Origin: Chloroflexota bacterium
GTDB lineage: Bacteria > Chloroflexota > Limnocylindria > QHBO01
Direction of reading: 5' to 3'
NCBI GenBank assembly: GCA_040902225.1
Contig: JBBDXT010000002.1
Span: 280,036 to 344,035, forward strand
DNA: 64,000 nucleotides
Both the position numbers and the translations under genes were made by a program. The notes below the pieces were generated by a model, which had not been told where the DNA came from, did not search any database, and saw only the letters and a program-made list of their open reading frames with translations. This document shows positions 1-64,000 of this stretch, one piece after another; position 1 is the stretch's first letter; each line of letters starts with the position of its first letter.

Positions 1-88
1 GCCCCACGATCATGTAGAGCAGCCATCCGACGCTGAGAACAGCCGCGATGATTGCCTTGGTCCGTCGCGTGAAGCTCACGGGGCGCAT
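1..88 (-). CDS. Partial membrane protein, N-terminus only
   Basis: A reading frame starts at ATG (complement of 86-88) and runs off the left edge. The 29 visible codons read MRPVSFTRRTK followed by a hydrophobic stretch (AIIAAVLSVGWLLYMIVG), which looks like a positively charged N-terminus and a first transmembrane segment or signal anchor. It is divergent from the XRE gene at 153 and shares its 64-bp promoter region, which holds a perfect 8-bp inverted repeat. The family cannot be told from this fragment. Confidence 0.5.
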   Translation of the reverse strand, partial: MRPVSFTRRTKAIIAAVLSVGWLLYMIVG

Positions 89-97
89 CGTAGCAAA

Positions 98-125
98 CGG
101 GCAGTAATGGAGGGATAACTGCCCG
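98..125. promoter_or_regulatory. Perfect inverted repeat in divergent promoter region
   Basis: CGGGCAGT (98-105) and ACTGCCCG (118-125) form a perfect 8-bp inverted repeat with a 12-nt spacer, between the divergent partial membrane gene and the XRE gene at 153. An operator for autoregulation by the XRE protein is a reasonable guess. No other copy was noticed in the window. Confidence 0.45.
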
Positions 126-140
126 GTTGGCGCCCTTGGC

Positions 141-146
141 CATGCT
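141..146 (+). promoter_or_regulatory. Leaderless-type -10 box (CATGCT)
   Basis: CATGCT lies 6 nt before the ATG at 153. The serine hydrolase at 6856 has the same hexamer 8 nt before its ATG. The spacing fits transcription starting at or next to the start codon. Confidence 0.35.
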
Positions 147-152
147 TGGTGC

Positions 153-848
153 ATGCCGACCCCCCGTGTTCGATTTGGCTTTCATGGCGATGAGGTGGCC
201 GGGCGCTTGGCCCGCGAACTCGTCGCCGCTCGCGCGGTGTCCGGTCTGACGCAGAGGCAGGTAGCGGAACGAGCCGGTGTCAGTCAGGCTCTGATCAGCC
301 AGGCTGAACGTGGTCGGATCGTGCCGAGCCTCGACGTCATGCATCGCCTCGCATCGGCGGCTGGCCATGACCTGGTGCTTCGCCTGTATCCGGGGAACGG
401 CGTACGACTGCGCGACTCCGGGCAGTTGCAGGTCGCCGAGACGATCAGGGCCGCCGCATCGTCAGCCTGGCGGGTTCGGCTGGAGGTCCCTGTGGGTGCG
501 GCGCCAGATCGGCGGGCAGTTGACATGGTGCTGGATGGCCCTGCGGGAATGGTCGCGGTGGAGGTGGAACGGGCGCTCCTCGATCTCCAGGCTCAGCTGC
601 GGGCAGCTCAGCTCAAGCGAGCGGCCACGGTCGAGCGGACGGGCCGGTCAGCTTGGCTGGTCATCGCCGTCCTGGATACGCGGCGCAACCGGGCCGCGGT
701 GCTGAATCATCGGTCGTTGCTGGCGGCTGCCCTTCCCGTCCCCTCGAAGCGGATCTGGGCCTGCCTTCGCGCCGGTGTGCCAGTCGGAGGGGACGGGCTC
801 CTGTGGGTTCGCATGCCCTCCCGGGGGTTGGCCGGTAAGTCCGGCTAA
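153..848 (+). CDS. XRE-family HTH protein with unusual C-terminal domain (paralog 1)
   Basis: 231 aa. Residues about 17-79 form an XRE/Cro-type helix-turn-helix (GLTQRQVAERAGVSQALISQAERG), so the protein very likely binds DNA. The rest is a separate domain shared with the paralog at 3429-4127: an RLRDSGQL segment (about 85-92), W..RLEVPV, then D124, E137-x-E139 and K155 in RAVDMVLDGP..VAVEVERALLDLQAQLRAAQLKR. A D...ExE...K arrangement after alternating hydrophobic residues resembles a PD-(D/E)XK nuclease-like core with the usual Lys moved or lost. This is inference, and a non-catalytic sensor domain is equally possible. There is no partner toxin gene. Its stop codon lies inside the first palindrome of a family 1 array (835-951). 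Confidence 0.7.
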   Translation: MPTPRVRFGFHGDEVAGRLARELVAARAVSGLTQRQVAERAGVSQALISQAERGRIVPSLDVMHRLASAAGHDLVLRLYPGNGVRLRDSGQLQVAETIRAAASSAWRVRLEVPVGAAPDRRAVDMVLDGPAGMVAVEVERALLDLQAQLRAAQLKRAATVERTGRSAWLVIAVLDTRRNRAAVLNHRSLLAAALPVPSKRIWACLRAGVPVGGDGLLWVRMPSRGLAGKSG

Positions 849-951
849 TACTCGTGCACCGATGGTCGCCGATCGGTGAACCTGCATAAGGCTGGCTTAT
901 CCAGGTGCGCGGGAGAGCCCCTATCGGTGCAGGAGCATAAGTGGGGCTTAT
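835..951. repeat. Family 1 palindrome array, copy 1
   Basis: Five alternating elements with 7-nt linkers. 15-mers: GTAAG-N5-CTAAT (835-849, degenerate), ATAAG-N5-CTTAT (886-900) and ATAAG-N5-CTTAT (937-951), 51 bp apart. 22-mers: CACCGAT-N8-ATCGGTG (857-878, perfect) and a degenerate one at 908-929 whose right arm ATCGGTG is intact. The first 15-mer overlaps the last codons and stop of the XRE gene. The array sits between the convergent XRE and acs genes. Confidence 0.85.
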
Positions 952-971
952 ACCCGGAAGCCGAGCCGAGG

Positions 972-2981
972 CTAGTCCTCTCCCCGACCCGACTGCTCAC
1001 GGATCGAGGAGACGATCCCCTCGTCCGCGAGCGTGGTCACGTCGCCCAGGGGCCGCTTTTCGGCGATGTCGCGCAGCAGGCGACGCATGATCTTGCCGGA
1101 GCGGGTCTTGGGAAGGTCCGGCGTGAACATGATCTGCTTGGGCCGCGCCAGCTTCCCGATCACCTCGGCGACGTGCTCCCGCAGCTCGGCCGCCAGCTCC
1201 TCGGATGCCTCAAACCCGGCACGCAGGATCACGTAGCAGAAGATGGCCTGGCCGGTGATCGGGTCGGTGCGGCCGACGACCGCAGCCTCGGCGACGGCGG
1301 GGTGCGAGACGAGTGCCGACTCCACCTCGGTCGTCGAGATGCGGTGGCCTGAGATGTTCATCACGTCGTCGACGCGGCCGAGGAGCCAGTAGTAGCCCTC
1401 GTCGTCGCGCTTGCAGCCGTCCCCGGCGAAGTATCGGCCGGGATAGCGCGACCAGTAGGTCTCGACGTATCGGTCGTGGTCGCCGTAGATGCCGCGCAGC
1501 ATGGCCGGCCACGGCCGCTCGAGCACGAGGTAGCCGCCACCACCCAGCGGCACGGTGCTGCCGGCCTCGTCGACCACGTCGGCCTTGACACCCGGGAACG
1601 GGAAGGTGGCGCTCCCCGGCTTGGTGGTGGTGATCCCCGGCAGCGGCGTGATCAGGATCATGCCGGTCTCGGTCTGCCACCAGGTGTCGACCACCGGGCA
1701 GCGCTCTCCCCCGATGTACTTCCAGTACCAGGCCCATGCCTCGGGGTTGATCGGCTCGCCTACTGAGCCCAACAGCCGGAGGGACGACAGGTCGTCGCCG
1801 GCGAAGGCCTCCTGCCCGTACTTCATCAGGGCGCGGATGGCGGTCGGGGCGGTGTACAGGATCGTGGCGCGGTATCGGGCGGCGATCTGGGCCCATCGGT
1901 CCTTGTCAGGGAAGTCGATGGCGCCCTCGTAGATGATCCCGGTCGTCGCGTTGGCGAGCGGCCCGTAGACGATGTACGAATGGCCGGTCACCCAGCCGAT
2001 ATCGGCCATGCACCAGTACACGTCGTCCGGCTTGATGTCGAAGATGAGCCGATGGGTGGCCGCGGTCCCGACCAGGTAGCCCGCGGTGGTGTGCATGATG
2101 CCCTTGGGCTTGGCCGTCGTGCCGGAGGTGTACAGGAGGTAGAGGAGGTCCTCGGAGTCCATCGGCTCCGGGGTGGCGGTGGCTGGCTGGTCGGCGGTCA
2201 GCTCGTGCCACCAGTGGTCGCGGCCCTCCTGCCATTCCACGGCGTCGCCCGTGCGCCTGACCACCACGCAGTTCTGGACCGATGGACTGCGCGCCATGGC
2301 GTCGTCCGCATTGCTCTTCAGGGGAACCGTCGCGCCCTTGCGATAGCCGCCGTCGGCGGTGATTACCGTGGTGCACTGCGCGTCATCGATGCGGCCCGCG
2401 AGCGCGTCAGCCGAGAAGCCCCCGAAGACCACGGAGTGGGGAGCGCCGATCCGTGCGCACGCGAGCATCGCGACCGGGAGCTCGGGGATCATCGGCATGT
2501 AGATGGCGACCCTGTCGCCCTTCTGCACCCCGAGGGCTCGCAGGGCGTTGGCCATCCGGCACGTCTCGTCAAGCAGGTCCTGGTAGGTGAGGGTCCGCTT
2601 GTCGCCGGGCTCGCCCTCCCAGTAGTAGGCGACCTTGTCCCCCAGGCCGTTGGCGACGTGGCGGTCGAGGCAGTTGACGCTGATGTTCAGCTTGCCGCCG
2701 ACGAACCACTTGGCGTAGGGGAGCTGCCAGTCGAGGAGCTCGGTCCAGGGCTCCATCCAGTCGATCCGCTCGGCCTCTTCCGTCCAGAACTCGCGGAAGC
2801 CCTCCTCCGTTGCGGTCCGCATGTAGATCTGCGGGTCGTTGGCCGTGGCGCTTCTCACGAACTCGGGTGGTGGTGGGAAGAGGCGCTCCTCGCGGAGGAG
2901 GTTCTCGATGGTCGCGGCCTCGGCCGCGGGTTCCATCTTCTCGGCCGGCTCGGTCTGCTCCTTGGTGGCCTCGTCAGCCAT
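972..2981 (-). CDS. acs: Acetyl-CoA synthetase
   Basis: 669 aa from the chosen ATG at 2981 (MADEATKEQ). Makes acetyl-CoA from acetate, ATP and CoA through acetyl-AMP in the cytoplasm. An ANL-superfamily enzyme: P-loop-like YTSGTTAKPKG, WWQTETG, the hinge region, and a C-terminal PKTRSGKIMRR whose Lys is the acetylation site that silences Acs in other bacteria. Length matches the family (about 650 aa). The longer start at 3017 is less likely, because the 2981 ATG overlaps the stop of the upstream cyclic-nucleotide-binding gene by 8 nt, which suggests translational coupling. Confidence 0.95.
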   Translation of the reverse strand: MADEATKEQTEPAEKMEPAAEAATIENLLREERLFPPPPEFVRSATANDPQIYMRTATEEGFREFWTEEAERIDWMEPWTELLDWQLPYAKWFVGGKLNISVNCLDRHVANGLGDKVAYYWEGEPGDKRTLTYQDLLDETCRMANALRALGVQKGDRVAIYMPMIPELPVAMLACARIGAPHSVVFGGFSADALAGRIDDAQCTTVITADGGYRKGATVPLKSNADDAMARSPSVQNCVVVRRTGDAVEWQEGRDHWWHELTADQPATATPEPMDSEDLLYLLYTSGTTAKPKGIMHTTAGYLVGTAATHRLIFDIKPDDVYWCMADIGWVTGHSYIVYGPLANATTGIIYEGAIDFPDKDRWAQIAARYRATILYTAPTAIRALMKYGQEAFAGDDLSSLRLLGSVGEPINPEAWAWYWKYIGGERCPVVDTWWQTETGMILITPLPGITTTKPGSATFPFPGVKADVVDEAGSTVPLGGGGYLVLERPWPAMLRGIYGDHDRYVETYWSRYPGRYFAGDGCKRDDEGYYWLLGRVDDVMNISGHRISTTEVESALVSHPAVAEAAVVGRTDPITGQAIFCYVILRAGFEASEELAAELREHVAEVIGKLARPKQIMFTPDLPKTRSGKIMRRLLRDIAEKRPLGDVTTLADEGIVSSIREQSGRGED

Positions 2982-3378
2982 GGTGTTCGCGACGGTGGAG
3001 CCGGGCGATGATCGCATTGAGCATCGGGATCGCCATCTGTGGATGCTCCTCGAGCGACGCCTTGAACTCCCAGGCGCTGATCAGCAGGCAGTCGAGCTCG
3101 TCCTCGGCCACGACCGTGGCGGTTCTACCGTGCTCCTCGATGAGAGCAAGCTCACCGAAGAACTCGCCCGGCCCCATGCTGCCGACCTTGCGTCCCTCCT
3201 GCTCGACGCCGGCGTGGCCACTGACGATCAGATACAGCACGGTCGCGGGATCGCCTTCGCGCACCACCGTCTGGCCGGCCGCGTAGTGAGCTTCGCGCGC
3301 CGTCTGCAGGACCTGCTTGCGCGCGCGCTTGTCGAGGACTGCCAGCAGTGGGATCGAGGCCAGACGCTCGTCGTCCAT
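2974..3378 (-). CDS. Stand-alone cyclic nucleotide-binding domain protein
   Basis: 134 aa. Almost all of it is one cNMP-binding beta-barrel domain (about residues 10-125) with the phosphate-binding-cassette-like stretch GPGEFFGELALIEEHGRTATV, which holds the GE and R residues typical of ligand-binding members. No DNA-binding, kinase or transferase domain is attached. It is co-transcribed with and overlaps acs. In mycobacteria cAMP controls Acs through an acetyltransferase fused to such a domain, so a role as a cAMP- or energy-responsive regulator of acetate activation is plausible but inferred. The start is supported by a TAGCAT box 8 nt upstream. Confidence 0.8.
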   Translation of the reverse strand: MDDERLASIPLLAVLDKRARKQVLQTAREAHYAAGQTVVREGDPATVLYLIVSGHAGVEQEGRKVGSMGPGEFFGELALIEEHGRTATVVAEDELDCLLISAWEFKASLEEHPQMAIPMLNAIIARLHRREHHG

Positions 3379-3386
3379 CGGGGCAC

Positions 3387-3392
3387 ATGCTA
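3387..3392 (-). promoter_or_regulatory. Leaderless -10 box (TAGCAT)
   Basis: TAGCAT on the minus strand, 8 nt upstream of the ATG at 3378. The same hexamer at the same distance precedes the MFS gene starting at 6788. Confidence 0.5.
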
Positions 3393-3428
3393 GGGCGTGC
3401 GGGCTCCGCGCGGAAGCCGTTTCGTGGG

Positions 3429-4127
3429 CTATGACTGGGGCTGGCGGCGGCGCGGTGTGCGGACGAACAGGATGCCGTCGTTCTTCAGCGGCTCGCCGCC
3501 ACGAATCGCTCGCCAGATCGCGCGGGACTCCGCCGGCATGGTCTGGCTGATCAGCTGCGAGAACGGGGCGAGGCGCTCTCGACTGGCCGGCGCGTACGGG
3601 ACAGCGATCACGAGCCGGATCGGCCGCTGTTCCTGGGCCGCCAGGAGCTCACGCTTGACCTGGGCCGACCTGAGCTGCGCCTGAAAATCCACGAGCGCGC
3701 GCTCGATCTCGATGTGGATGATCTCCATCGGCCCTGTCAGGAGGAGGTCTGCTGCCCGGGCGTCGCCTGCGGCAACCGGCACCTCCAGGCGTGGACGCCA
3801 GCTGCGATGCGCCACCCCGACGATCGCCTGAGCCAGCGTCAGTTGCCCGGAGTCCCGCAGGCGGACGGTCGCAACTGGATAAAGCCGCCAGGCGAGTTCG
3901 TGTCCGCACGCGGCCGCCAGCCGGCATCGCGCTTCGAGTGAGACATTGCCCGTCCCGAGCTCGGCCCAGCTGGCCAGCTGCTGGCTCACGCCGGCGCGTT
4001 TGGCAAGGCTGGTCTGAGTCAGGCCGGCGGTCATCCGGGCCATGCGGAGCTCACGACCGAACGATGCGGCGAGGTAGCTTGCGCGGGTGCGACCGGTCGA
4101 TGCAGGCCGTGGCCGGAAGGAGTTCAC
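3429..4127 (-). CDS. XRE-family HTH protein with unusual C-terminal domain (paralog 2)
   Basis: 232 aa (GTG start), co-linear with the protein at 153-848. XRE helix-turn-helix at about residues 22-83 (AGLTQTSLAKRAGVSQQLASWAELG), then the shared domain with RLRDSGQL, WRPRLEVPV, D127, E140-x-E142 and K158 (AADLLLTGP..IIHIEIERALVDFQAQLRSAQVKR). Both E residues, the D, and the QAQLR.AQ.KR helix are kept, so this domain is under constraint. The nuclease-like interpretation is only a structural guess. A family 2 palindrome array begins 47 bp upstream, which makes this protein the best candidate to bind it. Confidence 0.7.
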   Translation of the reverse strand: MNSFRPRPASTGRTRASYLAASFGRELRMARMTAGLTQTSLAKRAGVSQQLASWAELGTGNVSLEARCRLAAACGHELAWRLYPVATVRLRDSGQLTLAQAIVGVAHRSWRPRLEVPVAAGDARAADLLLTGPMEIIHIEIERALVDFQAQLRSAQVKRELLAAQEQRPIRLVIAVPYAPASRERLAPFSQLISQTMPAESRAIWRAIRGGEPLKNDGILFVRTPRRRQPQS

Positions 4128-4173
4128 GCGGCCATCCTCCGCCCCGGGCCTTAGCGCCGATGTATCAGTGGCT

Positions 4174-4323
4174 TACCAAGCCCACTGGTAGAACGGCGCG
4201 TCCGGCGTTGGCGGAGACTCGCGACGCGCGAATCTACCAGTGTCGTTGGTGCTAACACGCCTATGGCTGCCAGATATCCACTTCCGATGCCATCCGCGAC
4301 GAGTTGTACCAATGTCATTGGTA
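4174..4323. repeat. Family 2 palindrome array, copy 1
   Basis: Three 17-bp palindromes: TACCA-N7-TGGTA (4174-4190), TACCA-N7-TGGTG (4235-4251) and TACCA-N7-TGGTA (4307-4323, 7-bp perfect arms TACCAAT/ATTGGTA). Spacing is 61 and 72 bp. Between them lie unrelated GC-rich inverted repeats (GCGCGTC 4196-4202 with GACGCGC 4223-4229; ATGGC 4263-4267 with GCCAT 4289-4293). The array lies between the MFS gene end and the start of the XRE gene at 4127. Confidence 0.8.
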
Positions 4324-4338
4324 GGACGGGACGACGAC

Positions 4339-5550
4339 CTAACTTGCAGCGCCGGCGGTCGCGGGTTGCGCGGGCACCAGGGCAACGAGGCAGGCGGCAC
4401 CCAGGTACGAGGCCGCCATCAGGACGAAGGCAACCGGATACCCCCACTCAGCGGCCACATTCCCGATCACGATCGCCCAGAAGGCCCCGATCCCAAACGC
4501 GAAGGTGAAGTAGACGCTGAAGGCGACGTCGCGAGTGGGACCCGAGGCGCGGTCGGCGAGGAAGGCCTGGAGGACCGGCGACTCGGAGAAGACGGCGGTC
4601 CCGAACGGCAGCAGCAGCGGCACCAGCAGAACCAGGTTGGAGCCCGCGGCGAGGAAGGCCAGCACGCCCACGGCCGACAGGACGTAGTAGACGACGAGGG
4701 TGCGACGCCGGCCGAAGTGATCGGAGAGCCACCCGGCGAGGAGCGGCCCGACGACGGCGCCGACCAGGAGCAGGGCGTAGAGGACGGCGGTCGTTTCTTC
4801 CGAAAGATTCAACGGCCCGCGCAGGTAGAGCAGCATGAATGGCGCCACGATGTCCAGGCCGCGCCCGCCGGCGGCGATCAGCGAAGCGCCAAGGATCAGC
4901 CGCAGGTCCCGCCGACCGAGCACGGAGCCCAGCTGCCCCCACACTGAACCGGCACGACGCGCACGAGCCCGGTACGCGGCGCCATCCTCGCGGACGCGCC
5001 ACAGGATCAGCGACCCGGTCAAGAGCGCCGGGACACCGAACAGGGCAAGGGTCGTCTGCCACCCCACCGAGCCGATCAGCGCCAACCCCACGAACGGCAC
5101 CAGCACGGTCCCCACGTTGCCGCCGCTGATATGGGCGCTGATGGCAAAGCCCCGGCGAGAAGGCGGATACACGTCGGAGAGGAGGGCGTTGCCGACAGGA
5201 TGCTGCGGACTCGACCCAACGCGCGCGAAGGAGATGGAGGCGAGCAGCTGCCCCAGCGAATGCGTCAGGCCGGACAGCAGGAGGCCCGCCGCGAAGACGA
5301 GCTGTCCGCCGCCGAGGAGCACGGGGCGCGCCACCCATCGGGTCAGGAAGCCGTAGAGGAGCTGCATCGAGCCGCCGACGGCGGTGGTCACGGCGATGAA
5401 CAGGCCGATATCCCGCGGGTTGAGCGCGAACTCGATGATGATGATCGGGTAGATCAGCGGCATCAGCGCCGACTGGGCATGGATCACCGCGTGCGACAGG
5501 GCCAGCAGCCCAAGGGTCAACCCGGGTCGGACGCGTGGAGGATCGGTCAA
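4339..5550 (-). CDS. MFS transporter
   Basis: 403 aa from a TTG start at 5550. About 12 hydrophobic segments, with a loop GWLSDHFGRRRT between halves, which is the MFS signature G-x-x-x-D-R/H-x-G-R-R. Probable inner-membrane exporter or uptake carrier driven by proton antiport or symport. The substrate cannot be told. The TTG overlaps the stop of the upstream MFS gene (TTGA), so the two are translationally coupled. The longer frame up to 5661 would run deep into that gene and its N-terminus has no MFS character. Confidence 0.75.
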   Translation of the reverse strand: MTDPPRVRPGLTLGLLALSHAVIHAQSALMPLIYPIIIIEFALNPRDIGLFIAVTTAVGGSMQLLYGFLTRWVARPVLLGGGQLVFAAGLLLSGLTHSLGQLLASISFARVGSSPQHPVGNALLSDVYPPSRRGFAISAHISGGNVGTVLVPFVGLALIGSVGWQTTLALFGVPALLTGSLILWRVREDGAAYRARARRAGSVWGQLGSVLGRRDLRLILGASLIAAGGRGLDIVAPFMLLYLRGPLNLSEETTAVLYALLLVGAVVGPLLAGWLSDHFGRRRTLVVYYVLSAVGVLAFLAAGSNLVLLVPLLLPFGTAVFSESPVLQAFLADRASGPTRDVAFSVYFTFAFGIGAFWAIVIGNVAAEWGYPVAFVLMAASYLGAACLVALVPAQPATAGAAS

Positions 5551-6788
5551 GCAGTCACCGTCTGTTGGCCCTTGCCGAGGACCACCAGCTGCCAGGCGAC
5601 AAGGCCGATGAACAGGCTCCCGATGGCCGCCCCCAGCAGGAAGGCGACCGACGGGTCCCACAGCTCGGCCACCGCCCCGGCCAGCAGGCCGCCGATCGGG
5701 GTGACTCCCGCGAAGACCGTGATATAGAGGGACATCACCCGACCGCGCAGCTCATTCGGCACGCTGCGCTGCACGATGACGTTGATGGTGTTGATCATCA
5801 GCATCGAACTGAGGCCGACTGCCACGATCAGCGGGAAGGCGAGCTCCGCGGTGCGCGAGAGCCCAAGCAGCGCCTCGAAGAACACGAACGCGAGCCCGCC
5901 CCACAGGATCATGCCCACCAGCGGCCGGCGGTGGCCGACATAGGCCAGCGCCACGGAGGCCAGCAGCGAGCCGAGCCCCATGGCGGCGAAAAGGGCGCCA
6001 TAGCCATCGGCGTCCAGCGAGAGGGTAAAGCGCGCGAAGAGCGGCAGCAGGGTCTGGAAGTTCATGCCGAAGGTCCCCATCCCGGCCAGCAGGACGAGCG
6101 GCCAGAGCACGGTCGGGGTGCGCAGCGCGTAGCTCACCCCCTCACCCAGGCTCGACCGGATCGAGGGCATCGTGGTCGGCCGCGCGAGGGGGAGCATGGC
6201 GCCGGGGTCCATCTGCCGCAGCGCAATCAGCACGCCCCCGTAGCTGACCGCATTGATCGCGAAGTTGAAGGCGGGGCCGTAGAACGCCAGGGTCAGGCCG
6301 GCCACTGCCGGTCCCACCACGCGGGCCAGGTTGAAGCTCGCCGAGTTGAGGGTGATGGCGTTCATCAGGTCGTCGCGCGGCACTAGGTCGGCGGCGAACG
6401 ACTGCCGGACGGGCATGTCAAGGGCGTTCACGAAGCCCAGCGCCAGTGACAGGACCATCACGTGCCAGACCTGGACCACATCGGTCACGGTCAGGGCGAA
6501 GAGAACGACTGCCTGGAGCGCCGCGACCGACTGGGTGGTCAGCAGCAGGCGCCGCTTGTCGACCCGATCCGCGAGCACCCCGCCGAACGGCGCCAGGATG
6601 AGCGACGGCGCGAACTGCAGGGCGAGGACGGCGCCCAGCTGGATGGGGCTGCCGCCGAGCAGCAGCACCAGCCACGGCAGGCTGACAGTCTGCATCCAGG
6701 TGCCGACCAGGCTGATGATCTGGCCGATCCAGTACAGACGGAAGTTGCGGTGACGGACGGCGCTGAAGCCGCGCCCCATGTCGAGCAT
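5547..6788 (-). CDS. MFS transporter (enterobactin/macrolide exporter-like)
   Basis: 413 aa from ATG 6788 (MLDMGRGFSAVRHRNFRLYWIGQ). The R-x-x-N-F-R-L-Y-W-I-G-Q start and GGVLADRVDKRR loop are typical of the MFS_3 (EntS-like) exporters. About 12 membrane segments. The start is chosen because a TAGCAT box lies 8 nt upstream; the longer frame to 7070 would overlap the divergent hydrolase gene and adds a low-complexity N-terminus. Forms a two-gene unit with the next MFS gene (4-bp overlap). Substrate unknown. Confidence 0.8.
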   Translation of the reverse strand: MLDMGRGFSAVRHRNFRLYWIGQIISLVGTWMQTVSLPWLVLLLGGSPIQLGAVLALQFAPSLILAPFGGVLADRVDKRRLLLTTQSVAALQAVVLFALTVTDVVQVWHVMVLSLALGFVNALDMPVRQSFAADLVPRDDLMNAITLNSASFNLARVVGPAVAGLTLAFYGPAFNFAINAVSYGGVLIALRQMDPGAMLPLARPTTMPSIRSSLGEGVSYALRTPTVLWPLVLLAGMGTFGMNFQTLLPLFARFTLSLDADGYGALFAAMGLGSLLASVALAYVGHRRPLVGMILWGGLAFVFFEALLGLSRTAELAFPLIVAVGLSSMLMINTINVIVQRSVPNELRGRVMSLYITVFAGVTPIGGLLAGAVAELWDPSVAFLLGAAIGSLFIGLVAWQLVVLGKGQQTVTA

Positions 6789-6796
6789 TGCCGGGA

Positions 6797-6802
6797 ATGC
6801 TA
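6797..6802 (-). promoter_or_regulatory. Leaderless -10 box (TAGCAT)
   Basis: TAGCAT on the minus strand, 8 nt before the ATG at 6788. It matches the box of the gene starting at 3378 in sequence and distance. Confidence 0.5.
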
Positions 6803-6855
6803 CCGGGCCGCGGCGCGTCAACGGCCCTCGTCCCGATGCCGCATGCTGAGGCCCT

Positions 6856-8073
6856 ATGCGACGACCGATCGCCCACCTGACCGGTGCTGCGGCCGTGCTT
6901 GCTGTGCTGGTGGCCGTCTCGGTGACGCTAGCCCCGGGCGCGCTCGCTCCCGGTGAGCTGCCTCCCACACAGACGTCTCGGCTCCCAGCAGCGAGCGCAG
7001 GAGCGTCCGCCACGCCCGGCCTGCAGCCGTTGCCGGAGGCGACGCCAGACGGAGCCGATGGCGGCGGCACGGCGCGACCGATCGACCTGCTTCCCGTCTC
7101 TCAGGCAGAGGCGGCCGCCCTGCAGGCGGCGGTTGATCGGGCACGGGCGGCATTCGGCCTGACCTCGGTCGCGGTCGGCGTCTCGGCCGATGCGCAGCTC
7201 GGCTGGAGCGGCGGGTCAGGGCCGCCGCGCCAAGGGAGCACGACGCCCCTGAGCGGCGCCACGCCGTTCGCGATCGCCAGCGTCACCAAGACCTTCACGG
7301 CGACGATCGTGCTGCAGCTGGTCGAAGAGGGCCGCGTGACGCTCGACGCAGCGGTCAACGAATACCTGCCCGAGCTGACGATCGCTCGCGGCGTGACCGT
7401 GCGGCAGCTCCTCAGCCACACGTCCGGGATCGCCGATCTGCTGGCACCGATGCGCAATCGGCTCAACGCCGAACCGTCACGCATCTGGCAGCCGGCCGAG
7501 GTGCTGGCCCTGCTCGGGCCGTCAACCTTCGCGCCGGGCACGAGCTGGGCGTACTCGAACACGAACTACGTGATCGCCGGGCTGCTGGTCGAGCGCGTCA
7601 CCGGCCACCGGTTTGGCGACGAGCTGCAGCGCCGCATCACTGGCCCGCTCAAGCTGGCCGGCACGGGGGTACCGTCAAAGGGCCACCTGCCGTACCTGCT
7701 GGGCGTGTCGTGGACCAGCGCCTTCTGGACATCGGCCATGCTCGATTCGAACGCGGTCAACCTGGTGCGCTGGGGAGATGCGCTGTACGGCGGGGCCATC
7801 CTGCGCGCGGACACCCTGGCGCAGATGCTCGACTTCAACGACGAGGGATATGGAATGGGTGCCGAGCAGTATCGGTTCGGTGGCCTGCTCGGCTACGGGC
7901 ATTCCGGGCTGCTGCGGGGCTACACCACTCTGCTGGTGCACCTCCCCGATGCGCACCTGACCGTGGCGCTGCTGGCGACGGGGCACCTGTTCGACGCCAC
8001 GGCCCTGCTCACGTACTCGGCGCCGGGGGCTCCTTCGATCCTTTCGCTCGCCGGGGAGCTGTCTCCGAGCTGA
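6856..8073 (+). CDS. Serine hydrolase, class C beta-lactamase/penicillin-binding fold
   Basis: 405 aa. N-terminal hydrophobic segment (residues about 8-30), a Pro/Ala-rich linker, then the hydrolase domain. All three motifs are present: S142-V-T-K145 (nucleophile and base), Y-S-N in WAYSNTNY, and H-S-G in GYGHSGLLRG. Likely an exported D,D-peptidase, esterase or related hydrolase. True beta-lactamase activity cannot be inferred. A CATGCT box at 6842-6847 lies 8 nt before the ATG. Its last 65 bp overlap the 3' end of the convergent DUF885 gene. Confidence 0.8.
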   Translation: MRRPIAHLTGAAAVLAVLVAVSVTLAPGALAPGELPPTQTSRLPAASAGASATPGLQPLPEATPDGADGGGTARPIDLLPVSQAEAAALQAAVDRARAAFGLTSVAVGVSADAQLGWSGGSGPPRQGSTTPLSGATPFAIASVTKTFTATIVLQLVEEGRVTLDAAVNEYLPELTIARGVTVRQLLSHTSGIADLLAPMRNRLNAEPSRIWQPAEVLALLGPSTFAPGTSWAYSNTNYVIAGLLVERVTGHRFGDELQRRITGPLKLAGTGVPSKGHLPYLLGVSWTSAFWTSAMLDSNAVNLVRWGDALYGGAILRADTLAQMLDFNDEGYGMGAEQYRFGGLLGYGHSGLLRGYTTLLVHLPDAHLTVALLATGHLFDATALLTYSAPGAPSILSLAGELSPS

Positions 8074-9742
8074 ACAGGATGTCGCGGATCACGGGCAGCG
8101 ACGGCGATCCGTGGGCCAGCACGGACTCCAGGAACGGCCGGTAGACGAACTCGCCACCATCGGCCTCGGCGCGGCGGCGGGCCTCACGCTCCAGCCCGTG
8201 CATCTCCACGCTCCCCAGGAAGTACTCGCACAACTGGGTCGAGGAGAGCCGCGCCCGGTCCCACTTGGCGGTCGCCTCGCCCTCCTCCTGGAAGCCGCCC
8301 TCGACCATGAGGCTCATCGCCTCTTCCTCGTCCATCGAACCGGACTGGATGCGGATGTCCATCAGCGCGTTGGTGGCGGAGCGCAGGTAGAACTTCCAGT
8401 GGACGAGCATCAGCGCCGGATCATCGGCTCCGTAGCCGAGGTCCATCATGACCTGGGTGATGTAGACGGCCCATCCTTCGTTGAAGACCCCTGAGCGGAA
8501 GACGCCGCGAACCAGCGAAGGAGATCGGTTCGAATAGGCCAGCTGCAGGTAGTGGCCCGGGACCGCCTCGTGAATCGTGAGCAGCCGCAGCATCCGTGCG
8601 TTGTCCTCGCGCAGATACGACTCGCGACGCTCCGCCTGCCACGCCTCGTTGACGGGGGTGATCGCGAAGAAGCTGCCCAGCCCGCGATCCAGCGGGCCGG
8701 GAGGGATCAGCATCGCGCCGCCAAAGGCGCGCAGGAAGCCAGGGGTCCAGATGATCTGGAGCGGTTCCTCGGTGAGGCCGACGATATCGTGCTCGGCCAC
8801 GAATGCCTCGATCCGCTCGTTCTCGGCGCGGCAGAAGTCGAGCAGCTCATCGGCCCGCGGGTGGTCGACCGCGATGGCGTCGAGCACGCTGCGCACCGCC
8901 TCGTCGTCGCTCTCCGGCGGCGGGGCGTCGCCCATCCAGTCGCCCCAGATCGAACGGGCGATGCGGGTCATCTCGGCGCGGGTCTGGTCGTACTCCTCGA
9001 CGGCCATCGCCTCGAGCTCCTTTGGCGTGACCGCGCTCTTCAGTGAGTGGCGGAACTTGGCGGCGTACAGCTCGGGGCCTAGCCGGAAGTCACCGTCGAC
9101 GGTCGGGAGGAGCTCGTCGCGCAGCCATTGCGTCCACGCGTTGATGGCTTCGGTCGCGACTCCCGCAGCGACCTGGACCTCGGCCAGCACGCCGGCGTCG
9201 TCACAGGCTTCGGCCTCCAGCACCGCGAGCCCCACCAGGTCGGCGACCCCCGCCATCCGCTCCACCGCCTTCTCGGCGTGGAAACGGCTCACCGGCCGGC
9301 CGCTCTCCTTGCTCAGCGCGTCGCGAGCCCCGTCGAGCGCGACCGGCAGGCCACGCAGGCGGGATGCCAACGCGTTGAGCCTTTCGGTAATCGGCGCGTA
9401 TTCGCGCGCCAGCATCGTGAACAGTGCGCCGCCGAACAGGTACACGTAGACCATCGCGTTCCACTCGACCTCGCGCAGCTCATCGGCCGCGAACCGCATG
9501 GCCGCCAGGTTCTCGAGCAGGATCCGCTTGTCGATCGCTTCGTCATGCGTCAGCGCGCCTGGCTCGAGCGCCTGCATGCGGGCCTCCACGTCAGCAAGCC
9601 ACCCGGACCAGGCCACGCGCCCGGCATGGGTCAGGTCCGGCCAGTGGTGGTCATAGGCGTGCTCGCCGAGCTCGGTGGCATCGGCCGGCTGGAGGCGGAA
9701 GTACTCGTCCAGCAGGCTGTCGACGGTGGCGGAAAAGCCCAT
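8009..9742 (-). CDS. DUF885 family protein (putative metallo-hydrolase), paralog 1
   Basis: 577 aa, full length for DUF885. The family motif HEAVPGHYLQL (around residue 390) contains an HExxxxH-like zinc-binding signature suggestive of a metallopeptidase, though the substrate is unknown. No clear signal peptide. Two further members lie in tandem at 36848-40178. The start at 9742 is supported by a TACCAT box 9 nt upstream. Confidence 0.8.
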   Translation of the reverse strand: MGFSATVDSLLDEYFRLQPADATELGEHAYDHHWPDLTHAGRVAWSGWLADVEARMQALEPGALTHDEAIDKRILLENLAAMRFAADELREVEWNAMVYVYLFGGALFTMLAREYAPITERLNALASRLRGLPVALDGARDALSKESGRPVSRFHAEKAVERMAGVADLVGLAVLEAEACDDAGVLAEVQVAAGVATEAINAWTQWLRDELLPTVDGDFRLGPELYAAKFRHSLKSAVTPKELEAMAVEEYDQTRAEMTRIARSIWGDWMGDAPPPESDDEAVRSVLDAIAVDHPRADELLDFCRAENERIEAFVAEHDIVGLTEEPLQIIWTPGFLRAFGGAMLIPPGPLDRGLGSFFAITPVNEAWQAERRESYLREDNARMLRLLTIHEAVPGHYLQLAYSNRSPSLVRGVFRSGVFNEGWAVYITQVMMDLGYGADDPALMLVHWKFYLRSATNALMDIRIQSGSMDEEEAMSLMVEGGFQEEGEATAKWDRARLSSTQLCEYFLGSVEMHGLEREARRRAEADGGEFVYRPFLESVLAHGSPSLPVIRDILFSSETAPRRAKGSKEPPAPST

Positions 9743-9751
9743 GGCGCACCG

Positions 9752-9757
9752 ATGGTA
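9752..9757 (-). promoter_or_regulatory. Leaderless -10 box (TACCAT)
   Basis: TACCAT on the minus strand, 9 nt before the ATG at 9742. The same hexamer precedes the gene at 31795. Confidence 0.45.
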
Positions 9758-9789
9758 GCGCCTGCCAGCGTGCCGCGAAGGGGACCTGC

Positions 9790-10551
9790 TCAGGGCTGCT
9801 CGTGCCCGATCTCCTCAGGCTCGTCGTACCAGCGCACACGCTCGCCGATGCGGGCGCGGAGCCGCCAGAGCGCAGACTTTGGCGCCTGGTCGATGGCGCT
9901 GCGGATGGCCCGAATCTGCGCAACGGGGTCGTGCAGCGCTGGCGGAAGGCGCTCGGTGACCGGGTCGAGCAGTCGGTCAAGGTTGCCGCTGACGGTTCGC
10001 CACCAGCCCCAGTCGTGGGCGGTGACCTCCACCAGGCGTCGCACATTGATCCCCTCGCGGTCAGCCTCGGCGAGCGGGAAGTTGGCGAGCAGGACCCAGG
10101 CGTCGAGCGCGTCCTTGGCGTTCAGGTGAACGATCTGCAGCTTCGACAAGAGCAGGTCGGCGAGCGAGAGGGTCGGGTAGTCGGCCGCCAGCCGCGGCCC
10201 GAACTGCAGGCGGTGGGACATCTCGAGCGTCTCGATCACGACGTCGATCGGACGGGCATTGGTCGGGCCCATGAAGTAGAGCTGCTTGTGCCCGTAGATC
10301 GCGTTGTAATGCCGATCCGCCACGTATCCGACATCGCCGAGCAGGCGCGCCACGCCCGCAGCGTCACGCCGGCTGGTCGCGAGGTCGATGTCGCGTCGCC
10401 CGGCCACCGAGCGCGCGCCGCCCTTCCAGCCGGGGACGCGGGCCTCGATCGCCAGGCCGCCGATGAGGCGGACCGCGAGGCCGCTCGAATCGGCGAGCGC
10501 CACCAGGCGCGTTGCCTCCGCCAGCGGATCGTCCAGCCGCTCGCCGGTCAT
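9790..10551 (-). CDS. Nucleotidyltransferase-like protein
   Basis: 253 aa from ATG 10551 (MTGERLDDP). LIGGLAIEARVPGW..RSVAGRRDIDLAT resembles the GG/GS and D-x-D active-site region of Pol-beta-type nucleotidyltransferases of the AbiEii/MNT kind: a GG motif about 25 residues before RDIDL, and a third acidic position PIDVVIE. The C-terminal half is helical with no recognised domain. No paired antitoxin (AbiEi-like) gene is adjacent, so a toxin role is not supported. A longer frame to 10632 has a poor N-terminus. A CATACT box on the minus strand (10559-10564) lies 7 nt upstream. Confidence 0.6.
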   Translation of the reverse strand: MTGERLDDPLAEATRLVALADSSGLAVRLIGGLAIEARVPGWKGGARSVAGRRDIDLATSRRDAAGVARLLGDVGYVADRHYNAIYGHKQLYFMGPTNARPIDVVIETLEMSHRLQFGPRLAADYPTLSLADLLLSKLQIVHLNAKDALDAWVLLANFPLAEADREGINVRRLVEVTAHDWGWWRTVSGNLDRLLDPVTERLPPALHDPVAQIRAIRSAIDQAPKSALWRLRARIGERVRWYDEPEEIGHEQP

Positions 10552-10647
10552 GGCTTGCAGTATGGCGGGCGACCCGATTGGTGGAAAAGGGTCTGGACAC
10601 CAGCCCCGAGACTGCTCAGTATTAACGCGCAACTACGGGATAGTGAT

Positions 10648-11586
10648 TTGAGTCGCACACTCCCGATCCTCGCGGTCCAGGCTGCGCCAGTGGCGTGGGA
10701 TATGCCAGCCACCTGGAACAAGTTCGCCTCGGAGCAGCGTGCCCTGCGCGCCTCGTACCCACTCGCCCGCCTCTTCCTCTACCCGGAGTTGTACCTGTCG
10801 GCGATTGGCGGCATGCACAGCGCGGCCGACCCATCGTGGTCAAAGCAGGCCGTCGCCGAGCCGATCCCGGGCCCGACCACGGAGCGACTCGCCGACCTTG
10901 CCCGCGAGTTGGGGATCTGGTTGCTGCCGGGATCCATCTACGAGCACGGGGAAGACGGCCGGATCTACAACACCGCGCTGGCGTTTGCGCCGGATGGCAG
11001 CCTGCGCGCTCGCTACCGCAAGATCTTCCCGTGGCGACCCTGGGAGAGCCCCGCGGCCGGCAGCGAGTTCATCGTCTTCGAGATCGACGGGATCGGGCGG
11101 GCCGGGCTGATGATCTGCTACGACGGATGGTTCCCGGAGGTGCCTCGCCAGATGGCCTGGCTTGGCGCCGAAGTGATCTTCCAGGTCACCGCCACACCGA
11201 CCTCGGACCGCGACCAGGAGGTCGTTCTGGCGCGCGCCAACGCGATCGTCAACCAGGTCTACGTGGTCAACGTGAACATGGGCGGCCGGCCCGGGCCGGG
11301 TCGAAGTGTAATCGTGGATCCCGAGGGGCATGTGCTCCAGCAGGCCGGGGACGGCGAGGAGTACCTGAGCGAGGTACTCGACCTCGACACCGTGGCACGC
11401 GTTCGGCGCAACGGGTCGGTCGCCATGAACCGGATGTGGGCGCAGCTGGATGACGAGGGGGCTGGCGTCTACCTGCCGATGTACGGCGGCACGATTCGCC
11501 CGCGGCCATCGATGCCGGAGGTCGGTAAGGGTGAGCCGGCAGAACGGTCGCTCGACGAGGAGGCGGCCCTGACGCCTCGATACTGA
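10648..11586 (+). CDS. Carbon-nitrogen hydrolase (nitrilase superfamily)
   Basis: 312 aa with a TTG start (LSRTLPILAVQAAP). The full Glu-Lys-Cys triad is visible: E47 (FLYPELYL), K125 (ARYRKIFPW) and C157 (LMICYDGWFPE). The family hydrolyses nitriles, amides or carbamoyl groups in the cytoplasm. It opens a plus-strand operon with an amino-acid-type permease and hydantoinase/oxoprolinase subunits, so an amidase step in breakdown of an imported amide is likely. The open frame extends far upstream, but homology begins at the TTG. Confidence 0.85.
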   Translation: MSRTLPILAVQAAPVAWDMPATWNKFASEQRALRASYPLARLFLYPELYLSAIGGMHSAADPSWSKQAVAEPIPGPTTERLADLARELGIWLLPGSIYEHGEDGRIYNTALAFAPDGSLRARYRKIFPWRPWESPAAGSEFIVFEIDGIGRAGLMICYDGWFPEVPRQMAWLGAEVIFQVTATPTSDRDQEVVLARANAIVNQVYVVNVNMGGRPGPGRSVIVDPEGHVLQQAGDGEEYLSEVLDLDTVARVRRNGSVAMNRMWAQLDDEGAGVYLPMYGGTIRPRPSMPEVGKGEPAERSLDEEAALTPRY

Positions 11587-11616
11587 CAAGGGGTGGAGCA
11601 AGGAGGAGGGCCCAGC

Positions 11617-13341
11617 ATGGCGACCATGTCGGCGACTGGCGGCAAGCTCTTCACTCGCAACAGCTCGGGCCTCGTGCGCGAGGTCAGCGTCTGGAACGCC
11701 CTGTTCTTCAACACGTGCGCCTTTGTCGGCGGCGGGGCCGGCTGGTATCCGCTTTCGTACAGCCTCTCGTTCGTCCCGATCGGGGCGGTGGCCAGCCTGA
11801 CCACCTACGGTTGGGGGACGATCACCTTCGGTGTCTTCGCCGTGATCCTGGGCCTGATCTTCGCCTCGCTGGCAACGGCCATGCCACGCTCCGGCGGTGA
11901 CTATGTCTTCACCAGCCGCATCGTGCCCCGCCTTGGGCCGTTCGTCGGCTGGCTGGAGTCGTGGACGCTGGCCTTCGCCTGCATCACGATCATCCTGTTC
12001 GAGATCTCGCTGGTCCTGATCGGCCTGCAGGTGACCGGCGTGATCGTGGGCATTGGCACCGGCAGCGACCTCACGACCACCGCCACCGGCTGGTTCGCCG
12101 AGGACGGCATCATCAAGGGCCTGCCGGGCCTGATCCCCGCCGTGGTGGTGCTGGCCGGCATCGTCTGGGTCTCGATCCAGCCGACCCGTCGCTTCCACCG
12201 CATCGTCAGCGGGCTAGCAATCCTGGCCCTCGTCGCGGTGGTGGCCCAGTTCGTCTTTGGGCTGGCGTTCACCGATCGGAGCACCTTCGAGGCCAACCTG
12301 CTGAGCCTGACCGGCATCAGCGCCGCCGACCTGGCCGCGGCCGGGACAGAGAACGGGGTCGTCGACACCGGGGTCACCTTCGCGCTGACCACCTTCCCGT
12401 TCGTGCTGGCGATCATCCTGCTGAACTTCATCGGCTTCCAGTACTCGGCCTACATCAGCGGCGAGGTGCGCGGCAACGTGCGGCGCGGCGTGGTGCTGGG
12501 CGTGCTGGGCGCGCTGGCGGTGGGCGTGTTCATGAACACCGTCTACGTCGACTGGTTCAGCATCAAGCTCGGCCTCGAGACGCAGCTCGGCTGGGGGGTC
12601 CAGTACTGGGGCGGGTCAGGGCCGGGGATGCCCTACGGGATGCCCAACGTGATGCCGCTCACCGCGACCATCGCCAACCCCGACCTCTGGCCGGTGTGGG
12701 CGATCGTCAACCTGGGCGGGACCCTCTTCCCGTTCCTGCTCTGCCCGGTCTACATCATCTTCATGAGCCGCATGGCGCTGGCCTGGTCGCTCGACCGCCA
12801 GGCGCCAGAGTGGATCGGCGAGGTGAACGAGCGGACCCACGCCCCCCTCAACGCGATGATGGCCATATCGGCGGTGGTGGTGGTGTTCCTGCTGCTGCAG
12901 ATGTTCCCGATCCTGCCCGTCGATTGGGCACCGCCCGACGGCCGGCTGACCCTGATCGCCTTCCTGTGGCTGAGCATCCTGCTCCAGCTGCTGACCTGGG
13001 TGATGCCGGGGATCAACGCCATCCTGGCGCCGTTCACCAGGCGCGACCTGGTGGCCAACGCGCCGTGGCGGGCCTGGCTGCCGCTCCTCGGGGTGGTCTG
13101 GCTCGTCTTCGCGGTGGTCGTCTACTGGGTGGCGGGGATCGAGCCGATCTGGACCGCCATCTCGGCGACCCTCCAGCCCGGCGGCGACGAGTCGACGCTG
13201 GCCTACCTGACGCGCACCGGAGTTTCGTTCACCCTGGTGCTGCTGGTGATCGGCCTGGTCTGGTACTTCGTCCAGGCGGCCCGCAACCGTCGCGCCGGCG
13301 TCGACACGCGGCTGATGTACCAGCAGGTGCCGCCTGACTGA
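11617..13341 (+). CDS. APC family amino acid/amine permease
   Basis: 574 aa. About 12 to 14 membrane segments, with the APC-type GGDYVFTSRIVPRLGPFVGWLESW near the N-terminus. A strong ribosome site (AAGGAGGAGG) ends 7 nt before the ATG at 11617, which favours it over 11593. Lies 31 bp after the nitrilase gene and just before the hydantoinase genes, so it is the probable importer of the substrate of this operon. Exact substrate unknown. Confidence 0.85.
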   Translation: MATMSATGGKLFTRNSSGLVREVSVWNALFFNTCAFVGGGAGWYPLSYSLSFVPIGAVASLTTYGWGTITFGVFAVILGLIFASLATAMPRSGGDYVFTSRIVPRLGPFVGWLESWTLAFACITIILFEISLVLIGLQVTGVIVGIGTGSDLTTTATGWFAEDGIIKGLPGLIPAVVVLAGIVWVSIQPTRRFHRIVSGLAILALVAVVAQFVFGLAFTDRSTFEANLLSLTGISAADLAAAGTENGVVDTGVTFALTTFPFVLAIILLNFIGFQYSAYISGEVRGNVRRGVVLGVLGALAVGVFMNTVYVDWFSIKLGLETQLGWGVQYWGGSGPGMPYGMPNVMPLTATIANPDLWPVWAIVNLGGTLFPFLLCPVYIIFMSRMALAWSLDRQAPEWIGEVNERTHAPLNAMMAISAVVVVFLLLQMFPILPVDWAPPDGRLTLIAFLWLSILLQLLTWVMPGINAILAPFTRRDLVANAPWRAWLPLLGVVWLVFAVVVYWVAGIEPIWTAISATLQPGGDESTLAYLTRTGVSFTLVLLVIGLVWYFVQAARNRRAGVDTRLMYQQVPPD

Positions 13342-13399
13342 AGCACCGGCGGGGAGGCGGCCTCATGCCGCCCCCCGCCGCTGGCTCATCGCGGTCGAC

Positions 13400-15430
13400 G
13401 TGGGGGGAACGTTTACCGATGCCATCGCTGCCTCGACCGATGGGCTGCATCGGTGGGCGAAGGTCCATTCCACGCCCGCCGACCCGGCCGGGGGCCTCGG
13501 CGCGGCGCTCGCCGACCTCGCCTCCCAGGGGGTTGACCTGCCGGCGACAACGCTCACTTTGCACGGGACGACGGTCGCCACCAACGCGCTGCTGGAGGGG
13601 AGGCTCGCTCGCGTGGTGCTGCTCTCCACGACGGGCTTCCGGGACCTGGTCGAGATCGGCAGCGGGACGCGACGCCACATGTACGACCTTTGGGCGGCGC
13701 GCCCGCGCCCGCTGGTCGAGCGCGCGGATCGTCTCGAGGTGCGCGAGCGGCTGAGCCCGGACGGGGTGGTGGTGGAGGAGCTCACTGCCGAGGAAGTGAC
13801 CCGCGCGGCGCTGGAGGCCGCCGAGCGTCGGCCGGAGAGCGTGGCGATCGCCTGCCTCTTCTCGTACGCCAACCCGGCCCATGAACGGAGACTGGAGGCG
13901 GCCGTTGCCAGCAGCCTGCCCGGGACGCCGATCACGGTCTCCAGCGCGGTGGCAAGCGAGTTCCGGGAGCTGCCGCGCACGATGACCACGGTCGTGGCGG
14001 CCGGCCTGCGGCCGATCGTCGATCGGCACATGACCCGGGCGACCAGCGCGGTTCGCGAGGCCGGCATCGGCGCCCCGCCGCTGGTGATGCTCTCGAATGG
14101 TGGCCTCGCCTCGGCCGAGCGGGCCGCGGCGTGGCCGCATCGGCTCATCCTGTCCGGCCCAGCCGGGGGCGTGGCCGGCGCGGTGGCGCTCGGCCTGCGG
14201 CTTGGGCTGCGCGACCTGATCAGTCTCGACATGGGCGGCACCAGCGCCGACGTGGCCCTCGTGCGCGATGGGCGACCGCCAACGGCAGTGCATCACCGGC
14301 TGGACGGCATCCCGCTGCTGACCCCCGCCATCGACATGGTCTCGGCCGGCGCCGGGGGCGGGAGCATCGCCAGCGTCGACGCCGGCCGCCTGCTAAAGGT
14401 GGGACCGCGGAGTGCCGGGGCGCAACCCGGGCCCGCCTCGTACGGGCTTGGCGGCGAATGGGCGACCGTCACCGATGCCCACCTGCTGGTAGGCGACCTG
14501 GCACCGTCGAGGCCGCTGGCCGGCAGCCTTCGGCTCGACCCGGAACCCGCCCGGCGAGCGATGCGATCGATCGGCCGGGCGCTGCGCCTGCCCGTCGACC
14601 GCGCCGCGCAGGCGGTGCTGGCCGTGGCCCGCGCCCATGTTGCGCGCACCATGCGCCGCGTCTCGATCGAGCGGGGTCGCGATCCGCGCGGCCTCACCCT
14701 GGTCGCGTTCGGTGGCGCCGGCCCGCTGCACGCCGCGGCTCTGCTCCGCGACCTGCGCCTCGGGGAGGTGGTCGTGCCGCGGCGGCCTGGTCTCGGCTCC
14801 GCCGACGGCCTGCTCGCCGCCGACCTGCGGGTCGATGCCTCCCAGACCCTACTGCAACCGCTCGATCCGTCGGTGACCACAGAGATCCTGGCCTGGCTGC
14901 GGACGGCGAGCCGCGAGCTCCGACAGCAGCTGCGCCGTGACGGGGTGCCGATGGCGACCGCCTATGCCTCGGCGGCCGTCGACTGCCGCTACCTTGGGCA
15001 GGGGTACGAGCTCGCGGTTCCGCTAGCGGGCATCACGGCTGCCGCGGTGCGTGGACTACGGCCCACGTTCCACGCGCTGCACGAGGCAACCTACGGTCAC
15101 GCCGCGCCCGACGAGCCGGTCGAGGCGGTGACGCTGCGCCTTTCGGTCTTCGGCACCCTCGGACCGCGCGAGCCGGTCCCGCTCCCGCGCGGAACCGCGG
15201 GCGGAGACCCGCGCCGGGAAGCCCGGCTCGATGATCGCGATGTGCTGCTGCCATCCGCGCGCGACCGCCGGTCGGTGAGGGTCTGGGATCGGGATCTGCT
15301 GCGAGCCGGCGACCGGCTGGTGGGGCCCTGCCTGATCGAGCAGCTCGACGCGACGACGCTGGTGCTGCCCGGCATGCTGGCGCGGGTCGGCCGCTTCGGT
15401 GAGCTGCGCATCCGGGAGGCCGCACGGTGA
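13400..15430 (+). CDS. hyuA: Hydantoinase/oxoprolinase subunit A
   Basis: 676 aa from the first standard in-frame start (GTG 13400). Actin-like ATPase fold: GGTFTDAIAAS (phosphate 1), TTVATNALLEGR, LSGPAGGVAGAVALG and LDMGGTSADVAL. ATP-dependent opening of hydantoin, oxoproline or related cyclic amides together with subunit B. The frame upstream of the GTG still encodes family sequence (WLIAVDV), so the true start lies earlier. The ATG at 13365 with a good Shine-Dalgarno is one base out of frame across a run of six C (13371-13376), suggesting an indel there. Overlaps hyuB by 4 bp (GTGA). Confidence 0.85.
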   Translation: MGGTFTDAIAASTDGLHRWAKVHSTPADPAGGLGAALADLASQGVDLPATTLTLHGTTVATNALLEGRLARVVLLSTTGFRDLVEIGSGTRRHMYDLWAARPRPLVERADRLEVRERLSPDGVVVEELTAEEVTRAALEAAERRPESVAIACLFSYANPAHERRLEAAVASSLPGTPITVSSAVASEFRELPRTMTTVVAAGLRPIVDRHMTRATSAVREAGIGAPPLVMLSNGGLASAERAAAWPHRLILSGPAGGVAGAVALGLRLGLRDLISLDMGGTSADVALVRDGRPPTAVHHRLDGIPLLTPAIDMVSAGAGGGSIASVDAGRLLKVGPRSAGAQPGPASYGLGGEWATVTDAHLLVGDLAPSRPLAGSLRLDPEPARRAMRSIGRALRLPVDRAAQAVLAVARAHVARTMRRVSIERGRDPRGLTLVAFGGAGPLHAAALLRDLRLGEVVVPRRPGLGSADGLLAADLRVDASQTLLQPLDPSVTTEILAWLRTASRELRQQLRRDGVPMATAYASAAVDCRYLGQGYELAVPLAGITAAAVRGLRPTFHALHEATYGHAAPDEPVEAVTLRLSVFGTLGPREPVPLPRGTAGGDPRREARLDDRDVLLPSARDRRSVRVWDRDLLRAGDRLVGPCLIEQLDATTLVLPGMLARVGRFGELRIREAAR

Positions 15431-17085
15431 GCCACGCGACCAGGGCAGCGCCCCATGCGCCCGATCCGGTGGCCTTCGAGCTGCTGCACACCGCCCTGCT
15501 CTCGGTCACCGACGAGATGGGCGCGGCCCTGCGACGGTCCAGCTACAGCCCGATCATCCGCGAGATGCTCGACTACAGCTGCGCCATCTTCGACCACCGC
15601 GGCCGGCTGGTGGTCCAGGGTGACTTCATCCCCGCCCAGCTCGGCGCCATGTCGCTCGTCGTCCAGGAGGTGCTCGCTCGCCACTCCCCCAGCCTGGCCC
15701 GCGGCGACGTGTTCATCGCCAACGACCCGTATGCGGGCGGAGCGCACACCCCCGACGTCAACGTCATTCGACCGATCTTCGGCACCCACGAGGGGAGACA
15801 CGCGCGTCCGTCGTTGCTCGCCTTCAGCGCCTCCGTCGCCCACCAGGTCGACTTCGGGGGGCGCAACCCCGGCACGGAGGGAGCCGATAACCTCGATCTC
15901 TTCCACGAGGGGCTGGTCCTGCCACCGGTCCATCTCAGCCGGGCGGGGACGCCCGTGACGGAGCTGTTCGATCTCATCGCCGCAAACGTGCGTGATCCGA
16001 TCTCCACCCTCGCCGACTTGCGCGCCCAGATGGCAAGCTGCCTGGCCGGCGAGCGCCGGCTGCTCGAGCTCGCCGCGGACTGGAGCGTTCCGACTCTCCG
16101 CTCGGCCTTCGCGCAGGCGCTGCGCACGGCCGAGCAGCGGACGCGGCGTGCCCTCGCCGCCCTGCCCGGCGGCTCGTCCGAGGCCGAGGGCTACCTCGAC
16201 GACGACGGCGCGGGAGGTGCGCCGACGCGCGTCCACGCCCGCCTCGAGAAGCTGGGCGACGAGCTGACGGTCGACCTGAGCGGGACCGCCATGCAGGTGG
16301 CGGGCGGCATCAACAACCCGTGGTCGAGCACCCGCGCCTGCGTCGCCTACCTGCTCAAGGCGGTGACCGACCAGGACGCGCCCCAGAACGATGGCTCGCT
16401 CCGCCCGGTGACGATCGTCTGTCCCGAGGGGAGCCTGCTGAACCCCCGGCGTCCGGCCGCGGTGAGCGTGCGCCACCTGACCTGCCAGCGCCTCGCCGAC
16501 GTCCTGCTCGCAGCGGCCGGGCGGCTGTGGCCGGAGCTGCGGATCGGCGCCAGCTTCGTCGGGTTCTTCTCGATCATGGCCGCCGGGCCATCGCCCAAGA
16601 CCGGAAGGACGGTGGTCATCCAGGACGTGGTGGGGGGCGGCAGCGGCGCCCACGGACCACACGGCGACCGGCCGGGCGGCCCGGGAACCGACGGGGTCGA
16701 CACGTACATGTCCAACGTCGCCCTGCTGCCCGCCGAGGTGTGCGAGATCGAGTACCCGTGGCGCCTGGTGCGAAGCGAGCTGGTGGACGGCTCGGAGGGG
16801 CGCGGGCGCTGGCATGGCGGGCGCGGGCTGCGCCGCACCTACCAGGTCCTCGGCGAGGCGTCGCAGCGGGTGGTGCTCTACTGCGAGCAGACCAACCCCG
16901 CCTTCCGTCCGCGCGGAGCGGCCGGCGGCGGCGGCGGGACATCCACCCGTCTAGAGGTTCGTGATCCGCGTGGCGGGCTGCTTCCGGTAGCCTCCAAGGC
17001 GACAGTGACCCTCGATCCCGGCAGCACCGTGACGATCATCACCGGCGGCGGTGGCGGCTGGGGCGCGCCGGGCCGCAGGGCCTGA
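15427..17085 (+). CDS. hyuB: Hydantoinase/oxoprolinase subunit B
   Basis: 552 aa, full length for the HyuB family. Diagnostic segments: LLSVTDEMGAALRRSSYSPIIREMLDYSCAIFD, QGDFIPAQLGAM, NDPYAGGAHTPDV and GINNPWSSTRACVAYLLKA. C-terminus is Gly-rich. Cytoplasmic partner of HyuA. The GTG start overlaps the hyuA stop, so the subunits are made in coupled fashion. Confidence 0.9.
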   Translation: MSHATRAAPHAPDPVAFELLHTALLSVTDEMGAALRRSSYSPIIREMLDYSCAIFDHRGRLVVQGDFIPAQLGAMSLVVQEVLARHSPSLARGDVFIANDPYAGGAHTPDVNVIRPIFGTHEGRHARPSLLAFSASVAHQVDFGGRNPGTEGADNLDLFHEGLVLPPVHLSRAGTPVTELFDLIAANVRDPISTLADLRAQMASCLAGERRLLELAADWSVPTLRSAFAQALRTAEQRTRRALAALPGGSSEAEGYLDDDGAGGAPTRVHARLEKLGDELTVDLSGTAMQVAGGINNPWSSTRACVAYLLKAVTDQDAPQNDGSLRPVTIVCPEGSLLNPRRPAAVSVRHLTCQRLADVLLAAAGRLWPELRIGASFVGFFSIMAAGPSPKTGRTVVIQDVVGGGSGAHGPHGDRPGGPGTDGVDTYMSNVALLPAEVCEIEYPWRLVRSELVDGSEGRGRWHGGRGLRRTYQVLGEASQRVVLYCEQTNPAFRPRGAAGGGGGTSTRLEVRDPRGGLLPVASKATVTLDPGSTVTIITGGGGGWGAPGRRA

Positions 17086-17088
17086 CCG

Positions 17089-18048
17089 ATGGCGACCACC
17101 CGGATCTACATCTGCAGCGACCTGCACGCCGCCGAGCGCGCGTGGCGCAAGCTGCTCAACGCCACCCGGACGAACCTGTACAAGGCCGACGTGGTGCTGC
17201 TCGCAGGCGACCTGACCGGCAAGGCGATCGTTCCCATCCGCGAGGTGAACGGGCACTACGAGGCGTCGCTACTCGGAGCGCGCAAGATCGCTCGCACCGC
17301 TGACGAGCTGGCAGCCCTCGAGCGGGAGATTGCCGATGTGGGCTACTACTCGGTGGTCACGACCGATGCGGAGGCGGAGCGGATCAGCCAGGACGAGGAG
17401 TACCGCATGACCCTCTTTCGCCGGCTGATGGAGGAGCGGCTGCTGGCGTGGCTTGAGCTCGCCAACGAGCGGCTGGAGGAGTCGCCAATCCCGGTCTATC
17501 TCATGCCCGGCAACGACGACGAGTTCGTCATCGATCCCCTCCTCGACCGCCCGGGCTGGCGCACAATCAACGCCAACGAGCGGGTCCTCGACCTGCCGGG
17601 CGACCTGCAGCTCGCCTCCCTCGGCTGGTCGTCGCCGACCCCATGGCACACCCCGCGCGAGATGGGCGAAGAGGAGTTCCTCGACAAGATCGCCGACCTG
17701 CTGGCGCCGGTGCGCGACCTGCGCCGCACGGTGCTGATGACTCACGTGCCCCCATACAACTCCGGCCTCGACAAGGCGCCGCTGCTTGACGCGAGCCTGC
17801 GCCCCACCGTCTCGGCCGGCGACGTCCTGCGCGGCCCGGTCGGCTCGCACGGGGTGCGCGCGGCGATCGAGCACTTCCGCCCGCTGCTGGGCGCCCACGG
17901 CCATATCCACGAATCGGGCGGTGAGGCGCGCATCATGGACACGCTGAGCGTCAACGCCGGCTCTGAGGCCAGCATGGGGATCCTGCGGGGCTACGTGGTC
18001 GACATCGGGCCGGCGGGGATCGAGCGATCGATGCGAGTCGAGGGATGA
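17089..18048 (+). CDS. Calcineurin-like metallophosphoesterase
   Basis: 319 aa. Metal-binding motifs in order: D-x-H in CSDLHA (about residue 10), GD in LLAGDLTG, GN-D in MPGNDDEF (usually GNHD/E, here Asp replaces His), H in MTHVPPYN, and G-H-I-H in GAHGHIHES. The family cleaves phosphate mono- or diesters. Starts 3 bp after hyuB and overlaps the next amidohydrolase by 4 bp (ATGA), so it belongs to the operon, although its step there is unclear. Confidence 0.8.
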   Translation: MATTRIYICSDLHAAERAWRKLLNATRTNLYKADVVLLAGDLTGKAIVPIREVNGHYEASLLGARKIARTADELAALEREIADVGYYSVVTTDAEAERISQDEEYRMTLFRRLMEERLLAWLELANERLEESPIPVYLMPGNDDEFVIDPLLDRPGWRTINANERVLDLPGDLQLASLGWSSPTPWHTPREMGEEEFLDKIADLLAPVRDLRRTVLMTHVPPYNSGLDKAPLLDASLRPTVSAGDVLRGPVGSHGVRAAIEHFRPLLGAHGHIHESGGEARIMDTLSVNAGSEASMGILRGYVVDIGPAGIERSMRVEG

Positions 18049-19700
18049 GCGGACTGGTCGTCCGCGGCGGGCGCGTCTTCGCCGGCGGACACCCCGGCTC
18101 GGCAGCGCTCGGCGGGCGCGCCACCGGCCCGATGGCAGATGGAGCCCCGACCGCCGTGGCCATCAGCGGCGACCGGATTATGGCCATCGGCACCGATCGC
18201 GACGCGGACGGATGGAGCGGCCCCGACACGGAGGTGATCGAAGCGGACGGCGGCCTCATCCTGCCCGGCTTTAACGATGCGCACACCCACCTGCGCTGGG
18301 CACCCACCACCCTGAGTCGCCTGGACCTGTTCGGGATTACCGACCTGAGCGACGTCCAAGTTGCGATCCGCGCCTTCGCGGCGGCGCATCCGGAGCGCGC
18401 GTGGGTCGCGGGACGCGGCTGGCTGTACGCCGCCTTCCCTGGCGGCATGCCGACGCGCGAGCAGCTTGACGCGGCGGTCCCAGATCGTCCGGCCTATTTC
18501 GAGTGCTTCGACGGCCATTCCGGGTGGGCGAACTCGCTCGCGCTGACGGCCGCCGGCATCGACGAACGAACGCCTGATCCGGTGAACGGGCAGATCGTGC
18601 GCGACACGGGCGGGCAGGCGACCGGGGCGCTCCTCGAGCGCGCCACAGAGGCGATCGAGGCGCTCATCCCGCCCCCGTCGGCCGACGAGTCGCTGGCGCT
18701 GCTGCGCGCCGGGCTGACCGCCATGGCCCATGCTGGCATCACCGCCGTCCAGGATGCGTGGGCCCGCGAGGAGGGTTTCGCGACGCTTGATCGATTACGT
18801 GACGCTGACGGCCGGCTGCCGATCAGGGTCCGGTCGGCGCTCGAGATGCTTCCCGGCCAGGGAGAGGCGGGACTCCGCGCCATCCTCGACCGCTATGAGT
18901 CGACGGTCGCCCCCTACCGCAATGACCCATGGTTGCGGGGCGGGATCCTGAAGTCGTTCATCGATGGCGTGGTGGAGGCCCACACGGCCTCGCTGCTGAC
19001 CCCGTATCCGGGCTCCACGACCCGCGGCGACCCCCGGTGGGCTGAGGAGGAGTTGCGATCCGCCGTGGCCGAGGCTCACGGACGCGGATGGCAGGTCGAG
19101 CTGCACGCCATCGGCACCGCCGCCGTGCGGCAGGCACTGGACGCCTTCCAGGCGGTAGGGCCGGGGCGCGCGGCCGAACGGCGGCATCGGGTCGAGCACA
19201 TTGAGACGATCGACCCTGCCGACCTGGGTCGCTTCGCGGAGCTCGGGGTGGTGGCCAGCATGCAGCCCTTCCACGGGTTTCCTGAGGCGGGCCAGATGGC
19301 CGTCTGGGAAGGCGCCCTCGACCCTGAGCTCGCAGCCTCCGGCTGGCGAATCGGGAGCCTCCTGCGCTCCGGCGCGCCGATCGCGTTCGGCAGCGACTGG
19401 CCGGTCGTTCCGTACGACCCCTTCCTCGAACTGCACGCGGCGGTGACGCGTACCACAACCGACGGGCAGCCGGCGGGTGGCTGGCTGCCGGGCGAAGCGA
19501 TCGGGGTGGCCGATGCGATGGCCGCGGCAACGTGGGGCAGCAGCTATGCCGAGCATGCCGAGACGGAGCGCGGGGCACTGCAGGTCGGCCGCCTCGCCGA
19601 CCTGATCGTGCTTGACCGGGACCTGCTCAGCGAGGGGCCATCGGCGATCCTCGGCACCCGGGTCACCGCGACGGTGGTCGGCGGACGGATCGTGCCGTGA
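18045..19700 (+). CDS. Amidohydrolase (YtcJ-like, amidohydrolase 3 family)
   Basis: 551 aa. N-terminal beta-sandwich, then TIM barrel with the metal motif GFNDAHTHLRW, histidines in QVELHAIGTAA and RRHRVEHIETI, and Asp in FGSDWPV. C-terminal GALQVGRLADLIVLDRD is typical. Hydrolyses an amide or related bond; substrate unknown. No signal peptide, so cytoplasmic. It is coupled to the phosphoesterase before and AlaX after, each by 4-bp overlap. Confidence 0.85.
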   Translation: MSGLVVRGGRVFAGGHPGSAALGGRATGPMADGAPTAVAISGDRIMAIGTDRDADGWSGPDTEVIEADGGLILPGFNDAHTHLRWAPTTLSRLDLFGITDLSDVQVAIRAFAAAHPERAWVAGRGWLYAAFPGGMPTREQLDAAVPDRPAYFECFDGHSGWANSLALTAAGIDERTPDPVNGQIVRDTGGQATGALLERATEAIEALIPPPSADESLALLRAGLTAMAHAGITAVQDAWAREEGFATLDRLRDADGRLPIRVRSALEMLPGQGEAGLRAILDRYESTVAPYRNDPWLRGGILKSFIDGVVEAHTASLLTPYPGSTTRGDPRWAEEELRSAVAEAHGRGWQVELHAIGTAAVRQALDAFQAVGPGRAAERRHRVEHIETIDPADLGRFAELGVVASMQPFHGFPEAGQMAVWEGALDPELAASGWRIGSLLRSGAPIAFGSDWPVVPYDPFLELHAAVTRTTTDGQPAGGWLPGEAIGVADAMAAATWGSSYAEHAETERGALQVGRLADLIVLDRDLLSEGPSAILGTRVTATVVGGRIVP

Positions 19701-20413
19701 CGGAGAACCTGGCCTACACCGATGCCTACGCGACATCCACGGAGGCACGCGTGCTGAGAGCCGATGACGGTGCGGTGCTCCTCGATCGCACCGTCTTCTA
19801 TCCCGGTGGCGGTGGCCAGCCGGCGGACACGGGCTGGCTGCGGACCGATGCCGACGCCGCGTGGCGCGTCACCGGCGCACGCAAGTCCGGCGACGAGGTC
19901 TGGCACCTGGTGGAGGGCGACCTGCCGCCTGTCGGAACACAGGTGAGCGCCGAGGTCGACTGGGAGCGACGCCACGCGCTGATGCGGACCCATTCGGCGC
20001 TCCACGTGCTGTGCGGCGTCATCTGGCGCGACTGGGGAGCGTCCGTGACCGGCGGCAACATGGAGCCGCTGGCCGGTCGCATGGACTTCGAGTTCGAGAC
20101 GATGGCCGGCGAGCTGGTCGCGGAGATCGAGCGCCGCGTGAACGTGGAGATCGAGGCCGACCGCGAGATTCGGGTCGCCCTCCTGCCGCGCGACGAGGCT
20201 TTTGCCATTCCCGACCTAATCCGCACCAAGATCAACCTGCTGCCGGAGGGGATCAGCGAGGTGCGAACGATTGAGATTGTCGGCCTTGACCTCCAGGCCG
20301 ATGGTGGGACCCACGTCTCCCACACCGGCGAGATCGGCCGGGTGCGGGTCACCGGCTACGAATCCAAAGGCCGCATCAACAAGCGGATCCGGATCGAGGT
20401 CCTGGAGGCGTAG
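19697..20413 (+). CDS. Alanyl-tRNA editing protein AlaX-type
   Basis: 238 aa. Stand-alone relative of the AlaRS editing domain, which hydrolyses mischarged Ser- or Gly-tRNA(Ala). Visible: FYPGGGGQPADTG in the N-terminal domain, H-x3-H in RTHSALHVL, and GGTHVSHTGEIG near the C-terminus. The position before GGTH that is Cys in canonical AlaX (CGGTH) is Asp here (ADGGTH), so one zinc ligand is changed. GTG start overlapping the amidohydrolase stop by 4 bp. Last gene before a family 1 array. Confidence 0.85.
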   Translation: MTENLAYTDAYATSTEARVLRADDGAVLLDRTVFYPGGGGQPADTGWLRTDADAAWRVTGARKSGDEVWHLVEGDLPPVGTQVSAEVDWERRHALMRTHSALHVLCGVIWRDWGASVTGGNMEPLAGRMDFEFETMAGELVAEIERRVNVEIEADREIRVALLPRDEAFAIPDLIRTKINLLPEGISEVRTIEIVGLDLQADGGTHVSHTGEIGRVRVTGYESKGRINKRIRIEVLEA

Positions 20414-20438
20414 CCTCGGACCCAAGGGTCGGGGTCCG

Positions 20439-20555
20439 ATAAGCGCCAGTTATCGTCCTGCACCGATGGCGCGGCATCCGTGCCGTGGAATGAGTCCCGC
20501 TTATCAGGCGGCACCGCCACGGGCGGATCCGTGCAGGAGCATAAGCCTGCCTTAT
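20439..20555. repeat. Family 1 palindrome array, copy 2
   Basis: All five elements are at the standard spacing. 15-mers: ATAAG-N5-GTTAT (20439-20453), ATGAG-N5-CTTAT (20490-20504), ATAAG-N5-CTTAT (20541-20555). 22-mers: CACCGAT-N8-ATCCGTG (20461-20482), CACCGCC-N8-ATCCGTG (20512-20533). Linkers are all 7 nt. Begins 26 bp after the AlaX stop. The rest of the 300-bp gap (20556-20713) shows nothing recognisable. Confidence 0.9.
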
Positions 20556-20713
20556 ACAAGGCCACGAGCGCGAGCGCTGCATCGGGGAGTCTGGAAGACC
20601 GATCGCAAGCGCTGCGACATGACGCTGGCATCCGTCTCTGCGATCCTTCTTGAGCCGACCGGCCGCGGCGAGGCCGAGCCGGCGCAATATCCGATTCGAA
20701 TGAGGTGACCATC

Positions 20714-21193
20714 ATGGACGACCAGAAGGCGATCGAGCGCTATCTGTACCTGCTCCGGACGGCACCGCCGGATGAAATCGAGCGTGCGCATGAGGAAGCG
20801 TTCTCACGGCTGACACCCGAGCAGCGTGCCCAGGTGCTCCAGGAGCTGTCCCAGGAGGTCCCAGCCTCGGAGGTCCCAAATGGCGACGACCCAGGTTCAT
20901 TGGCCCGCATGGCGACCCGCGCAGAGATGCGCGAGCCCGGAACCCTGGAGCGGACGTTCGGCAGGATGCAGGGACCTGGCTTCGGCGGGATGTTCCTGTC
21001 CGGCCTGGCCGGTGCGTTCGTGGGGACTGCGATCGCCGGCGCCGTCTTCGACGACTCGGATCCGGACGCCGGAGGTGATCCTGGCGGCGATAGTGATCCT
21101 GGCGACGCGGCGGAGGCCGATGTGGGCGGCAGCGACTTCGGGGGTGACTTCGGGGGCGGCGATTTTGGGGGCGGCGACTTCGGAGGCATCTGA
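20714..21193 (+). CDS. Conserved hypothetical protein with Gly-rich tail
   Basis: About 159 aa from ATG 20714, which has GAGGTGA 4 nt upstream; a GTG at 20705 is the alternative. Helical N-terminus (AIERYLYLLRTAPPDEIERAHEEAFSRLTPEQRAQVLQEL) resembles a widespread actinobacterial-type protein of unknown function. It is followed by one hydrophobic Gly/Ala segment (MFLSGLAGAFVGTAIAGAVF) and an acidic Gly-rich tail with repeated DFGGG units. No function can be assigned. Confidence 0.65.
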   Translation: MDDQKAIERYLYLLRTAPPDEIERAHEEAFSRLTPEQRAQVLQELSQEVPASEVPNGDDPGSLARMATRAEMREPGTLERTFGRMQGPGFGGMFLSGLAGAFVGTAIAGAVFDDSDPDAGGDPGGDSDPGDAAEADVGGSDFGGDFGGGDFGGGDFGGI

Positions 21194-21196
21194 CCG

Positions 21197-21715
21197 ATGA
21201 ACGTCTGGGAGGCGATCAACTCGGTGCGCGTCATCCGCGACTTCGCCGATCGCCCGCTCTCCGCCGAGCACGAGGCACGCATCCTGAACGCGGCCCGCCG
21301 CACCGGCAGCTCCAAGAACGAGCAGACGTGGGCGTTCATCGTGATCCGCGACCGCGATCACCTGCGGGAGCTGACCGGGGTGGGCCGATACGCCGATCAC
21401 CTGGCCGGCGCGGCGATGGCGGTCGCGCTCGTCACCCCCGATGAGAGCGCCGGGTGGCGAAACACGCGGATGTGGGACCTCGGACGGGCCGCGCAGAGCA
21501 TGGTCCTGGCCGCCTGGGAGCTCGGCATCGGCAGTGCGCCTGCCACGGTCTTCGAGCAGGAGCTGGCGTCACGCTTGCTCGGACTGCCGGCCGACCGACG
21601 CTGCAACTACCTCCTCTCGTTCGGCTACGCCGCCGACCCGTCGCAGCTCACCGCTCCGAGGAAGCGCGGGGGCCGCAAGCCGCTGGAAGCCCTAGTTCAC
21701 GAGGAACGATGGTAG
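21197..21715 (+). CDS. Nitroreductase family protein
   Basis: 172 aa. N-terminal WEAINSVRVIRDFADRPLS (FMN-binding R-x-x-R/I-x-x-F region) and the helix AAQSMVLAAWELGIGSAPATVF, with a typical C-terminal R-K-P-L-E-A-L. FMN-dependent NAD(P)H oxidoreductase of unknown substrate, slightly short for the family. Starts 3 bp after the Gly-rich protein gene, so probably co-transcribed. Confidence 0.8.
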   Translation: MNVWEAINSVRVIRDFADRPLSAEHEARILNAARRTGSSKNEQTWAFIVIRDRDHLRELTGVGRYADHLAGAAMAVALVTPDESAGWRNTRMWDLGRAAQSMVLAAWELGIGSAPATVFEQELASRLLGLPADRRCNYLLSFGYAADPSQLTAPRKRGGRKPLEALVHEERW

Positions 21716-21761
21716 GACTCGCTTGGCCGGCGACCCGGTCGCCAGGCAGCGGCCCGTGTCG

Positions 21762-23163
21762 CTACGAGGCTGGCTCGTCGGTGGGCGGGCACAACTCCGC
21801 GTCGGCGCAGAAGGCCGGGAGGCCGTTCACGATCGTGGCGATGACCGTCATGGCCCGGATCTCGTCCGGCGTCGCATTGCTGACGTCCCCGCTCAGGATC
21901 GTGACGTCGCCGAGCGTGCCCGGGGCGAGGTGACCGCGGCGCGCCTCGTCGCCCAGGGCGTAGGCTGCGTCGATGGTCACGGCTCGAAGGCCCTGCTGGG
22001 CGGTCAGCAGCTGGGCAGCCATCCACGCCGGCGGCTCGGGGTACACGCGGCCCAGCGGGTCCATGCCGCCCGCGATCTGGTCCACCGGCCGGCCGATGTC
22101 GTCGGTCATGATGAAGTCGGAAGATCCAAGGCGCGTCCGTGGCCCCGGCGACGTGGAGACCTGCGTCCGCGAATTCCCGCCAGCGGGTCAGCCAGGCCGT
22201 CTCGCCACCCAGGTCCGCCAACGCATCCGGCTCGCCCAGCCAGTCGGCAACGGCGGTGTCCAGGTGAATCACCACAGGGATCTGCATGGCGACCATCCGC
22301 TCGAGCTGGGCATCCGTCACCTGGATGGCGTGCTCGATCCGGTGGCGGAGCGGGTTCGGCCCGGTCGGGCCGAGCGTCGCCTCGAGGGCATCGAGGACCA
22401 TCTCCTGAGCCTCGGTGCGCATGGCATGGACCGCGACCTGCCACCCGGCCTCGTTCGCCGCGGCGATGGTGCGGTTCAGCTCATCCGCCTCCCACAGGAG
22501 GTCCAGCTTGGCACCGTGGTCGAGATGGATCTTCAAGCCCTGGACGCGGAGCCGGTCGGTAATCGGGCCCGGTTCGCGGTCGGCGTACCAGTCGCCGAAA
22601 TGGGCACCGCCGATCGACGGCTCGTTCAGGGCGAGGTAGGCGTCCACCCGCAGCGGGAGGGCCTCATCGGCGGCCAGGCCCTCCAGCTCGGTGAGCCGCT
22701 CCGGGTTGACCCACAGCTCGGCGATCGAGGTCCAGCCGCGCTCGAGGGCCGCCTGCATGGCTTCGGAAGCCGAATCCAGGCCGTAGTACCCGCGGTCCCC
22801 GATCCAGTGGGCGTGGGCGTCGATGAAGCCGGGGTACGCGACGTTCTGACCGATGTCGATGACCGGCACCTGGTCACCCGCGAGCGCCAGCACCTCGTCC
22901 CGGGAGCCGACCGCGGCCACCGTTCCGTTCTGGATGAGGAGGGAGTCGGCGACGGGCGGCTCGTCCATGGTCACGATCCTGCCGAGGATGACGAGTGAAC
23001 CGGCCTGGGATGCCGAGGCGGATGGGGTCGCGCTGGGGGCCGCCGCCGACGACGACGGGGAGCTCGTGGAACTCGGGGCGCAGCCGGCGACGACGATCGT
23101 GGCGAGCACGACCGCCACCACGGCAGTGAGCCGCGTGCGGAAAGCTGCTTCGAGGGCGGTCAA
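21762..23163 (-). pseudogene. Amidohydrolase lipoprotein, frameshifted (paralog of 27189-28529)
   Basis: Reads as one amidohydrolase 3-type lipoprotein only if a frameshift near 22118-22124 is repaired. From a TTG start at 23163 with GGAGGGG upstream: signal peptide LTAVVAVVLATIVVAGC (lipobox VAGC), a Ser-rich linker, barrel with GFIDAHAHWIGDRGYYGLDS and HRIEHAIQVTDAQL, up to ATDAPWIF. The rest (MTDDIGRPVDQIAGG...) continues in another frame to 21762. Against the intact paralog, two single bases are missing within about 6 bp (GTCCGG to GTCGG, AAGG to AAG). Either a decaying gene or an assembly error. Own promoter with TTGAAC at 23218-23223. Confidence 0.75.
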
Positions 23164-23217
23164 CTCAGCCCCTCCGGTGCGTGGCTTTGTGAAAAGAGCA
23201 TTCCGGGGAGCCGAACT

Positions 23218-23223
23218 GTTCAA
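23218..23223 (-). promoter_or_regulatory. Putative ECF-type -35 element (TTGAAC) before amidohydrolase 1
   Basis: GATTGAAC on the minus strand, shared with the upstream regions of sigma genes 1 and 2 and, as TTGAAC, of amidohydrolase 2. A GA(A/C)TC-like segment follows 14 to 16 nt downstream. Suggests these genes form one ECF regulon. Confidence 0.45.
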
Positions 23224-23245
23224 TCGGTCCCGGCCTGTATGCAGT

Positions 23246-23271
23246 GCGGGCGGCCCGAGCGGGCCGCCCGC
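23246..23271. terminator. GC hairpin after anti-sigma 1
   Basis: Perfect 11-bp stem GCGGGCGGCCC with 4-nt loop, 24 bp past the anti-sigma gene end. There is no U-tract on either side. Near-identical hairpins follow anti-sigma genes 2 and 3. Confidence 0.5.
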
Positions 23272-23294
23272 GCATCGGTGAGGGTCGCGATCGG

Positions 23295-24230
23295 TCAGGG
23301 TGCCTCGAAGGTGGCCGACTCGGCGAGGGTCCGCATCTCTTCGACGAGGTCGACCGGTGTCGCCGGGCCGTATGTCGCATCGAGGATCACGATCGCGCCG
23401 TTCACGTCCAGGATCCACAGCTCGTCGACCTGGCCCGCTCCCTGGGCGTTGCGCGCCTCTCCAGTTTCCCCCTCGACCCCATAGAAGGCGAACACGTCGT
23501 TGTCGCAATCGGCGAACTTTTCCTCCCGGCTCGCGTTCGGCAGGTCGAACGACATCGGCACGTGGAGCGTGATCGTCTTGCCGGCGAACCCGCCCACAGT
23601 GACGTCCACCGGCGCCGTCGCGTCGGTCGACGCCTGGGCCGCGAAGGCCGCGGCGATCTCGTCGGGCGTGGTGGCGGGCGTCTCCGGGATGGTCGTGGAC
23701 CACTGGCACGGATCTCCGTACACGTTGAACCCGGTCCCGGCTGGCCATGCCCACGCGAGCAGCGCAGCGCCAACGGTTTCCGGCGCGTCCAGGCCGTCGT
23801 CGTCCTTGCTCAAGGCATCGAATTCCGGCAATGGGACCCAGCCGGACGACGCGATGTTGACCGTGACCTGCACGGGGTCATCGGTCCCAGTGACCACGAA
23901 CGGGCCCTCGGGGATTCCAACCCAGGCCGACGGGGCTGGCTCGGAGGGCGCCTGAGATGGCGCGACCGATTCCGGCCCTTCGCCGCCCGGCGCCGTCGAG
24001 CCAGGCAGCAGGTTGGAGGCGATGACCGCGATCACCACCACGGCGGCGGCGGCCAAACCCATCTTGAGATATCGGTTCATGTCGGATGTCCTCCACGGAC
24101 CGATGAAGGCCCGCTGTCGTGTCTGTTCCATGCGATCGCGCACCTCGTCGTACGACGGGTCGGGCAACTCCATCGGCCCCTCCGCGAGGAAGGAATGGAT
24201 CAGCCGATCGAGGTCTCGATGTGCGCTCAT
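23295..24230 (-). CDS. Membrane anti-sigma factor-like protein 1
   Basis: 311 aa. N-terminal cytoplasmic helical part (LIHSFLAEGPMELPDPSYDEVRDRMEQTRQR), one transmembrane segment (MGLAAAAVVVIAVIASNLLPG, about residues 50-72), a Pro/Ser/Ala linker and a C-terminal extracytoplasmic domain ending in PVDLVEEMRTLAESATFEAP. Overlaps sigma gene 1 by 4 bp, the usual layout of sigma/anti-sigma pairs. It lacks the HxxxCxxC zinc motif of classic anti-sigma factors. The N-terminus and membrane segment are nearly identical to those of pair 2. Confidence 0.7.
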   Translation of the reverse strand: MSAHRDLDRLIHSFLAEGPMELPDPSYDEVRDRMEQTRQRAFIGPWRTSDMNRYLKMGLAAAAVVVIAVIASNLLPGSTAPGGEGPESVAPSQAPSEPAPSAWVGIPEGPFVVTGTDDPVQVTVNIASSGWVPLPEFDALSKDDDGLDAPETVGAALLAWAWPAGTGFNVYGDPCQWSTTIPETPATTPDEIAAAFAAQASTDATAPVDVTVGGFAGKTITLHVPMSFDLPNASREEKFADCDNDVFAFYGVEGETGEARNAQGAGQVDELWILDVNGAIVILDATYGPATPVDLVEEMRTLAESATFEAP

Positions 24231-24790
24231 GCCATTCGCCCCTGGGATGACGACGCCCGGGCATCAGCCTCGAGGCTGGCCTGGAGCGCGCGCTTGGCGT
24301 GGTACATGCGGGACTTGACGGTCCCAAGCGGTATGCCAATGCGGTCCGCCACCTCGGGCAGCGGTAGCCCGAGGAAGTGGTGAAAGACGAGGACCGCGCG
24401 CTGCTCGACGGTGAGCCTCCGGAAGGCCCGGTCGAGCTGGTCGCGATCGTCGACGGTCAGGTAGGGATCAGGCCCGCTCGCGGGCTCGACCGAGATGAGC
24501 CGGATGCCCTCCGTCCAGCGCCGGCGGCGCCTGGCCTCGGCGTAGCAGGCGTGGGTGAGGATCCGGTGCAGCCACGGCTCGAAGCGGTCGGGGTTCCGCA
24601 GGGCCCGAATCTCGGTCCATGCGGTTAGCAACGCGGTCTGGACGGCGTCGTCGGCAAGGTCGAAATCGCGCAGAATTCGGAACGCGATCGCCATGCAGCG
24701 GTCACCGGCCGTGCGGGCGAGTTCATCGAAGGCCTCTCGATCACCTCGCTGCGCCGGGCCCACCAGGTCCGCGTGCACCCATTCCTCCAA
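24227..24790 (-). CDS. ECF RNA polymerase sigma factor 1
   Basis: 187 aa from TTG 24790 (LEEWVHADLV), chosen because the paralog at 26520-27083 starts MEGWVQATLV at the same place and has the same length. Sigma region 2 (DREAFDELARTAGDRCMAIAFRILRDFDLADDAVQTALLTAW) and region 4 (LTVEQRAVLVFHHFLGLPLPEVADRIGIPLGTVKSRMYHAKRAL) are clear. Directs polymerase to alternative promoters when released by its membrane partner. TTGAAC at 24859-24864 upstream suggests autoregulation. Confidence 0.85.
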   Translation of the reverse strand: MEEWVHADLVGPAQRGDREAFDELARTAGDRCMAIAFRILRDFDLADDAVQTALLTAWTEIRALRNPDRFEPWLHRILTHACYAEARRRRRWTEGIRLISVEPASGPDPYLTVDDRDQLDRAFRRLTVEQRAVLVFHHFLGLPLPEVADRIGIPLGTVKSRMYHAKRALQASLEADARASSSQGRMA

Positions 24791-24858
24791 GGCCGATGAG
24801 TCTTGTCGCGCCCGATCTGGACGCGATCGGACTACAGAGTTCCCGACCCAGCCTGTCG

Positions 24859-24864
24859 GTTCAA
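24859..24864 (-). promoter_or_regulatory. Putative ECF -35 element (TTGAAC) before sigma 1
   Basis: Part of a 20-bp segment (24849-24868) matching 17 of 20 bases with that at 27137-27156 before sigma 2: CAGATTGAAC then AGGCTG on the minus strand. Lies about 60 bp before the start codon. Confidence 0.5.
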
Positions 24865-24953
24865 TCTGCAATGCGGCCAGGCCACCGGGCAAGATATCCT
24901 GCCTCGGCGCCGTCGTATCGGCGGCGCCATGAGCCTGCGCGGCTATTCCGAGC

Positions 24954-25547
24954 ATGAGGACACACGACGTGCCTCAACATCGTCAACATCGTCGGACGGC
25001 GGCCTGCGTGCTCGTCGGGCTTACCCTGACCCTGGCGCTAGTTGCATGCGGGGACATTGCCCCAGGCCCGTCGGCAGGGGATGACTCGGCTTCCGCCGCT
25101 TCACCCGGCGCGGACCCCAGCACAACGACCATCGACCTTGCCGCGATCGCCTGCGCCACGGACGATCCCGAGGACGTCGGCGAGCTGACGGGCGCCTGGT
25201 CGGGAAGTGAAGGCGGCGTGTACTACATCCGCCAGGTCGGCGATTGCGTGTGGTGGTTCGGGACCGAGATTGAGCATATTGAACCGGGGCTGACCGAGCA
25301 GCGAGGGTTTGCCAACGTCGCCAGCGGGCGCGTGGACGGCACCCGCCTCGAGGTCGAGTACGCTGACCTTCCGGTTGGCAACATCCTGGGGGGCGGCGGA
25401 CTCACATTCGCCTACGACGAAGAGAACGGCACGCTCACGCTGACTGAGCACCGCGGCGACTGGATTCCCTTTGGCGGCTCGGTGCTCACGCGCATCGAAC
25501 GGAATGCAAGTCCCGATGCGAGCCCGAGCGCGGCGTCAAGTCCATAG
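24954..25547 (+). CDS. Putative lipoprotein
   Basis: 197 aa. Signal peptide with lipobox LVAC (VGLTLTLALVACGD), a low-complexity Ser/Ala/Asp linker, then a small beta-rich domain with GELTGAWSGSEGGVYYIRQVGDCVWWFG and LTRIERN. The W-x-G...Y-x-I-R-Q pattern resembles small extracytoplasmic ligand-binding folds, but no family is recognised. It stands in reverse orientation between sigma modules 1 and 2, where modules 1 and 3 have an amidohydrolase lipoprotein. TATCCT at 24895-24900 could be its -10 box. Confidence 0.7.
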   Translation: MRTHDVPQHRQHRRTAACVLVGLTLTLALVACGDIAPGPSAGDDSASAASPGADPSTTTIDLAAIACATDDPEDVGELTGAWSGSEGGVYYIRQVGDCVWWFGTEIEHIEPGLTEQRGFANVASGRVDGTRLEVEYADLPVGNILGGGGLTFAYDEENGTLTLTEHRGDWIPFGGSVLTRIERNASPDASPSAASSP

Positions 25548-25553
25548 GTGATT

Positions 25554-25580
25554 GCGGGCGGCCCATCTTGGGCCGCCCGC
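25554..25580. terminator. Bidirectional GC hairpin
   Basis: Perfect 11-bp stem GCGGGCGGCCC with 5-nt loop, between the convergent lipoprotein gene (ends 25547) and anti-sigma 2 (ends 25606). Same stem as 23246-23271. No U-tract. Confidence 0.55.
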
Positions 25581-25605
25581 GCATCGGTTCCGGGGTCGCG
25601 ATCGG

Positions 25606-26523
25606 TCAGCGCACTTCGAACGTGGCCGACTCGACCATGGCCCGCATCTCCTCCACGTCCTCGGCCGGCGTGTCCGCAAAGTAGCCGGCGTCGAAGAAGA
25701 CGAGCGTGCCGTCGACGTCCACGACCCAAACCTCGTCGATCTGGCCCGGTCCCTGGTGGAAGCGGGGAGCTTCGTCGCCCGAGTCCGACACCTCCATCAG
25801 GGTGCGGAACTCGCCACCGTCGCAGTCGGTGAACACCGCGTCCTCCGGGACGTGAAGGGTCAGCATCTTCCCGGGATGCCCGCCCACGGTCACGTCGACC
25901 GGCGCGGTGGCGTCCCGCGAGGCCTGGGCCGACAGGGCCGCGACCAGCTCATCGAGCGAGGCGGCCGGGTCGTCCGGCCGGGTCGACTCCCACGCGCAGG
26001 GGTCCCCATAGACCAACATGCCCCCGCCAAAGACGACGAGCCCGGCACCCTGCGGCGGGCCGGCCATGCCGTGCTTCTCGACGCCGGTGTAGGTCAGAAG
26101 CCCGTGCCAGTCGGGAGCCGGGATGGTGACGGTCGTTCGCACATCGAAGAGTTGCTCGTAGACCAGGACGAACGGCCCTTCGCTGAGGGGGCCATACGAC
26201 GGCTCCGGGGCGGTCGGCGTCGGACTCGGCCTCGGGGTTGCGGTGGCCGACGGCTCGGCCGATTCGCTGGCGCCGGGACCGCCGGTATTGGAGTCGCCGA
26301 GGAATTGGAAGCCGACGACGGCGATGACCACCACCGCCGCGGCCGCAAGGCCAATCTTGAGAAGTCGGTTCACGTCTGGTGTCCTCCACGAGCCGATGAC
26401 GGCCCGCTGTCGTGTCTGTTCGATTCGATCACGAACCGCGTCGTAGACCGGGTAGGGCAGCTCATCCAGGCCCTCGTCGAGGAAGGCGTGGATCAGCCGA
26501 TCGGGATCTCGAGACGCGGTCAT
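25606..26523 (-). CDS. Membrane anti-sigma factor-like protein 2
   Basis: 305 aa. Same plan as protein 1: LIHAFLDEGLDELPYPVYDAVRDRIEQTRQRA, membrane segment GLAAAAVVVIAVVGFQFLG, linker of Thr/Pro/Ser repeats, then the extracytoplasmic domain with YGDPCAWESTRPDDPAASLDELVAALSAQASRDATAPVDVTVGG, close to the CQWSTTIPETPATT and PVDVTVGG segments of protein 1. Overlaps sigma 2 by 4 bp. The divergence is mostly in the sensor part, as expected for duplicates with different inputs. Confidence 0.7.
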   Translation of the reverse strand: MTASRDPDRLIHAFLDEGLDELPYPVYDAVRDRIEQTRQRAVIGSWRTPDVNRLLKIGLAAAAVVVIAVVGFQFLGDSNTGGPGASESAEPSATATPRPSPTPTAPEPSYGPLSEGPFVLVYEQLFDVRTTVTIPAPDWHGLLTYTGVEKHGMAGPPQGAGLVVFGGGMLVYGDPCAWESTRPDDPAASLDELVAALSAQASRDATAPVDVTVGGHPGKMLTLHVPEDAVFTDCDGGEFRTLMEVSDSGDEAPRFHQGPGQIDEVWVVDVDGTLVFFDAGYFADTPAEDVEEMRAMVESATFEVR

Positions 26524-27083
26524 GCCCTTCGCTCCTGGTTGGTGGACGAGCGGGCATCAGCCTCGAGGCTGGCCCGCATCGCCCGGGTCGCGTGGTGCAG
26601 GCGGGACTTCGCGGTCCCGACCGGAATACCAATGCGCTCAGCCACCTCGGAAATGGGAAGACCGAGGTAGTGGTGGTAGATGAGGACGGCGCGCTGCTCG
26701 ACGGTGAGCCTGCGGAAGGCGCGTTCGAGCTGATCGCGATCGTCCACGGTCAGAGTGTCGTCGAGACCGTGCACGGGATCGACGTGGAGGAGCCGGATGC
26801 CTGCCGCCCAGCGCGTGCGATGCCTGGCCTCGGCATAGCAGGCGTGGGTCAGGATCCGATGGAGCCACGGTTCGAAGAGATCGGGGTTTCGCAGTGAGCG
26901 CAGCTCGCGCCAGGCCGTGATGAACGCGGTCTGGACGGCGTCCTCTGCCAGATCGGCATCGCGCAGGATCCGAAACGCGATGGCCATGCAGCGGTCGCCA
27001 ACCATGCGCGCCAGCGAGTCGAACGCTTCCGCGTCCCCTCGCTTGGCCTGGTCGACCAGCGTTGCCTGCACCCATCCCTCCAT
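26520..27083 (-). CDS. ECF RNA polymerase sigma factor 2
   Basis: 187 aa, ATG start. Region 2 (DAEAFDSLARMVGDRCMAIAFRILRDADLAEDAVQTAFITAWREL) and region 4 (LTVEQRAVLIYHHYLGLPISEVAERIGIPVGTAKSRLHHATRAM) closely match sigma 1. Autoregulation through the TTGAAC at 27147-27152 is likely by analogy. Confidence 0.85.
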   Translation of the reverse strand: MEGWVQATLVDQAKRGDAEAFDSLARMVGDRCMAIAFRILRDADLAEDAVQTAFITAWRELRSLRNPDLFEPWLHRILTHACYAEARHRTRWAAGIRLLHVDPVHGLDDTLTVDDRDQLERAFRRLTVEQRAVLIYHHYLGLPISEVAERIGIPVGTAKSRLHHATRAMRASLEADARSSTNQERRA

Positions 27084-27146
27084 TCCGTGAACTGACCGGT
27101 CCTGGTGGACGCGATCAGACAGGAGAGTCCTGGGGGCAGCCTATCT

Positions 27147-27152
27147 GTTCAA
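27147..27152 (-). promoter_or_regulatory. Putative ECF -35 element (TTGAAC) before sigma 2
   Basis: Minus-strand CAGATTGAAC followed by AGGCTG, then GGACTC 16 nt after TTGAAC. Matches the sigma 1 upstream region. Confidence 0.5.
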
Positions 27153-27188
27153 TCTGGGTGGAAGTGCGCCGACCATCGGCGGGCAGAC

Positions 27189-28529
27189 TTATCCCTCGGG
27201 AAGCGAACAGACCTCCGGTCCGGCGCAGAACTCGACCACACCGCCGATGATGGTGCCGATCACGGTCATGGCCCGGATCTCATCCGGCGTAGCGGTGGTG
27301 ACGTCGCCGCTGAGGATGGTGACGTCGCCCAGCATGCCAACTGCCAGTTGGCCGCGACGCCCTTCGTCCCCCAGCGCGTAGGCAGCGTCCAGGGTTACCG
27401 CCCGCAGGCCCTGCTCGGCGGTCAGCAGCTGGGCGGCCATCCACGCCGGTGGCTCGGGGTAGACCCTGCCGATGGGGTCCATGCCGCCGGCGATCTGGTC
27501 TACCGGCCGGCCGATGTCATCGGTCAACTCGAAGTCCGGAAGGATCCAGGGCATGTCCGTCGCGCCCGCCGCGTGCAGCCCGGCGTCCACGAAGTCCCGC
27601 CAACGGGCCAACCACGAAGTCTCCCCGCCCATCGCCGCCATCCAGTTCGGTTCGCTCAGCCAGTCGGCCACCGCGGTGTCAAGGTGGATCACCACCGCGA
27701 TCTCCATGGCGACCATTCGCGCCAGCTGGGCATCGGTCACCTGCACGGCATGCTCGGTCCGGTGGTGGAGCGGGTTCGGCCCGCTCGGACCAATGGCCGC
27801 CTCGAAGGCGTCGAGGGCCATCTCCTGGGCCTCGTCACTGAAGGTGTGGATGGCGACCTGCCAGCCGGCCTGGCTGGCCCGGACGACCGTGGGGGTCAGC
27901 TCGTCAGCCTCCCACAGGAGGTCCAGTTCGAAGCCGGTATCGAGATGGATCTTCAGGCCCCGGACACGGAGGTGGTCACTGACCGATCCCGGTTCGCGGT
28001 CGGCGTACCAGTCGCCGAAGTGTTCGCCGCCGATCTGCGGCTCGTTGAGCGTGAGGTACGCGTCCACCCGCAGCCGGAGGGCGTTGTCGGCGGCCAGGGT
28101 CTCCAGCTCGGTGAGGCGTTCCGGGTTGACCCATTGCTCGGAGATCGACGTCCAGCCCCGGCGGAGCGCCGCATCCATGGCTTCCTCGGCGGAATCGAGG
28201 CCGTAGTAGTCGCGGTCGCCGATCCAGTGGGCGTGGGCATCAATGAATCCGGGGTACGCCACGTTCTGACCGATGTCCATGACCGGGACGTGGTCTCCGG
28301 CGAGCGCCAGCACCTCGTCCCGGGAGCCGATTGCGGTCACGGTTCCGTTTTCGATGAGGAGTGCCTCCGCGATGGGCGGCTCGTCCAAGGTCACGATCCG
28401 GCCGACGATGACCACGCTCCCGCCCTGCGGCCCAGCGCTGGCTGTTGGCGAGCCGCTCGGGGCCGGACCGCTTGGCACGCAGGCGGCGAGTGCGACCACG
28501 GCAGCGAGGATGAGAACGCGTTTGGACAT
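27189..28529 (-). CDS. Amidohydrolase lipoprotein (intact paralog)
   Basis: 446 aa from ATG 28529 (MSKRVLILAAVVALAACVPSG); lipobox LAAC predicts membrane anchoring outside the cytoplasm, unusual for amidohydrolases. Metal motif GFIDAHAHWIGDRDYYGLDS, later HRTEHAVQVTDAQL and GATDMPWILPDFEL. C-terminus TPDEIRAMTVIGTIIGGV. Likely hydrolyses an external amide or ester. Lies after anti-sigma 3, separated by a GC hairpin and with its own TTGAAC element, the same layout as the frameshifted copy after anti-sigma 1. Confidence 0.85.
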   Translation of the reverse strand: MSKRVLILAAVVALAACVPSGPAPSGSPTASAGPQGGSVVIVGRIVTLDEPPIAEALLIENGTVTAIGSRDEVLALAGDHVPVMDIGQNVAYPGFIDAHAHWIGDRDYYGLDSAEEAMDAALRRGWTSISEQWVNPERLTELETLAADNALRLRVDAYLTLNEPQIGGEHFGDWYADREPGSVSDHLRVRGLKIHLDTGFELDLLWEADELTPTVVRASQAGWQVAIHTFSDEAQEMALDAFEAAIGPSGPNPLHHRTEHAVQVTDAQLARMVAMEIAVVIHLDTAVADWLSEPNWMAAMGGETSWLARWRDFVDAGLHAAGATDMPWILPDFELTDDIGRPVDQIAGGMDPIGRVYPEPPAWMAAQLLTAEQGLRAVTLDAAYALGDEGRRGQLAVGMLGDVTILSGDVTTATPDEIRAMTVIGTIIGGVVEFCAGPEVCSLPEG

Positions 28530-28558
28530 ACGTAAATGATTCCTCGACAGGGCGCATT

Positions 28559-28564
28559 GTTCAA
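28559..28564 (-). promoter_or_regulatory. Putative ECF -35 element (TTGAAC) before amidohydrolase 2
   Basis: TTGAAC on the minus strand, followed after 16 nt by GAATCA and then the ATG at 28529. Parallels the element before amidohydrolase 1. Confidence 0.4.
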
Positions 28565-28576
28565 GACGAGAGCAGG

Positions 28577-28606
28577 GCACGGGGGGCCCTGGTGGGCCGC
28601 CCGTGC
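28577..28606. terminator. GC hairpin after anti-sigma 3
   Basis: GCACGGG-GGCCC stem (13 bp, one mismatch) with a TGGT loop, immediately after the anti-sigma 3 stop. No U-tract. Confidence 0.5.
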
Positions 28607-28613
28607 ATCGCGC

Positions 28614-29516
28614 CTATTCGCCGAATGAGGCGGACTGGACGATGGCCTCGAGCTCGTCGACGTGCTCCGCGGGCGTTCCCGCGTAGTACTTCGTGTTCCA
28701 GGCCACGATCAAACCGTCGATGTCGAGGACGTACACCGTGTCGATCTCGCCCGGACCACTGTGATAGCCGCACGGGGTCATGCCGTCTCCGCCGCAGTCC
28801 CAGCTACCGCCGTAGCCCGGATCGCAGTCGGTGAAGTCAACGTCGGCGGGGACCTCCAGAGTGATCGACTTTCCGGCGTACCCGTCCAGGGTAATGTCCA
28901 CCGGCTCCGAGGCATCGCGCGACGCCTGAGATGACAGCGCGGCCACGAACTCGTCCACGGTGGTCGCGGGCGTGTCCGGCAGCGTCGTCTGCCAGTGGCA
29001 TGCGTCGCCGTACACGATGTACTCCCGCTGGACGAAGATGATCATTCCCGCACCATCCGGCGGTTCGTTATTGTCGTTCTTTGCGAGGATGCCGCCACCG
29101 ACCTCCCCGTACCAGTCGGCTGGAAGCGTAACTGTGAGCGGGACGCTGTCCGGTTGCGGCGTCCCCGGCACGAGAATCATGTGCGGACCCTCGGGGAGGA
29201 GCCCCACAGGAGTCGGCTCTGCCGCGGACGGCGAAACCGACGGGGACGGCGACGGGGTTGGGTCGCCGCCAAGGCCCCCCGAACCGGGGAGAAGATTGAT
29301 CGCGACCACGGCGATGATCACGACGGCGGCGGCGGCGAGGCCGACGCGCACGATGTTGTTCATGGCAGAGAACCTCCACGCCAGCCACGAGGCTCGGCGC
29401 TGTGGGGTCGTGTCCACCTCATCGAGGACGAGGTTGAGGATGCGATCCGCGTCCTCGTAGGCGTCCTCGTGGAGCCACGACCGAACGATGCGGGTGACGT
29501 CGCGATCGGCGCTCAT
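28614..29516 (-). CDS. Membrane anti-sigma factor-like protein 3
   Basis: 300 aa. Cytoplasmic N-terminus (DVTRIVRSWLHEDAYEDADRILNLVLDEVDTTPQRRASWLAWRF), membrane segment VGLAAAAVVIIAVVAINLLPG, linker PTPSPSPSVSPSAAEPT, and an extracytoplasmic domain with YGDACHWQTTLPDTPATTVDEFVAALSSQASRDASEPVDITLDG, clearly homologous to the sensor domains of proteins 1 and 2. Its N-terminal part instead matches protein 4, so it looks like a chimera of the two subfamilies. Overlaps sigma 3 by 4 bp. Confidence 0.7.
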   Translation of the reverse strand: MSADRDVTRIVRSWLHEDAYEDADRILNLVLDEVDTTPQRRASWLAWRFSAMNNIVRVGLAAAAVVIIAVVAINLLPGSGGLGGDPTPSPSPSVSPSAAEPTPVGLLPEGPHMILVPGTPQPDSVPLTVTLPADWYGEVGGGILAKNDNNEPPDGAGMIIFVQREYIVYGDACHWQTTLPDTPATTVDEFVAALSSQASRDASEPVDITLDGYAGKSITLEVPADVDFTDCDPGYGGSWDCGGDGMTPCGYHSGPGEIDTVYVLDIDGLIVAWNTKYYAGTPAEHVDELEAIVQSASFGE

Positions 29517-30061
29517 TGCGCAGCCTTTCGCGTGGTCGAGCGTGCGTCGGCATCGAGTGCCGCTCGCAGCGCGCGCATCGCGTAATGAAGTCGAGAAGCA
29601 ACCGTCCCGACCGGGATGCCGAGTGCTTCGGCAACCTGGTCGAGCGGCAGGTCGAGGTAGTGGTGCAGGACCACCACCGTTCGGTGATCGAGGGAGAGCC
29701 GTCGGAAGCCACGATCGAGCTGGTCGCGGTTGACGACCGTATCCAGTTCGTCCGCCGCCATCGGCTCATCAGCCGGCAGCAGTCGAATGTTCGGCGTCCA
29801 ACGACGGGTCTCGCTGGCCTCCGCGTAACAGGCGCGCACGAGGAGGCGATACGACCAGGCATCAAAGCGTGCCGGGTCGCGAAGCTGAGGAAGGTCCCGC
29901 CAGATGCTCAGCAGCGCCTGCTGCGTCGCGTCCTCGGCAAGGCTCAGGTCGCGCAGGATCCTGTGCGACGCGGCAAGGAACCGATCCGCCCGCGCGGCGG
30001 CAAGGGTCGTGAATGCCCCCTTGTCGCCGTTCTGCGCGAGCTTCACGAGATCGGTGTCCAT
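29513..30061 (-). CDS. ECF RNA polymerase sigma factor 3
   Basis: 182 aa, MDTDLVKLAQNGDKGAF start. Region 2 with RILRDLSLAEDATQQALLSIWRDLPQLRDPARFDAWSYRLLVRACYAEA and region 4 with LSLDHRTVVVLHHYLDLPLDQVAEALGIPVGTVASRLHYAMRALRAAL. Same length and close sequence to sigma 4, distinct from sigmas 1 and 2. Confidence 0.85.
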   Translation of the reverse strand: MDTDLVKLAQNGDKGAFTTLAAARADRFLAASHRILRDLSLAEDATQQALLSIWRDLPQLRDPARFDAWSYRLLVRACYAEASETRRWTPNIRLLPADEPMAADELDTVVNRDQLDRGFRRLSLDHRTVVVLHHYLDLPLDQVAEALGIPVGTVASRLHYAMRALRAALDADARSTTRKAAQ

Positions 30062-30097
30062 GCCCTCTTCCGTCTAAGGCATCGGGTTCAGACCGAT

Positions 30098-30116
30098 GCA
30101 TTACACACGGTATGGG
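30098..30116 (-). promoter_or_regulatory. Shared upstream motif of sigma 3
   Basis: GCATT-A-CACACGGTATGGG (plus-strand reading) is found again, one base shorter, at 31597-31614 before sigma 4, about 35-45 bp from each start codon. Probable autoregulated ECF promoter different from the TTGAAC type. Confidence 0.5.
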
Positions 30117-30172
30117 GGCAGAGGCCGATGCCACCTTCAAAATTCGACCGATGTCGAGCATCGCTGCAGACC

Positions 30173-30201
30173 CAGGCGCCCGGCCGTCGACCGGGCGCCT
30201 G
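30173..30201. terminator. GC hairpin after anti-sigma 4
   Basis: Perfect 11-bp stem CAGGCGCCCGG with a 7-nt loop between the anti-sigma 4 stop (30227) and the sigma 3 promoter. No U-tract. Confidence 0.55.
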
Positions 30202-30226
30202 AGCGAAGAGCCGGCTACGGCGAGAA

Positions 30227-31018
30227 TCAAGGCAGCGTATCGACCGCATCCTCGGGATGGAGCGCCACGGTGGCAAGGACCTCCTCGAACCATGCCCTGT
30301 CGTAGGGAGCGACGGCGAGTGGGTCGTCGCCAGACGTATAGAGCTGGATCCAGTAGCCGCGGCCAGCGGTTGTGACGACCGCCACGTCGCAATGTCCGGC
30401 CCCGATCAGTCCCGTGCCGCCGTCGACGGCGATCGGCTCGGTCGTGCCGCACCCCTCGTCGCTCGCCATCTGCTCGGCGACCCAATCCTCGGGCGTGGAA
30501 TCGCCGATCGGCTGCGAAGCGATGGCCAGGAACAGGTCAGCCCTCAGGGTCGGGTCGTACAGCCAGTCGACTTGGGGCACCTGGAAGGAGAGGGGAAACG
30601 TGCTATCCGTCCAGGGCTCGGTCGCCGCTTGAGCGATCCATCCCTCGGGATACGACAGCGAGATCCCATGATGCGTCGAGGTGAAGCTCTGGGTCAGCGG
30701 CGGAGCGGATGCCGGCGACAGCGTCGGCTCGGCGGTCGCCGAAGGCGATGGAGTTGCCTCCGGAGGACTCCCGGTATTTGGGCCGGGTAGGAAATTGATT
30801 CCCACGACGACTGCAAGGGCGATGACAACCGCCGCGATGCCGAAGCGGACGATGTTGCTGTTCATGGGCGGGAACCTCCGCGCCAGCCAACCGGCTCGGC
30901 GCTGGGGGGTCGCGGGGACTTGGTCGAGCACGAGGTCCAGGACGCGGTCCGGGAGCGCATTCACGCCCTCGTCCATCCACGACCGAACGATGCGCTCGAC
31001 GTCGCGTTCAGTGCTCAT
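30227..31018 (-). CDS. Membrane anti-sigma factor-like protein 4
   Basis: 263 aa. N-terminus DVERIVRSWMDEGVNALPDRVLDLVLDQVPATPQRRAGWLARRF matches protein 3. Membrane segment FGIAAVVIALAVVVGINFLPG, Pro/Ser/Thr linker, then a sensor domain unlike those of proteins 1-3 (HHGISLSYPEGWIAQAATEPW...GHCDVAVVTTAGRGYWIQLYTS), which resembles PsbP/DUF1795-like folds by its SYPEGW start. Overlaps sigma 4 by 4 bp. Confidence 0.7.
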   Translation of the reverse strand: MSTERDVERIVRSWMDEGVNALPDRVLDLVLDQVPATPQRRAGWLARRFPPMNSNIVRFGIAAVVIALAVVVGINFLPGPNTGSPPEATPSPSATAEPTLSPASAPPLTQSFTSTHHGISLSYPEGWIAQAATEPWTDSTFPLSFQVPQVDWLYDPTLRADLFLAIASQPIGDSTPEDWVAEQMASDEGCGTTEPIAVDGGTGLIGAGHCDVAVVTTAGRGYWIQLYTSGDDPLAVAPYDRAWFEEVLATVALHPEDAVDTLP

Positions 31019-31563
31019 TGCGAGCCTTCCCGTCGGGTCGGGCGTGCGTCGGCATCGAGCGCCGCGCGCAGGCCGCGCATCGCGTAATGAAGTCTTGAAC
31101 GGACCGTTCCCTCGGGCACGCCGAGTGCTTCGGCGACCTCCGAGAGCGGCAGGTCGAGGTAGTGGTGCAACACCACCACCGCACGATGATCGATGGAGAG
31201 CCGCCGGAAGCCGCGCTCGAGCTGGTCGCGATCAATGACCAGGCTCGTGCCATCCGCCGTTGTCGGCTCATCAGCCGGCAGGAGTCGAAGGTTGGATGCC
31301 GAGCGACGAGTCCGGCGGGCCTCGGCGTAGCAGGCGCGCACGAGGAGCCGGTACGACCAGGCGTCAAAGCGCGCCGGGTCGCGCAGCTGCGGGAGGTCTC
31401 GCCAGACGTTCAGCAGCGCCTGCTGCGTCGCGTCTTCGGCGAGGTCAATGTCGCGCAGGATCCTGTGCGCCACCGCATGGAGCCGATCGCCCACGGCCAC
31501 GGCGAGGCTTGTGAAAGCCTCTTCGTCGCCGTGCTGCGCTCTGATCACGAGCTCGGTGTCCAT
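31015..31563 (-). CDS. ECF RNA polymerase sigma factor 4
   Basis: 182 aa from ATG 31563 (MDTELVIRAQHGDEEAF), chosen to match sigma 3. Region 2 RILRDIDLAEDATQQALLNVWRDLPQLRDPARFDAWSYRLL; region 4 LSIDHRAVVVLHHYLDLPLSEVAEALGVPEGTVRSRLHYAMRGL. A longer frame to 31617 would run through the conserved promoter motif. Confidence 0.85.
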   Translation of the reverse strand: MDTELVIRAQHGDEEAFTSLAVAVGDRLHAVAHRILRDIDLAEDATQQALLNVWRDLPQLRDPARFDAWSYRLLVRACYAEARRTRRSASNLRLLPADEPTTADGTSLVIDRDQLERGFRRLSIDHRAVVVLHHYLDLPLSEVAEALGVPEGTVRSRLHYAMRGLRAALDADARPTRREGSQ

Positions 31564-31596
31564 GCCTCGTCCGCATCGTGCGCCAGTCAGTCCGGC

Positions 31597-31614
31597 GCAT
31601 TCACACGGTATGGG
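31597..31614 (-). promoter_or_regulatory. Shared upstream motif of sigma 4
   Basis: GCATTCACACGGTATGGG on the plus strand, matching the motif before sigma 3. Confidence 0.5.
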
Positions 31615-31649
31615 CACGGGAGCGCCAGGGGCGACTCAATCTTGGCTTG

Positions 31650-31766
31650 ATAACTGCCACTTATCGTCATGCACCGATGGGGTGGTATCCGTGCCGTGGC
31701 ATTGGTCCCGCTTATCAGGTGGCACCGCCGCGGGCGCATCGGTGCAGGAGCATAAGCCTGGCTTAT
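31650..31766. repeat. Family 1 palindrome array, copy 3
   Basis: 15-mers ATAAC-N5-CTTAT (31650-31664), ATTGG-N5-CTTAT (31701-31715), ATAAG-N5-CTTAT (31752-31766). 22-mers CACCGAT-N8-ATCCGTG (31672-31693) and CACCGCC-N8-ATCGGTG (31723-31744). Linkers are 7 nt. Closest in sequence to copy 2. Sits in the divergent gap between sigma 4 and the DUF4032 gene. Confidence 0.9.
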
Positions 31767-31780
31767 GTCGAGCCTTGTCC

Positions 31781-31786
31781 TACCAT
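31781..31786 (+). promoter_or_regulatory. Leaderless -10 box (TACCAT)
   Basis: TACCAT, 8 nt before the ATG at 31795. Confidence 0.5.
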
Positions 31787-31794
31787 CTGAACCG

Positions 31795-33021
31795 ATGCGA
31801 TTCCAGATGCTGCCGCGCGGATCGTGGCCCGACTTCCTGGACCTGCCGTGGTCGGAGCCGCTGGCAGGCTGGGAGTCGCCGCGCATCGTTGAGGTGGCAC
31901 GCGGCATCAGCCGCCACGTCGTGCGCTTCGTGGACTACGACGGCCAGCTGTACGCCCTCAAGGAGCTGCCCGAGCCTCTCGCCGAGCGTGAATACCGGCT
32001 GCTGCGAGAACTGGCAGCGGAATCGGTCCCAGTGGTCGAGGCGGTCGGGGTGGTCAGCGGACGCGAGGACCTGGACGCGGCGCTGATCACACGTCATCTC
32101 GAATTCAGCCTCCCCTACCGGACCCTCTTCACCCAGCGCGGGATCTCCGACCTGCATGGCCGCCTCCTCGACGCCGTCGCGGAACTGCTGGTGCGGCTCC
32201 ACCTGGCCGGCTTCTTCTGGGGCGACTGCTCTCTCTCCAACACCCTCTTCCGGCGGGACGCGGGCTCGCTGGCGGCCTACGTGGTGGATGCCGAGACGGG
32301 CGAGATGCATCCCTCCCTCTCCGATGGGCAGCGCGCCTACGACCTGTCGATCGCCGAAGAGAACTTCGCCGGCGAGCTGCTCGACGTGATGGCGATGCTG
32401 GCCGAGCGGGGCGAGGCACCGAGCCCGAGCATCGACGACCCGCTGGCCGTCGCCGCCGAGCTGCGCCCCCGCTATCAGAGCCTGTGGAGCGAGCTGACGC
32501 GAGACGAGGTGATCAGCCCGAACGAGCGCTATCGGATTGATGAACGCCTGCGCCGCCTCAACGAGCTCGGCTTCGACGTGGAGGAGGTAGAGCTGCTCAC
32601 GGTGGAGGGTGGGTATCGCCTGCGCCTGCCGACGCGCGTCGTCGAGGCGGGCCACCATCGGCGCCGCCTGCTGAGCCTGACCGGCCTGGACGTCGGCGAG
32701 AACCAGGCACGCCGCCTGCTGAATGACATTGCGCGATATCGGGCCGAACTGGAGGCCGCCGAGGGGCGCAGCCTCCCGGACTCGGTGGTCGGCTATCGCT
32801 GGCGTGCCGAGGTGTTCGAGCCTGCGGTGGCGGCGATCCCTCCCGATCTGCACGCCAAGCGCGAGCCGGCCGAGCTCTTCCATGAGCTGCTCAACCACCG
32901 CTGGTACCGATCAGAGGCTGCGGGGCACGACATCGGCATGGCCGATGCGGTGGCCAGCTTCAGCCAGCAGGTGCTCCCCGAGGTGCCAGACGAGCGGGCC
33001 ACCATCGGCTCTTCTTCCTAG
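31795..33021 (+). CDS. DUF4032 protein with lipopolysaccharide-kinase-like fold
   Basis: 408 aa from ATG 31795, supported by the leaderless box; the alternative ATG at 31765 falls inside the palindrome array. The N-terminal half is an atypical small kinase: [21 protein letters not shown] (Lys and Glu), [14 protein letters not shown] catalytic loop, and VVDAETGEM metal-binding region. The C-terminal half is DUF4032 ([34 protein letters not shown]). Substrate unknown. Cytoplasmic. Confidence 0.8.
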
Positions 33022-33026
33022 CTGTC

Positions 33027-34946
33027 CTAGCTGGTTCCCAGCTCGTATTCACGGCCCGCCGCTCGGCGTCGGCCGTGCTGGGTCAGGATTCGCTTGCGGA
33101 GGCGGATCGAGGAGGGCGTGATCTCCACCAGCTCATCGGCCGCGATGAACTCGATCGCCGACTCAAGCGTCATCAGGCGCGGCGGGGTCAGGCGCAGCGC
33201 CTCGTCGTGCGCATGGGTGCGCATGTTGGTGAGCTTCTTCTCCTTGGTGGGGTTGACGTCCAGGTCGCCGGGGCGGCTGTTCTCGCCGACGATCATTCCC
33301 TCGTAGACCTCCACCCCGGTTCCGATGAAGAACTCACTGCGCTCCTGAAGCGCGAAGATCGCGAATGAGTTCGAGATTCCCGCCCGGTCGCTGACCAGGA
33401 CCCCCGAGGTCCGATGCGTGACCTCCCCCGCCCACGGGCCATTCCCCTCGGCGATCTGGTGCAGCAGCGCCGTTCCGCGCGTCTCGGTCAGCAGCTGCCC
33501 GCGGTAGCCGATCAGCCCGCGGACCGGCAGCACGAACTCGAGGCGGACGCGACCGTCGGCATCGGTTGACATCTGCTCCAGCTTTGCCTTGCGGCCGGCC
33601 AGGGCAGCCTGCACCTCACCGATGAACTCGGGCGGGATGTCGACGGTGATGCGCTCATACGGCTCCATGGTCTGTCCGTCCACGGTCGTCAGGATCACCT
33701 CGGGACGGCTGACCTGGAGCTCGAATCCCTCGCGCCGCATCTGCTCGACCAGCACGGCCAGCTGCAGCTCACCGCGGCCGCGCACCTCGAACGTGTCGCC
33801 CGCCTCGGTCGGGTAGACCTCGATCGAGACGTTGCCGAGCACCTCGCGCTCGAGCCGCGCCTTGATCTGGCGGCTGGTCACGTAGCGGCCGTCCCGACCG
33901 GAGAGGGGCGAGGTGTTGACGCCGAGCGTCATGCGCAGGGTCGGCGAGTCGACGTCGAGGCGCGGCAGCGGGCGGGGGTCCGCGGGATCGGTGATCGTGT
34001 CGCCGATCGTCACTTCCGGGATGCCGGCCAGGGCCACGATGTCGCCCGGCCCCGCCTCCTCGATGTCGACCCGCTCGATGCCGCGTGCGGTAGTCAGGCT
34101 GGTCACGGTGCCGTTGAGCGTCACCGTCCGCCCCGGCTCGACCGAGCCATCGGCCGCCTCCGGCTCCTCGCGCACGATGGTGACGCGCTGCCCCGGCTTG
34201 ACGGTCCCGCTCCAGATGCGCCCGACCGCCATGCGGCCCACGTAGTCGTTGGCGGCCAGGTTGGTGACGAGCAGCTGAAGCGGCACGTCCGGGACGTACG
34301 ACGGCGGCGGCGTCACCTCCACCAGCAGGTCGAGCAGCGGCAGCAGATCGGTCCCTAACTGGGCAAGGTCGCGGGTCGCGGTGCCGAGCTTGGCGTTGGT
34401 GTAAACCACCGCGAACTCGATCTGGGCGTCAGTCGCGCCGAGGTCCATGAACAACTCGTAGATCGCGTCGAGCACCTCCGCCGGCCGCGCGTCGGAGCGG
34501 TCGATCTTGTTGATGCAGACGATGACGGGCAGATGCCGGGCCATCGCCTTGGAGAGGACGTAGCGGGTCTGGGGCAGCGGACCTTCAGCGGCATCCACGA
34601 GGAGGAGGACCGCGTCGACCATCAGCAGGCTGCGCTCCACCTCGCCGCCAAAGTCGGCGTGGCCGGGGGTGTCGACGATGTTCAGGTGGATCCCGCCGTG
34701 ATCGATCGTCGTCTGCTTGGCGAGGATGGTGATCCCCTTCTCGCGCTCCAGGTCACCGGAGTCCAGGACCCGATCCACCACGGCCTGGTTGGCGCGGAAC
34801 GCCCCCGTCTGGCGCAGCAGGGCGTCGACCAGTGTCGTCTTGCCGTGGTCGACGTGCGCGACGATGGCCAGATTTCGCAGGTCGGGGCGCGTCAAGGTCG
34901 CCGCAGAGGTGGCGGAGGGCGTGGCGAGAGAGGCGTCAGTCGTCAT
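33027..34946 (-). CDS. typA: GTP-binding ribosome-associated protein TypA/BipA
   Basis: 639 aa. Translational GTPase: G1 [11 protein letters not shown]2/G3 region [20 protein letters not shown]4 NKIDRSDA, then domain 2, an EF-G-like domain ([41 protein letters not shown]) and the BipA-specific C-terminus ([36 protein letters not shown]). Acts in ribosome assembly and stress adaptation. A GACAAT box lies 10 nt upstream (34957-34962). Confidence 0.97.
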
Positions 34947-34998
34947 GGGAGCCTCGATTGTCGCACAGAGGCTCGAGAGGGACGCTCAACGGCGGCCC

Positions 34999-35093
34999 AA
35001 CAGTCCCACTACTCGTCATGCACCGCTGGGACAGCGCCCGCGTCATCCAATCGACGGGATTTCTCAGATGGCGCCGAAGAACGCGCGTCGGTG
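34999..35093. repeat. Family 1 palindrome array, decayed copy
   Basis: Follows the same ruler as the intact arrays but with heavy mismatches: AACAG-N5-CTACT (34999-35013), linker CGTCATG identical to copy 3, CACCGCT at 35021-35027, a weak 15-mer at 35050-35064, and CGCCGAA-N8-GTCGGTG (35072-35093). The fifth element is absent. Between typA and the SGNH gene. Confidence 0.55.
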
Positions 35094-35105
35094 GGAACGC
35101 GACTC

Positions 35106-36722
35106 TCAGAAGCTGACGGTCGCCTCGTTGGAGCAGGTCTGCGTTCCCGCCTCGCAGACCTTGTACGCGTAGCTGCCACCGCCCTTCTTGCCGATCAGGT
35201 CGGTGTACGCGCCGTCGTTGGGCGTGGGCGTGGTGGTGATCAGCACCCCGTCGCGGTAGACGTCGACGTTCGTGGAGGTCGCGCCTCTCCAGCTCAGGTC
35301 CGCGTGCTGGACGCCCTTCAGCTTGTAGCCGACCGCCGAGAGGGTGATCGCGCTCGCCTGAGCGACGGTCACGCTGTGCGAGGTGGTCGAGCTGGCGCCT
35401 TCATCATCGGTCACCGTCAGACTCACCGTGTAGGTGTTGCCCGTGGCGTAGGTGTGCGTCGGGTTCTGCGTCGTCGAGCCGTCGCCATCGCCGAAGGTCC
35501 AGCTCCAGGCAACGACCGATCCATCGCTATCGGTCGAGGCATCGGTGAAGGCGCAGGTCAGGTCGGTGCAGGATTCGCTGAAGCTCGCAGTCGGCGGGCT
35601 GTTGGTGGAGGCGCCGGTCAGAGTAAAGGTGCCCGCATCAATATCTGACAGCGCCCCGTCCGACACCGTGAGCTGCACGGGATAGGTGCTGCCGGCGCCG
35701 TACGAGTGGCTGGTCGTCACGCCCGACGCTGTGTTCCCGTCTCCGAAATCCCAGGCATAGCTGAGGGTGCCGCTGTCCGGGTCGAGGGACCGGTTGGCGT
35801 CGAACGAGCAGCTCAGGCCGGAGCAGCTCATCGTGAAGTGCGCGACGGGGGCGGTGCTGGGCGAGAAGCTGCCGAAGGGACCGACATCCCACGAAACCTG
35901 CGCGATCGTCTTCTGTCCCGTGGTCGACGGGTGGAAGTAATCGCGCGTCGAGACCTCGGTCGGCACGAAGTCGTAGCGGAAGCCGGAGTAGCCGTCGATC
36001 CGGCAGTCGAGCGCCGGGCTCACGCCCTCCGCGAGGTTCTCGGCGTACTCGGCACAGACGTCTGCGAGGATCGCATTGAGCTCGAGGTTACGCGCACGGA
36101 CGGTCCTGCGGCGCGCCTCGTCGGCTGGATCGAGAGAGGTCGCGTTGGCGAGCAACGCCTGGCAGATGTCGTAACTGTTCCATCGCGACACCGCCGTCGA
36201 GTTGGTATGGAGAATCTCCCAGAGACGGTAGACGTTCGGGATGCTGACAACATAGACGATGGCGTTCTTCCCGTTCGCGCTCAACGCGAGCACGTCCAGT
36301 CCGTCGCGCAGCTGCTGCTCGAACGTCGATGGCGAGGTCATGCCCGCGACGCTGCTGGTGCACACGTCATTGGCGCCCATCAAAACAGTGACGTAGTCGA
36401 TCACCTTGGCGTGTCCGACGACCTTGCCCATCTGGGTGCCAAGGTCGGCCATCTTGGCGCCGCTCACGGCGTCGTTGAAGGCGTTGCTGGTGATCCCGAG
36501 CCGCCGCGCGTGGCTGTTCACAGTACTGCTCGTTCCGGTCGACCACGAGTTCTGCGTGCAGTCGGTGAACGGGAAGAAGCAGGTGTTGAATGCGCGGGTG
36601 ATCGAGTCGCCGGTCGCCGCCATCGCCGGCGATGCCGCCGCTGCACCGCCCACGGGGAGGAGCTGCAGGGCGAGCGCGACCGTGAGGGCAATGACCCCCG
36701 ACAGGTAACGGCGCCGTGGCAT
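35106..36722 (-). CDS. Secreted SGNH-type hydrolase with PKD repeats
   Basis: 538 aa from ATG 36722, with GGAGGTG 7 nt upstream. Signal peptide MPRRRYLSGVIALTVALALQ...GGAAAA. SGNH blocks: GDSI (nucleophile Ser), GANDVC (block III Asn), and D-x-x-H-P in RDYFHPSTTGQ. Then two PKD domains (SYAWDFGDGNTASG; AWSWTFGDGDGSTTQ) and a C-terminal Fn3-like segment. Probably an exported esterase or carbohydrate-acting hydrolase, with the PKD part used for binding. A longer frame to 36794 is not needed. Confidence 0.85.
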   Translation of the reverse strand: MPRRRYLSGVIALTVALALQLLPVGGAAAASPAMAATGDSITRAFNTCFFPFTDCTQNSWSTGTSSTVNSHARRLGITSNAFNDAVSGAKMADLGTQMGKVVGHAKVIDYVTVLMGANDVCTSSVAGMTSPSTFEQQLRDGLDVLALSANGKNAIVYVVSIPNVYRLWEILHTNSTAVSRWNSYDICQALLANATSLDPADEARRRTVRARNLELNAILADVCAEYAENLAEGVSPALDCRIDGYSGFRYDFVPTEVSTRDYFHPSTTGQKTIAQVSWDVGPFGSFSPSTAPVAHFTMSCSGLSCSFDANRSLDPDSGTLSYAWDFGDGNTASGVTTSHSYGAGSTYPVQLTVSDGALSDIDAGTFTLTGASTNSPPTASFSESCTDLTCAFTDASTDSDGSVVAWSWTFGDGDGSTTQNPTHTYATGNTYTVSLTVTDDEGASSTTSHSVTVAQASAITLSAVGYKLKGVQHADLSWRGATSTNVDVYRDGVLITTTPTPNDGAYTDLIGKKGGGSYAYKVCEAGTQTCSNEATVSF

Positions 36723-36847
36723 GGCGGGCACCTCCGCGAACGAAGCAGTCCGTGTCGTCGTCCAGTGAACTGAAACTCTACTCCCGGCACGCAAGCGGTG
36801 GTAGCGTCGCCGCTGGTGTGACCCGACACCTCGAGCAGTCCCGCTAC

Positions 36848-38533
36848 TCAGCCAGCCAGCCCCAGCTCGGCCGCCACGGCAACGCGGAGGGTGGCCAGCG
36901 GCAGCGCACCATGGCCCAGGACCGCGTCGTGGAAGCCACGGATATCGAACCCACGGCCCAGCGCCGCCTCCGCCTCCGTCCGCAGGGCACGGATCTCCAG
37001 CTGGCCGATCTTGTAGGCCAGGGCCTGACCGGGCCAGCCGATGTATCGGTCCACCTCGTTGGCGATGTTGTTCAGGGCCAGCGCCGTGTGCGCGGTCATG
37101 AAGTCAATGGCGGCTGACCGAGACCAGGCCAACGCGTGCATGCCGGTGTCGACCACCAGCCGCGAGGCGCGCCAGGCGTCGTAGGAGAGCATGCCGATCC
37201 GGTCGAGATCGCCGCTGTAGAGGCCCATCTCGTCGGCGAGCCGCTCCGAGTAGAGGCCCCAGCCCTCGACGAATGCGGTCGTCTCGGCGTGACGCCGAAA
37301 GGAAGGAAGATGTTCGAGCTCCTGGGCGATCGCCACCTGCAGGTGGTGGCCGGGCACCGCCTCGTGGAAGGCGAGCGCCTCGGCTTCGTAGCGCGGCCGC
37401 GTCTCGGGCGCGTAGGTGTTGACGTAGTAGCGCCCCGGCCGGCTGCCGTCCTCCGGCGGCTCACGGTAGTAGGCGATGGTCGCGTGCTTCTCCTCGTGCC
37501 GCTCCATCCGCACCACCTCGCAGGCGGCACGCGGCAGGCGCCCGAACCAGGCGGGAATCGCCTCCACCGCGCGGGCGAGCGACGCCTCGGCGACGGACAC
37601 GATCTCCTCCGCCGACTCGAAATGGACCGATGGGTCTCCGCGCAGGGCCGTCAGCGTGCTGGCCAGGTCCGGAGTCCCCAGCACCCGGCCACCGAGCTCA
37701 GCGATCTCCGCGTCGATGCGCGCGGTCTCGGTCAGACCGGTATCGTGGATCTCCTGGGCCGAGAGATCGGTCGTGGTGTGCGCGCGGGCCAGGCTGGCAT
37801 AGGTCTCCACCCCGCCGGGCAGGTGACAGATCCCGACGTGCGCCTCGTCGCGGGCGCCGGCGAGGACCTCATCGGCGAGGTACGCGCGATACCGGGCATA
37901 GGCGGGGCGCAGGCCGTCGCGCACTGCGCCGGCCAGGCCAACCTGGAAGGCACGCCACGCCCCGTCGCTCCAGCCGTCGTGCTCGGCCTGCAGGGGCGCC
38001 AGCAATGGCCACTCCTCGAGCGGTCGCTGCAGCAGCTCATCGAGCTGCGCGATCACCCGCTGCACGGATCCCGCCACCGGGACCCGGCCGTCAGCCGATC
38101 CGCGGCGCAGCTGGGCGATCTGCTGATCGACCCACGGCCCCATCGCCCACCAGCGGGCGAGCATCGACTCGCCATCGGCCACGTCGCGCAACGGCTGGTA
38201 GGAGGGAACGCTCATGAAGGAGGACTGCGGCCCGCTCATGGCGTCCACGGTGTGCGCGTGGGGATCGGCGGCCAGGAGGGCGAGCCGATCGCCGACCGCC
38301 TGCGACAGCGCGGCCCGGGTCAGCTCCGATTCCGGATCGGACTCGGGAGGCAGCGCAGCCACGCCAGCCTGGATCTCTGCGAAGCGCTGCGCCAGCGCCG
38401 CGCGGCCCGCTTGCGAGATATCGCTCAGCCGATCGCCGTAGCGATGATCCCCGATGGCCGTCCCCTGCGCCGGATCGGCCGCCAGGACCGCATCCCAGAA
38501 CTCGTCCGCCAGCCGATCGAGCTCGGCCGTCAT
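36848..38533 (-). CDS. DUF885 family protein, paralog 2
   Basis: 561 aa. Family signature LAFHEAVPGHHLQVAIAQE and downstream GWGLYSERLADEMGLY. Presumed metallo-hydrolase of unknown substrate, no signal peptide. Lies 10 bp after the next DUF885 gene ends, in tandem with it, but the two differ in much of their sequence, so this is an old duplication. Confidence 0.8.
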   Translation of the reverse strand: MTAELDRLADEFWDAVLAADPAQGTAIGDHRYGDRLSDISQAGRAALAQRFAEIQAGVAALPPESDPESELTRAALSQAVGDRLALLAADPHAHTVDAMSGPQSSFMSVPSYQPLRDVADGESMLARWWAMGPWVDQQIAQLRRGSADGRVPVAGSVQRVIAQLDELLQRPLEEWPLLAPLQAEHDGWSDGAWRAFQVGLAGAVRDGLRPAYARYRAYLADEVLAGARDEAHVGICHLPGGVETYASLARAHTTTDLSAQEIHDTGLTETARIDAEIAELGGRVLGTPDLASTLTALRGDPSVHFESAEEIVSVAEASLARAVEAIPAWFGRLPRAACEVVRMERHEEKHATIAYYREPPEDGSRPGRYYVNTYAPETRPRYEAEALAFHEAVPGHHLQVAIAQELEHLPSFRRHAETTAFVEGWGLYSERLADEMGLYSGDLDRIGMLSYDAWRASRLVVDTGMHALAWSRSAAIDFMTAHTALALNNIANEVDRYIGWPGQALAYKIGQLEIRALRTEAEAALGRGFDIRGFHDAVLGHGALPLATLRVAVAAELGLAG

Positions 38534-38543
38534 ACAGCCAGGC

Positions 38544-40178
38544 TCATGCGGTGGCCATCACCGCCCGTTCCGCGAGGGCGATCGGCATCGTGCCGGAGCC
38601 GGTGATCGCGTCATGGAAGTCGCGCAGGGCGTCGACATCGGTCAGGGAGGCGCCGCGTGCTTCGAGGAATCGGTCCCGGATGCGCAGGATCTCCAGGCAG
38701 CCGGTCAGGTACGAGCTGGCCTGCGTCGGCCAGCTGCAGTAGCGCGTGACCTCGGCGATGGCGGTCGGCTCGGTCATCGAGGAGTGCTCGAGCATGAAGT
38801 CCACCGCCTCCTGGTGGGTCATCTCGCCCAGGTGCAGGCTGGTATCGACCACGATCCGCGCCGCCCGGAAGAGGGCCGCCTCGTACTGGAACATGATGTG
38901 GCGCAGGTCGTCGTAGAAGCCGTTCTCGCGCATCATCCGCTCCGCGTACAGGGCCCAGCCCTCCGCGAAATAGCTCGTCCCGAAGACCTGCCGCACGGCC
39001 GATGGGTTGAGCTTGGCCATGACGAGGTGCCAATGGTGCCCGGGATACGCCTCGTGCACCGCGGTGGACGGGATGCTGGGGTACGAGTTCGACTCCAGGC
39101 GCTTGGCAATCTCCGCGTCGCTCGCCTCGTCGGGCGGGTACGGGACGAAGAAATGGCCGTGCATGGACGAGGAGAAGGGGGGCGGATCCTGGTAGGAGGC
39201 GACCGCCAGGACGGGGCGCTGGAAGGGCGGTGACGGCTCGACGGTGCATTCCTCGCCCGGCGGGAAGCTGACCAGGCCGCGCTCGATCAGGAAGGCGCGG
39301 GCCTTCGCGGTCCACTCCTCGTAGCCGACCCGCATCGCCTCGGGGGTGAGCGGCCGATCCTTGTTCAGCTCGAGCAGGACGGTGTGCCAATCCTCATGAC
39401 CGGCGAGCTCCTGCGCGCCGCGTCGAAGATCGCCGCTGATCTCCTCGAGCTGCCCGCGCGCTCGCTCGCGCAGGGCACGCGCGTCGAAGTCGAAGAGCTC
39501 CGCCCGCTGCAGGATGCCGTTGTAGCGATCTTCGCCGAAGGCCCAGTCACCGGTCGCGTTCGGCTCCATCTCCTCCAGGAAGGTCGCGTACGCCTCGAGG
39601 GCGTCGCCCGCCACCGCGCCGGCAGCCGCCAGCTCGGGGCGGTTGCTGGGCTCCACCTGGGTGAGGACCAGCTCGCGGGTGTAGCGGGCGCCGGCGCGAG
39701 CCTGGTTGACGGCCCGCTTCAGGAGCAGGGCGGGGACCAGCTCCGGTCGCAGGTTGGTGCGTCCGGCGTCCAGCTGAGCGGGGATCCCGCGCAGGCGACC
39801 GATGGCGCTGCGCACCAGCTCGGCCTCCGGTCGGAGCCGATGCAGGAACAGGATGAATACGCCATCCAGCCCGGGGTTCATGTAGGCATCCGGGTTGCGC
39901 CGCCAGATCTCCCACTCGTCGTAGATCGCCCGCTCGGTGAGGCTGGCGACCAGGAGGTCGCGGTCGATCGCCTCGTCGAAGGTCAGGGCCGCCGGATCGA
40001 CCTCCCCGAAGCGAACGAGCCATTCGTCATCCGAGCTTCGGCGGCGCTCGAAGGCATCGGCCGACAGGTCGTCGAGCAGGTCGTCGTAGGCCGCCAGTCC
40101 CAGGGCGCTGGCCTGCACCGGGTGCTCGGCGTGGTATTCGTCCAGGAACTCGGCCGCGAGGTCGGAGAATGAGGACAA
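38544..40178 (-). CDS. DUF885 family protein, paralog 3
   Basis: 544 aa from TTG 40178 (LSSFSDLAAEFLDEYHAEHP), which has AGGAGT upstream and aligns with the start of paralog 1 (FSATVDSLLDEYFRLQP). Motif TAVHEAYPGHHWHLVMAK and GWALYAERMMRENGFY. The longer frame to 40307 adds unrelated residues. Function unknown beyond the family's presumed hydrolase activity. Confidence 0.8.
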   Translation of the reverse strand: MSSFSDLAAEFLDEYHAEHPVQASALGLAAYDDLLDDLSADAFERRRSSDDEWLVRFGEVDPAALTFDEAIDRDLLVASLTERAIYDEWEIWRRNPDAYMNPGLDGVFILFLHRLRPEAELVRSAIGRLRGIPAQLDAGRTNLRPELVPALLLKRAVNQARAGARYTRELVLTQVEPSNRPELAAAGAVAGDALEAYATFLEEMEPNATGDWAFGEDRYNGILQRAELFDFDARALRERARGQLEEISGDLRRGAQELAGHEDWHTVLLELNKDRPLTPEAMRVGYEEWTAKARAFLIERGLVSFPPGEECTVEPSPPFQRPVLAVASYQDPPPFSSSMHGHFFVPYPPDEASDAEIAKRLESNSYPSIPSTAVHEAYPGHHWHLVMAKLNPSAVRQVFGTSYFAEGWALYAERMMRENGFYDDLRHIMFQYEAALFRAARIVVDTSLHLGEMTHQEAVDFMLEHSSMTEPTAIAEVTRYCSWPTQASSYLTGCLEILRIRDRFLEARGASLTDVDALRDFHDAITGSGTMPIALAERAVMATA

Positions 40179-40330
40179 GGTCGTGTACTCCTGAATTCGC
40201 GGGCGGCGCGAACCGCGCGCATTGGACTGACAACGGCGACCGGCGTCCGCGGTGCCCGCATTGCCGGTCAGGCGAAGCGTATCAGCCCACAGCCCCCATC
40301 GGCGCATCCCGGCGCACCGCAGTGGTCGGC

Positions 40331-40336
40331 TATCCT
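40331..40336 (+). promoter_or_regulatory. Leaderless -10 box (TATCCT)
   Basis: TATCCT, 9 nt before the ATG at 40346. Confidence 0.5.
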
Positions 40337-40345
40337 TCTCGGCCG

Positions 40346-40681
40346 ATGGGAGCCACCGAGACCGTTGACCTCTTCATGGAGCTGATCAACGACGACCGAC
40401 GCGAGGATGCGATCGCCCTCTTCGCCGAACACGCGGTGCTGGGCATCTCGGTCCCCGGCTCCGACGAGCGGACCAACCTGCGTGGCCGCGACAAGGTCGG
40501 CGGCTGGTTCGTGCGCGCCGGTGACGGATTCCGGATGTACGCGAACGACGGGCGCAGCATGGGCGCGAGCTATATCGCCGATGTGACGGTCATGCGTCCG
40601 GGCGCTCCCTCGATGCATGTCGAGGCCAACTTCCGGGTTGAGGGGGCCCACATCGTGAGTCTGTTCCTGCAACCGCTCTAG
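40346..40681 (+). CDS. SnoaL-like/NTF2-fold protein
   Basis: 111 aa. MGATETVDLFMELINDDRREDAIALFAEHAVLGISVPG...GRDKVGGWFVRAGDGFRMY has the helix-then-cone layout of SnoaL-like proteins, with the conserved G-R-D/E position. Such proteins are small isomerases, hydrolases or binding proteins; the specific role is unknown. Convergent with the Ser/Thr kinase gene, 5 bp apart. Confidence 0.65.
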   Translation: MGATETVDLFMELINDDRREDAIALFAEHAVLGISVPGSDERTNLRGRDKVGGWFVRAGDGFRMYANDGRSMGASYIADVTVMRPGAPSMHVEANFRVEGAHIVSLFLQPL

Positions 40682-40686
40682 CCACG

Positions 40687-41946
40687 CTAGCGGCCCTTTC
40701 CGCCGCCCTTGCCCTTTCCGCTGCCACTCCCGCCGCCGCCGTTACCGCCGCCGCTGGCCTCCGCCGCCGCGGCGCATGCTTCAACCAGGTCGGAGACCTG
40801 CTTCTCGGCCTCGGGCTGAGCCAGGCCGTCGATCTCGGCGGGATCGAGCGTTGCACCGCAGGCATCGGCATAGTCGGCCATCAGCTGCGTCATCCAGGCC
40901 GGTGCGTCCGTCGAACTGGCGGGTGACGGCGGGGCGCCGGTGGCCTGCTCTCCGGGTCCCAGCATCACCACGGCCAGCAGAACCGCGACGAACAGGCCGG
41001 TGGCGCCAACCGCAATGGGCACCCTTCGACGCCACCGCCGGACGAAATTCTCCTCGGGGGTCGCCGCTGGGGGGACCGCGGCGACGACCGGGATTGCCCG
41101 AGTGTCGGCGTCACGCTCGGTGGGGTTCATGGTGGAGACGCCACGCAGGGTCGCTGCAACCAGGTCGGCGTCCGGCGGCCGATCTGATGGAGCGTTTGCC
41201 AGGCAAGCGCGAGTGATGTCGGCAAGCGCGGAATCGACGTCGGGCATCTCGGGCGGACCGGCGGCGTGGGCCTCTGCCAGAGGGAGCGGCGCCATCGCCT
41301 GAAACGGCGGTCGGCCGGTGAGCATCTCGAACAGGATGGAGCCCAGCCCGAAGAGATCGGTGCGCGGACCGACCTCCCCTCCCGCGAGCTGCTCCGGAGC
41401 GATGTAGGCGGGGGTCCCGACGACCATCCCCGTCTGGGTCAGCCGCTCGGCTCCGGACTCCAGCGAATGCGCAATCCCGAAGTCGGCCAAGTTGGCATGC
41501 CCCTCACGGTCGATCAGGATGTTTGACGGCTTGACGTCGCGATGGATGATCCCCCGCCGGTGGGCTTCGGCCAGGGCGTCGGCGACATCTGTGCCGATGC
41601 CCGCTGCCACGCGGGGCGGGAGCGCGCCATCACGCTCCAGCCGAGCGCTGAGCGACTCGCCCTCGATCAGCTCCATGACCAGCGCCGGCGTGTCTCCCTC
41701 GGTCACGACGTCGTAGGTCTGCACGATGCGCGGATGCCTCAGCGAGGCAACCAGCCTCCCTTCCGCGGCAAGTCGCAGACGCGCCCGCTCGTCCGCCACG
41801 AGGTGAGGGTGCAACAGCTTCACCGCGACGGGACGATTGAGCTTCTCGTCGCGGGCGCGCCAGACCTCCGCGCTGCCACCGCGCGCCAGTCGCTCCTCGA
41901 GCAGGTAGCGGCCAAGGATGAGGGTCGGTTCGCTCGGATCGGTCAT
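40687..41946 (-). CDS. Membrane Ser/Thr protein kinase (Hanks type)
   Basis: 419 aa. Kinase domain about residues 12-275: glycine loop LARGGSAEVWRA, K43 in AVKLL, HRDVKPSNI catalytic loop, DFG, and activation segment ending GTPAYIAPEQ. One transmembrane segment follows (VPIAVGATGLFVAVLLAVVML), then a short extracytoplasmic tail ending in Gly/Ser/Lys repeats (GGGNGGGGSGSGKGKGGGKGR). It has no PASTA repeats, unlike PknB. Likely autophosphorylating sensor. Confidence 0.9.
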   Translation of the reverse strand: MTDPSEPTLILGRYLLEERLARGGSAEVWRARDEKLNRPVAVKLLHPHLVADERARLRLAAEGRLVASLRHPRIVQTYDVVTEGDTPALVMELIEGESLSARLERDGALPPRVAAGIGTDVADALAEAHRRGIIHRDVKPSNILIDREGHANLADFGIAHSLESGAERLTQTGMVVGTPAYIAPEQLAGGEVGPRTDLFGLGSILFEMLTGRPPFQAMAPLPLAEAHAAGPPEMPDVDSALADITRACLANAPSDRPPDADLVAATLRGVSTMNPTERDADTRAIPVVAAVPPAATPEENFVRRWRRRVPIAVGATGLFVAVLLAVVMLGPGEQATGAPPSPASSTDAPAWMTQLMADYADACGATLDPAEIDGLAQPEAEKQVSDLVEACAAAAEASGGGNGGGGSGSGKGKGGGKGR

Positions 41947-42045
41947 AACGCGGGTTCAATTGTGCGCGCGACCTTGCAGTCACGCCAGCGCGACCGTGCG
42001 ACGGACGTTGCAATGGGGTGACATTCCCGTTTGAACTTGGCCCGT

Positions 42046-42060
42046 TTACGCTCAGCGTAA
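42046..42060. promoter_or_regulatory. 15-bp perfect palindrome
   Basis: TTACGCT-C-AGCGTAA, between cofE (ends 42077) and the kinase gene (starts 41946). Could be an operator for the kinase gene or a weak terminator of the cof operon. Single copy. Confidence 0.35.
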
Positions 42061-42076
42061 GTCGCGAGTTGGCGAC

Positions 42077-42826
42077 CTAGGGGAAGAGGTCCAGTTCGCG
42101 ATCCATGACCAGGGCGGAGGCTCCCCCCTCTCCGGCCTGGTACTCGTATCCACGCACAACCACCACCGGTCGCTGGGCCACCTTCCCGCCGGCAAGGTCC
42201 GCCGCCGATGCAAGCTCGTCCGCCACCGCAATGACCGTCGAGTGCATGACCCGATCCTGGGCATCCGGCGTCCCGCGCAGGTCGAGCAATGGCTCCAGCC
42301 CGGCGGACCCGATCGCCACGTTGACGATCCCGTTGCGCCACGGCCGTCCGAACGAGTCGCTGATGACGACTGCCGGGCGCGCGCCAGCCAGCTCGCCCAA
42401 CCGATCGCGAAGCGCCCGCGCCGAACCGTCGGGGTCCTCGGGCAGCAGCGTCGCGACTTCCCCACCACCCACGTTTGAGAGGTCGACCCCCGCGTTGGCG
42501 CACACGAGGCCATGCCGCGTCCGCGAGATGATCAGCCCGCCAGGGGCCATGCGCAGCACCTCGGCGCTCTCCTGCAGGACCAGCTCGACCTGCCGCGCGT
42601 CCTTCCCCCACTGCGCCGCCCATTCGCGCGCCTCCGCGCGCGGGGTGACCGTGGACAGCTCGACCACTCGCCCCTCGGCCTTGCTGACGACCTTCTGGGT
42701 CACGACCAGGATGTCCTCACCCTTGAGCCCGATGTCGGCGGCGACCAGCGCCGCCGCGATGAATCCCGCCAGGTCGTCGCCCGGCTTGATCTCCGGGATG
42801 CCGTCGACGGCGATGAGCGAGATCAC
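42077..42826 (-). CDS. cofE: Coenzyme F420-0:L-glutamate ligase
   Basis: 249 aa, GTG start overlapping the cofC stop by 4 bp. Adds glutamates to F420-0 using GTP. Recognisable by VTQKVVSKAEGRVV, RTRHGLVCANAGVDLSN, ISDSFGRPWRNG and QDRVMHSTVIAVADELASAADL. It is the stand-alone CofE type without the FbiB reductase domain. Third gene of the cofD-cofC-cofE operon. Confidence 0.95.
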   Translation of the reverse strand: MISLIAVDGIPEIKPGDDLAGFIAAALVAADIGLKGEDILVVTQKVVSKAEGRVVELSTVTPRAEAREWAAQWGKDARQVELVLQESAEVLRMAPGGLIISRTRHGLVCANAGVDLSNVGGGEVATLLPEDPDGSARALRDRLGELAGARPAVVISDSFGRPWRNGIVNVAIGSAGLEPLLDLRGTPDAQDRVMHSTVIAVADELASAADLAGGKVAQRPVVVVRGYEYQAGEGGASALVMDRELDLFP

Positions 42827-43419
42827 GCCGCGTCGCCCAGCTCGATCCAGCGCGCCAGGTCGGCGGGGGTGTCCAGGTCGAAGGCCAGTCCGGGCCGATG
42901 CACCTCCGAGAGCGGGACGCCTGCCGCTTCCGCCTCGGCTAGATGCGCGGCAAAGGACCCCACGCCGAAGCGCAACGCGATCGCGTCCGGCGGTCGGAGG
43001 GCCAGCGCGTTGGTGCCGGTCCCGGCCCGATCCGGTGCGATCGCCACGCCCCCGGCCTCCGGCAGCGCATCGAGCAGGGCAGCGACGTCATCGGTTCCCA
43101 GGTTGGGAAGGTCGCCATGCAGGATCACCAGGGTCCTGACCCCCTCGCCGATCGCCTCCCCGCGGGCCTGCCCCAGGCCTGCGTTGAGTCCCATGCCGCG
43201 CTGTACGACGAGCCTGGCGCCCGCGGCGTTGACCAACGCTTCGAGCGATTCGGAGGGGGTGATGACCACTACGTCACCGCAGGCTTCGTGTGCCACGCGG
43301 AGCACCTGCTCCAGCAGGCGTCGAGCGAGCGCTTCCCGCTCACCGTCGTCGAGCACCGGCGCCAGGCGGGTCTTGGCAGCGGCCAGGCCACGGTGCGGCA
43401 CGATGATCCGGACGCTCAC
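42823..43419 (-). CDS. cofC: 2-phospholactate/phosphoenolpyruvate guanylyltransferase
   Basis: 198 aa. Activates the lactyl/enolpyruvyl phosphate used in F420 assembly. Nucleotidyltransferase fold with VPHRGLAAAKTRLAP near the N-terminus, ILHGDLPNLG (metal-binding Asp) and DRAGTGTNALALRPP, all typical of CofC/FbiD. Overlaps both neighbours by 4 bp. Confidence 0.95.
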   Translation of the reverse strand: MSVRIIVPHRGLAAAKTRLAPVLDDGEREALARRLLEQVLRVAHEACGDVVVITPSESLEALVNAAGARLVVQRGMGLNAGLGQARGEAIGEGVRTLVILHGDLPNLGTDDVAALLDALPEAGGVAIAPDRAGTGTNALALRPPDAIALRFGVGSFAAHLAEAEAAGVPLSEVHRPGLAFDLDTPADLARWIELGDAA

Positions 43420-44357
43420 CCGGGGAGCATACCCTCGCCCAGCTCCAGCAGGGCTCGCGCCAGGCTGGCCCGGTCGTCGTCGCTGCGCATCACCGTCGGC
43501 AGGGCCCTGACGCCCATGCCGAGCGCCTCGATCTGCGGCGCCAGCACCTCGTCCAGCTCGTCGATCACGAATCTGCCGATGAGCCCTTCGTACAGGCGCG
43601 CCACGCCCAGTGCGCTCGACTCGTGTCCGAGCGAGGTCAGCATGCGGTCCGCCGGTCCGCGCAGCGCTCTGCCAGCCACGATCCCGCTGACGCCGATCCG
43701 CGGCGCCGGCGAGGCGAGGAGCGCATCCCGCATGCCGGGGATGGCCAGGATCGGGCCGATGCTGACGATCGGGTTGGACGGACCGATCACGACCAGCTCG
43801 GCGTTGGCCAGCGCCACCAGCGCGGGGGGGCTGGGTCGGGCGGCATCGGTCCCATCGAAGCGCACGGCGCGCACCTCATCGCGCTGGCCGCGCTGCACGA
43901 AGTAGGCCTGGAAGTCGAGCTCACCGGCATCGGTCAACAGGCGGGTTCGGAGCCGATCGTCGGTGGCCGGGACCAGGTGGCTCGACACGCCCAGGGAGCC
44001 GGCGATGGCCGCGGTTGCATCGGTCAGGGAGGCTCCGTCGCGCATCAGGTGGGCGCGGCGCACGTGGGTCGCCAGGTCGGCGTCCCCGATCCGGAACCAC
44101 GTCTCGGCGCCGTACCGCGCCAGCTGCTCCATGGCCGTGAACGTGTCCCCGGCCACGCCCCACCCCTGCTCGCGGTCGGGGATGCCGGCGAGGGTATACA
44201 TGATGGTGTCGAGGTCGGGGCAGACGAGCAGGCCGTGCTGCTCGGCGTCGTCTCCCACATTGACGATCACCGTCAGGTCCCCGGGCGGGAGCACCATCTG
44301 GAACCCGTGGGCGAGCTTGGCGCCGCCGGTCCCGCCGGCGAGGAGCGTGACTTTCAT
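43416..44357 (-). CDS. cofD: 2-phospho-L-lactate transferase
   Basis: 313 aa from ATG 44357 (MKVTLLAGGTGGAKLAHG). Transfers the lactyl or enolpyruvyl phosphate to Fo to make (dehydro-)F420-0. Motifs GGTGGAK, NVGDDAEQHGLLVCPDLDTIMYTLAG and IGPSNPIVSIGPIL are diagnostic. TACGCT (44364-44369, minus strand) lies 6 nt upstream. The longer frame to 44489 is unsupported. The Fo synthase genes are not in the window. Confidence 0.95.
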   Translation of the reverse strand: MKVTLLAGGTGGAKLAHGFQMVLPPGDLTVIVNVGDDAEQHGLLVCPDLDTIMYTLAGIPDREQGWGVAGDTFTAMEQLARYGAETWFRIGDADLATHVRRAHLMRDGASLTDATAAIAGSLGVSSHLVPATDDRLRTRLLTDAGELDFQAYFVQRGQRDEVRAVRFDGTDAARPSPPALVALANAELVVIGPSNPIVSIGPILAIPGMRDALLASPAPRIGVSGIVAGRALRGPADRMLTSLGHESSALGVARLYEGLIGRFVIDELDEVLAPQIEALGMGVRALPTVMRSDDDRASLARALLELGEGMLPG

Positions 44358-44550
44358 GGGGAGAGCGTAGCGCTCTCTTTGCTGCGCACGCCGCGCAGGT
44401 ATTACCTCCAGTGCTATATCCGCGCATATCGGGGCTCGGAGGCGCTTCCCGCGCGACCGGTGAGCACCTTGAGGACTGCCAGCGCACATCTGGAGCCCTT
44501 CATGCGCCGATGTAGCACTGTGGGTAGTAGCAGGCCTATGAGCGCTCCGC

Positions 44551-44690
44551 TACCAATCCCATTGGTACAACCGCGCCCCAACCCCACGTCGGGCGCGGCG
44601 CTACCAACAGGGCTGGTGCAAATGAGCCGGAACTGCACCCAGAACGGCTCGGGAGGGCTCCGACGCGCTGTTGTACCAATGTCACTGGTA
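44551..44690. repeat. Family 2 palindrome array, copy 2
   Basis: TACCA-N7-TGGTA (44551-44567, arms extend to TACCAAT/ATTGGTA), TACCA-N7-TGGTG (44602-44618) and TACCA-N7-TGGTA (44674-44690), spaced 51 and 72 bp. GC inverted repeats lie between (CCGCGCCC 44571-44578 with GGGCGCGG 44591-44598; GAGCCG 44624-44629 with CGGCTC 44645-44650). Located between cofD and the LLM oxidoreductase gene. Confidence 0.8.
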
Positions 44691-44723
44691 AGCGGCCCAA
44701 GGCGCCGAGGCGAGCAGCCCGGC

Positions 44724-45662
44724 TCAGCCGGCCTCCAACATCGGCTTCACCTGGGTGATCAACCGCTCCATGCTCTCGCCGTCGTGGGGCGCAGGAAAAC
44801 CGATGATGAAGTGCCGGAACCCAATCCCCAGGTACGGCCGCATCATCTCGGCGACCTGCTCCGGCGTCCCGATGTTCTGGTTGGGCCAGGCCCGCGCCCT
44901 GCCGTTGTGCGCGAAGAGCTCGTCGTTCACGCGGCGCGCCTCGGCCTCGGTGTCGCGGATGACCGTGACCCCCATCCCCACCGTCCGCTCGATCTCGGAT
45001 TCGTCGCGCCCGACCTCGGCGCAGTGGCGGCGGAGGACCTCGTCCTTGTGCTTGACGTTCTCGAAGCCACCACCGAGGTTGCACATGTCCGCGTACAGCG
45101 CGACGGTCCGCAGCGTGCGACGCTCACCACCACCCCCGATCAGCAGCGGGAACCGCGCCTGCACCGGCGGCGGGTCGTTCCGAACGGCGCGCGCCGCATA
45201 GAACTCCTCGCCAGACGGCTGCTGACCCAGGAGCATGCCGCGCATGATGCGGGCCGCCTCGTCGAGCCAGCGCAGCCGCTCGCCGGGCGAGCCGCCGAAC
45301 GGGATCCCGAAGGCCGTATGCTCGGTCTCGAACCAGGCTGCGCCGATTCCCAGGATCGCCCGCCCGCCGGAGACGTGATCCAGGGCGGTCGCCATCTTGG
45401 CCACCAGGGCTGGGTTGCGGTACGTGTTGGCGCCGACCATCAGCCCGATCCGAGCCCGCTCGGTGGCACCGGCCCAGCCGGCGATCACCATCCAGCCCTC
45501 GAGCATCGGGCCCTGGTCAGAGCCCACGATCGGGTAGAGGTGGTCCCAGGTCCATAGGTCGTCGTAGCCGAGCTCGTCAGCGTGGACCGCCGCGGCGCGC
45601 AGAGCTGGCCAGGTGGTGTACTGGTTCCAGGCCAGCATGCCCAGCTTGACGGGCGAGCTCAC
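44724..45662 (-). CDS. LLM class F420-dependent oxidoreductase
   Basis: 312 aa, GTG start overlapping the next gene's stop by 4 bp. Bacterial luciferase-like TIM barrel: KLGMLAWNQYTTWPALRAAAVHADELGYDDLWTWDHL, VSGGRAILGIGAAWFETEHTAFGIPF and FPLLIGGGGERRTLR. These segments match F420-using members. Substrate unknown. Sits beside the cof genes and an F420-type PPOX protein. Confidence 0.85.
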   Translation of the reverse strand: MSSPVKLGMLAWNQYTTWPALRAAAVHADELGYDDLWTWDHLYPIVGSDQGPMLEGWMVIAGWAGATERARIGLMVGANTYRNPALVAKMATALDHVSGGRAILGIGAAWFETEHTAFGIPFGGSPGERLRWLDEAARIMRGMLLGQQPSGEEFYAARAVRNDPPPVQARFPLLIGGGGERRTLRTVALYADMCNLGGGFENVKHKDEVLRRHCAEVGRDESEIERTVGMGVTVIRDTEAEARRVNDELFAHNGRARAWPNQNIGTPEQVAEMMRPYLGIGFRHFIIGFPAPHDGESMERLITQVKPMLEAG

Positions 45663-46060
45663 GTGTGGCGGATCACCCGCTCGACGTGGACCGTGATGTC
45701 GACCCGGTCGCCCATCGCGAACGAGCCCTCGCCCTGCCCGTAGCGGTGGGCCATGGCCCAGATGTTGGCAAGTGCCTTCTCGCGGTCGTCAGAGAGCTCG
45801 GCGCGGCCCTCGATGGTGACGTAATCGGTCCCCTCCTCGAAGCAGAGGCTGACGCGCGGGTCACGCCGCAGGTGGCGATCCTTGATGCGACCGGCGAGCG
45901 TGTTGAGCAGGACCACGTCGTCCCGATCGGGATCCAGGTCGAACCAGATCACCGACAGCTTCGGCATGCAGTCCTTGCCGATGGTGGCCATCACCGGGAA
46001 TCGCAGCTTGCTGAGCAGCCATTCCCGCAGTTCCGGGGTGATCGTGTCGGCTGTCGTCAT
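45659..46060 (-). CDS. PPOX class F420-dependent oxidoreductase
   Basis: 133 aa from ATG 46060 (MTTADTITPELREWL). Split beta-barrel of the pyridoxamine-phosphate-oxidase superfamily: FPVMATIGKDCMPKLSVIWFDLDPDRDDVVLLNTLAGRIKDRHLRRDPRVSLCFEEG, with the K/R residues used for F420 or FMN phosphate binding. Divergent from cinA with a 40-bp shared promoter. The long upstream frame to 46750 is antisense to cinA and not coding. Confidence 0.85.
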   Translation of the reverse strand: MTTADTITPELREWLLSKLRFPVMATIGKDCMPKLSVIWFDLDPDRDDVVLLNTLAGRIKDRHLRRDPRVSLCFEEGTDYVTIEGRAELSDDREKALANIWAMAHRYGQGEGSFAMGDRVDITVHVERVIRHT

Positions 46061-46086
46061 GGATGAGGCCACGTTCCGCATGCTAC

Positions 46087-46092
46087 TAGACT
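46087..46092 (+). promoter_or_regulatory. Leaderless -10 box (TAGACT)
   Basis: TAGACT, 8 nt before the cinA ATG at 46101. Confidence 0.5.
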
Positions 46093-46100
46093 CCGGACCG

Positions 46101-47243
46101 ATGGACCCCGAGAGCAACGGACCCACCGCCGAGCTGCTCAGCATCGGCTCGGAGCTGCTCGCCGGGGAGACGATCGACACCAACGCAGCCTTCCTCGGAT
46201 CGGCGCTCGCACGCCTCGGGATCCCGCTGCGAAGCATCCGCGCGCTGCCCGATGACCGGGCGGTGATCGCCGCAGCCTTCGCCGAGGCCGGCGGCCGCGT
46301 CCCGCTGGTGGTGGCCACCGGTGGCCTGGGGCCGACCCACGACGACCTGACCCGCGAGGGACTGGCCGATGCCCTGGGCGAGGAGCTGATCCCAGACCAC
46401 GCCCTCGAGGCGCAGCTGCGGAAGCGCTTCGCGGCCTTCGGAACGATGCCCGAGTCCAACCTGCGCCAGGCCCTGCGTGTGCCATCAGCCGCGGCGCTCC
46501 CCAACCCCATCGGCTCCGCGCCCGGTTGGTGGGTGGATCGGGAAGGGTTGGTCGTGGTGTTGATGCCCGGAGTCCCGTCGGAGATGCGGCGCATGTGGAA
46601 CGAGCAGGTCGTCCATCGTCTTGCCGGCCGCTTCGCGCTGCGGCCCGTCCACGCGCGGAGCGTGAAGACGTTTGGGATCGGCGAGTCAGCCCTGGCCGAG
46701 ATGGTCGGCGACCTGCTGGCGGAGCCCGGTGCCGGCGTTGATGCGGGCATCTACGCGCACGACGACGGCGTGCACCTGCGCTTCTGGACCCGAGGTGAGG
46801 TGGAAGCCCTGGATGCGCCGGTGGCGCGTGCGCTGGCTCTCCTCGGCGACCGGGCGTATGGCACCGACGAAGCCGGTCTCGCGGGAGTGGCACTCGCTGC
46901 ACTCGGGCGCGCGGGCGCCGCGACCGTCGCCTCGTGGGAAGCCGACACCCGCGGCACGTTGCTCTCCATCCTGGCCGCTGCCGAGGCAGCTCCCGGGTCG
47001 GCGCAATTTGTTGGCGGTCTGCTCGACGGCGGCGGCGCCATGTCCACCCTGGTGGCCGACGCGGTGATCCAGGTCTCGCTGCTCCCGACCGATGCCCATG
47101 GTCGCAGCCGCGTCCGCGTCTCGGTGACCGGAACCGTCAGCCTGCCGATGGTCGAGGTGCGCGTGCACGGCAGCGGGCCGCAGCGCGCTCGACGCGCGGC
47201 CTTTGCGGCGTTGGACCAGGTGCGGAGGGCTTTCGCGGGATAG
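46101..47243 (+). CDS. cinA: CinA family protein with degenerate amidase domain
   Basis: 380 aa from ATG 46101. N-terminal COG1058 ADP-ribose/NMN-type pyrophosphatase domain is intact (IGSELLAGETIDTNAAFLGSALARLGI, VVATGGLGPTHDDLTREGLADALG, LMPGVPSEMRRMW). The C-terminal region corresponds to PncC nicotinamide-nucleotide amidase, but the catalytic S-C-T-G-G is replaced (VASWEADTRGTLLSIL), while PGSAQFVGGLLDGG keeps the fold. The amidase half is probably inactive. Ends in a good hairpin terminator. Confidence 0.85.
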   Translation: MDPESNGPTAELLSIGSELLAGETIDTNAAFLGSALARLGIPLRSIRALPDDRAVIAAAFAEAGGRVPLVVATGGLGPTHDDLTREGLADALGEELIPDHALEAQLRKRFAAFGTMPESNLRQALRVPSAAALPNPIGSAPGWWVDREGLVVVLMPGVPSEMRRMWNEQVVHRLAGRFALRPVHARSVKTFGIGESALAEMVGDLLAEPGAGVDAGIYAHDDGVHLRFWTRGEVEALDAPVARALALLGDRAYGTDEAGLAGVALAALGRAGAATVASWEADTRGTLLSILAAAEAAPGSAQFVGGLLDGGGAMSTLVADAVIQVSLLPTDAHGRSRVRVSVTGTVSLPMVEVRVHGSGPQRARRAAFAALDQVRRAFAG

Positions 47244-47244
47244 G

Positions 47245-47276
47245 GCGAGGCCCCCGGTCGGAACCGAGGGCCTCGC
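47245..47276. terminator. Bidirectional hairpin terminator
   Basis: 13-bp stem GCGAGGCCCCCGG/CCGAGGGCCTCGC (one mismatch) with a 6-nt loop directly after the cinA stop and 25 bp from the convergent gene end. No U-tract. Confidence 0.6.
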
Positions 47277-47300
47277 GGTACTCAACTGTGGTGACAGCTG

Positions 47301-49151
47301 CTACGGGATTGACAACCGATTGCCGTAGATGTTCTGGTCAACGCCACCGGCGTTCGCGCACTGGTCGGCGCCGTACGTCACGCCGTCAGTCCCCAGCACA
47401 CGGCATTGCAAGACATCGAAACCATCCTGCACCGTCTCGCGTGGATCGGTGCCCGGGACGACGTTGCGGTTATCGGTCCAGGTCACATACGCCTCCAGGT
47501 CTCCCCCGTCGTCCACGATGGAGACCCAGTTGTAGTCGCCCTGGAACGGGACCTGCCGATTACCGAACATCTCGTACTGGGGCTGGTGCCCGACGTCCGA
47601 CACCTTGATTGACGACCAGGTGCTCAGATCGGACGCCGATGCCGAAGCCACGAACGTATTCACCACGTCGTCCGAGGCGCACGCCGTGGCCGAAGCGGTG
47701 TTGCCCATCGGCCGCTGGACGCTCCAGCAGTCGTCGGTCCGGCTGTCCTGCCAGACCACTGCAAGGGTGCCGTTCAACGCGTCGATATCAGGGAAGAACT
47801 GATGGCCGACACCCCCGGCGTTGTCTACCTTGACTGGGCTGCTCCACGTGGCTCCATCGTCCGTCGATGCGACGACGTAGACGACTGAGCGGCCGACCTT
47901 GCCTGGACCGGCCGAGTTGTAGCTGTTCGCCGGGTTGGGGACGATCGTCGCCGGATCGACCGCGTTGTAGACGAGGTAGACACCGTCCGTGGTGGCGTTC
48001 TGGTCTGCCGTTGAGCGTGGCTCCAGGGGCACGCGGGCGAACACGAACCCGGTTGGGCAGAGCTCCGCGCCGTCACCGCAGTCGCGGCTGCCATCGAGCG
48101 GGTTGTACGGCGTGATGTCTTGGATCTTCTTCGGTCTGCTGAAGCTCGCTCCAGCATCGGTCGAGCGCACGAAGAAGAGGGCATTGGCTCCCGGCACGCT
48201 CGCATCGTTGAAGGTGCGGAAGGTGACGTACAGGTCGCCGTCGCCCTCGATCGCGATGTCGCAGCCCTGCACCGAGCCGCTGAAGCCGTGCGTCGTCAGC
48301 TGGATCGGCCTGGAGAAGGATTCCCCGTTATCCGTACTCCGGCTGAGGTAGATCTTGTTCTGACCGAAGCCGGTGAAGCGCGACCAGCAGACGTAGACAT
48401 TCCCCTCGGAGGCTTCATCGGTGCGGTCGACCTCGAGCATCGGCTTGTCCTGGAAGATCCCGAAGAAGTTCCGCGACGGGGTGCCGATTCCGACGACGCG
48501 GGTGTGCTTGTAGTTGACCGGGTAGTCCGGCGTCAGCCCGGGAATGACCACATCGCCGGACGTGTACTTCGCGACATACACGTGGCCGTTGATCGCATCG
48601 GCACGGTTGAAGCTGATCCCACCGACGAAGAGGTTGCCGTCGTTGTCGAAGGCGCCAATCGGGTCGCCCGCATCGGTGTGGGTGCCGAACAGCGGAGACG
48701 CCTGGCCCTCTGCGGACGTGTCCTCTGGATAGCCGGGCACGAAGGAGTCGACCCATGTCTCGCCACCGTCGCGCGAGTAGGCGAATCCCTGCCAGCCGTC
48801 CCCCAGGTCGGTCTGGCAGTAGTCGTTCCAGCCGGCGACCACCGTCTGGGGATCAGTGGGGTCGATCACGGAGAACGGCTCGTTGCCCTGGCGACGGCTC
48901 CCTCCGTCGTTGTTGTCAAGATCGTCGTCGTTTGGATTGGCGTCCGGCGCAGTGCTCGTCCCAGTGTTGTTGCAATGCAGGACCGCGTCGTCACTGCCGC
49001 CGTCGTGCCGGACATACGTCTGGCCGCTCACGGCGTCATCTCCCGGGTTGATCTGCGACAGCGCTATCGCAGATGTAGCCGACGCCACGATAAACGCCAG
49101 CGCCATGAAAATGGCCGTGAACCTGTGGAACGGCCTTGCGCGCAGTTTCAT
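47301..49151 (-). CDS. Secreted Asp-box (BNR/sialidase-like) protein
   Basis: 616 aa, ATG 49151 with GAGGTAGGT upstream. Signal peptide FTAIFMALAFIVASATSAIA. At least four Asp boxes (SRDGGETW, STDNGESFS, STDAGASFS, STDDGATWS) mark a six-bladed beta-propeller. Several Asp/Asn-rich loops near the N-terminus (PDANPNDDDLDNNDGGS) suggest calcium binding. The catalytic Arg triad and Tyr of sialidases cannot be identified, so enzyme activity is not claimed. Located outside the cell. Confidence 0.75.
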   Translation of the reverse strand: MKLRARPFHRFTAIFMALAFIVASATSAIALSQINPGDDAVSGQTYVRHDGGSDDAVLHCNNTGTSTAPDANPNDDDLDNNDGGSRRQGNEPFSVIDPTDPQTVVAGWNDYCQTDLGDGWQGFAYSRDGGETWVDSFVPGYPEDTSAEGQASPLFGTHTDAGDPIGAFDNDGNLFVGGISFNRADAINGHVYVAKYTSGDVVIPGLTPDYPVNYKHTRVVGIGTPSRNFFGIFQDKPMLEVDRTDEASEGNVYVCWSRFTGFGQNKIYLSRSTDNGESFSRPIQLTTHGFSGSVQGCDIAIEGDGDLYVTFRTFNDASVPGANALFFVRSTDAGASFSRPKKIQDITPYNPLDGSRDCGDGAELCPTGFVFARVPLEPRSTADQNATTDGVYLVYNAVDPATIVPNPANSYNSAGPGKVGRSVVYVVASTDDGATWSSPVKVDNAGGVGHQFFPDIDALNGTLAVVWQDSRTDDCWSVQRPMGNTASATACASDDVVNTFVASASASDLSTWSSIKVSDVGHQPQYEMFGNRQVPFQGDYNWVSIVDDGGDLEAYVTWTDNRNVVPGTDPRETVQDGFDVLQCRVLGTDGVTYGADQCANAGGVDQNIYGNRLSIP

Positions 49152-49249
49152 CTGGACCTACCTCGCTAACAATGTCTGCATCAATGTCCGCGTCATCGCG
49201 AACATGGAACCCGGCGAAGCCGTGTCCCGCAGACCAAGCGTTCGCGACC

Positions 49250-49264
49250 GTTAGGCGGCCTAAC
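49250..49264. promoter_or_regulatory. 15-bp perfect palindrome
   Basis: GTTAGG-CGG-CCTAAC, 99 bp upstream of the Asp-box gene. The outline recalls the family 1 15-mer, but no partner elements lie at plus or minus 51 bp, so it is listed separately. The remaining 49152-49396 gap shows nothing else. Confidence 0.3.
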
Positions 49265-49396
49265 TGGAAAATAAGCAGCCAGTCTCAGGCCGATCGCGAG
49301 GAAGGCGACCCAGTGCCAGGGTCGTCATGGTGCCGTCCAGCCTAGGCCGATGGTCTCGGTCGCGCAACCGCGCCGCCCGCTTATTGGTGCCCTTGA

Positions 49397-50275
49397 TCAC
49401 CACTTCCCGATCAGTCGCACCGCGGCTGGACGGACCTCGAACTGCCACTCCCCCGCCTCGCCCATGTGGTCGCCATCGGCCTGGACGGGGATCAGCCGCG
49501 AGGTCAAGCTGGAGATGGTCAACGTGGTCGCCGGAACGCCCTGCGCCGCAGGCGGCCGGCGCGATGCCCAGCGGCCCACCTCAGCCGCCATGCGCGGCGC
49601 CGGGCCGGGGTAGACCCTCGCCGTCAGCTGGCCGGCGTCGGGGCGCGCACCGGGGTTGACGAGCAGCCCACGGCCGTAGAAGGGGGTCGTGCTGGCCACC
49701 ATCAGAATCATCGGCCCTTCATGGATGGTTGCACCGTCGGCCACCACCCGGACCCGATGCCGCCGTGCGAGATCGGGCAGCGAGGCGGCCACCGCGGTCG
49801 CCCAGCCGCGGAGGCGTTGCGCACCCCCGGCGGTATATCGGCGCGCGACATCCGCGTCCCAGCCGGCCCCCGCGAAGAGCGCCAGGCGACCATTCACCGC
49901 CACCAGGTCGATCGGGCGAGCCTCAGCCGCCAGCAGGACGCCGGCCAGCGCGGCCGGGTGGCGGGGCAGGTTCAGCAGGTGTGCGGTCGCATTGCCGAAC
50001 CCGGCCGGGATGTAGCCCAGGGTGACGTCCGGCCGATCGGCCACGGCGTTGTAGGCGACCCCCAGCGAACCGTCGCCGCCCACGATCACGACCGTCGCGT
50101 ACTCGCCCAAGCGCTCGTCGAGGAAGGCGCGCAGCTCGTCGCGGTCGCGCGTGGCGGTGACGTGCAGGTCCGCGTCCAGCGCGCGACGGGCGAGCGCCAC
50201 GGCGGAGCGCACGCGCGTCGAGTGCGCCGAGCCGGCCCCCTCGTTGACGAAGATCGCCGCCGGTTGGAGTTTCAG
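49397..50275 (-). CDS. Diacylglycerol/lipid kinase family protein
   Basis: Up to 292 aa. VVIVGGDGSLGVAYNAVA (GGDGS nucleotide motif), LGYIPAGFGNATAHLLNLP and DLVAVNGRLALFAGAGWDADV are typical of the DGK/YegS catalytic domain. The first standard start is GTG 50212, but the frame upstream still encodes family sequence (AAIFVNEGAGSAHSTR, the N-x-x-A-G-S motif). I therefore extend it to CTG 50275, which overlaps the lipoprotein stop as CTGA. Phosphorylates a membrane lipid, probably in the cytoplasm at the membrane. Confidence 0.75.
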   Translation of the reverse strand: MKLQPAAIFVNEGAGSAHSTRVRSAVALARRALDADLHVTATRDRDELRAFLDERLGEYATVVIVGGDGSLGVAYNAVADRPDVTLGYIPAGFGNATAHLLNLPRHPAALAGVLLAAEARPIDLVAVNGRLALFAGAGWDADVARRYTAGGAQRLRGWATAVAASLPDLARRHRVRVVADGATIHEGPMILMVASTTPFYGRGLLVNPGARPDAGQLTARVYPGPAPRMAAEVGRWASRRPPAAQGVPATTLTISSLTSRLIPVQADGDHMGEAGEWQFEVRPAAVRLIGKW

Positions 50276-50886
50276 GGCAGGCCGCTGATGATCTCAGCGG
50301 CGATTTCCTGGTCGCTGGGGACCAGGAACACCAGCACGTCACCATCGACGTACAGGTAATTCGTCGCAGGGCCGTCGGCTGCCGTCTCGACCTGCTTGCC
50401 GTCGATCGTGGTGGCGGTCCAATCCAGCGGGGTATCGCGCGAGGAATCAGTGGCCTTCTTGAAGGCCACTGCGAGTCGGTCGGAGTCAACTCCCGCGGCA
50501 CGAAACACAAACATCCTTGCGCTGAAATTGACGGTCGCGGAGTAGCCGACTCCGATCGCCAGCGACACCTCGTTCTCCGAAACACCGAGATCCTGAAGTA
50601 ACGTGCCGATGACATCGGCGTCGAACTCAAGCAGGGACTCGTTGCCCCGCATGCTTACCTTCTTCATTGCCACGCCCGCGACGGCGTCGGGGATCCAGGC
50701 CTCGAGGTCGGCGACAGCTCCTTCGGTCAAGGACGGCAGGATGCCGCCATCGGGAGCAAGCTCCTCCGAGGCAGCCGCCGCTGCGTCGGTCGACGGCTCG
50801 CCGGCGTTGCTCGATGCTGCCGAAGTGCAAGCAATGAGGACAATGGCCAGTGTCGCCAGTGCGGCAGCGGCCCGCAATCGGTTCAC
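50272..50886 (-). CDS. Putative lipoprotein
   Basis: 204 aa, GTG start with AGGAGAAGGG 5 nt upstream. Signal peptide ALATLAIVLIAC with lipobox LIAC, Ala/Ser linker, then a compact alpha/beta domain (SLTEGAVADLEAWIPDAVAGVAMKKVSMRG...YLYVDGDVLVFLVPSDQEIAAEIISGLP). The ending resembles the VYVLDVDG...EEMR ends of the anti-sigma sensor domains in layout, but not clearly in sequence. No function assigned. Confidence 0.7.
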   Translation of the reverse strand: MNRLRAAAALATLAIVLIACTSAASSNAGEPSTDAAAAASEELAPDGGILPSLTEGAVADLEAWIPDAVAGVAMKKVSMRGNESLLEFDADVIGTLLQDLGVSENEVSLAIGVGYSATVNFSARMFVFRAAGVDSDRLAVAFKKATDSSRDTPLDWTATTIDGKQVETAADGPATNYLYVDGDVLVFLVPSDQEIAAEIISGLP

Positions 50887-50937
50887 GCGGTCCCTTCTCC
50901 TCGGGGTTGGGTGGTCGAGGATACCCCGAGTGGGCGG

Positions 50938-52317
50938 CTACTTCAGATAAGCACTTCGCTGGCGCCTCAGAAATTGGCCGTCGCCCCTGGCGCCCAGCCA
51001 TTCCTCGCCATCCACCAGGATCTTGCCGCGCGCCAAGACGACGTCGGCGGCCCCAGTCACCTCGCGACCCTCGTAGCATGAATAGTCGACGTTCATGTGG
51101 TGGGTCGAGGCGCTGATGGTGTGCTTCCGCGCCGGGTCGTAGATCACCAGGTCCGCGTCCAGCCCCACCGCGACGGCTCCCTTCTGCGGGAGCCCGAACA
51201 TGCGGGCCGGCGCGGTCGACATGACCTCCACCCATCGGTTCGGAGTCAGGCGCCCGGCCACCACCCCACCGTCGTGGAGGAGGTCGACCCGGTTCTCGAC
51301 CCCGGGCAGCCCGTTCGGGACCTTGCGGAAGTCACCGACCCCCATCTCCTTCTGTCCGTGGAAGTCAAACGGGCAGTGGTCGGTCGACACGACCTGCAGG
51401 TCGTCCTTGAGGAGACCCAGCCACAGGTCGTCAGCGTGGTCGGCGGGTCGCAGCGGCGGTGAGCACACGAACTTGGCGCCGTTGAAGCCGCCTCCCATGT
51501 CCTCGAGTGACAGGAAGAGGTATTGCGGGCAGGTCTCGGCGAAGGCGGGCAGGCCCTCGTCGCGGGCTCGCCTGACCTCGTTCAAAGCCTCGCGGGCGGA
51601 GAGATGCACGATGTAGACCGGCGCGCCCGCCACCTCGGCGAGGCGGATGACGCGGTTGGTCGCCTCGCCCTCCAGCACTGGCGAGCGACTGGTGCCGTGG
51701 TAATACGGATCCGTGTTGCCGGCGTCGAAGGTCTGTCCGGCGACCACGTCGATGGCCAGGCCATTCTCGGCGTGCATCATGATCAGGCCGCCGTTCTTCG
51801 CCGACTGCTGCATCGCCCGGAAGATGGCCCCGTCATCGGAGAAGAAGACGCCGGGGTAGGCGGTGAACAGCTTGAAGGTGGTCACCCCCTCGTCAACCAG
51901 GGTGTCCATCTCGGCCAGGACGTCGTCGCGGACGTCGCTGATTATCATGTGGAAGCCGTAGTCGATGCAGGCATTGCCATCGGCCTTTTCATGCCAGGCG
52001 TCGAGGCCGTCGCGCAGCGCCTTGCCCCGGGGCTGGACCGCGAAGTCGACGATGGTCGTCGTCCCTCCGAAGGCAGCCGCGCGGGTCCCGGTCTCGAAGG
52101 TGTCCTTGGCAGCGGTCCCCCCGAAGGGCAGCTCCATGTGGGTGTGCACGTCGATGGCACCGGGGATGACCCACTTGCCCGATGCGTCCACGGTGCGGTC
52201 GGCGGTCGCGGCCAGGTCGGTGCCGATCATGGCAATCCTCTCGCCGTCGACCAGGACGTCGGCCCGGGTGGTGGCGTCGGCGTTGACGACGGTGCCGTTC
52301 TTGATCAGCGTGCGCAT
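50938..52317 (-). CDS. hydA: Dihydropyrimidinase/D-hydantoinase
   Basis: 459 aa, ATG with GGGAGGAA 7 nt upstream. Opens dihydrouracil/dihydrothymine or hydantoins to carbamoyl amino acids. Metal motif GAIDVHTHMELPFGG (H58, H60), carboxylated Lys K149 in TFKLFTAYPG, later MMHAENG, HLSAREAL and VSTDHCPFDFHGQKEMGVGDF. Length and motifs match DHPase. Works with the beta-ureidopropionase gene 3.7 kb away on the same strand. Confidence 0.92.
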   Translation of the reverse strand: MRTLIKNGTVVNADATTRADVLVDGERIAMIGTDLAATADRTVDASGKWVIPGAIDVHTHMELPFGGTAAKDTFETGTRAAAFGGTTTIVDFAVQPRGKALRDGLDAWHEKADGNACIDYGFHMIISDVRDDVLAEMDTLVDEGVTTFKLFTAYPGVFFSDDGAIFRAMQQSAKNGGLIMMHAENGLAIDVVAGQTFDAGNTDPYYHGTSRSPVLEGEATNRVIRLAEVAGAPVYIVHLSAREALNEVRRARDEGLPAFAETCPQYLFLSLEDMGGGFNGAKFVCSPPLRPADHADDLWLGLLKDDLQVVSTDHCPFDFHGQKEMGVGDFRKVPNGLPGVENRVDLLHDGGVVAGRLTPNRWVEVMSTAPARMFGLPQKGAVAVGLDADLVIYDPARKHTISASTHHMNVDYSCYEGREVTGAADVVLARGKILVDGEEWLGARGDGQFLRRQRSAYLK

Positions 52318-52401
52318 CGCGTTCCTCCCTGCGTGGGGGTGTTCGTGGCTCGGTTCGCGGGGGTGGGGGAACCGATGGTAGCGCGCTGGTGCGGAACCGC
52401 G

Positions 52402-52546
52402 TAATTCTCACCCGTGGAGGCTCACCACGGCACGGTGCCCTCGATGCCTCGGCTTGATGATCTATTTCTGACCTCGCGAGAGGTAAGCCGTCCTCACGAT
52501 GCACGGCACGGCAGTTACCGGTTTACGCCCCCGCCGATGAGAATTA
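52402..52546. repeat. Nested inverted repeats in intergenic region
   Basis: Outer perfect 9-bp arms TAATTCTCA (52402-52410) and TGAGAATTA (52538-52546); inside, CGGCTT (52450-52455) with AAGCCG (52485-52490), ACCTC-GCGA-GAGGT (52471-52484) and GGCAC-G-GTGCC (52429-52439). All but the last centre near 52470-52478. Fills most of the 252-bp gap between hydA and the VOC gene. A MITE-like insertion or a regulatory hairpin is possible. No target duplication is evident. Confidence 0.45.
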
Positions 52547-52569
52547 GCCCGGCTCGGTGATCGTCCGGG

Positions 52570-53007
52570 TCATCCCGCGAGGGGATCCGACCCCTGCTGA
52601 TGCATCCAGGGCGTGTACACGATGCCCACCAGGATCCCCTCCGGGCTGAGGAGGCGAGCCACGGTCTGACCCCACGGCTCGACCTTCGGTTCGACCAGGA
52701 GCCGATACCCACGCGCCGCCATCTCGGCCGCGGCGGGAGCAACGGCATCCGCCGACTCGACGTCGAGCTCGACCCCTGCCGTCGGCTCGGGGATGTCCGC
52801 CGGCCAGGTGGCCGTGCCGAAGCACGCGTCGGCTGCCTCGGAGAGCGGCCAAAGGCCGAAGTGCTTCACGCCATCGAGGTCGTCGGTGGCCCAGTAGCCG
52901 GGCGCGGTCTCCCCCATCTTGATGCCCAGGCCGTCGACCCAGAAGGCGCGGCTGGCTTCCACGTCCTTCACGATCGGCGCGAAGCCGGCCACGAAGCTTG
53001 GCTTCAT
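52570..53007 (-). CDS. VOC (glyoxalase/dioxygenase) superfamily protein
   Basis: 145 aa from ATG 53007. Two beta-alpha-beta-beta-beta modules: FAPIVKDVEASRAFWVDGLGIKMGE and VELDVESADAVAPAAAEMAARGYRLLVEPKVEPWGQTVARLLSPEGILVGIVYTPW. Metal ligands are only partly recognisable (KHFG, E near the end). Role unknown. Last gene of a minus-strand unit; follows the aminotransferase with a TGAGATG junction. Confidence 0.75.
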   Translation of the reverse strand: MKPSFVAGFAPIVKDVEASRAFWVDGLGIKMGETAPGYWATDDLDGVKHFGLWPLSEAADACFGTATWPADIPEPTAGVELDVESADAVAPAAAEMAARGYRLLVEPKVEPWGQTVARLLSPEGILVGIVYTPWMHQQGSDPLAG

Positions 53008-53008
53008 C

Positions 53009-54193
53009 TCATGTTCCTTCCTCTGCCTCTGCGTACGCGGCGGCGAAGCCCGGGATTCCGCGCTCGACCATCTCGTCGGTGGCGGTGAGGCTGATCCGGA
53101 ACCAGCCCGGCACCTCGACGATGGTCCCCGGCAGCACCAGCACGCGGTGCTTGGCGAGCAGGTCGGAGAAGGCCACGTCGTCCGCGATCGGCGCGCGCGC
53201 CATGACGTAGAAGCTGCCCTCCGGCATGGTCGTCTCGTAGCCGATCTCGCGCAGGGCGCCGACCAGCCGATCACGGCGGCGCTGCATGGCGGCGATGTCG
53301 ATCAACAGCTCCTCGAGATCCTCGATAGCGTGCTGCAGCAGCGCATTCGGGAATGCGTAGCCGGTCGCAAACTGCGACACGAAGACCGTCTCGCGGAACG
53401 CCTCGCGGTCGGGCATGGTGGGAGGCACGGTCAGGTAGCCGATGCGCTGACCCGGTGCCAGCAGCTGCTTCCCATAGGAATAGGTGACGACCGTGTGCGG
53501 ATACGCTTCCGCCGGTGAGTGGAAGGTGCGGCCATCGAAAATGATCCGGTTGTAGGGCTCATCGGAGACCAGGAAGATCGGGTGGCCGATGCGGGCTGAA
53601 GCATCGGTCAGGGTCCGTGCCAGCGCCTCGAGCGTCTCGAGCGGATAGACCCGCCCACTGGGGTTGTGCGGCGAGTTGAAGAGCAGGGCCCGGGTCCGCG
53701 GCGTGATCGCAGCTGCGATCGCCTCGAGGTCCGGCTCAAAGGCTGGCGGGGCGAGGTGGAGCCGGACCGGCACGCCGTCGGCGGCGAGGATCATGAACTC
53801 GTAGAAGAACCACGGCGGCGAGAGGAAGATGACCTCGTCACCCGGCTCGACCAGCGCGCGCATGGCGACGGCCAGGGCCGCGAAGCCGCCGTTGGTCATC
53901 GCCACGTCGGCGGGGTCCCACTCCATTCCTGTCCGCTGCGACAGGCCGCGGGCCACCGCGATCCTCGACTTCGGCTCGCTGTCCTTGTAGGCGAACCAGT
54001 CGCGGCGACGTGGCTCGAGGTGCTTTCGGAGCGAGTCGACATAGGCCGGCATCGGGAAGTCCTGGGGATTGCCAACCGCGAAGTTGGCGATCTCCGGATT
54101 GGCGTTCAGCTTGCTGAACGGGCCGGTGAAGAACGCCATGAACGGCGCGATGCTTTGGCGCAGCTGATCGATCTTGCGGACGGTCGTGGCCAT
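53009..54193 (-). CDS. Class I/II pyridoxal-phosphate aminotransferase
   Basis: 394 aa from ATG 54193 (MATTVRKIDQ). PLP lysine in YSYGKQLLAPGQRIGYL, FNSPHNPSGRVYP, VSDEPYNRIIF and a C-terminal Arg (WFRISLTAT). Transfers an amino group from an amino acid to a keto acid; substrate unknown. Within a pyrimidine/carbamoyl amino acid locus, so beta-alanine or a related amine is possible. Junctions to both neighbours are tight (TGAGATG each). Confidence 0.88.
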   Translation of the reverse strand: MATTVRKIDQLRQSIAPFMAFFTGPFSKLNANPEIANFAVGNPQDFPMPAYVDSLRKHLEPRRRDWFAYKDSEPKSRIAVARGLSQRTGMEWDPADVAMTNGGFAALAVAMRALVEPGDEVIFLSPPWFFYEFMILAADGVPVRLHLAPPAFEPDLEAIAAAITPRTRALLFNSPHNPSGRVYPLETLEALARTLTDASARIGHPIFLVSDEPYNRIIFDGRTFHSPAEAYPHTVVTYSYGKQLLAPGQRIGYLTVPPTMPDREAFRETVFVSQFATGYAFPNALLQHAIEDLEELLIDIAAMQRRRDRLVGALREIGYETTMPEGSFYVMARAPIADDVAFSDLLAKHRVLVLPGTIVEVPGWFRISLTATDEMVERGIPGFAAAYAEAEEGT

Positions 54194-54194
54194 C

Positions 54195-54851
54195 TCAGCC
54201 CTCCGCCGCGGCAATGGCGCCAAGGAGGACCGTCTTCGGCGGAAGGTCCTCGCAGTACTGGTAGCGGTGCGCCAGCGCGATGCGCCCGTTGGAGCCGATC
54301 ACGAATTCACCCGGAAGCTGCCAGGGGGAGTCGACCACCGCCCGCTCCGTCCCCCGCCGCGGCTCAATGAAGAGTGTCCGCGCCGTCTCTTCGTCCCCCG
54401 GCCGCCACGGGAAGTCGTGCAGGATCTGCGACGGCTGCCCCTCGAGCAGGCCGAATGCCCGATAGGCTGCCAGGTCCGGATCGCACAGGAGTGGGAACTG
54501 GTACTCGCGACGCTCCGCCACGGCCCGTGCCCGTTTCGGCTCGGACTGGCAGATGGCGACGACTCGGGCACCAGCTTCGGCGAAAGCGCTCAGCTCGAAC
54601 TTCAGCCCCTCCCAGCGCTCCATCAGGCACGAGCAGCCGAAATGGCGCATGAAGATGACGAGCAGTGGCCCGTGGGCCCAGAAGTCGGAGAGGCGCCGCG
54701 GCTCGCCCGACGTGTCGAGCAGCATCGGGTCCGGCGCGACATCGCCGGCCTGGGGTGGCAGCTCCTCGTAGCGGATGCGCGTCGGCCCGACCAGCCATTG
54801 GCCCAGCCAGCGTTCCTCCGCCGCTGCTTCCAGCTGCTCGAGATCAGGCAT
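54195..54851 (-). CDS. Peroxiredoxin-like (AhpC/TSA) protein
   Basis: 218 aa. Thioredoxin-fold AhpC/TSA layout: PQAGDVAPDPMLLDTSGEPRRLSDFWAHGPLLVIFMRHFGCSCLMERW, with a C-x-C at the position of the peroxidatic Cys region. The C-terminal half GEFVIGSNGRIALAHRYQYCEDLPP is typical of the AhpC/TSA-2 type. May act as a thiol peroxidase or oxidoreductase. Overlaps the upstream LLM gene by 8 bp. Confidence 0.75.
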   Translation of the reverse strand: MPDLEQLEAAAEERWLGQWLVGPTRIRYEELPPQAGDVAPDPMLLDTSGEPRRLSDFWAHGPLLVIFMRHFGCSCLMERWEGLKFELSAFAEAGARVVAICQSEPKRARAVAERREYQFPLLCDPDLAAYRAFGLLEGQPSQILHDFPWRPGDEETARTLFIEPRRGTERAVVDSPWQLPGEFVIGSNGRIALAHRYQYCEDLPPKTVLLGAIAAAEG

Positions 54852-55854
54852 GGGTCCTGCTCGCGGCCGAGAGCAGCGGCACGATCTGGCGGCCGTAGGC
54901 CTCCAGCTGGTCCTCCTCGTCGCCGTTCATCAGGTACATATTGAACTGGTCGACGCCCGCATCGGCCAGCTCATGCAGCTTGGCGACGTGCTCCTCGGCT
55001 TCGCCCAGCACGCAGAACCGATCCGTCACCCCGTCGCCAACGAAGGCGGCGTTGCCGGAACCGACCTCAGCGTGGTGGTGGTAGTCATAGCCCTCCCGGT
55101 TGCCGATGTAGCCGGTCAGCGCCTCAGGCAGCTGCTCGCGCGGGTACTTGTTGACGAGGTCGACGACATGATTGCTGACCAGTGCGGGGAACCACCGAGT
55201 GCGTTCGCGGCCGACCTCGCGCGGGCCGATGTGCGCGGGTGCGGCCGCCTGGACCTTGACGCTTCCGGACGGGCGACCCGCGGACGCCTCCGCTTCGCGC
55301 AGCTGTGAGACGAACCAGCGAATCAGGTCTGGATCGGCGAGCTGGAGGATGAGCCCATCCGCGACTCGGCCGGTCATGGCCAGCGCCATCGGCCCATAGC
55401 CGGCCACCCACACGGGTAACTTCCACTTGCCCGTCCACGGGAAGACCAGCTCGGTCCCCTCGAAGGTGACGCTGCGCCCTTCCACGAGGTCGCGGATGAC
55501 AGAGATCGCCTCTTCCAGCGTCTTCATGGTGGTCGGCGGCTTGCCGAGCACCCGCCGTGCACTGTCGCCGCGGCCGATCCCCAGGTCCATCCGACCCCCG
55601 CTCAGCTCATCGAGGACAGCCAGGGCCGATGCCGTCACCGACGGCTCGCGCGTCGCTGGATTGGTCACGCAGGTGCCGAGGCGCAGCCGCTCGCTGGCCT
55701 GGACCATGAGGGTCAGCAGCACGTACGCCTCGCGCCACAGCACGTGGCTGTCGAAGAGCCAGCCATAGCTGAAGCCGTTGGCCTCCGCGCGCTTGGTCAG
55801 GTCGACGGTGCGGTTGAGGTCGTTCTCGGGCTTGAGCGTGAATCCGAAGTCCAT
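54844..55854 (-). CDS. LLM class oxidoreductase (F420-type)
   Basis: 336 aa, ATG with AGAGGAG 3 nt upstream. TIM barrel: FGFTLKPENDLNRTVDLTKRAEANGFSYGWLFDSHVLWREAYVLLTLM, TNPATREPSVTASALAVLDELSGGRMDLGIGRGDSARRVLG, LPVWVAGYGPMALAMTGRVADGLIL. Probable F420H2- or FMN-dependent enzyme. It stands between peroxiredoxin-like and beta-ureidopropionase genes, where a dihydropyrimidine dehydrogenase would be expected. Confidence 0.82.
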   Translation of the reverse strand: MDFGFTLKPENDLNRTVDLTKRAEANGFSYGWLFDSHVLWREAYVLLTLMVQASERLRLGTCVTNPATREPSVTASALAVLDELSGGRMDLGIGRGDSARRVLGKPPTTMKTLEEAISVIRDLVEGRSVTFEGTELVFPWTGKWKLPVWVAGYGPMALAMTGRVADGLILQLADPDLIRWFVSQLREAEASAGRPSGSVKVQAAAPAHIGPREVGRERTRWFPALVSNHVVDLVNKYPREQLPEALTGYIGNREGYDYHHHAEVGSGNAAFVGDGVTDRFCVLGEAEEHVAKLHELADAGVDQFNMYLMNGDEEDQLEAYGRQIVPLLSAASRTHA

Positions 55855-55876
55855 CGGCTCCTCTATGACTCCCGCC

Positions 55877-56016
55877 TACCAATGTGGTTGGTACAAATGC
55901 GCCCGAGACGCCGTTCGCGCGTCGCCTCACCAGCGCCACTGGTAAAACCACGGTAATCGGGCCCCACGCGGCCGTTGCAGACGTCCATCGATGACGTTTC
56001 ACCAACTCCATTGGTA
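55877..56016. repeat. Family 2 palindrome array, copy 3
   Basis: TACCA-N7-TGGTA (55877-55893), CACCA-N7-TGGTA (55928-55944) and CACCA-N7-TGGTA (56000-56016), spaced 51 and 72 bp exactly as in copy 2. Interrupts the operon between beta-ureidopropionase and the LLM gene. Confidence 0.8.
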
Positions 56017-56032
56017 AGCGGCGGCAACAGGG

Positions 56033-56881
56033 CTAGGGTCGCACCAGGTCGGCGTAGGCATCCGGGCGTCGATCGCGGTAGAACTGCCAGAGCTGGCGGA
56101 CCTCGGTGATCATGTCCATGTCGAGGTCGCGGACGAGCAGCTCCTCCTTGTGGGCATCGCCCACGTTCCCGACGAACTGGCCGCGCGGATCGACGAAGTA
56201 GGACTGGCCGTAGAAGTCGTCCTCGCCCAGCGGCTCGATCCCGACCCGGTTGATCGTCCCGACGTAGTAGCCATTCGCCAGCGCGTGTGAGACCTGCTCC
56301 ACGCGCCACAGGTACTCACTCAACCCGCGCGAGGTTGCCGAGGGGATGAAGACCAGCTCCGCCCCGTTGAGCCCCAGCGCCCGGGCTCCCTCCGGGAAGT
56401 GGCGGTCGTAGCAGATGTAGACCCCCACCTTCCCGACGGCAGTGTCGAAGACCGGATAGCCCATGTTGCCGGGGCGGAAGTAGAACTTCTCCCAGAAGCC
56501 CTTGACGTGGGGAATGTGGGTCTTGCGGTACTTGCCAAGGTACGTGCCGTCGGCGTCGATCACGGCGGCGGTGTTGTAGTAGATCCCGGTCGTCTCGGCG
56601 TCTTCCTCGTACATCGGCACGATCAGGACCATGCCGGTCTCCTTGGCCAGCGCCTGCATGCGCTCGGTCGTCGGCCCGCCGGGGATCTTCTCGGTATAGG
56701 CGAAGTACTGCGGGTCCTGCACCTGGCAGAAATAGGGGCCGTAGAAGAGCTCCTGGAAGCACATCACCTTGGCGCGCTGCTTGGCAGCCTCGCGCGCGTA
56801 CTTCTCGTGCTTCGCGATCATCGACTCCTTGTCGCCGGTCCAGTCGGCCTGCAACAGGGCCGCGCGGACGACTCGCGCCAT
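56033..56881 (-). CDS. Beta-ureidopropionase/N-carbamoyl amino acid amidohydrolase
   Basis: 282 aa, ATG with GAGGAGG 6 nt upstream. Nitrilase-superfamily triad E44 (FQELFYGPYF), K120 (GKYRKTHIPH) and C157 (YICYDRHFPEGA), in a context (FYFRPGNMGYPVFDT) typical of N-carbamoyl-beta-alanine and N-carbamoylputrescine amidases. With hydA it would turn dihydrouracil into beta-alanine, ammonia and CO2. First gene of the minus-strand unit. Confidence 0.9.
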   Translation of the reverse strand: MARVVRAALLQADWTGDKESMIAKHEKYAREAAKQRAKVMCFQELFYGPYFCQVQDPQYFAYTEKIPGGPTTERMQALAKETGMVLIVPMYEEDAETTGIYYNTAAVIDADGTYLGKYRKTHIPHVKGFWEKFYFRPGNMGYPVFDTAVGKVGVYICYDRHFPEGARALGLNGAELVFIPSATSRGLSEYLWRVEQVSHALANGYYVGTINRVGIEPLGEDDFYGQSYFVDPRGQFVGNVGDAHKEELLVRDLDMDMITEVRQLWQFYRDRRPDAYADLVRP

Positions 56882-56982
56882 CGGGTTCCTCCTCGCCCTT
56901 CGGGCGGTGAGATGGTCGAAGGAGCCGATACTCTACACCGCACCATGCAACCGATCGACGAGCGAAGGCGTCCAAGTCGCCG

Positions 56983-57504
56983 ATGAGAAAACTCGGCGTT
57001 GCGCTGCTGGCAGCCGCGGCAGGGATGGTGATGGGCGCCATGCCGGCGGCAGCCTCCTGTGCTCCACCCGTCCCGATCGACCAGGCCCTCCGCGACGCCG
57101 ACAGCGTGTTTGTCGGGACAGTGGTTGGCCTGGAAAACGCAGGCCGGACTGCGTCCTTCGCCGTCGACGAGGTATGGCGCGGGCCGGATCTGCCAGCTCG
57201 TGCGATGGTCAACGGGGGGCCGGACGGGAACGCCATCACGGGCGTCGATCGGAGCTGGGAGGCGAACGGCAAGTATCTGGTCTTCGCTTCCGTCGTCAAT
57301 GCGGAGCTTACCGATAACGCCTGTTCCAACACGCAGATCTGGTCTGGCGACCTGGCGGCGCTGCGTCCGAGCGATGCACGTCCGCCAGCTGATTCGACCG
57401 ATAGCGGAACGGCGGGAGGGCTGCCGGGCAGGTTGCTGCTCGTCATCGGCATGCTGGTGACCATCGGGCTGGTCAGCGTCCTCGTCTTCCGCAAGGCACG
57501 CTGA
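56983..57504 (+). CDS. Exported protein with C-terminal membrane anchor
   Basis: 173 aa. Signal peptide MRKLGVALLAAAAGMVMGAMPAAASCA, a small beta-rich domain with GTVVGLENAGRTASFAVDEVWRGPDLPARAMVNGG and YLVFASVVN (TIMP/netrin-like outline seen in many actinobacterial exported proteins), two Cys that could pair, then a Pro/Ser linker and a C-terminal transmembrane helix (LLLVIGMLVTIGLVSVLVF) with RKAR. Function unknown. Confidence 0.7.
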   Translation: MRKLGVALLAAAAGMVMGAMPAAASCAPPVPIDQALRDADSVFVGTVVGLENAGRTASFAVDEVWRGPDLPARAMVNGGPDGNAITGVDRSWEANGKYLVFASVVNAELTDNACSNTQIWSGDLAALRPSDARPPADSTDSGTAGGLPGRLLLVIGMLVTIGLVSVLVFRKAR

Positions 57505-57573
57505 GGCGCCGACGCCCCTCTCTCCACAGCCGAAATCAGGATGCCGCAGCCACGGCCGCATGATGGCCGGCGA

Positions 57574-57579
57574 TACACT
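57574..57579 (+). promoter_or_regulatory. Leaderless -10 box (TACACT)
   Basis: TACACT, 10 nt before the ATG at 57590. Confidence 0.45.
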
Positions 57580-57589
57580 GGCGCCGCCC

Positions 57590-58189
57590 ATGTCCTGGAA
57601 CCATCCGGCCAAGATCGCGTTCATCGGCTCGCATTCCGTGCGCAAGACGAATGCCGTGCACGCCTTCGCCAGCACGGTCGGGAGGGCGGGGCGCAGCGTC
57701 GAGGTCGGCCGCGAGGTGATCCGCTTCAACCCGCTCGGCCTCAACGAAGGGGCCACGCCGGAGGCGCAGCTCTGGGTGCTGATGGCCCAGATCCAGCAGG
57801 AGCTGGAGCTTCGCAAGCGGGCGGAAGTTCTCGTGACGGATCGGTCCGTGGTGGACAACTTCGCGTACTTCCTGCGGGTGACCGATGGCGCCGACCCGTT
57901 CGGGGTGGAGCCTCTCATCCGCCGCTGGGCCACGACCTACGACCTGTTCGTGCGCCTGCTGCCCGACGTCGCGCTGCAGGCAGACGGCGTGCGGTCGACC
58001 AGCGATGCGTTCCGCGACGAGATCGAGGCGATCCTCGACCGCATCATCCCGATCTACATCCCCGGGCAGCGGCTCCTCATCGTCAACGCCTCGGACGTGA
58101 CCGAGTCATTCGACTGGTGGGCGATCGCCGAGCGCCTGGCCACCCTCGTCGGTGAGAAGCTGCGCGCGCCGAGCGCGACACCGGCGTAG
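57590..58189 (+). CDS. AAA/NadR-like ATP-binding protein
   Basis: 199 aa from ATG 57590 (MSWNHPAKIAFIGSHSVRKTN). P-loop-type N-terminus in which the usual G-K-T is R-K-T (GSHSVRKT instead of GxHSxGKT), so the loop is altered. VLVTDRSVVDNFAYFLR looks like the D-R-S region of NadR/thymidylate-kinase-like folds. Probable nucleoside or small-molecule kinase relative; activity uncertain because of the Gly to Arg change. Six bp before the decarboxylase gene. Confidence 0.65.
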   Translation: MSWNHPAKIAFIGSHSVRKTNAVHAFASTVGRAGRSVEVGREVIRFNPLGLNEGATPEAQLWVLMAQIQQELELRKRAEVLVTDRSVVDNFAYFLRVTDGADPFGVEPLIRRWATTYDLFVRLLPDVALQADGVRSTSDAFRDEIEAILDRIIPIYIPGQRLLIVNASDVTESFDWWAIAERLATLVGEKLRAPSATPA

Positions 58190-58194
58190 CTGCG

Positions 58195-59580
58195 ATGGAC
58201 GCGCGGGAGCGGGCGATGCGCCGGGCGTCCGAGCTCGGGATCGCGTTCCTGTCCGGGCTGACCGAGCGCCACGTCGGCGCCCAGACCGACGCCGCCAGCC
58301 TTGCGGCCGAGCTCGGCGGTCCGCTCCCCGATGCCGGTGAGGATCCGGTGACCGTGATCGAGGAGATGGCTCGGATCCTGGACCCGGGACTCGTCGCCTC
58401 GGCTGGACCGCGCTATTTCGGGTTCGTGGTCGGTGGAGCCCTGCCGGCCGCGACCGGCGCCGACTGGCTGGCGGGGGCCTGGAACCAGAACGCGGTCCTC
58501 CACGCACTGTCGCCGGCCGCAGCTGCCGCCGAGCTGGTGGCGGGATCCTGGATGCTCGATCTGCTCGGCCTCCCCGCCGACGCGGGGGTCGGCTTCCCGA
58601 CCGGCGCCGGCCTCGGCAACGCGGTCGGTCTCGCGGCCGCCCGGCATGCCGTCCTGACCAGGGCGGGTTGGGACATCGAGGCGCGCGGCCTGTATGGGGC
58701 GCCGGAGATTCGGGTCGTGATCGGCGGCGACGCACACTCGACGGTGTTGACCGCGCTGCAGTACCTGGGATTCGGGCGCGAGCGGGTGGTTCGCGTTCCC
58801 GCCGACGACCAGGGCCGGATGCGGGCCGAGCTGCTGCCCGAGGCGCTCGACCAGAGCGTGCCCACCATCGTCTGCATCCAGGCCGGCAATGTGAACTCCG
58901 GCGCCTTCGACCCTGCCGACGCGGTCGCGGACGCCGTCGCCGGCCACCCCAATGCGTGGATCCACGTCGACGGTGCCTTCGGGCTGTGGGCCAGCGTCAG
59001 CCCCTCGCTCAGCCACCTGGTCGCCGGCGTCGCGCGGGCCGACTCCTGGGCCACCGACGCCCACAAGTGGCTGAACGTCGGCTACGACTGCGGCTTCGTG
59101 GCGGTTCGCGACCCGGCCGCGCAGCGCGCCGCAATGTCGGCCAGGGCCCCGTACCTGATGCAGGGCCACGACCAGCGCGATGGGTGGGAATTCGTTCTCG
59201 ACTCCTCGCGCCGCGCGCGTGGCTTCACCGTGTACGCCGCGCTTCGCTCGCTTGGGCGCAACGGCGTGCGCGAGATGATCGAGCGCTGCTGTCGCCTCGC
59301 CCAACGCATGGCCTCGCGCCTCGCCGCAGCCGATGGCGTCGAGATCCTCAACGAGGTCGTGCTGAACCAGGTCCTGGTCCGCTTCGACGCGCCTGACGGC
59401 GGAGACGGCGACGATTTCACCCGCGAAGTGATGACTCGCGTCCAGGATGGCGGCGAGGCATGGATGGGAGGCACCACCTGGCAGGGGCGGGCCGCCATCC
59501 GCATCAGCGTGAGCAACTGGTCGACCACAGAGGCCGATATCGACCGCACCGCCGACGCGATCCTGCGCGCAGCGCGCTAA
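58195..59580 (+). CDS. PLP-dependent decarboxylase (group II)
   Basis: 461 aa. Aromatic-amino-acid/glutamate decarboxylase fold: LVASAGPRYFGFVVGGALPAATGADWLAGAWNQN, GFPTGAGLGNAVGLAAARH, WIHVDGAFGLWA and the PLP lysine in TDAHKWLNVGYDCGF. Substrate not certain; aspartate or aromatic amino acids are both possible. C-terminus STTEADIDRTADAIL is typical. Followed by a family 1 array. Confidence 0.85.
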   Translation: MDARERAMRRASELGIAFLSGLTERHVGAQTDAASLAAELGGPLPDAGEDPVTVIEEMARILDPGLVASAGPRYFGFVVGGALPAATGADWLAGAWNQNAVLHALSPAAAAAELVAGSWMLDLLGLPADAGVGFPTGAGLGNAVGLAAARHAVLTRAGWDIEARGLYGAPEIRVVIGGDAHSTVLTALQYLGFGRERVVRVPADDQGRMRAELLPEALDQSVPTIVCIQAGNVNSGAFDPADAVADAVAGHPNAWIHVDGAFGLWASVSPSLSHLVAGVARADSWATDAHKWLNVGYDCGFVAVRDPAAQRAAMSARAPYLMQGHDQRDGWEFVLDSSRRARGFTVYAALRSLGRNGVREMIERCCRLAQRMASRLAAADGVEILNEVVLNQVLVRFDAPDGGDGDDFTREVMTRVQDGGEAWMGGTTWQGRAAIRISVSNWSTTEADIDRTADAILRAAR

Positions 59581-59640
59581 CCCTCCCCCTCGACGACCGA
59601 TGACGGTCGGAATCGGAACCACGCCCATAGAGGCGGCTTG

Positions 59641-59757
59641 ATAAGGCTGACTCATGCTCGTGCACCGATCGAGGTTCATCGGTGACGCAGTATCAACGCG
59701 GGTCATCAAACGGCACCGATGGGACGGTTCTCGTGCACGACGATAACCCTGGCTTAT
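59641..59757. repeat. Family 1 palindrome array, copy 4
   Basis: 15-mers ATAAG-N5-CTCAT (59641-59655), ATCAA-N5-GTCAT (59692-59706, weak), ATAAC-N5-CTTAT (59743-59757). 22-mers CACCGAT-N8-ATCGGTG (59663-59684, perfect) and CACCGAT-N8-TCTCGTG (59714-59735). In the 441-bp gap between two plus-strand genes. The rest of that gap (59758-60021) shows only TCTAAT near 59968, a possible -10 box for the next gene; no riboswitch was recognised. Confidence 0.85.
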
Positions 59758-60021
59758 GGACGGGCGGCTCCGAAGGCAGGGCCATGCACCACACGCATAG
59801 AAACGCACCGATGCGCGGCTTCCGGTGGCGTGTCATTCGCCAGCGGAGTGGGACGACACGGGAAGGGAGCTTCCTGCGCGATTTCATGCGCTGAGCGAAT
59901 ACGCGGGGGACGACAGGGGAACGGAAAGACCCGGAGGCATGACGCCGGGGAGTGGGCTTTCCCGCGTGTGGTCTAATCGCCTTCCCACACGATCAGCGCA
60001 CCCGCTGCGCCCGAGGTACCG

Positions 60022-61353
60022 ATGACCGTCACCGCGACCGGTCGGCTCACCACCGACGAGATCCTGCGTCTCAACCGCGAGTACACATTCTTCTCCTGGT
60101 CAGCCCAGGCCAAGATCAACCCGATCGTCATCGACCGGGCCGAGGGGGTCTATTTCTGGGATCCGGACGGCAAGCGCTACCTCGACTTCAACAGCCAGCT
60201 GATGAGCATCAACATCGGCCACGGCAACAAGCGCGTGGCGGACGCCATCGCCGAGCAGGCCAACAAGCTGGCATTCGCGGCGCCGCAGTTCGCGACCGAG
60301 GTGCGCGGCCGGCTGGGGCAGCTGCTGGCGGAGGTGACGCCCGGCGACCTGAAGAAGTTCTTCTTCACGCTGGGTGGGGCGGAGGCGAACGAGAATGCGC
60401 TGCGCATGGCGCGCACGGTGACCGGGCGCCAGAAGGTGATGGCCTACCACCGCTCCTACCACGGCGCGACCGCCGGGGCGATCAGCGCAACTGGCGACCC
60501 GCGGCGCTGGGCAAACGAGCCCGGCGTGCCGGGGATCATTCGCGTCCTCGACCCGTGGCGCTGGGCGCGCGGCGAGCCGGAGCCGGTCGAGCAGCATCTT
60601 GCCTACATCGAAGAGGTGATGCAATACGAGGGGCCGCACACCATCGCCGCCTTCATCATGGAGACGGTCGCCGGCACCAACGGCATCCTCATCCCTCCCG
60701 TCGGCTACCTCGAGGGGATCCGCGAGCTGTGCACGAAGCACGGCATCGTGATGATCTGCGACGAGGTGATGGCCGGCTTCGGCCGCACCGGGCGCTGGTT
60801 CGCGGTGGACCACTGGGGCGTGGTGCCGGACCTGATGACGATGGCCAAGGGGCTGACCAGCTCCTATCTCCCGCTCGGTGCGGTGGCGATGGGTCCCAGG
60901 ATCGCCGACTACTTCAACGAGAAGGTCTACTTCGGCGGGCTGACTTATTCGTCCCATCCGATCAGCTGCGCTGCGGCCATCGCGGCGGTCAGCGTGCTGC
61001 GCGACGAGGACATGGTCGGCAACGCCGCGCGGCTCGACCCGGTGCTGAAGGAGCTGCTGGCCGGCCTCCAGGAGCGGCATCCAAGCGTCGGCACCGTGCG
61101 CAGCATCGGCCTGTTCGGGGTCTTCGAGCTGGTTCGCTCACGAGACACCATGGAGCCGATGGCCTCGTTCAACGGCTCATCGCCGGAGATGACCGCGCTC
61201 GAGGCACAGCTCCGAGCCGACGGCCTGTACACGATGCTGCATTGGAACCAGGTCTTCACCAACCCGCCGCTGTGCATCACCGAGGAGCAGCTGCGCGAGG
61301 GGTTCGCGGTCATCGATCGGGCCCTCGATGCGACCGATGCGGCGATCGCCTGA
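60022..61353 (+). CDS. Class III aminotransferase (omega-transaminase type)
   Basis: 443 aa. PLP lysine in MTMAKGLTSSYLPLGAV, GGAEANENALRMAR, MAYHRSYHGATAGAISATGDPRRW and CDEVMAGFGRTGRWFA. Uses an amine such as beta-alanine, taurine or GABA with pyruvate or 2-oxoglutarate. In this locus beta-alanine, the product of beta-ureidopropionase, is an attractive substrate, though unproven. Overlaps the first ABC permease gene by 26 bp. Confidence 0.9.
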   Translation: MTVTATGRLTTDEILRLNREYTFFSWSAQAKINPIVIDRAEGVYFWDPDGKRYLDFNSQLMSINIGHGNKRVADAIAEQANKLAFAAPQFATEVRGRLGQLLAEVTPGDLKKFFFTLGGAEANENALRMARTVTGRQKVMAYHRSYHGATAGAISATGDPRRWANEPGVPGIIRVLDPWRWARGEPEPVEQHLAYIEEVMQYEGPHTIAAFIMETVAGTNGILIPPVGYLEGIRELCTKHGIVMICDEVMAGFGRTGRWFAVDHWGVVPDLMTMAKGLTSSYLPLGAVAMGPRIADYFNEKVYFGGLTYSSHPISCAAAIAAVSVLRDEDMVGNAARLDPVLKELLAGLQERHPSVGTVRSIGLFGVFELVRSRDTMEPMASFNGSSPEMTALEAQLRADGLYTMLHWNQVFTNPPLCITEEQLREGFAVIDRALDATDAAIA

Positions 61354-62221
61354 GCCGGCCGCGCCACGTCGCTCACGGCTCGGCAGGATTGGGATCTACC
61401 TGCTCTTCCTGGTCGCCGTCTTCCTCGTCTGGGAGGGGCTCAAGTTCATCGGCGGCGATCCCTGGCGTTACTTCGGATTGGAGTGGCGCCCTCCGCTGAA
61501 GATCACCACGGTCAATGACCAGAGCCTGCCGCACCTCTGGGACATTGTCGACACCATGGCAGGACCGTATCGGCGTAACGCGGATCAGTCGCTGTTCGTG
61601 TATCTCATCCTCAAGGCCCTGTACACGTGGCGTGAGGCGGCGATCGGCTTCGGCCTTGGAGGCCTCCTGGGCGTCAGCCTGGCCGCCGCCTTTGTGCACT
61701 CGCAGCTGCTCGAGCGTGCGTTCGTGCCCTACGTCGTCGCCAGCCAGACGATCCCGATCGTGGCGCTGGCGCCGATGATCGTCTTCTTCTTTGGCAACAA
61801 CGTGATGAGCGTGGTGATCATCGCCACTTATCTCACCTTCTTCCCGGTGACGATCGCCATGATCCGGGGGTTGCGTTCACCCGACCCGCGAGCGCTGGAG
61901 CTGATGCGGTCGTACGCGGCATCGCGCCGCTCAATCCTCTGGAAGCTCCGCTTGCCGGCGTCGCTGCCATTCCTGTTCACCGCCCTTAAGATCACGGCCA
62001 CGGCGAGCATCGTCGGGGCGATCATCGGAGAAGGACCGGGGGCGATCCAGAACGGCCTTGGCTGGTCGATCATCGAGTTCAACCAGCAGTACGTCACCAA
62101 CCCGGCGAAGCTCTGGAGCGCCATCTTCGTGGCCTCCCTGCTCGGCATCACCTTCTACGCCCTGGTCCGCCTGGTCGAGCTGCGCGTGCTGCGCGGCCGG
62201 CCGGAGGCGTCCGCGGGATGA
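61328..62221 (+). CDS. ABC transporter permease (nitrate/sulfonate/thiamine-precursor type)
   Basis: 297 aa. BPD-type permease with membrane segments from about residue 22, EAAIGFGLGGLLGVSLAAAF, ASQTIPIVALAPMIVFFFGNN and the coupling-helix region LELMRSYAASRRSILWKLRLPASLPFLFTALKI. Family imports taurine, sulfonates, pyrimidine precursors or riboflavin. An N-terminal loop after the first helix (about 80 residues with WRYFGLEWRPPLKITT) is longer than usual. The start may be internal to the preceding gene's end. Confidence 0.87.
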   Translation: MRPMRRSPEPAAPRRSRLGRIGIYLLFLVAVFLVWEGLKFIGGDPWRYFGLEWRPPLKITTVNDQSLPHLWDIVDTMAGPYRRNADQSLFVYLILKALYTWREAAIGFGLGGLLGVSLAAAFVHSQLLERAFVPYVVASQTIPIVALAPMIVFFFGNNVMSVVIIATYLTFFPVTIAMIRGLRSPDPRALELMRSYAASRRSILWKLRLPASLPFLFTALKITATASIVGAIIGEGPGAIQNGLGWSIIEFNQQYVTNPAKLWSAIFVASLLGITFYALVRLVELRVLRGRPEASAG

Positions 62222-63069
62222 CCATGGACTCGGCCGCCGATCCGACAGTCGTCCGTCTGGCGGGGCTGGAAAAGACCTTCGCGCTGCCGAGCGGCGAGAC
62301 GATGACGGCCGTCACTGGGATTGACCTCGAGCTGCGGCGTGGCGAATTCGTGTCGCTCATCGGCCCCTCTGGCTGCGGCAAGTCGACCCTGCTGCGGCTG
62401 ATTGGAGACCTGACGCAACCTTCCGGCGGCGTGGTGACGGTCAATGGCAAGCCGGCGCATCAGGCCCGCATCGACCGCGACTACGGGATGGTCTTCCAGG
62501 CGCCCGTCCTGTTCGAGTGGCGCACCGTCGAGGAGAACGTCCGGCTGCCGCTCGAGCTGACCACCCAGGATCGCGCGGCCCGCGACGCCAGGGTGCGCGA
62601 GATGCTCGCGCTGGTCGAGCTGACCGATTTCGCGCGGCACCATCCCTACCAGCTTTCGGGCGGGATGCAGCAACGCGTGGCGATCGCGAGGGCGCTCACC
62701 TTCTCGCCGTCGATCCTCCTGATGGACGAGCCGTTCGGCGCGCTCGACGAGATGACCCGCGAACGGATGAACTCCGAGGTGCTGCGGATCTGGGAGCAGA
62801 CCGGCATCACCGTCGTCTTCGTCACGCACTCGATCCCCGAGGCCGTCTTCCTGTCAAGCCGGGTGGTGGTGATGAGCGCGCGGCCGGGGCGCATCACGCG
62901 GGTTGTCGAGATCGACCTGCCCCGCCCGCGCGGGGTCGAGACGCGTGAGAGCCGCCGCTACTTCGAAATGGTGACCGAGGTGCGCGAGGCGCTGCGCGGC
63001 GGGGAGGAGCGACGCGACGGAGCAATCGCCTCGCTCGAACGGGCCGAGGCGGAGGGGCTGATCGGGTGA
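62218..63069 (+). CDS. ABC transporter ATPase (nitrate/sulfonate/pyrimidine type)
   Basis: 283 aa. Walker A GPSGCGKST (about residues 49-57), Q-loop MVFQAPVLFEW, signature LSGGMQQR, Walker B ILLMDEPFGALDEMT, and switch His in FVTHSIPEAVFLSSR. Energises the two permeases around it. ATGA overlaps with both neighbours indicate one operon. Confidence 0.95.
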   Translation: MTMDSAADPTVVRLAGLEKTFALPSGETMTAVTGIDLELRRGEFVSLIGPSGCGKSTLLRLIGDLTQPSGGVVTVNGKPAHQARIDRDYGMVFQAPVLFEWRTVEENVRLPLELTTQDRAARDARVREMLALVELTDFARHHPYQLSGGMQQRVAIARALTFSPSILLMDEPFGALDEMTRERMNSEVLRIWEQTGITVVFVTHSIPEAVFLSSRVVVMSARPGRITRVVEIDLPRPRGVETRESRRYFEMVTEVREALRGGEERRDGAIASLERAEAEGLIG

Positions 63070-63863
63070 GGAAGGCCCGGGCTCGGCTTGTCCGCTACCT
63101 GCCGGCGATCATCGTCGGAGTAGGGGGAATTGCCATCTGGGAGGCGGTGATTCGAGCATTAGAGATCCGTGCCTTCATCCTGCCGGCCCCCTCCTCGATC
63201 GTAAATGCCCTGTTCGAGAACTGGCAGGCCGGCTACCAGATCTTTCCGGCCGCCCAGGTCACCCTGCAGGAGGCGGGCGGCGGCCTGATCGCCGGCGCGC
63301 TGCTGGGCCTCGCGGTGGCCTTCGTGGTGGCGCGGTTTCCAAGCGCCCGCGACATCGTGCTGCCAATCGGTATCGCGGTGAACGCCATCCCGATCGTGGC
63401 CTTTGCGCCAATCGCAAACAACTGGTTCGGGTCGCAGAGCCCCTACTCCAAGATGGCCATCTCGGCCGCCCTGGTCTTCTTCCCGATCATGATCAACGTG
63501 CTGCGTGGACTGACCCAGGTCGATGCATCGGCCCTGGAGCTGATGCGCTCGTACGCGGCTCGTGACATGGCGGTACTGCGCAAGGTCCGCATCCCGAATG
63601 CGCTCCCCTTCTTCCTGACCGGCCTGAAGATCGGCACCACCCTGAGCCTGATCGGGGCGGTCGTCGGCGAGTACTTCGGCGGCCTGAACGTCGCTCTCGG
63701 CCGCGTCGTGGTCGAGAGCGCGAGCACGCTCGCCTTCGAGGTCACCTGGGCCGCCATCCTGGTCGTGTCGGTGACCGGGATCGTGATGTACCTCGTGGTC
63801 GCCGGGGCCGAGCGGTTCCTGATCCCCTGGCATCCTTCGGTGCGTGGCGAACGCGTGGCGTGA
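63066..63863 (+). CDS. ABC transporter permease, second subunit
   Basis: 265 aa, GTG start overlapping the ATPase stop by 4 bp. Same family as the permease at 61328 (LELMRSYAARDMAVLRKVRIPNALPFFLTGLKIGTTLSLIGAVVGEYFGG) with about six membrane segments. Two different permeases with one ATPase imply a heterodimeric channel. Confidence 0.9.
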   Translation: MRKARARLVRYLPAIIVGVGGIAIWEAVIRALEIRAFILPAPSSIVNALFENWQAGYQIFPAAQVTLQEAGGGLIAGALLGLAVAFVVARFPSARDIVLPIGIAVNAIPIVAFAPIANNWFGSQSPYSKMAISAALVFFPIMINVLRGLTQVDASALELMRSYAARDMAVLRKVRIPNALPFFLTGLKIGTTLSLIGAVVGEYFGGLNVALGRVVVESASTLAFEVTWAAILVVSVTGIVMYLVVAGAERFLIPWHPSVRGERVA

Positions 63864-63960
63864 CCGGCTAGGGCTGGCCAGCGACTGGTGCCGCCCCTAA
63901 AATCAGCCTATTGCCGAAGGTGGCCCGCCCCCGGGCCGACGAATTGATCGAGGAGTGGAG

Positions 63961-64000
63961 ATGAGGGTTCCCAGAATCGGGCTGGCGATCGGCGTCAGCG
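63961..64000 (+). CDS. Partial: probable ABC substrate-binding protein start
   Basis: ATG at 63961 with AGGAGTGG just upstream; the 13 visible codons MRVPRIGLAIGVS look like the start of a signal peptide. Placement after two permeases and an ATPase suggests the periplasmic-type binding protein of the importer (NMT1/THI5-like), but only the start is in view. The 97-bp gap before it has no clear terminator. Confidence 0.5.
   Translation, partial: MRVPRIGLAIGVS

Follow-up and report, generated by a model that had tools for sequence, protein, structure and literature searches.

We propose that the locus studied here, which lies within a window of 64 kb (the whole stretch of DNA that was analysed), is best explained as a whole as an ancient set of ECF switches that sense at the membrane and are built of exchangeable units, and we would put the probability of this reading at roughly 0.7. 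The window comes from a genome of 2.28 Mb (7 contigs, 99% complete), whose named relatives are Chloroflexota MAGs. On the - strand, the array consists of four pairs of sigma and anti-sigma genes and two amidohydrolase (AH) lipoprotein genes, with a divergent lipoprotein gene on the + strand. Each anti-sigma gene (asf) encodes an N-terminal anti-sigma domain (ASD), a transmembrane segment (TM) and a sensor. The genes are the following.

31563-31015, - strand: sig4, 182-aa ECF sigma factor of subfamily B (Sigma70 region 2 and region 4 Pfam matches, tree)
31018-30227, - strand: asf4, B-type ASD, TM and unrelated-looking sensor
30061-29513, - strand: sig3, 182-aa ECF sigma factor of subfamily B (Pfam, tree)
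29516-28614, - strand: asf3, B-type ASD, TM and predicted PsbP/Mog1-like sensor (trees, structure model)
28581-28610: further GC hairpin (repeat D11), after asf3
27189-28529, - strand: AH2, Amidohydro_3 lipoprotein, 446 aa, intact (Pfam, metal ligands)
27083-26520, - strand: sig2, 187-aa ECF sigma factor of subfamily A (Pfam, tree)
26523-25606, - strand: asf2, A-type ASD, TM and sensor (sensor tree, internal-start analysis)
25557-25586: further GC hairpin (repeat D11), after asf2
24954-25547, + strand: divergent gene for a lipoprotein of 197 aa without assigned family
24790-24227, - strand: sig1, 187-aa ECF sigma factor of subfamily A, starting with TTG (Pfam, tree)
24230-23295, - strand: asf1, A-type ASD, TM and sensor (sensor tree, internal-start analysis)
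23248-23277, unstranded: GC-rich hairpin (repeat D11) between asf1 and AH1
21762-23163, - strand: AH1, gene for the other amidohydrolase lipoprotein, with a frameshift near 22110

Much of this layout had been recognised in a first-pass annotation of the sequence, which described four ECF sigma/anti-sigma modules with amidohydrolase lipoproteins, sigma lengths of 187, 187, 182 and 182, a GC hairpin and TTGAAC ahead of the amidohydrolase in modules 1 and 3, and a reversed lipoprotein gene in the corresponding slot of module 2. We find the modules present in tandem, the lengths correct, the hairpin and TTGAAC ahead of both AH1 and AH2, and the reversed gene in its place; TTGAAC also precedes sig1 and sig2, which had escaped that annotation. 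Two details need amendment: AH1 is split over two reading frames and so is not intact, and the array end given as 31617 is an upstream GTG, the start of sig4 being taken here as 31563. The two genes of each sigma/anti-sigma pair overlap by 4 nt, an overlap also conserved in relatives, and a search of Rfam over 20000-33000 returned no matches.

All four sigma factors match Sigma70 regions 2 and 4 in Pfam, with no region 3, and score 54.6-69.5 bits against TIGR02937 (cut-off 42.9), placing them among ECF sigma factors. The paralogue pairs 1/2 and 3/4 noticed earlier correspond to two subfamilies, A and B: sigma identity is 73% between 1 and 2, 75% between 3 and 4 and 50-54% between the subfamilies, and ASD identity is 69% and 60% within the respective pairs. 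In a tree with relatives, sigmas 1 and 2 fall in clade A (support 100/100) and sigmas 3 and 4 in the remainder (B), and the best tree joins neither sig1 with sig2 nor sig3 with sig4; a sig3+sig4 clade is rejected (p-AU 4e-4), whereas a sig1+sig2 clade, though absent from the best tree, is not (p 0.11). The first-pass annotation had read the array as a tandem amplification. The 73-75% sigma identity inside each pair would fit a recent event of this kind in the source genome, but rejection of the sig3+sig4 clade leaves it unsupported for that pair, another genome (G005) has the identical gene order sig4-asf4-sig3-asf3, and a sister species of the same genus (G002) carries a decayed array at the same place, so that we consider recent amplification very improbable. 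The flanking genes are kept in G002 (on inspecting their sequences we take them to be DUF4032-like, nitroreductase and AlaX-like), where they enclose a truncated sig3, 91% identical, which a deletion has fused to what is left of an asf2-like TM, together with sensor and AH-leader remnants. Because these remnants occupy the same place, the sequence comparison indicates that the array is older than the split between the two species and has since decayed in G002. The anti-sigma family was found in only two families of the class among the 177 genomes of the class and 400 of the phylum searched. A contig titled Steroidobacteraceae (JAICUY010000018.1; L112) holds a Chloroflexota-type module and probably derives from a mislabelled or contaminated MAG.

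The sensors have a history different from that of the rest of the array. Sensors 1, 2 and 3 are 39-47% identical, and the asf4 sensor, aligned locally to each of these three, shows no clear similarity (z about -1 to 2.5). Separate trees of the sigma factors, the anti-sigma N-termini and the sensors, proposed as a check in the first-pass annotation, agree for the first two, the ASD tree recovering clade A as the sigma tree does (support 94/92), and disagree for the third. A single clade of A-type sensors is rejected (p-AU 9e-35), and the tree of 28 sensors requires 10 changes of sigma/ASD class against a mean of 9.9 with shuffled labels. Pairwise identities correlate between sigma and ASD (rho 0.69) and between TM and sensor (0.51, Mantel p 0.0005) but not between ASD and TM (0.01) or ASD and sensor (0.08, p 0.14); therefore the joint appears to lie between the ASD and the TM. 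Judged from these trees and correlations, sensor exchange is real and class-wide, and the swapping between modules suspected earlier is borne out; elsewhere in the class, this kind of ASD is joined to Kelch repeats, AMIN-like and other domains. The direction of the swap proposed for modules 3 and 4 probably has to be reversed: because G005 and G002 have the common sensor family at the asf4 position, asf4, rather than asf3, is likely to be the recipient of a foreign sensor. Three loci (L073, L069, L071) encode the same sensor domain without an ASD, as a lipoprotein or TM protein, and may be regarded as natural stand-alone sensors. A scan of genome contigs with asf3 alone found no relatives.

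Neither a Pfam search with the four anti-sigma proteins nor a PDB sequence search with the asf profile gave anything significant. The proteins have the layout of membrane anti-sigma factors, being encoded with the sigma factor and combining a cytosolic ASD with one TM (helix 38-74 in the asf3 model). Structure prediction of the sensor, another check suggested at the outset, was carried out for asf3 (mean pLDDT 74, sensor mostly 75-96), and Foldseek placed PsbP, CyanoP, LpqN, DcrB and Mog1p among the top matches (E about 7e-4), with moderate TM-scores (0.57 by target for 2vu4). The asf3 sensor is thus predicted to have a PsbP/Mog1-like fold; members of this fold (PsbP, Mog1p, LpqN, DcrB) are 8-13% identical to it, and in the array the domain follows an anti-sigma domain. 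The ASD has about 50 residues, with predicted helices 2-15 and 23-36 (pLDDT about 60). Because it is short and modelled with low confidence, we base its putative sigma binding on gene order and co-evolution.

Systems with a class I ASD, such as RseA, RskA and ChrR (PMC7406223), have in common with the array adjacent overlapping genes, a one-TM anti-sigma factor, apparent autoregulation and sigma-ASD co-evolution. However, the class I ASD is a four-helix domain of about 100 aa recognised by ASD models, whereas that of the array appears to have two helices before the juxtamembrane/TM helix (a low-confidence prediction) and matches no Pfam family, so that we do not assign it to class I. Accessory domains are reported to be usually conserved within a group (PMC7406223), unlike the sensors of this family, which vary freely within one sigma group, and the internal RBS and start codon described below are a further difference from class I systems. 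The predicted two-helix plan would resemble that of the class II ASD of CnrY in CnrYXH of Cupriavidus metallidurans, in which two helices bind sigma4 and then sigma2; any likeness would be one of plan, the helices in the array being predicted at pLDDT about 60. Unlike CnrYXH, the array has ASD and sensor in one reading frame. The Cnr sensor, which we take to be membrane-bound and separate from the ASD, would resemble the predicted short form of the array proteins.

This short form is suggested by a feature of all four anti-sigma genes, in which GGAGG is followed after 9 nt by an in-frame ATG or GTG right before the TM.

24094-24090 and 24080-24078, - strand: internal RBS and ATG of asf1
26387-26383 and 26373-26371, - strand: internal RBS and GTG of asf2
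29377-29373 and 29363-29361, - strand: internal RBS (GGAGG), 9-nt spacer and in-frame ATG of asf3, predicted 249-aa ASD-less form
30879-30875 and 30865-30863, - strand: internal RBS and ATG of asf4

Among 55 distinct family members, 54 of which have a residue at the start-codon column, a start codon stands at the joint in 48/54 (ATG 42, GTG 5, TTG 1) and a GGAGG-type SD match with a run of at least 5 bases in 38/54; elsewhere such a match occurs at 3.2% of in-frame positions and at 3/124 ATGs. These raw counts are weakened by homologous genes being non-independent trials. The Arg encoded by the SD uses AGG/AGA in 40/43 genes against a 15% background; in the remaining Arg columns with good coverage, across the ASD and the beginning of the TM, the counts are 0-2, a contrast that this non-independence leaves unaffected. 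A held-out set of 51 additional genes, retrieved once the pattern had been recognised, has a start codon in 47/51, AGG/AGA in 45/46 and GGAGG in 42. Local RNA structure is weakest at the internal start among the offsets sampled. The SD and start codon are thus conserved beyond protein need, and the best reading of these sequences is internal initiation, yielding an ASD-less TM-sensor protein predicted at 212-261 aa. A search of open-access papers gave no relevant report on internal starts in anti-sigma genes, an absence that is no proof of novelty.

The same element might instead go untranslated, as a scar of gene fusion kept since recombination pastes new sensors at that short sequence. The coincidence of the swap joint with the internal RBS and start codon would be expected from a scar; however, the 9-nt spacer is unconserved in sequence whereas the SD, the spacing and the start codon are conserved, a few family members with a different ASD (L005, L115) retain an SD built from other codons, and synonymous constraint falls on one Arg codon only, and we regard this explanation as unlikely. 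Alternatively, an AGG-containing, SD-like sequence might slow ribosomes before the TM, aiding membrane insertion or ASD folding, with the Met being a feature of the protein. Such a role would agree with the position of the sequence directly before the TM and with AGG being a rarer Arg codon (12%), but it gives no reason to expect a start codon at a distance suited to initiation, and the few non-Met variants include GTG and TTG; we hold it to be distinctly improbable. We give slightly better than even odds to a plug-in device, common to a class-wide family of Chloroflexota anti-sigma factors, in which the sigma-bound ASD is fused, at a retained RBS and start codon, to exchangeable TM-sensor units, each gene making an anti-sigma factor and an ASD-less sensor whose ratio would set the response.

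Promoter-like sequences and leader hairpins were located as follows.

24836-24866, - strand: A-type promoter GATTGAACN5GGCTN10CTCT upstream of sig1, exact match
27124-27154, - strand: the same upstream of sig2, exact match
23195-23225, - strand: the same upstream of AH1, exact match
31634-31639, - strand: sigma-B type -35 TTGAGT upstream of sig4, with CCCATACC at 31614-31607, kept in B-type loci of other genera
30135-30140, - strand: sigma-B type -35 TTGAAG upstream of sig3, with CCCATACC at 30116-30109
31580-31598, - strand: 5' leader hairpin of the sig4 mRNA
30079-30099, - strand: 5' leader hairpin of the sig3 mRNA (GCATCGG...CCGATGC), with covariation

The exact composite A-type promoter occurs in the source genome at sig1, sig2 and AH1 only, and the reversed-pattern control had 0 matches in 8 genomes. 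A fourth exact match of the short promoter pattern, near an SSB-like gene (C4:448747), is without CTCT and was treated as chance. A two-mismatch match to the composite lies at C4:779048, and an unlinked lipoprotein gene (L083, G000:C4:915298), preceded by an A-type -35 motif with one mismatch, may be a further target. The A-type promoter is also present at the sigma-A gene in G007 (exactly) and L109, and G018 has it exactly before a sigma-A gene and before its second AH gene, the latter also with a B-like promoter. The B-type sigma genes have a common TTGA[A/G]..CCCATACC promoter, and between it and the start lies the subfamily-B leader hairpin, with compensatory changes in 4/7 pairs and 88% pairing compared with 25-52% in slid controls. 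Subfamily-A leaders likewise fold into hairpins.

AH2 matches Amidohydro_3 (PF07969, 3e-32) and has all the metal ligands (H99, H101, K193, H228, H260, D325), the HxH, Lys, His, His and Asp that it has in common with Amidohydro_3 enzymes such as 3igh and 3icj; it differs from these in being a lipoprotein of about 446 aa whose gene is tied to ECF modules. The predicted fold points to a metal-dependent hydrolase and to no more specific substrate class, and an external amide or peptide, the signal put forward in the first-pass annotation, is one candidate; an AF2 model of AH2 (pLDDT 49.6) was discarded. The AH1 frameshift may be a pseudogene mutation or a sequencing error. A sigma-asf pair immediately precedes the close AH homologues of G000 (two), G018 (a tandem pair), G365, G339 and G393, and likewise a more distant homologue in G385; distant homologues in G255, G322 and G391 are unlinked to such pairs, and in G338 the sequence ends at the gene. 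Wherever the neighbourhood is informative, the close homologues follow pairs of A, B or a third sigma type, and in G365 the AH and the asf1-type sensor are retained alongside another sigma and ASD. Because G365, G339 and the AHa gene of G018 show no A-type promoter between hairpin and AH, the enzyme may be co-transcribed there.

ECF control of the amidohydrolase, as proposed in the first-pass annotation, is supported by the A-type promoter that precedes AH1 and, in another genus, a homologous gene. The enzyme could nevertheless be a mere passenger of a variable locus, outside the switch, given that AH1 is frameshifted, that a nucleoside hydrolase lipoprotein takes the AH slot directly behind a subfamily-A pair elsewhere (L109:2861-3940) and that DUF885 genes follow anti-sigma genes in three other genomes (L061, L063, L068). 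Against this stand the exact A-type promoters upstream of AH genes in two genera and a sigma-asf-AH linkage kept across three sigma types, and we think a passenger role unlikely. AH adjoins only some of the family's sensors. Because AH1 is frameshifted in the source genome and the array has decayed in G002, the system may be dispensable. The open-access literature gave nothing relevant on ECF-amidohydrolase links, which again is no proof of novelty.

Let us then consider how such a switch might work. The ASD of the neighbouring membrane protein would hold each sigma factor until the outer domain reads a signal, whereupon the freed sigma would fire its own operon and, in subfamily A, acting on the GATTGAAC promoter, also the amidohydrolase lipoprotein genes. 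Ribosomes initiating also at the joint would make the ASD-less TM-sensor protein, and this short form might compete for the signal, or mix with the full-length form, setting the threshold; the amidohydrolase might make or remove the signal, or use a nutrient. By the sequence evidence, evolution handles two units, sigma with ASD, and TM with sensor, the latter often with an amidohydrolase behind, which join just before the TM, where nearly every family member keeps an RBS and in-frame start codon. The usual view is that the sensor domain of an anti-sigma factor stays with its sigma group. In this family a repeatedly used natural joint lets sensors swap while the sigma-ASD pair stays, and could serve as a guide for building sensor chimeras; the conserved hidden start there predicts two proteins per gene, by which ECF switches could be tuned. 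For a bacterial class about which little is known, the analysis also supplies a promoter motif and one likely member of its regulon.

Lastly, two features beside the array may be mentioned. At 18045-19700 (+) lies the gene of another amidohydrolase, which is longer, lacks a lipoprotein signal and has a weak relationship to AH2. Direct repeats of ~117 bp at 20439-20555 and 31649-31766 (+), with no Rfam match, flank an 11-kb region; they are made of TTATC/GATAA boxes, with one weak copy elsewhere in the source genome and a related copy in the sister species G002 (L170:2836-2955).
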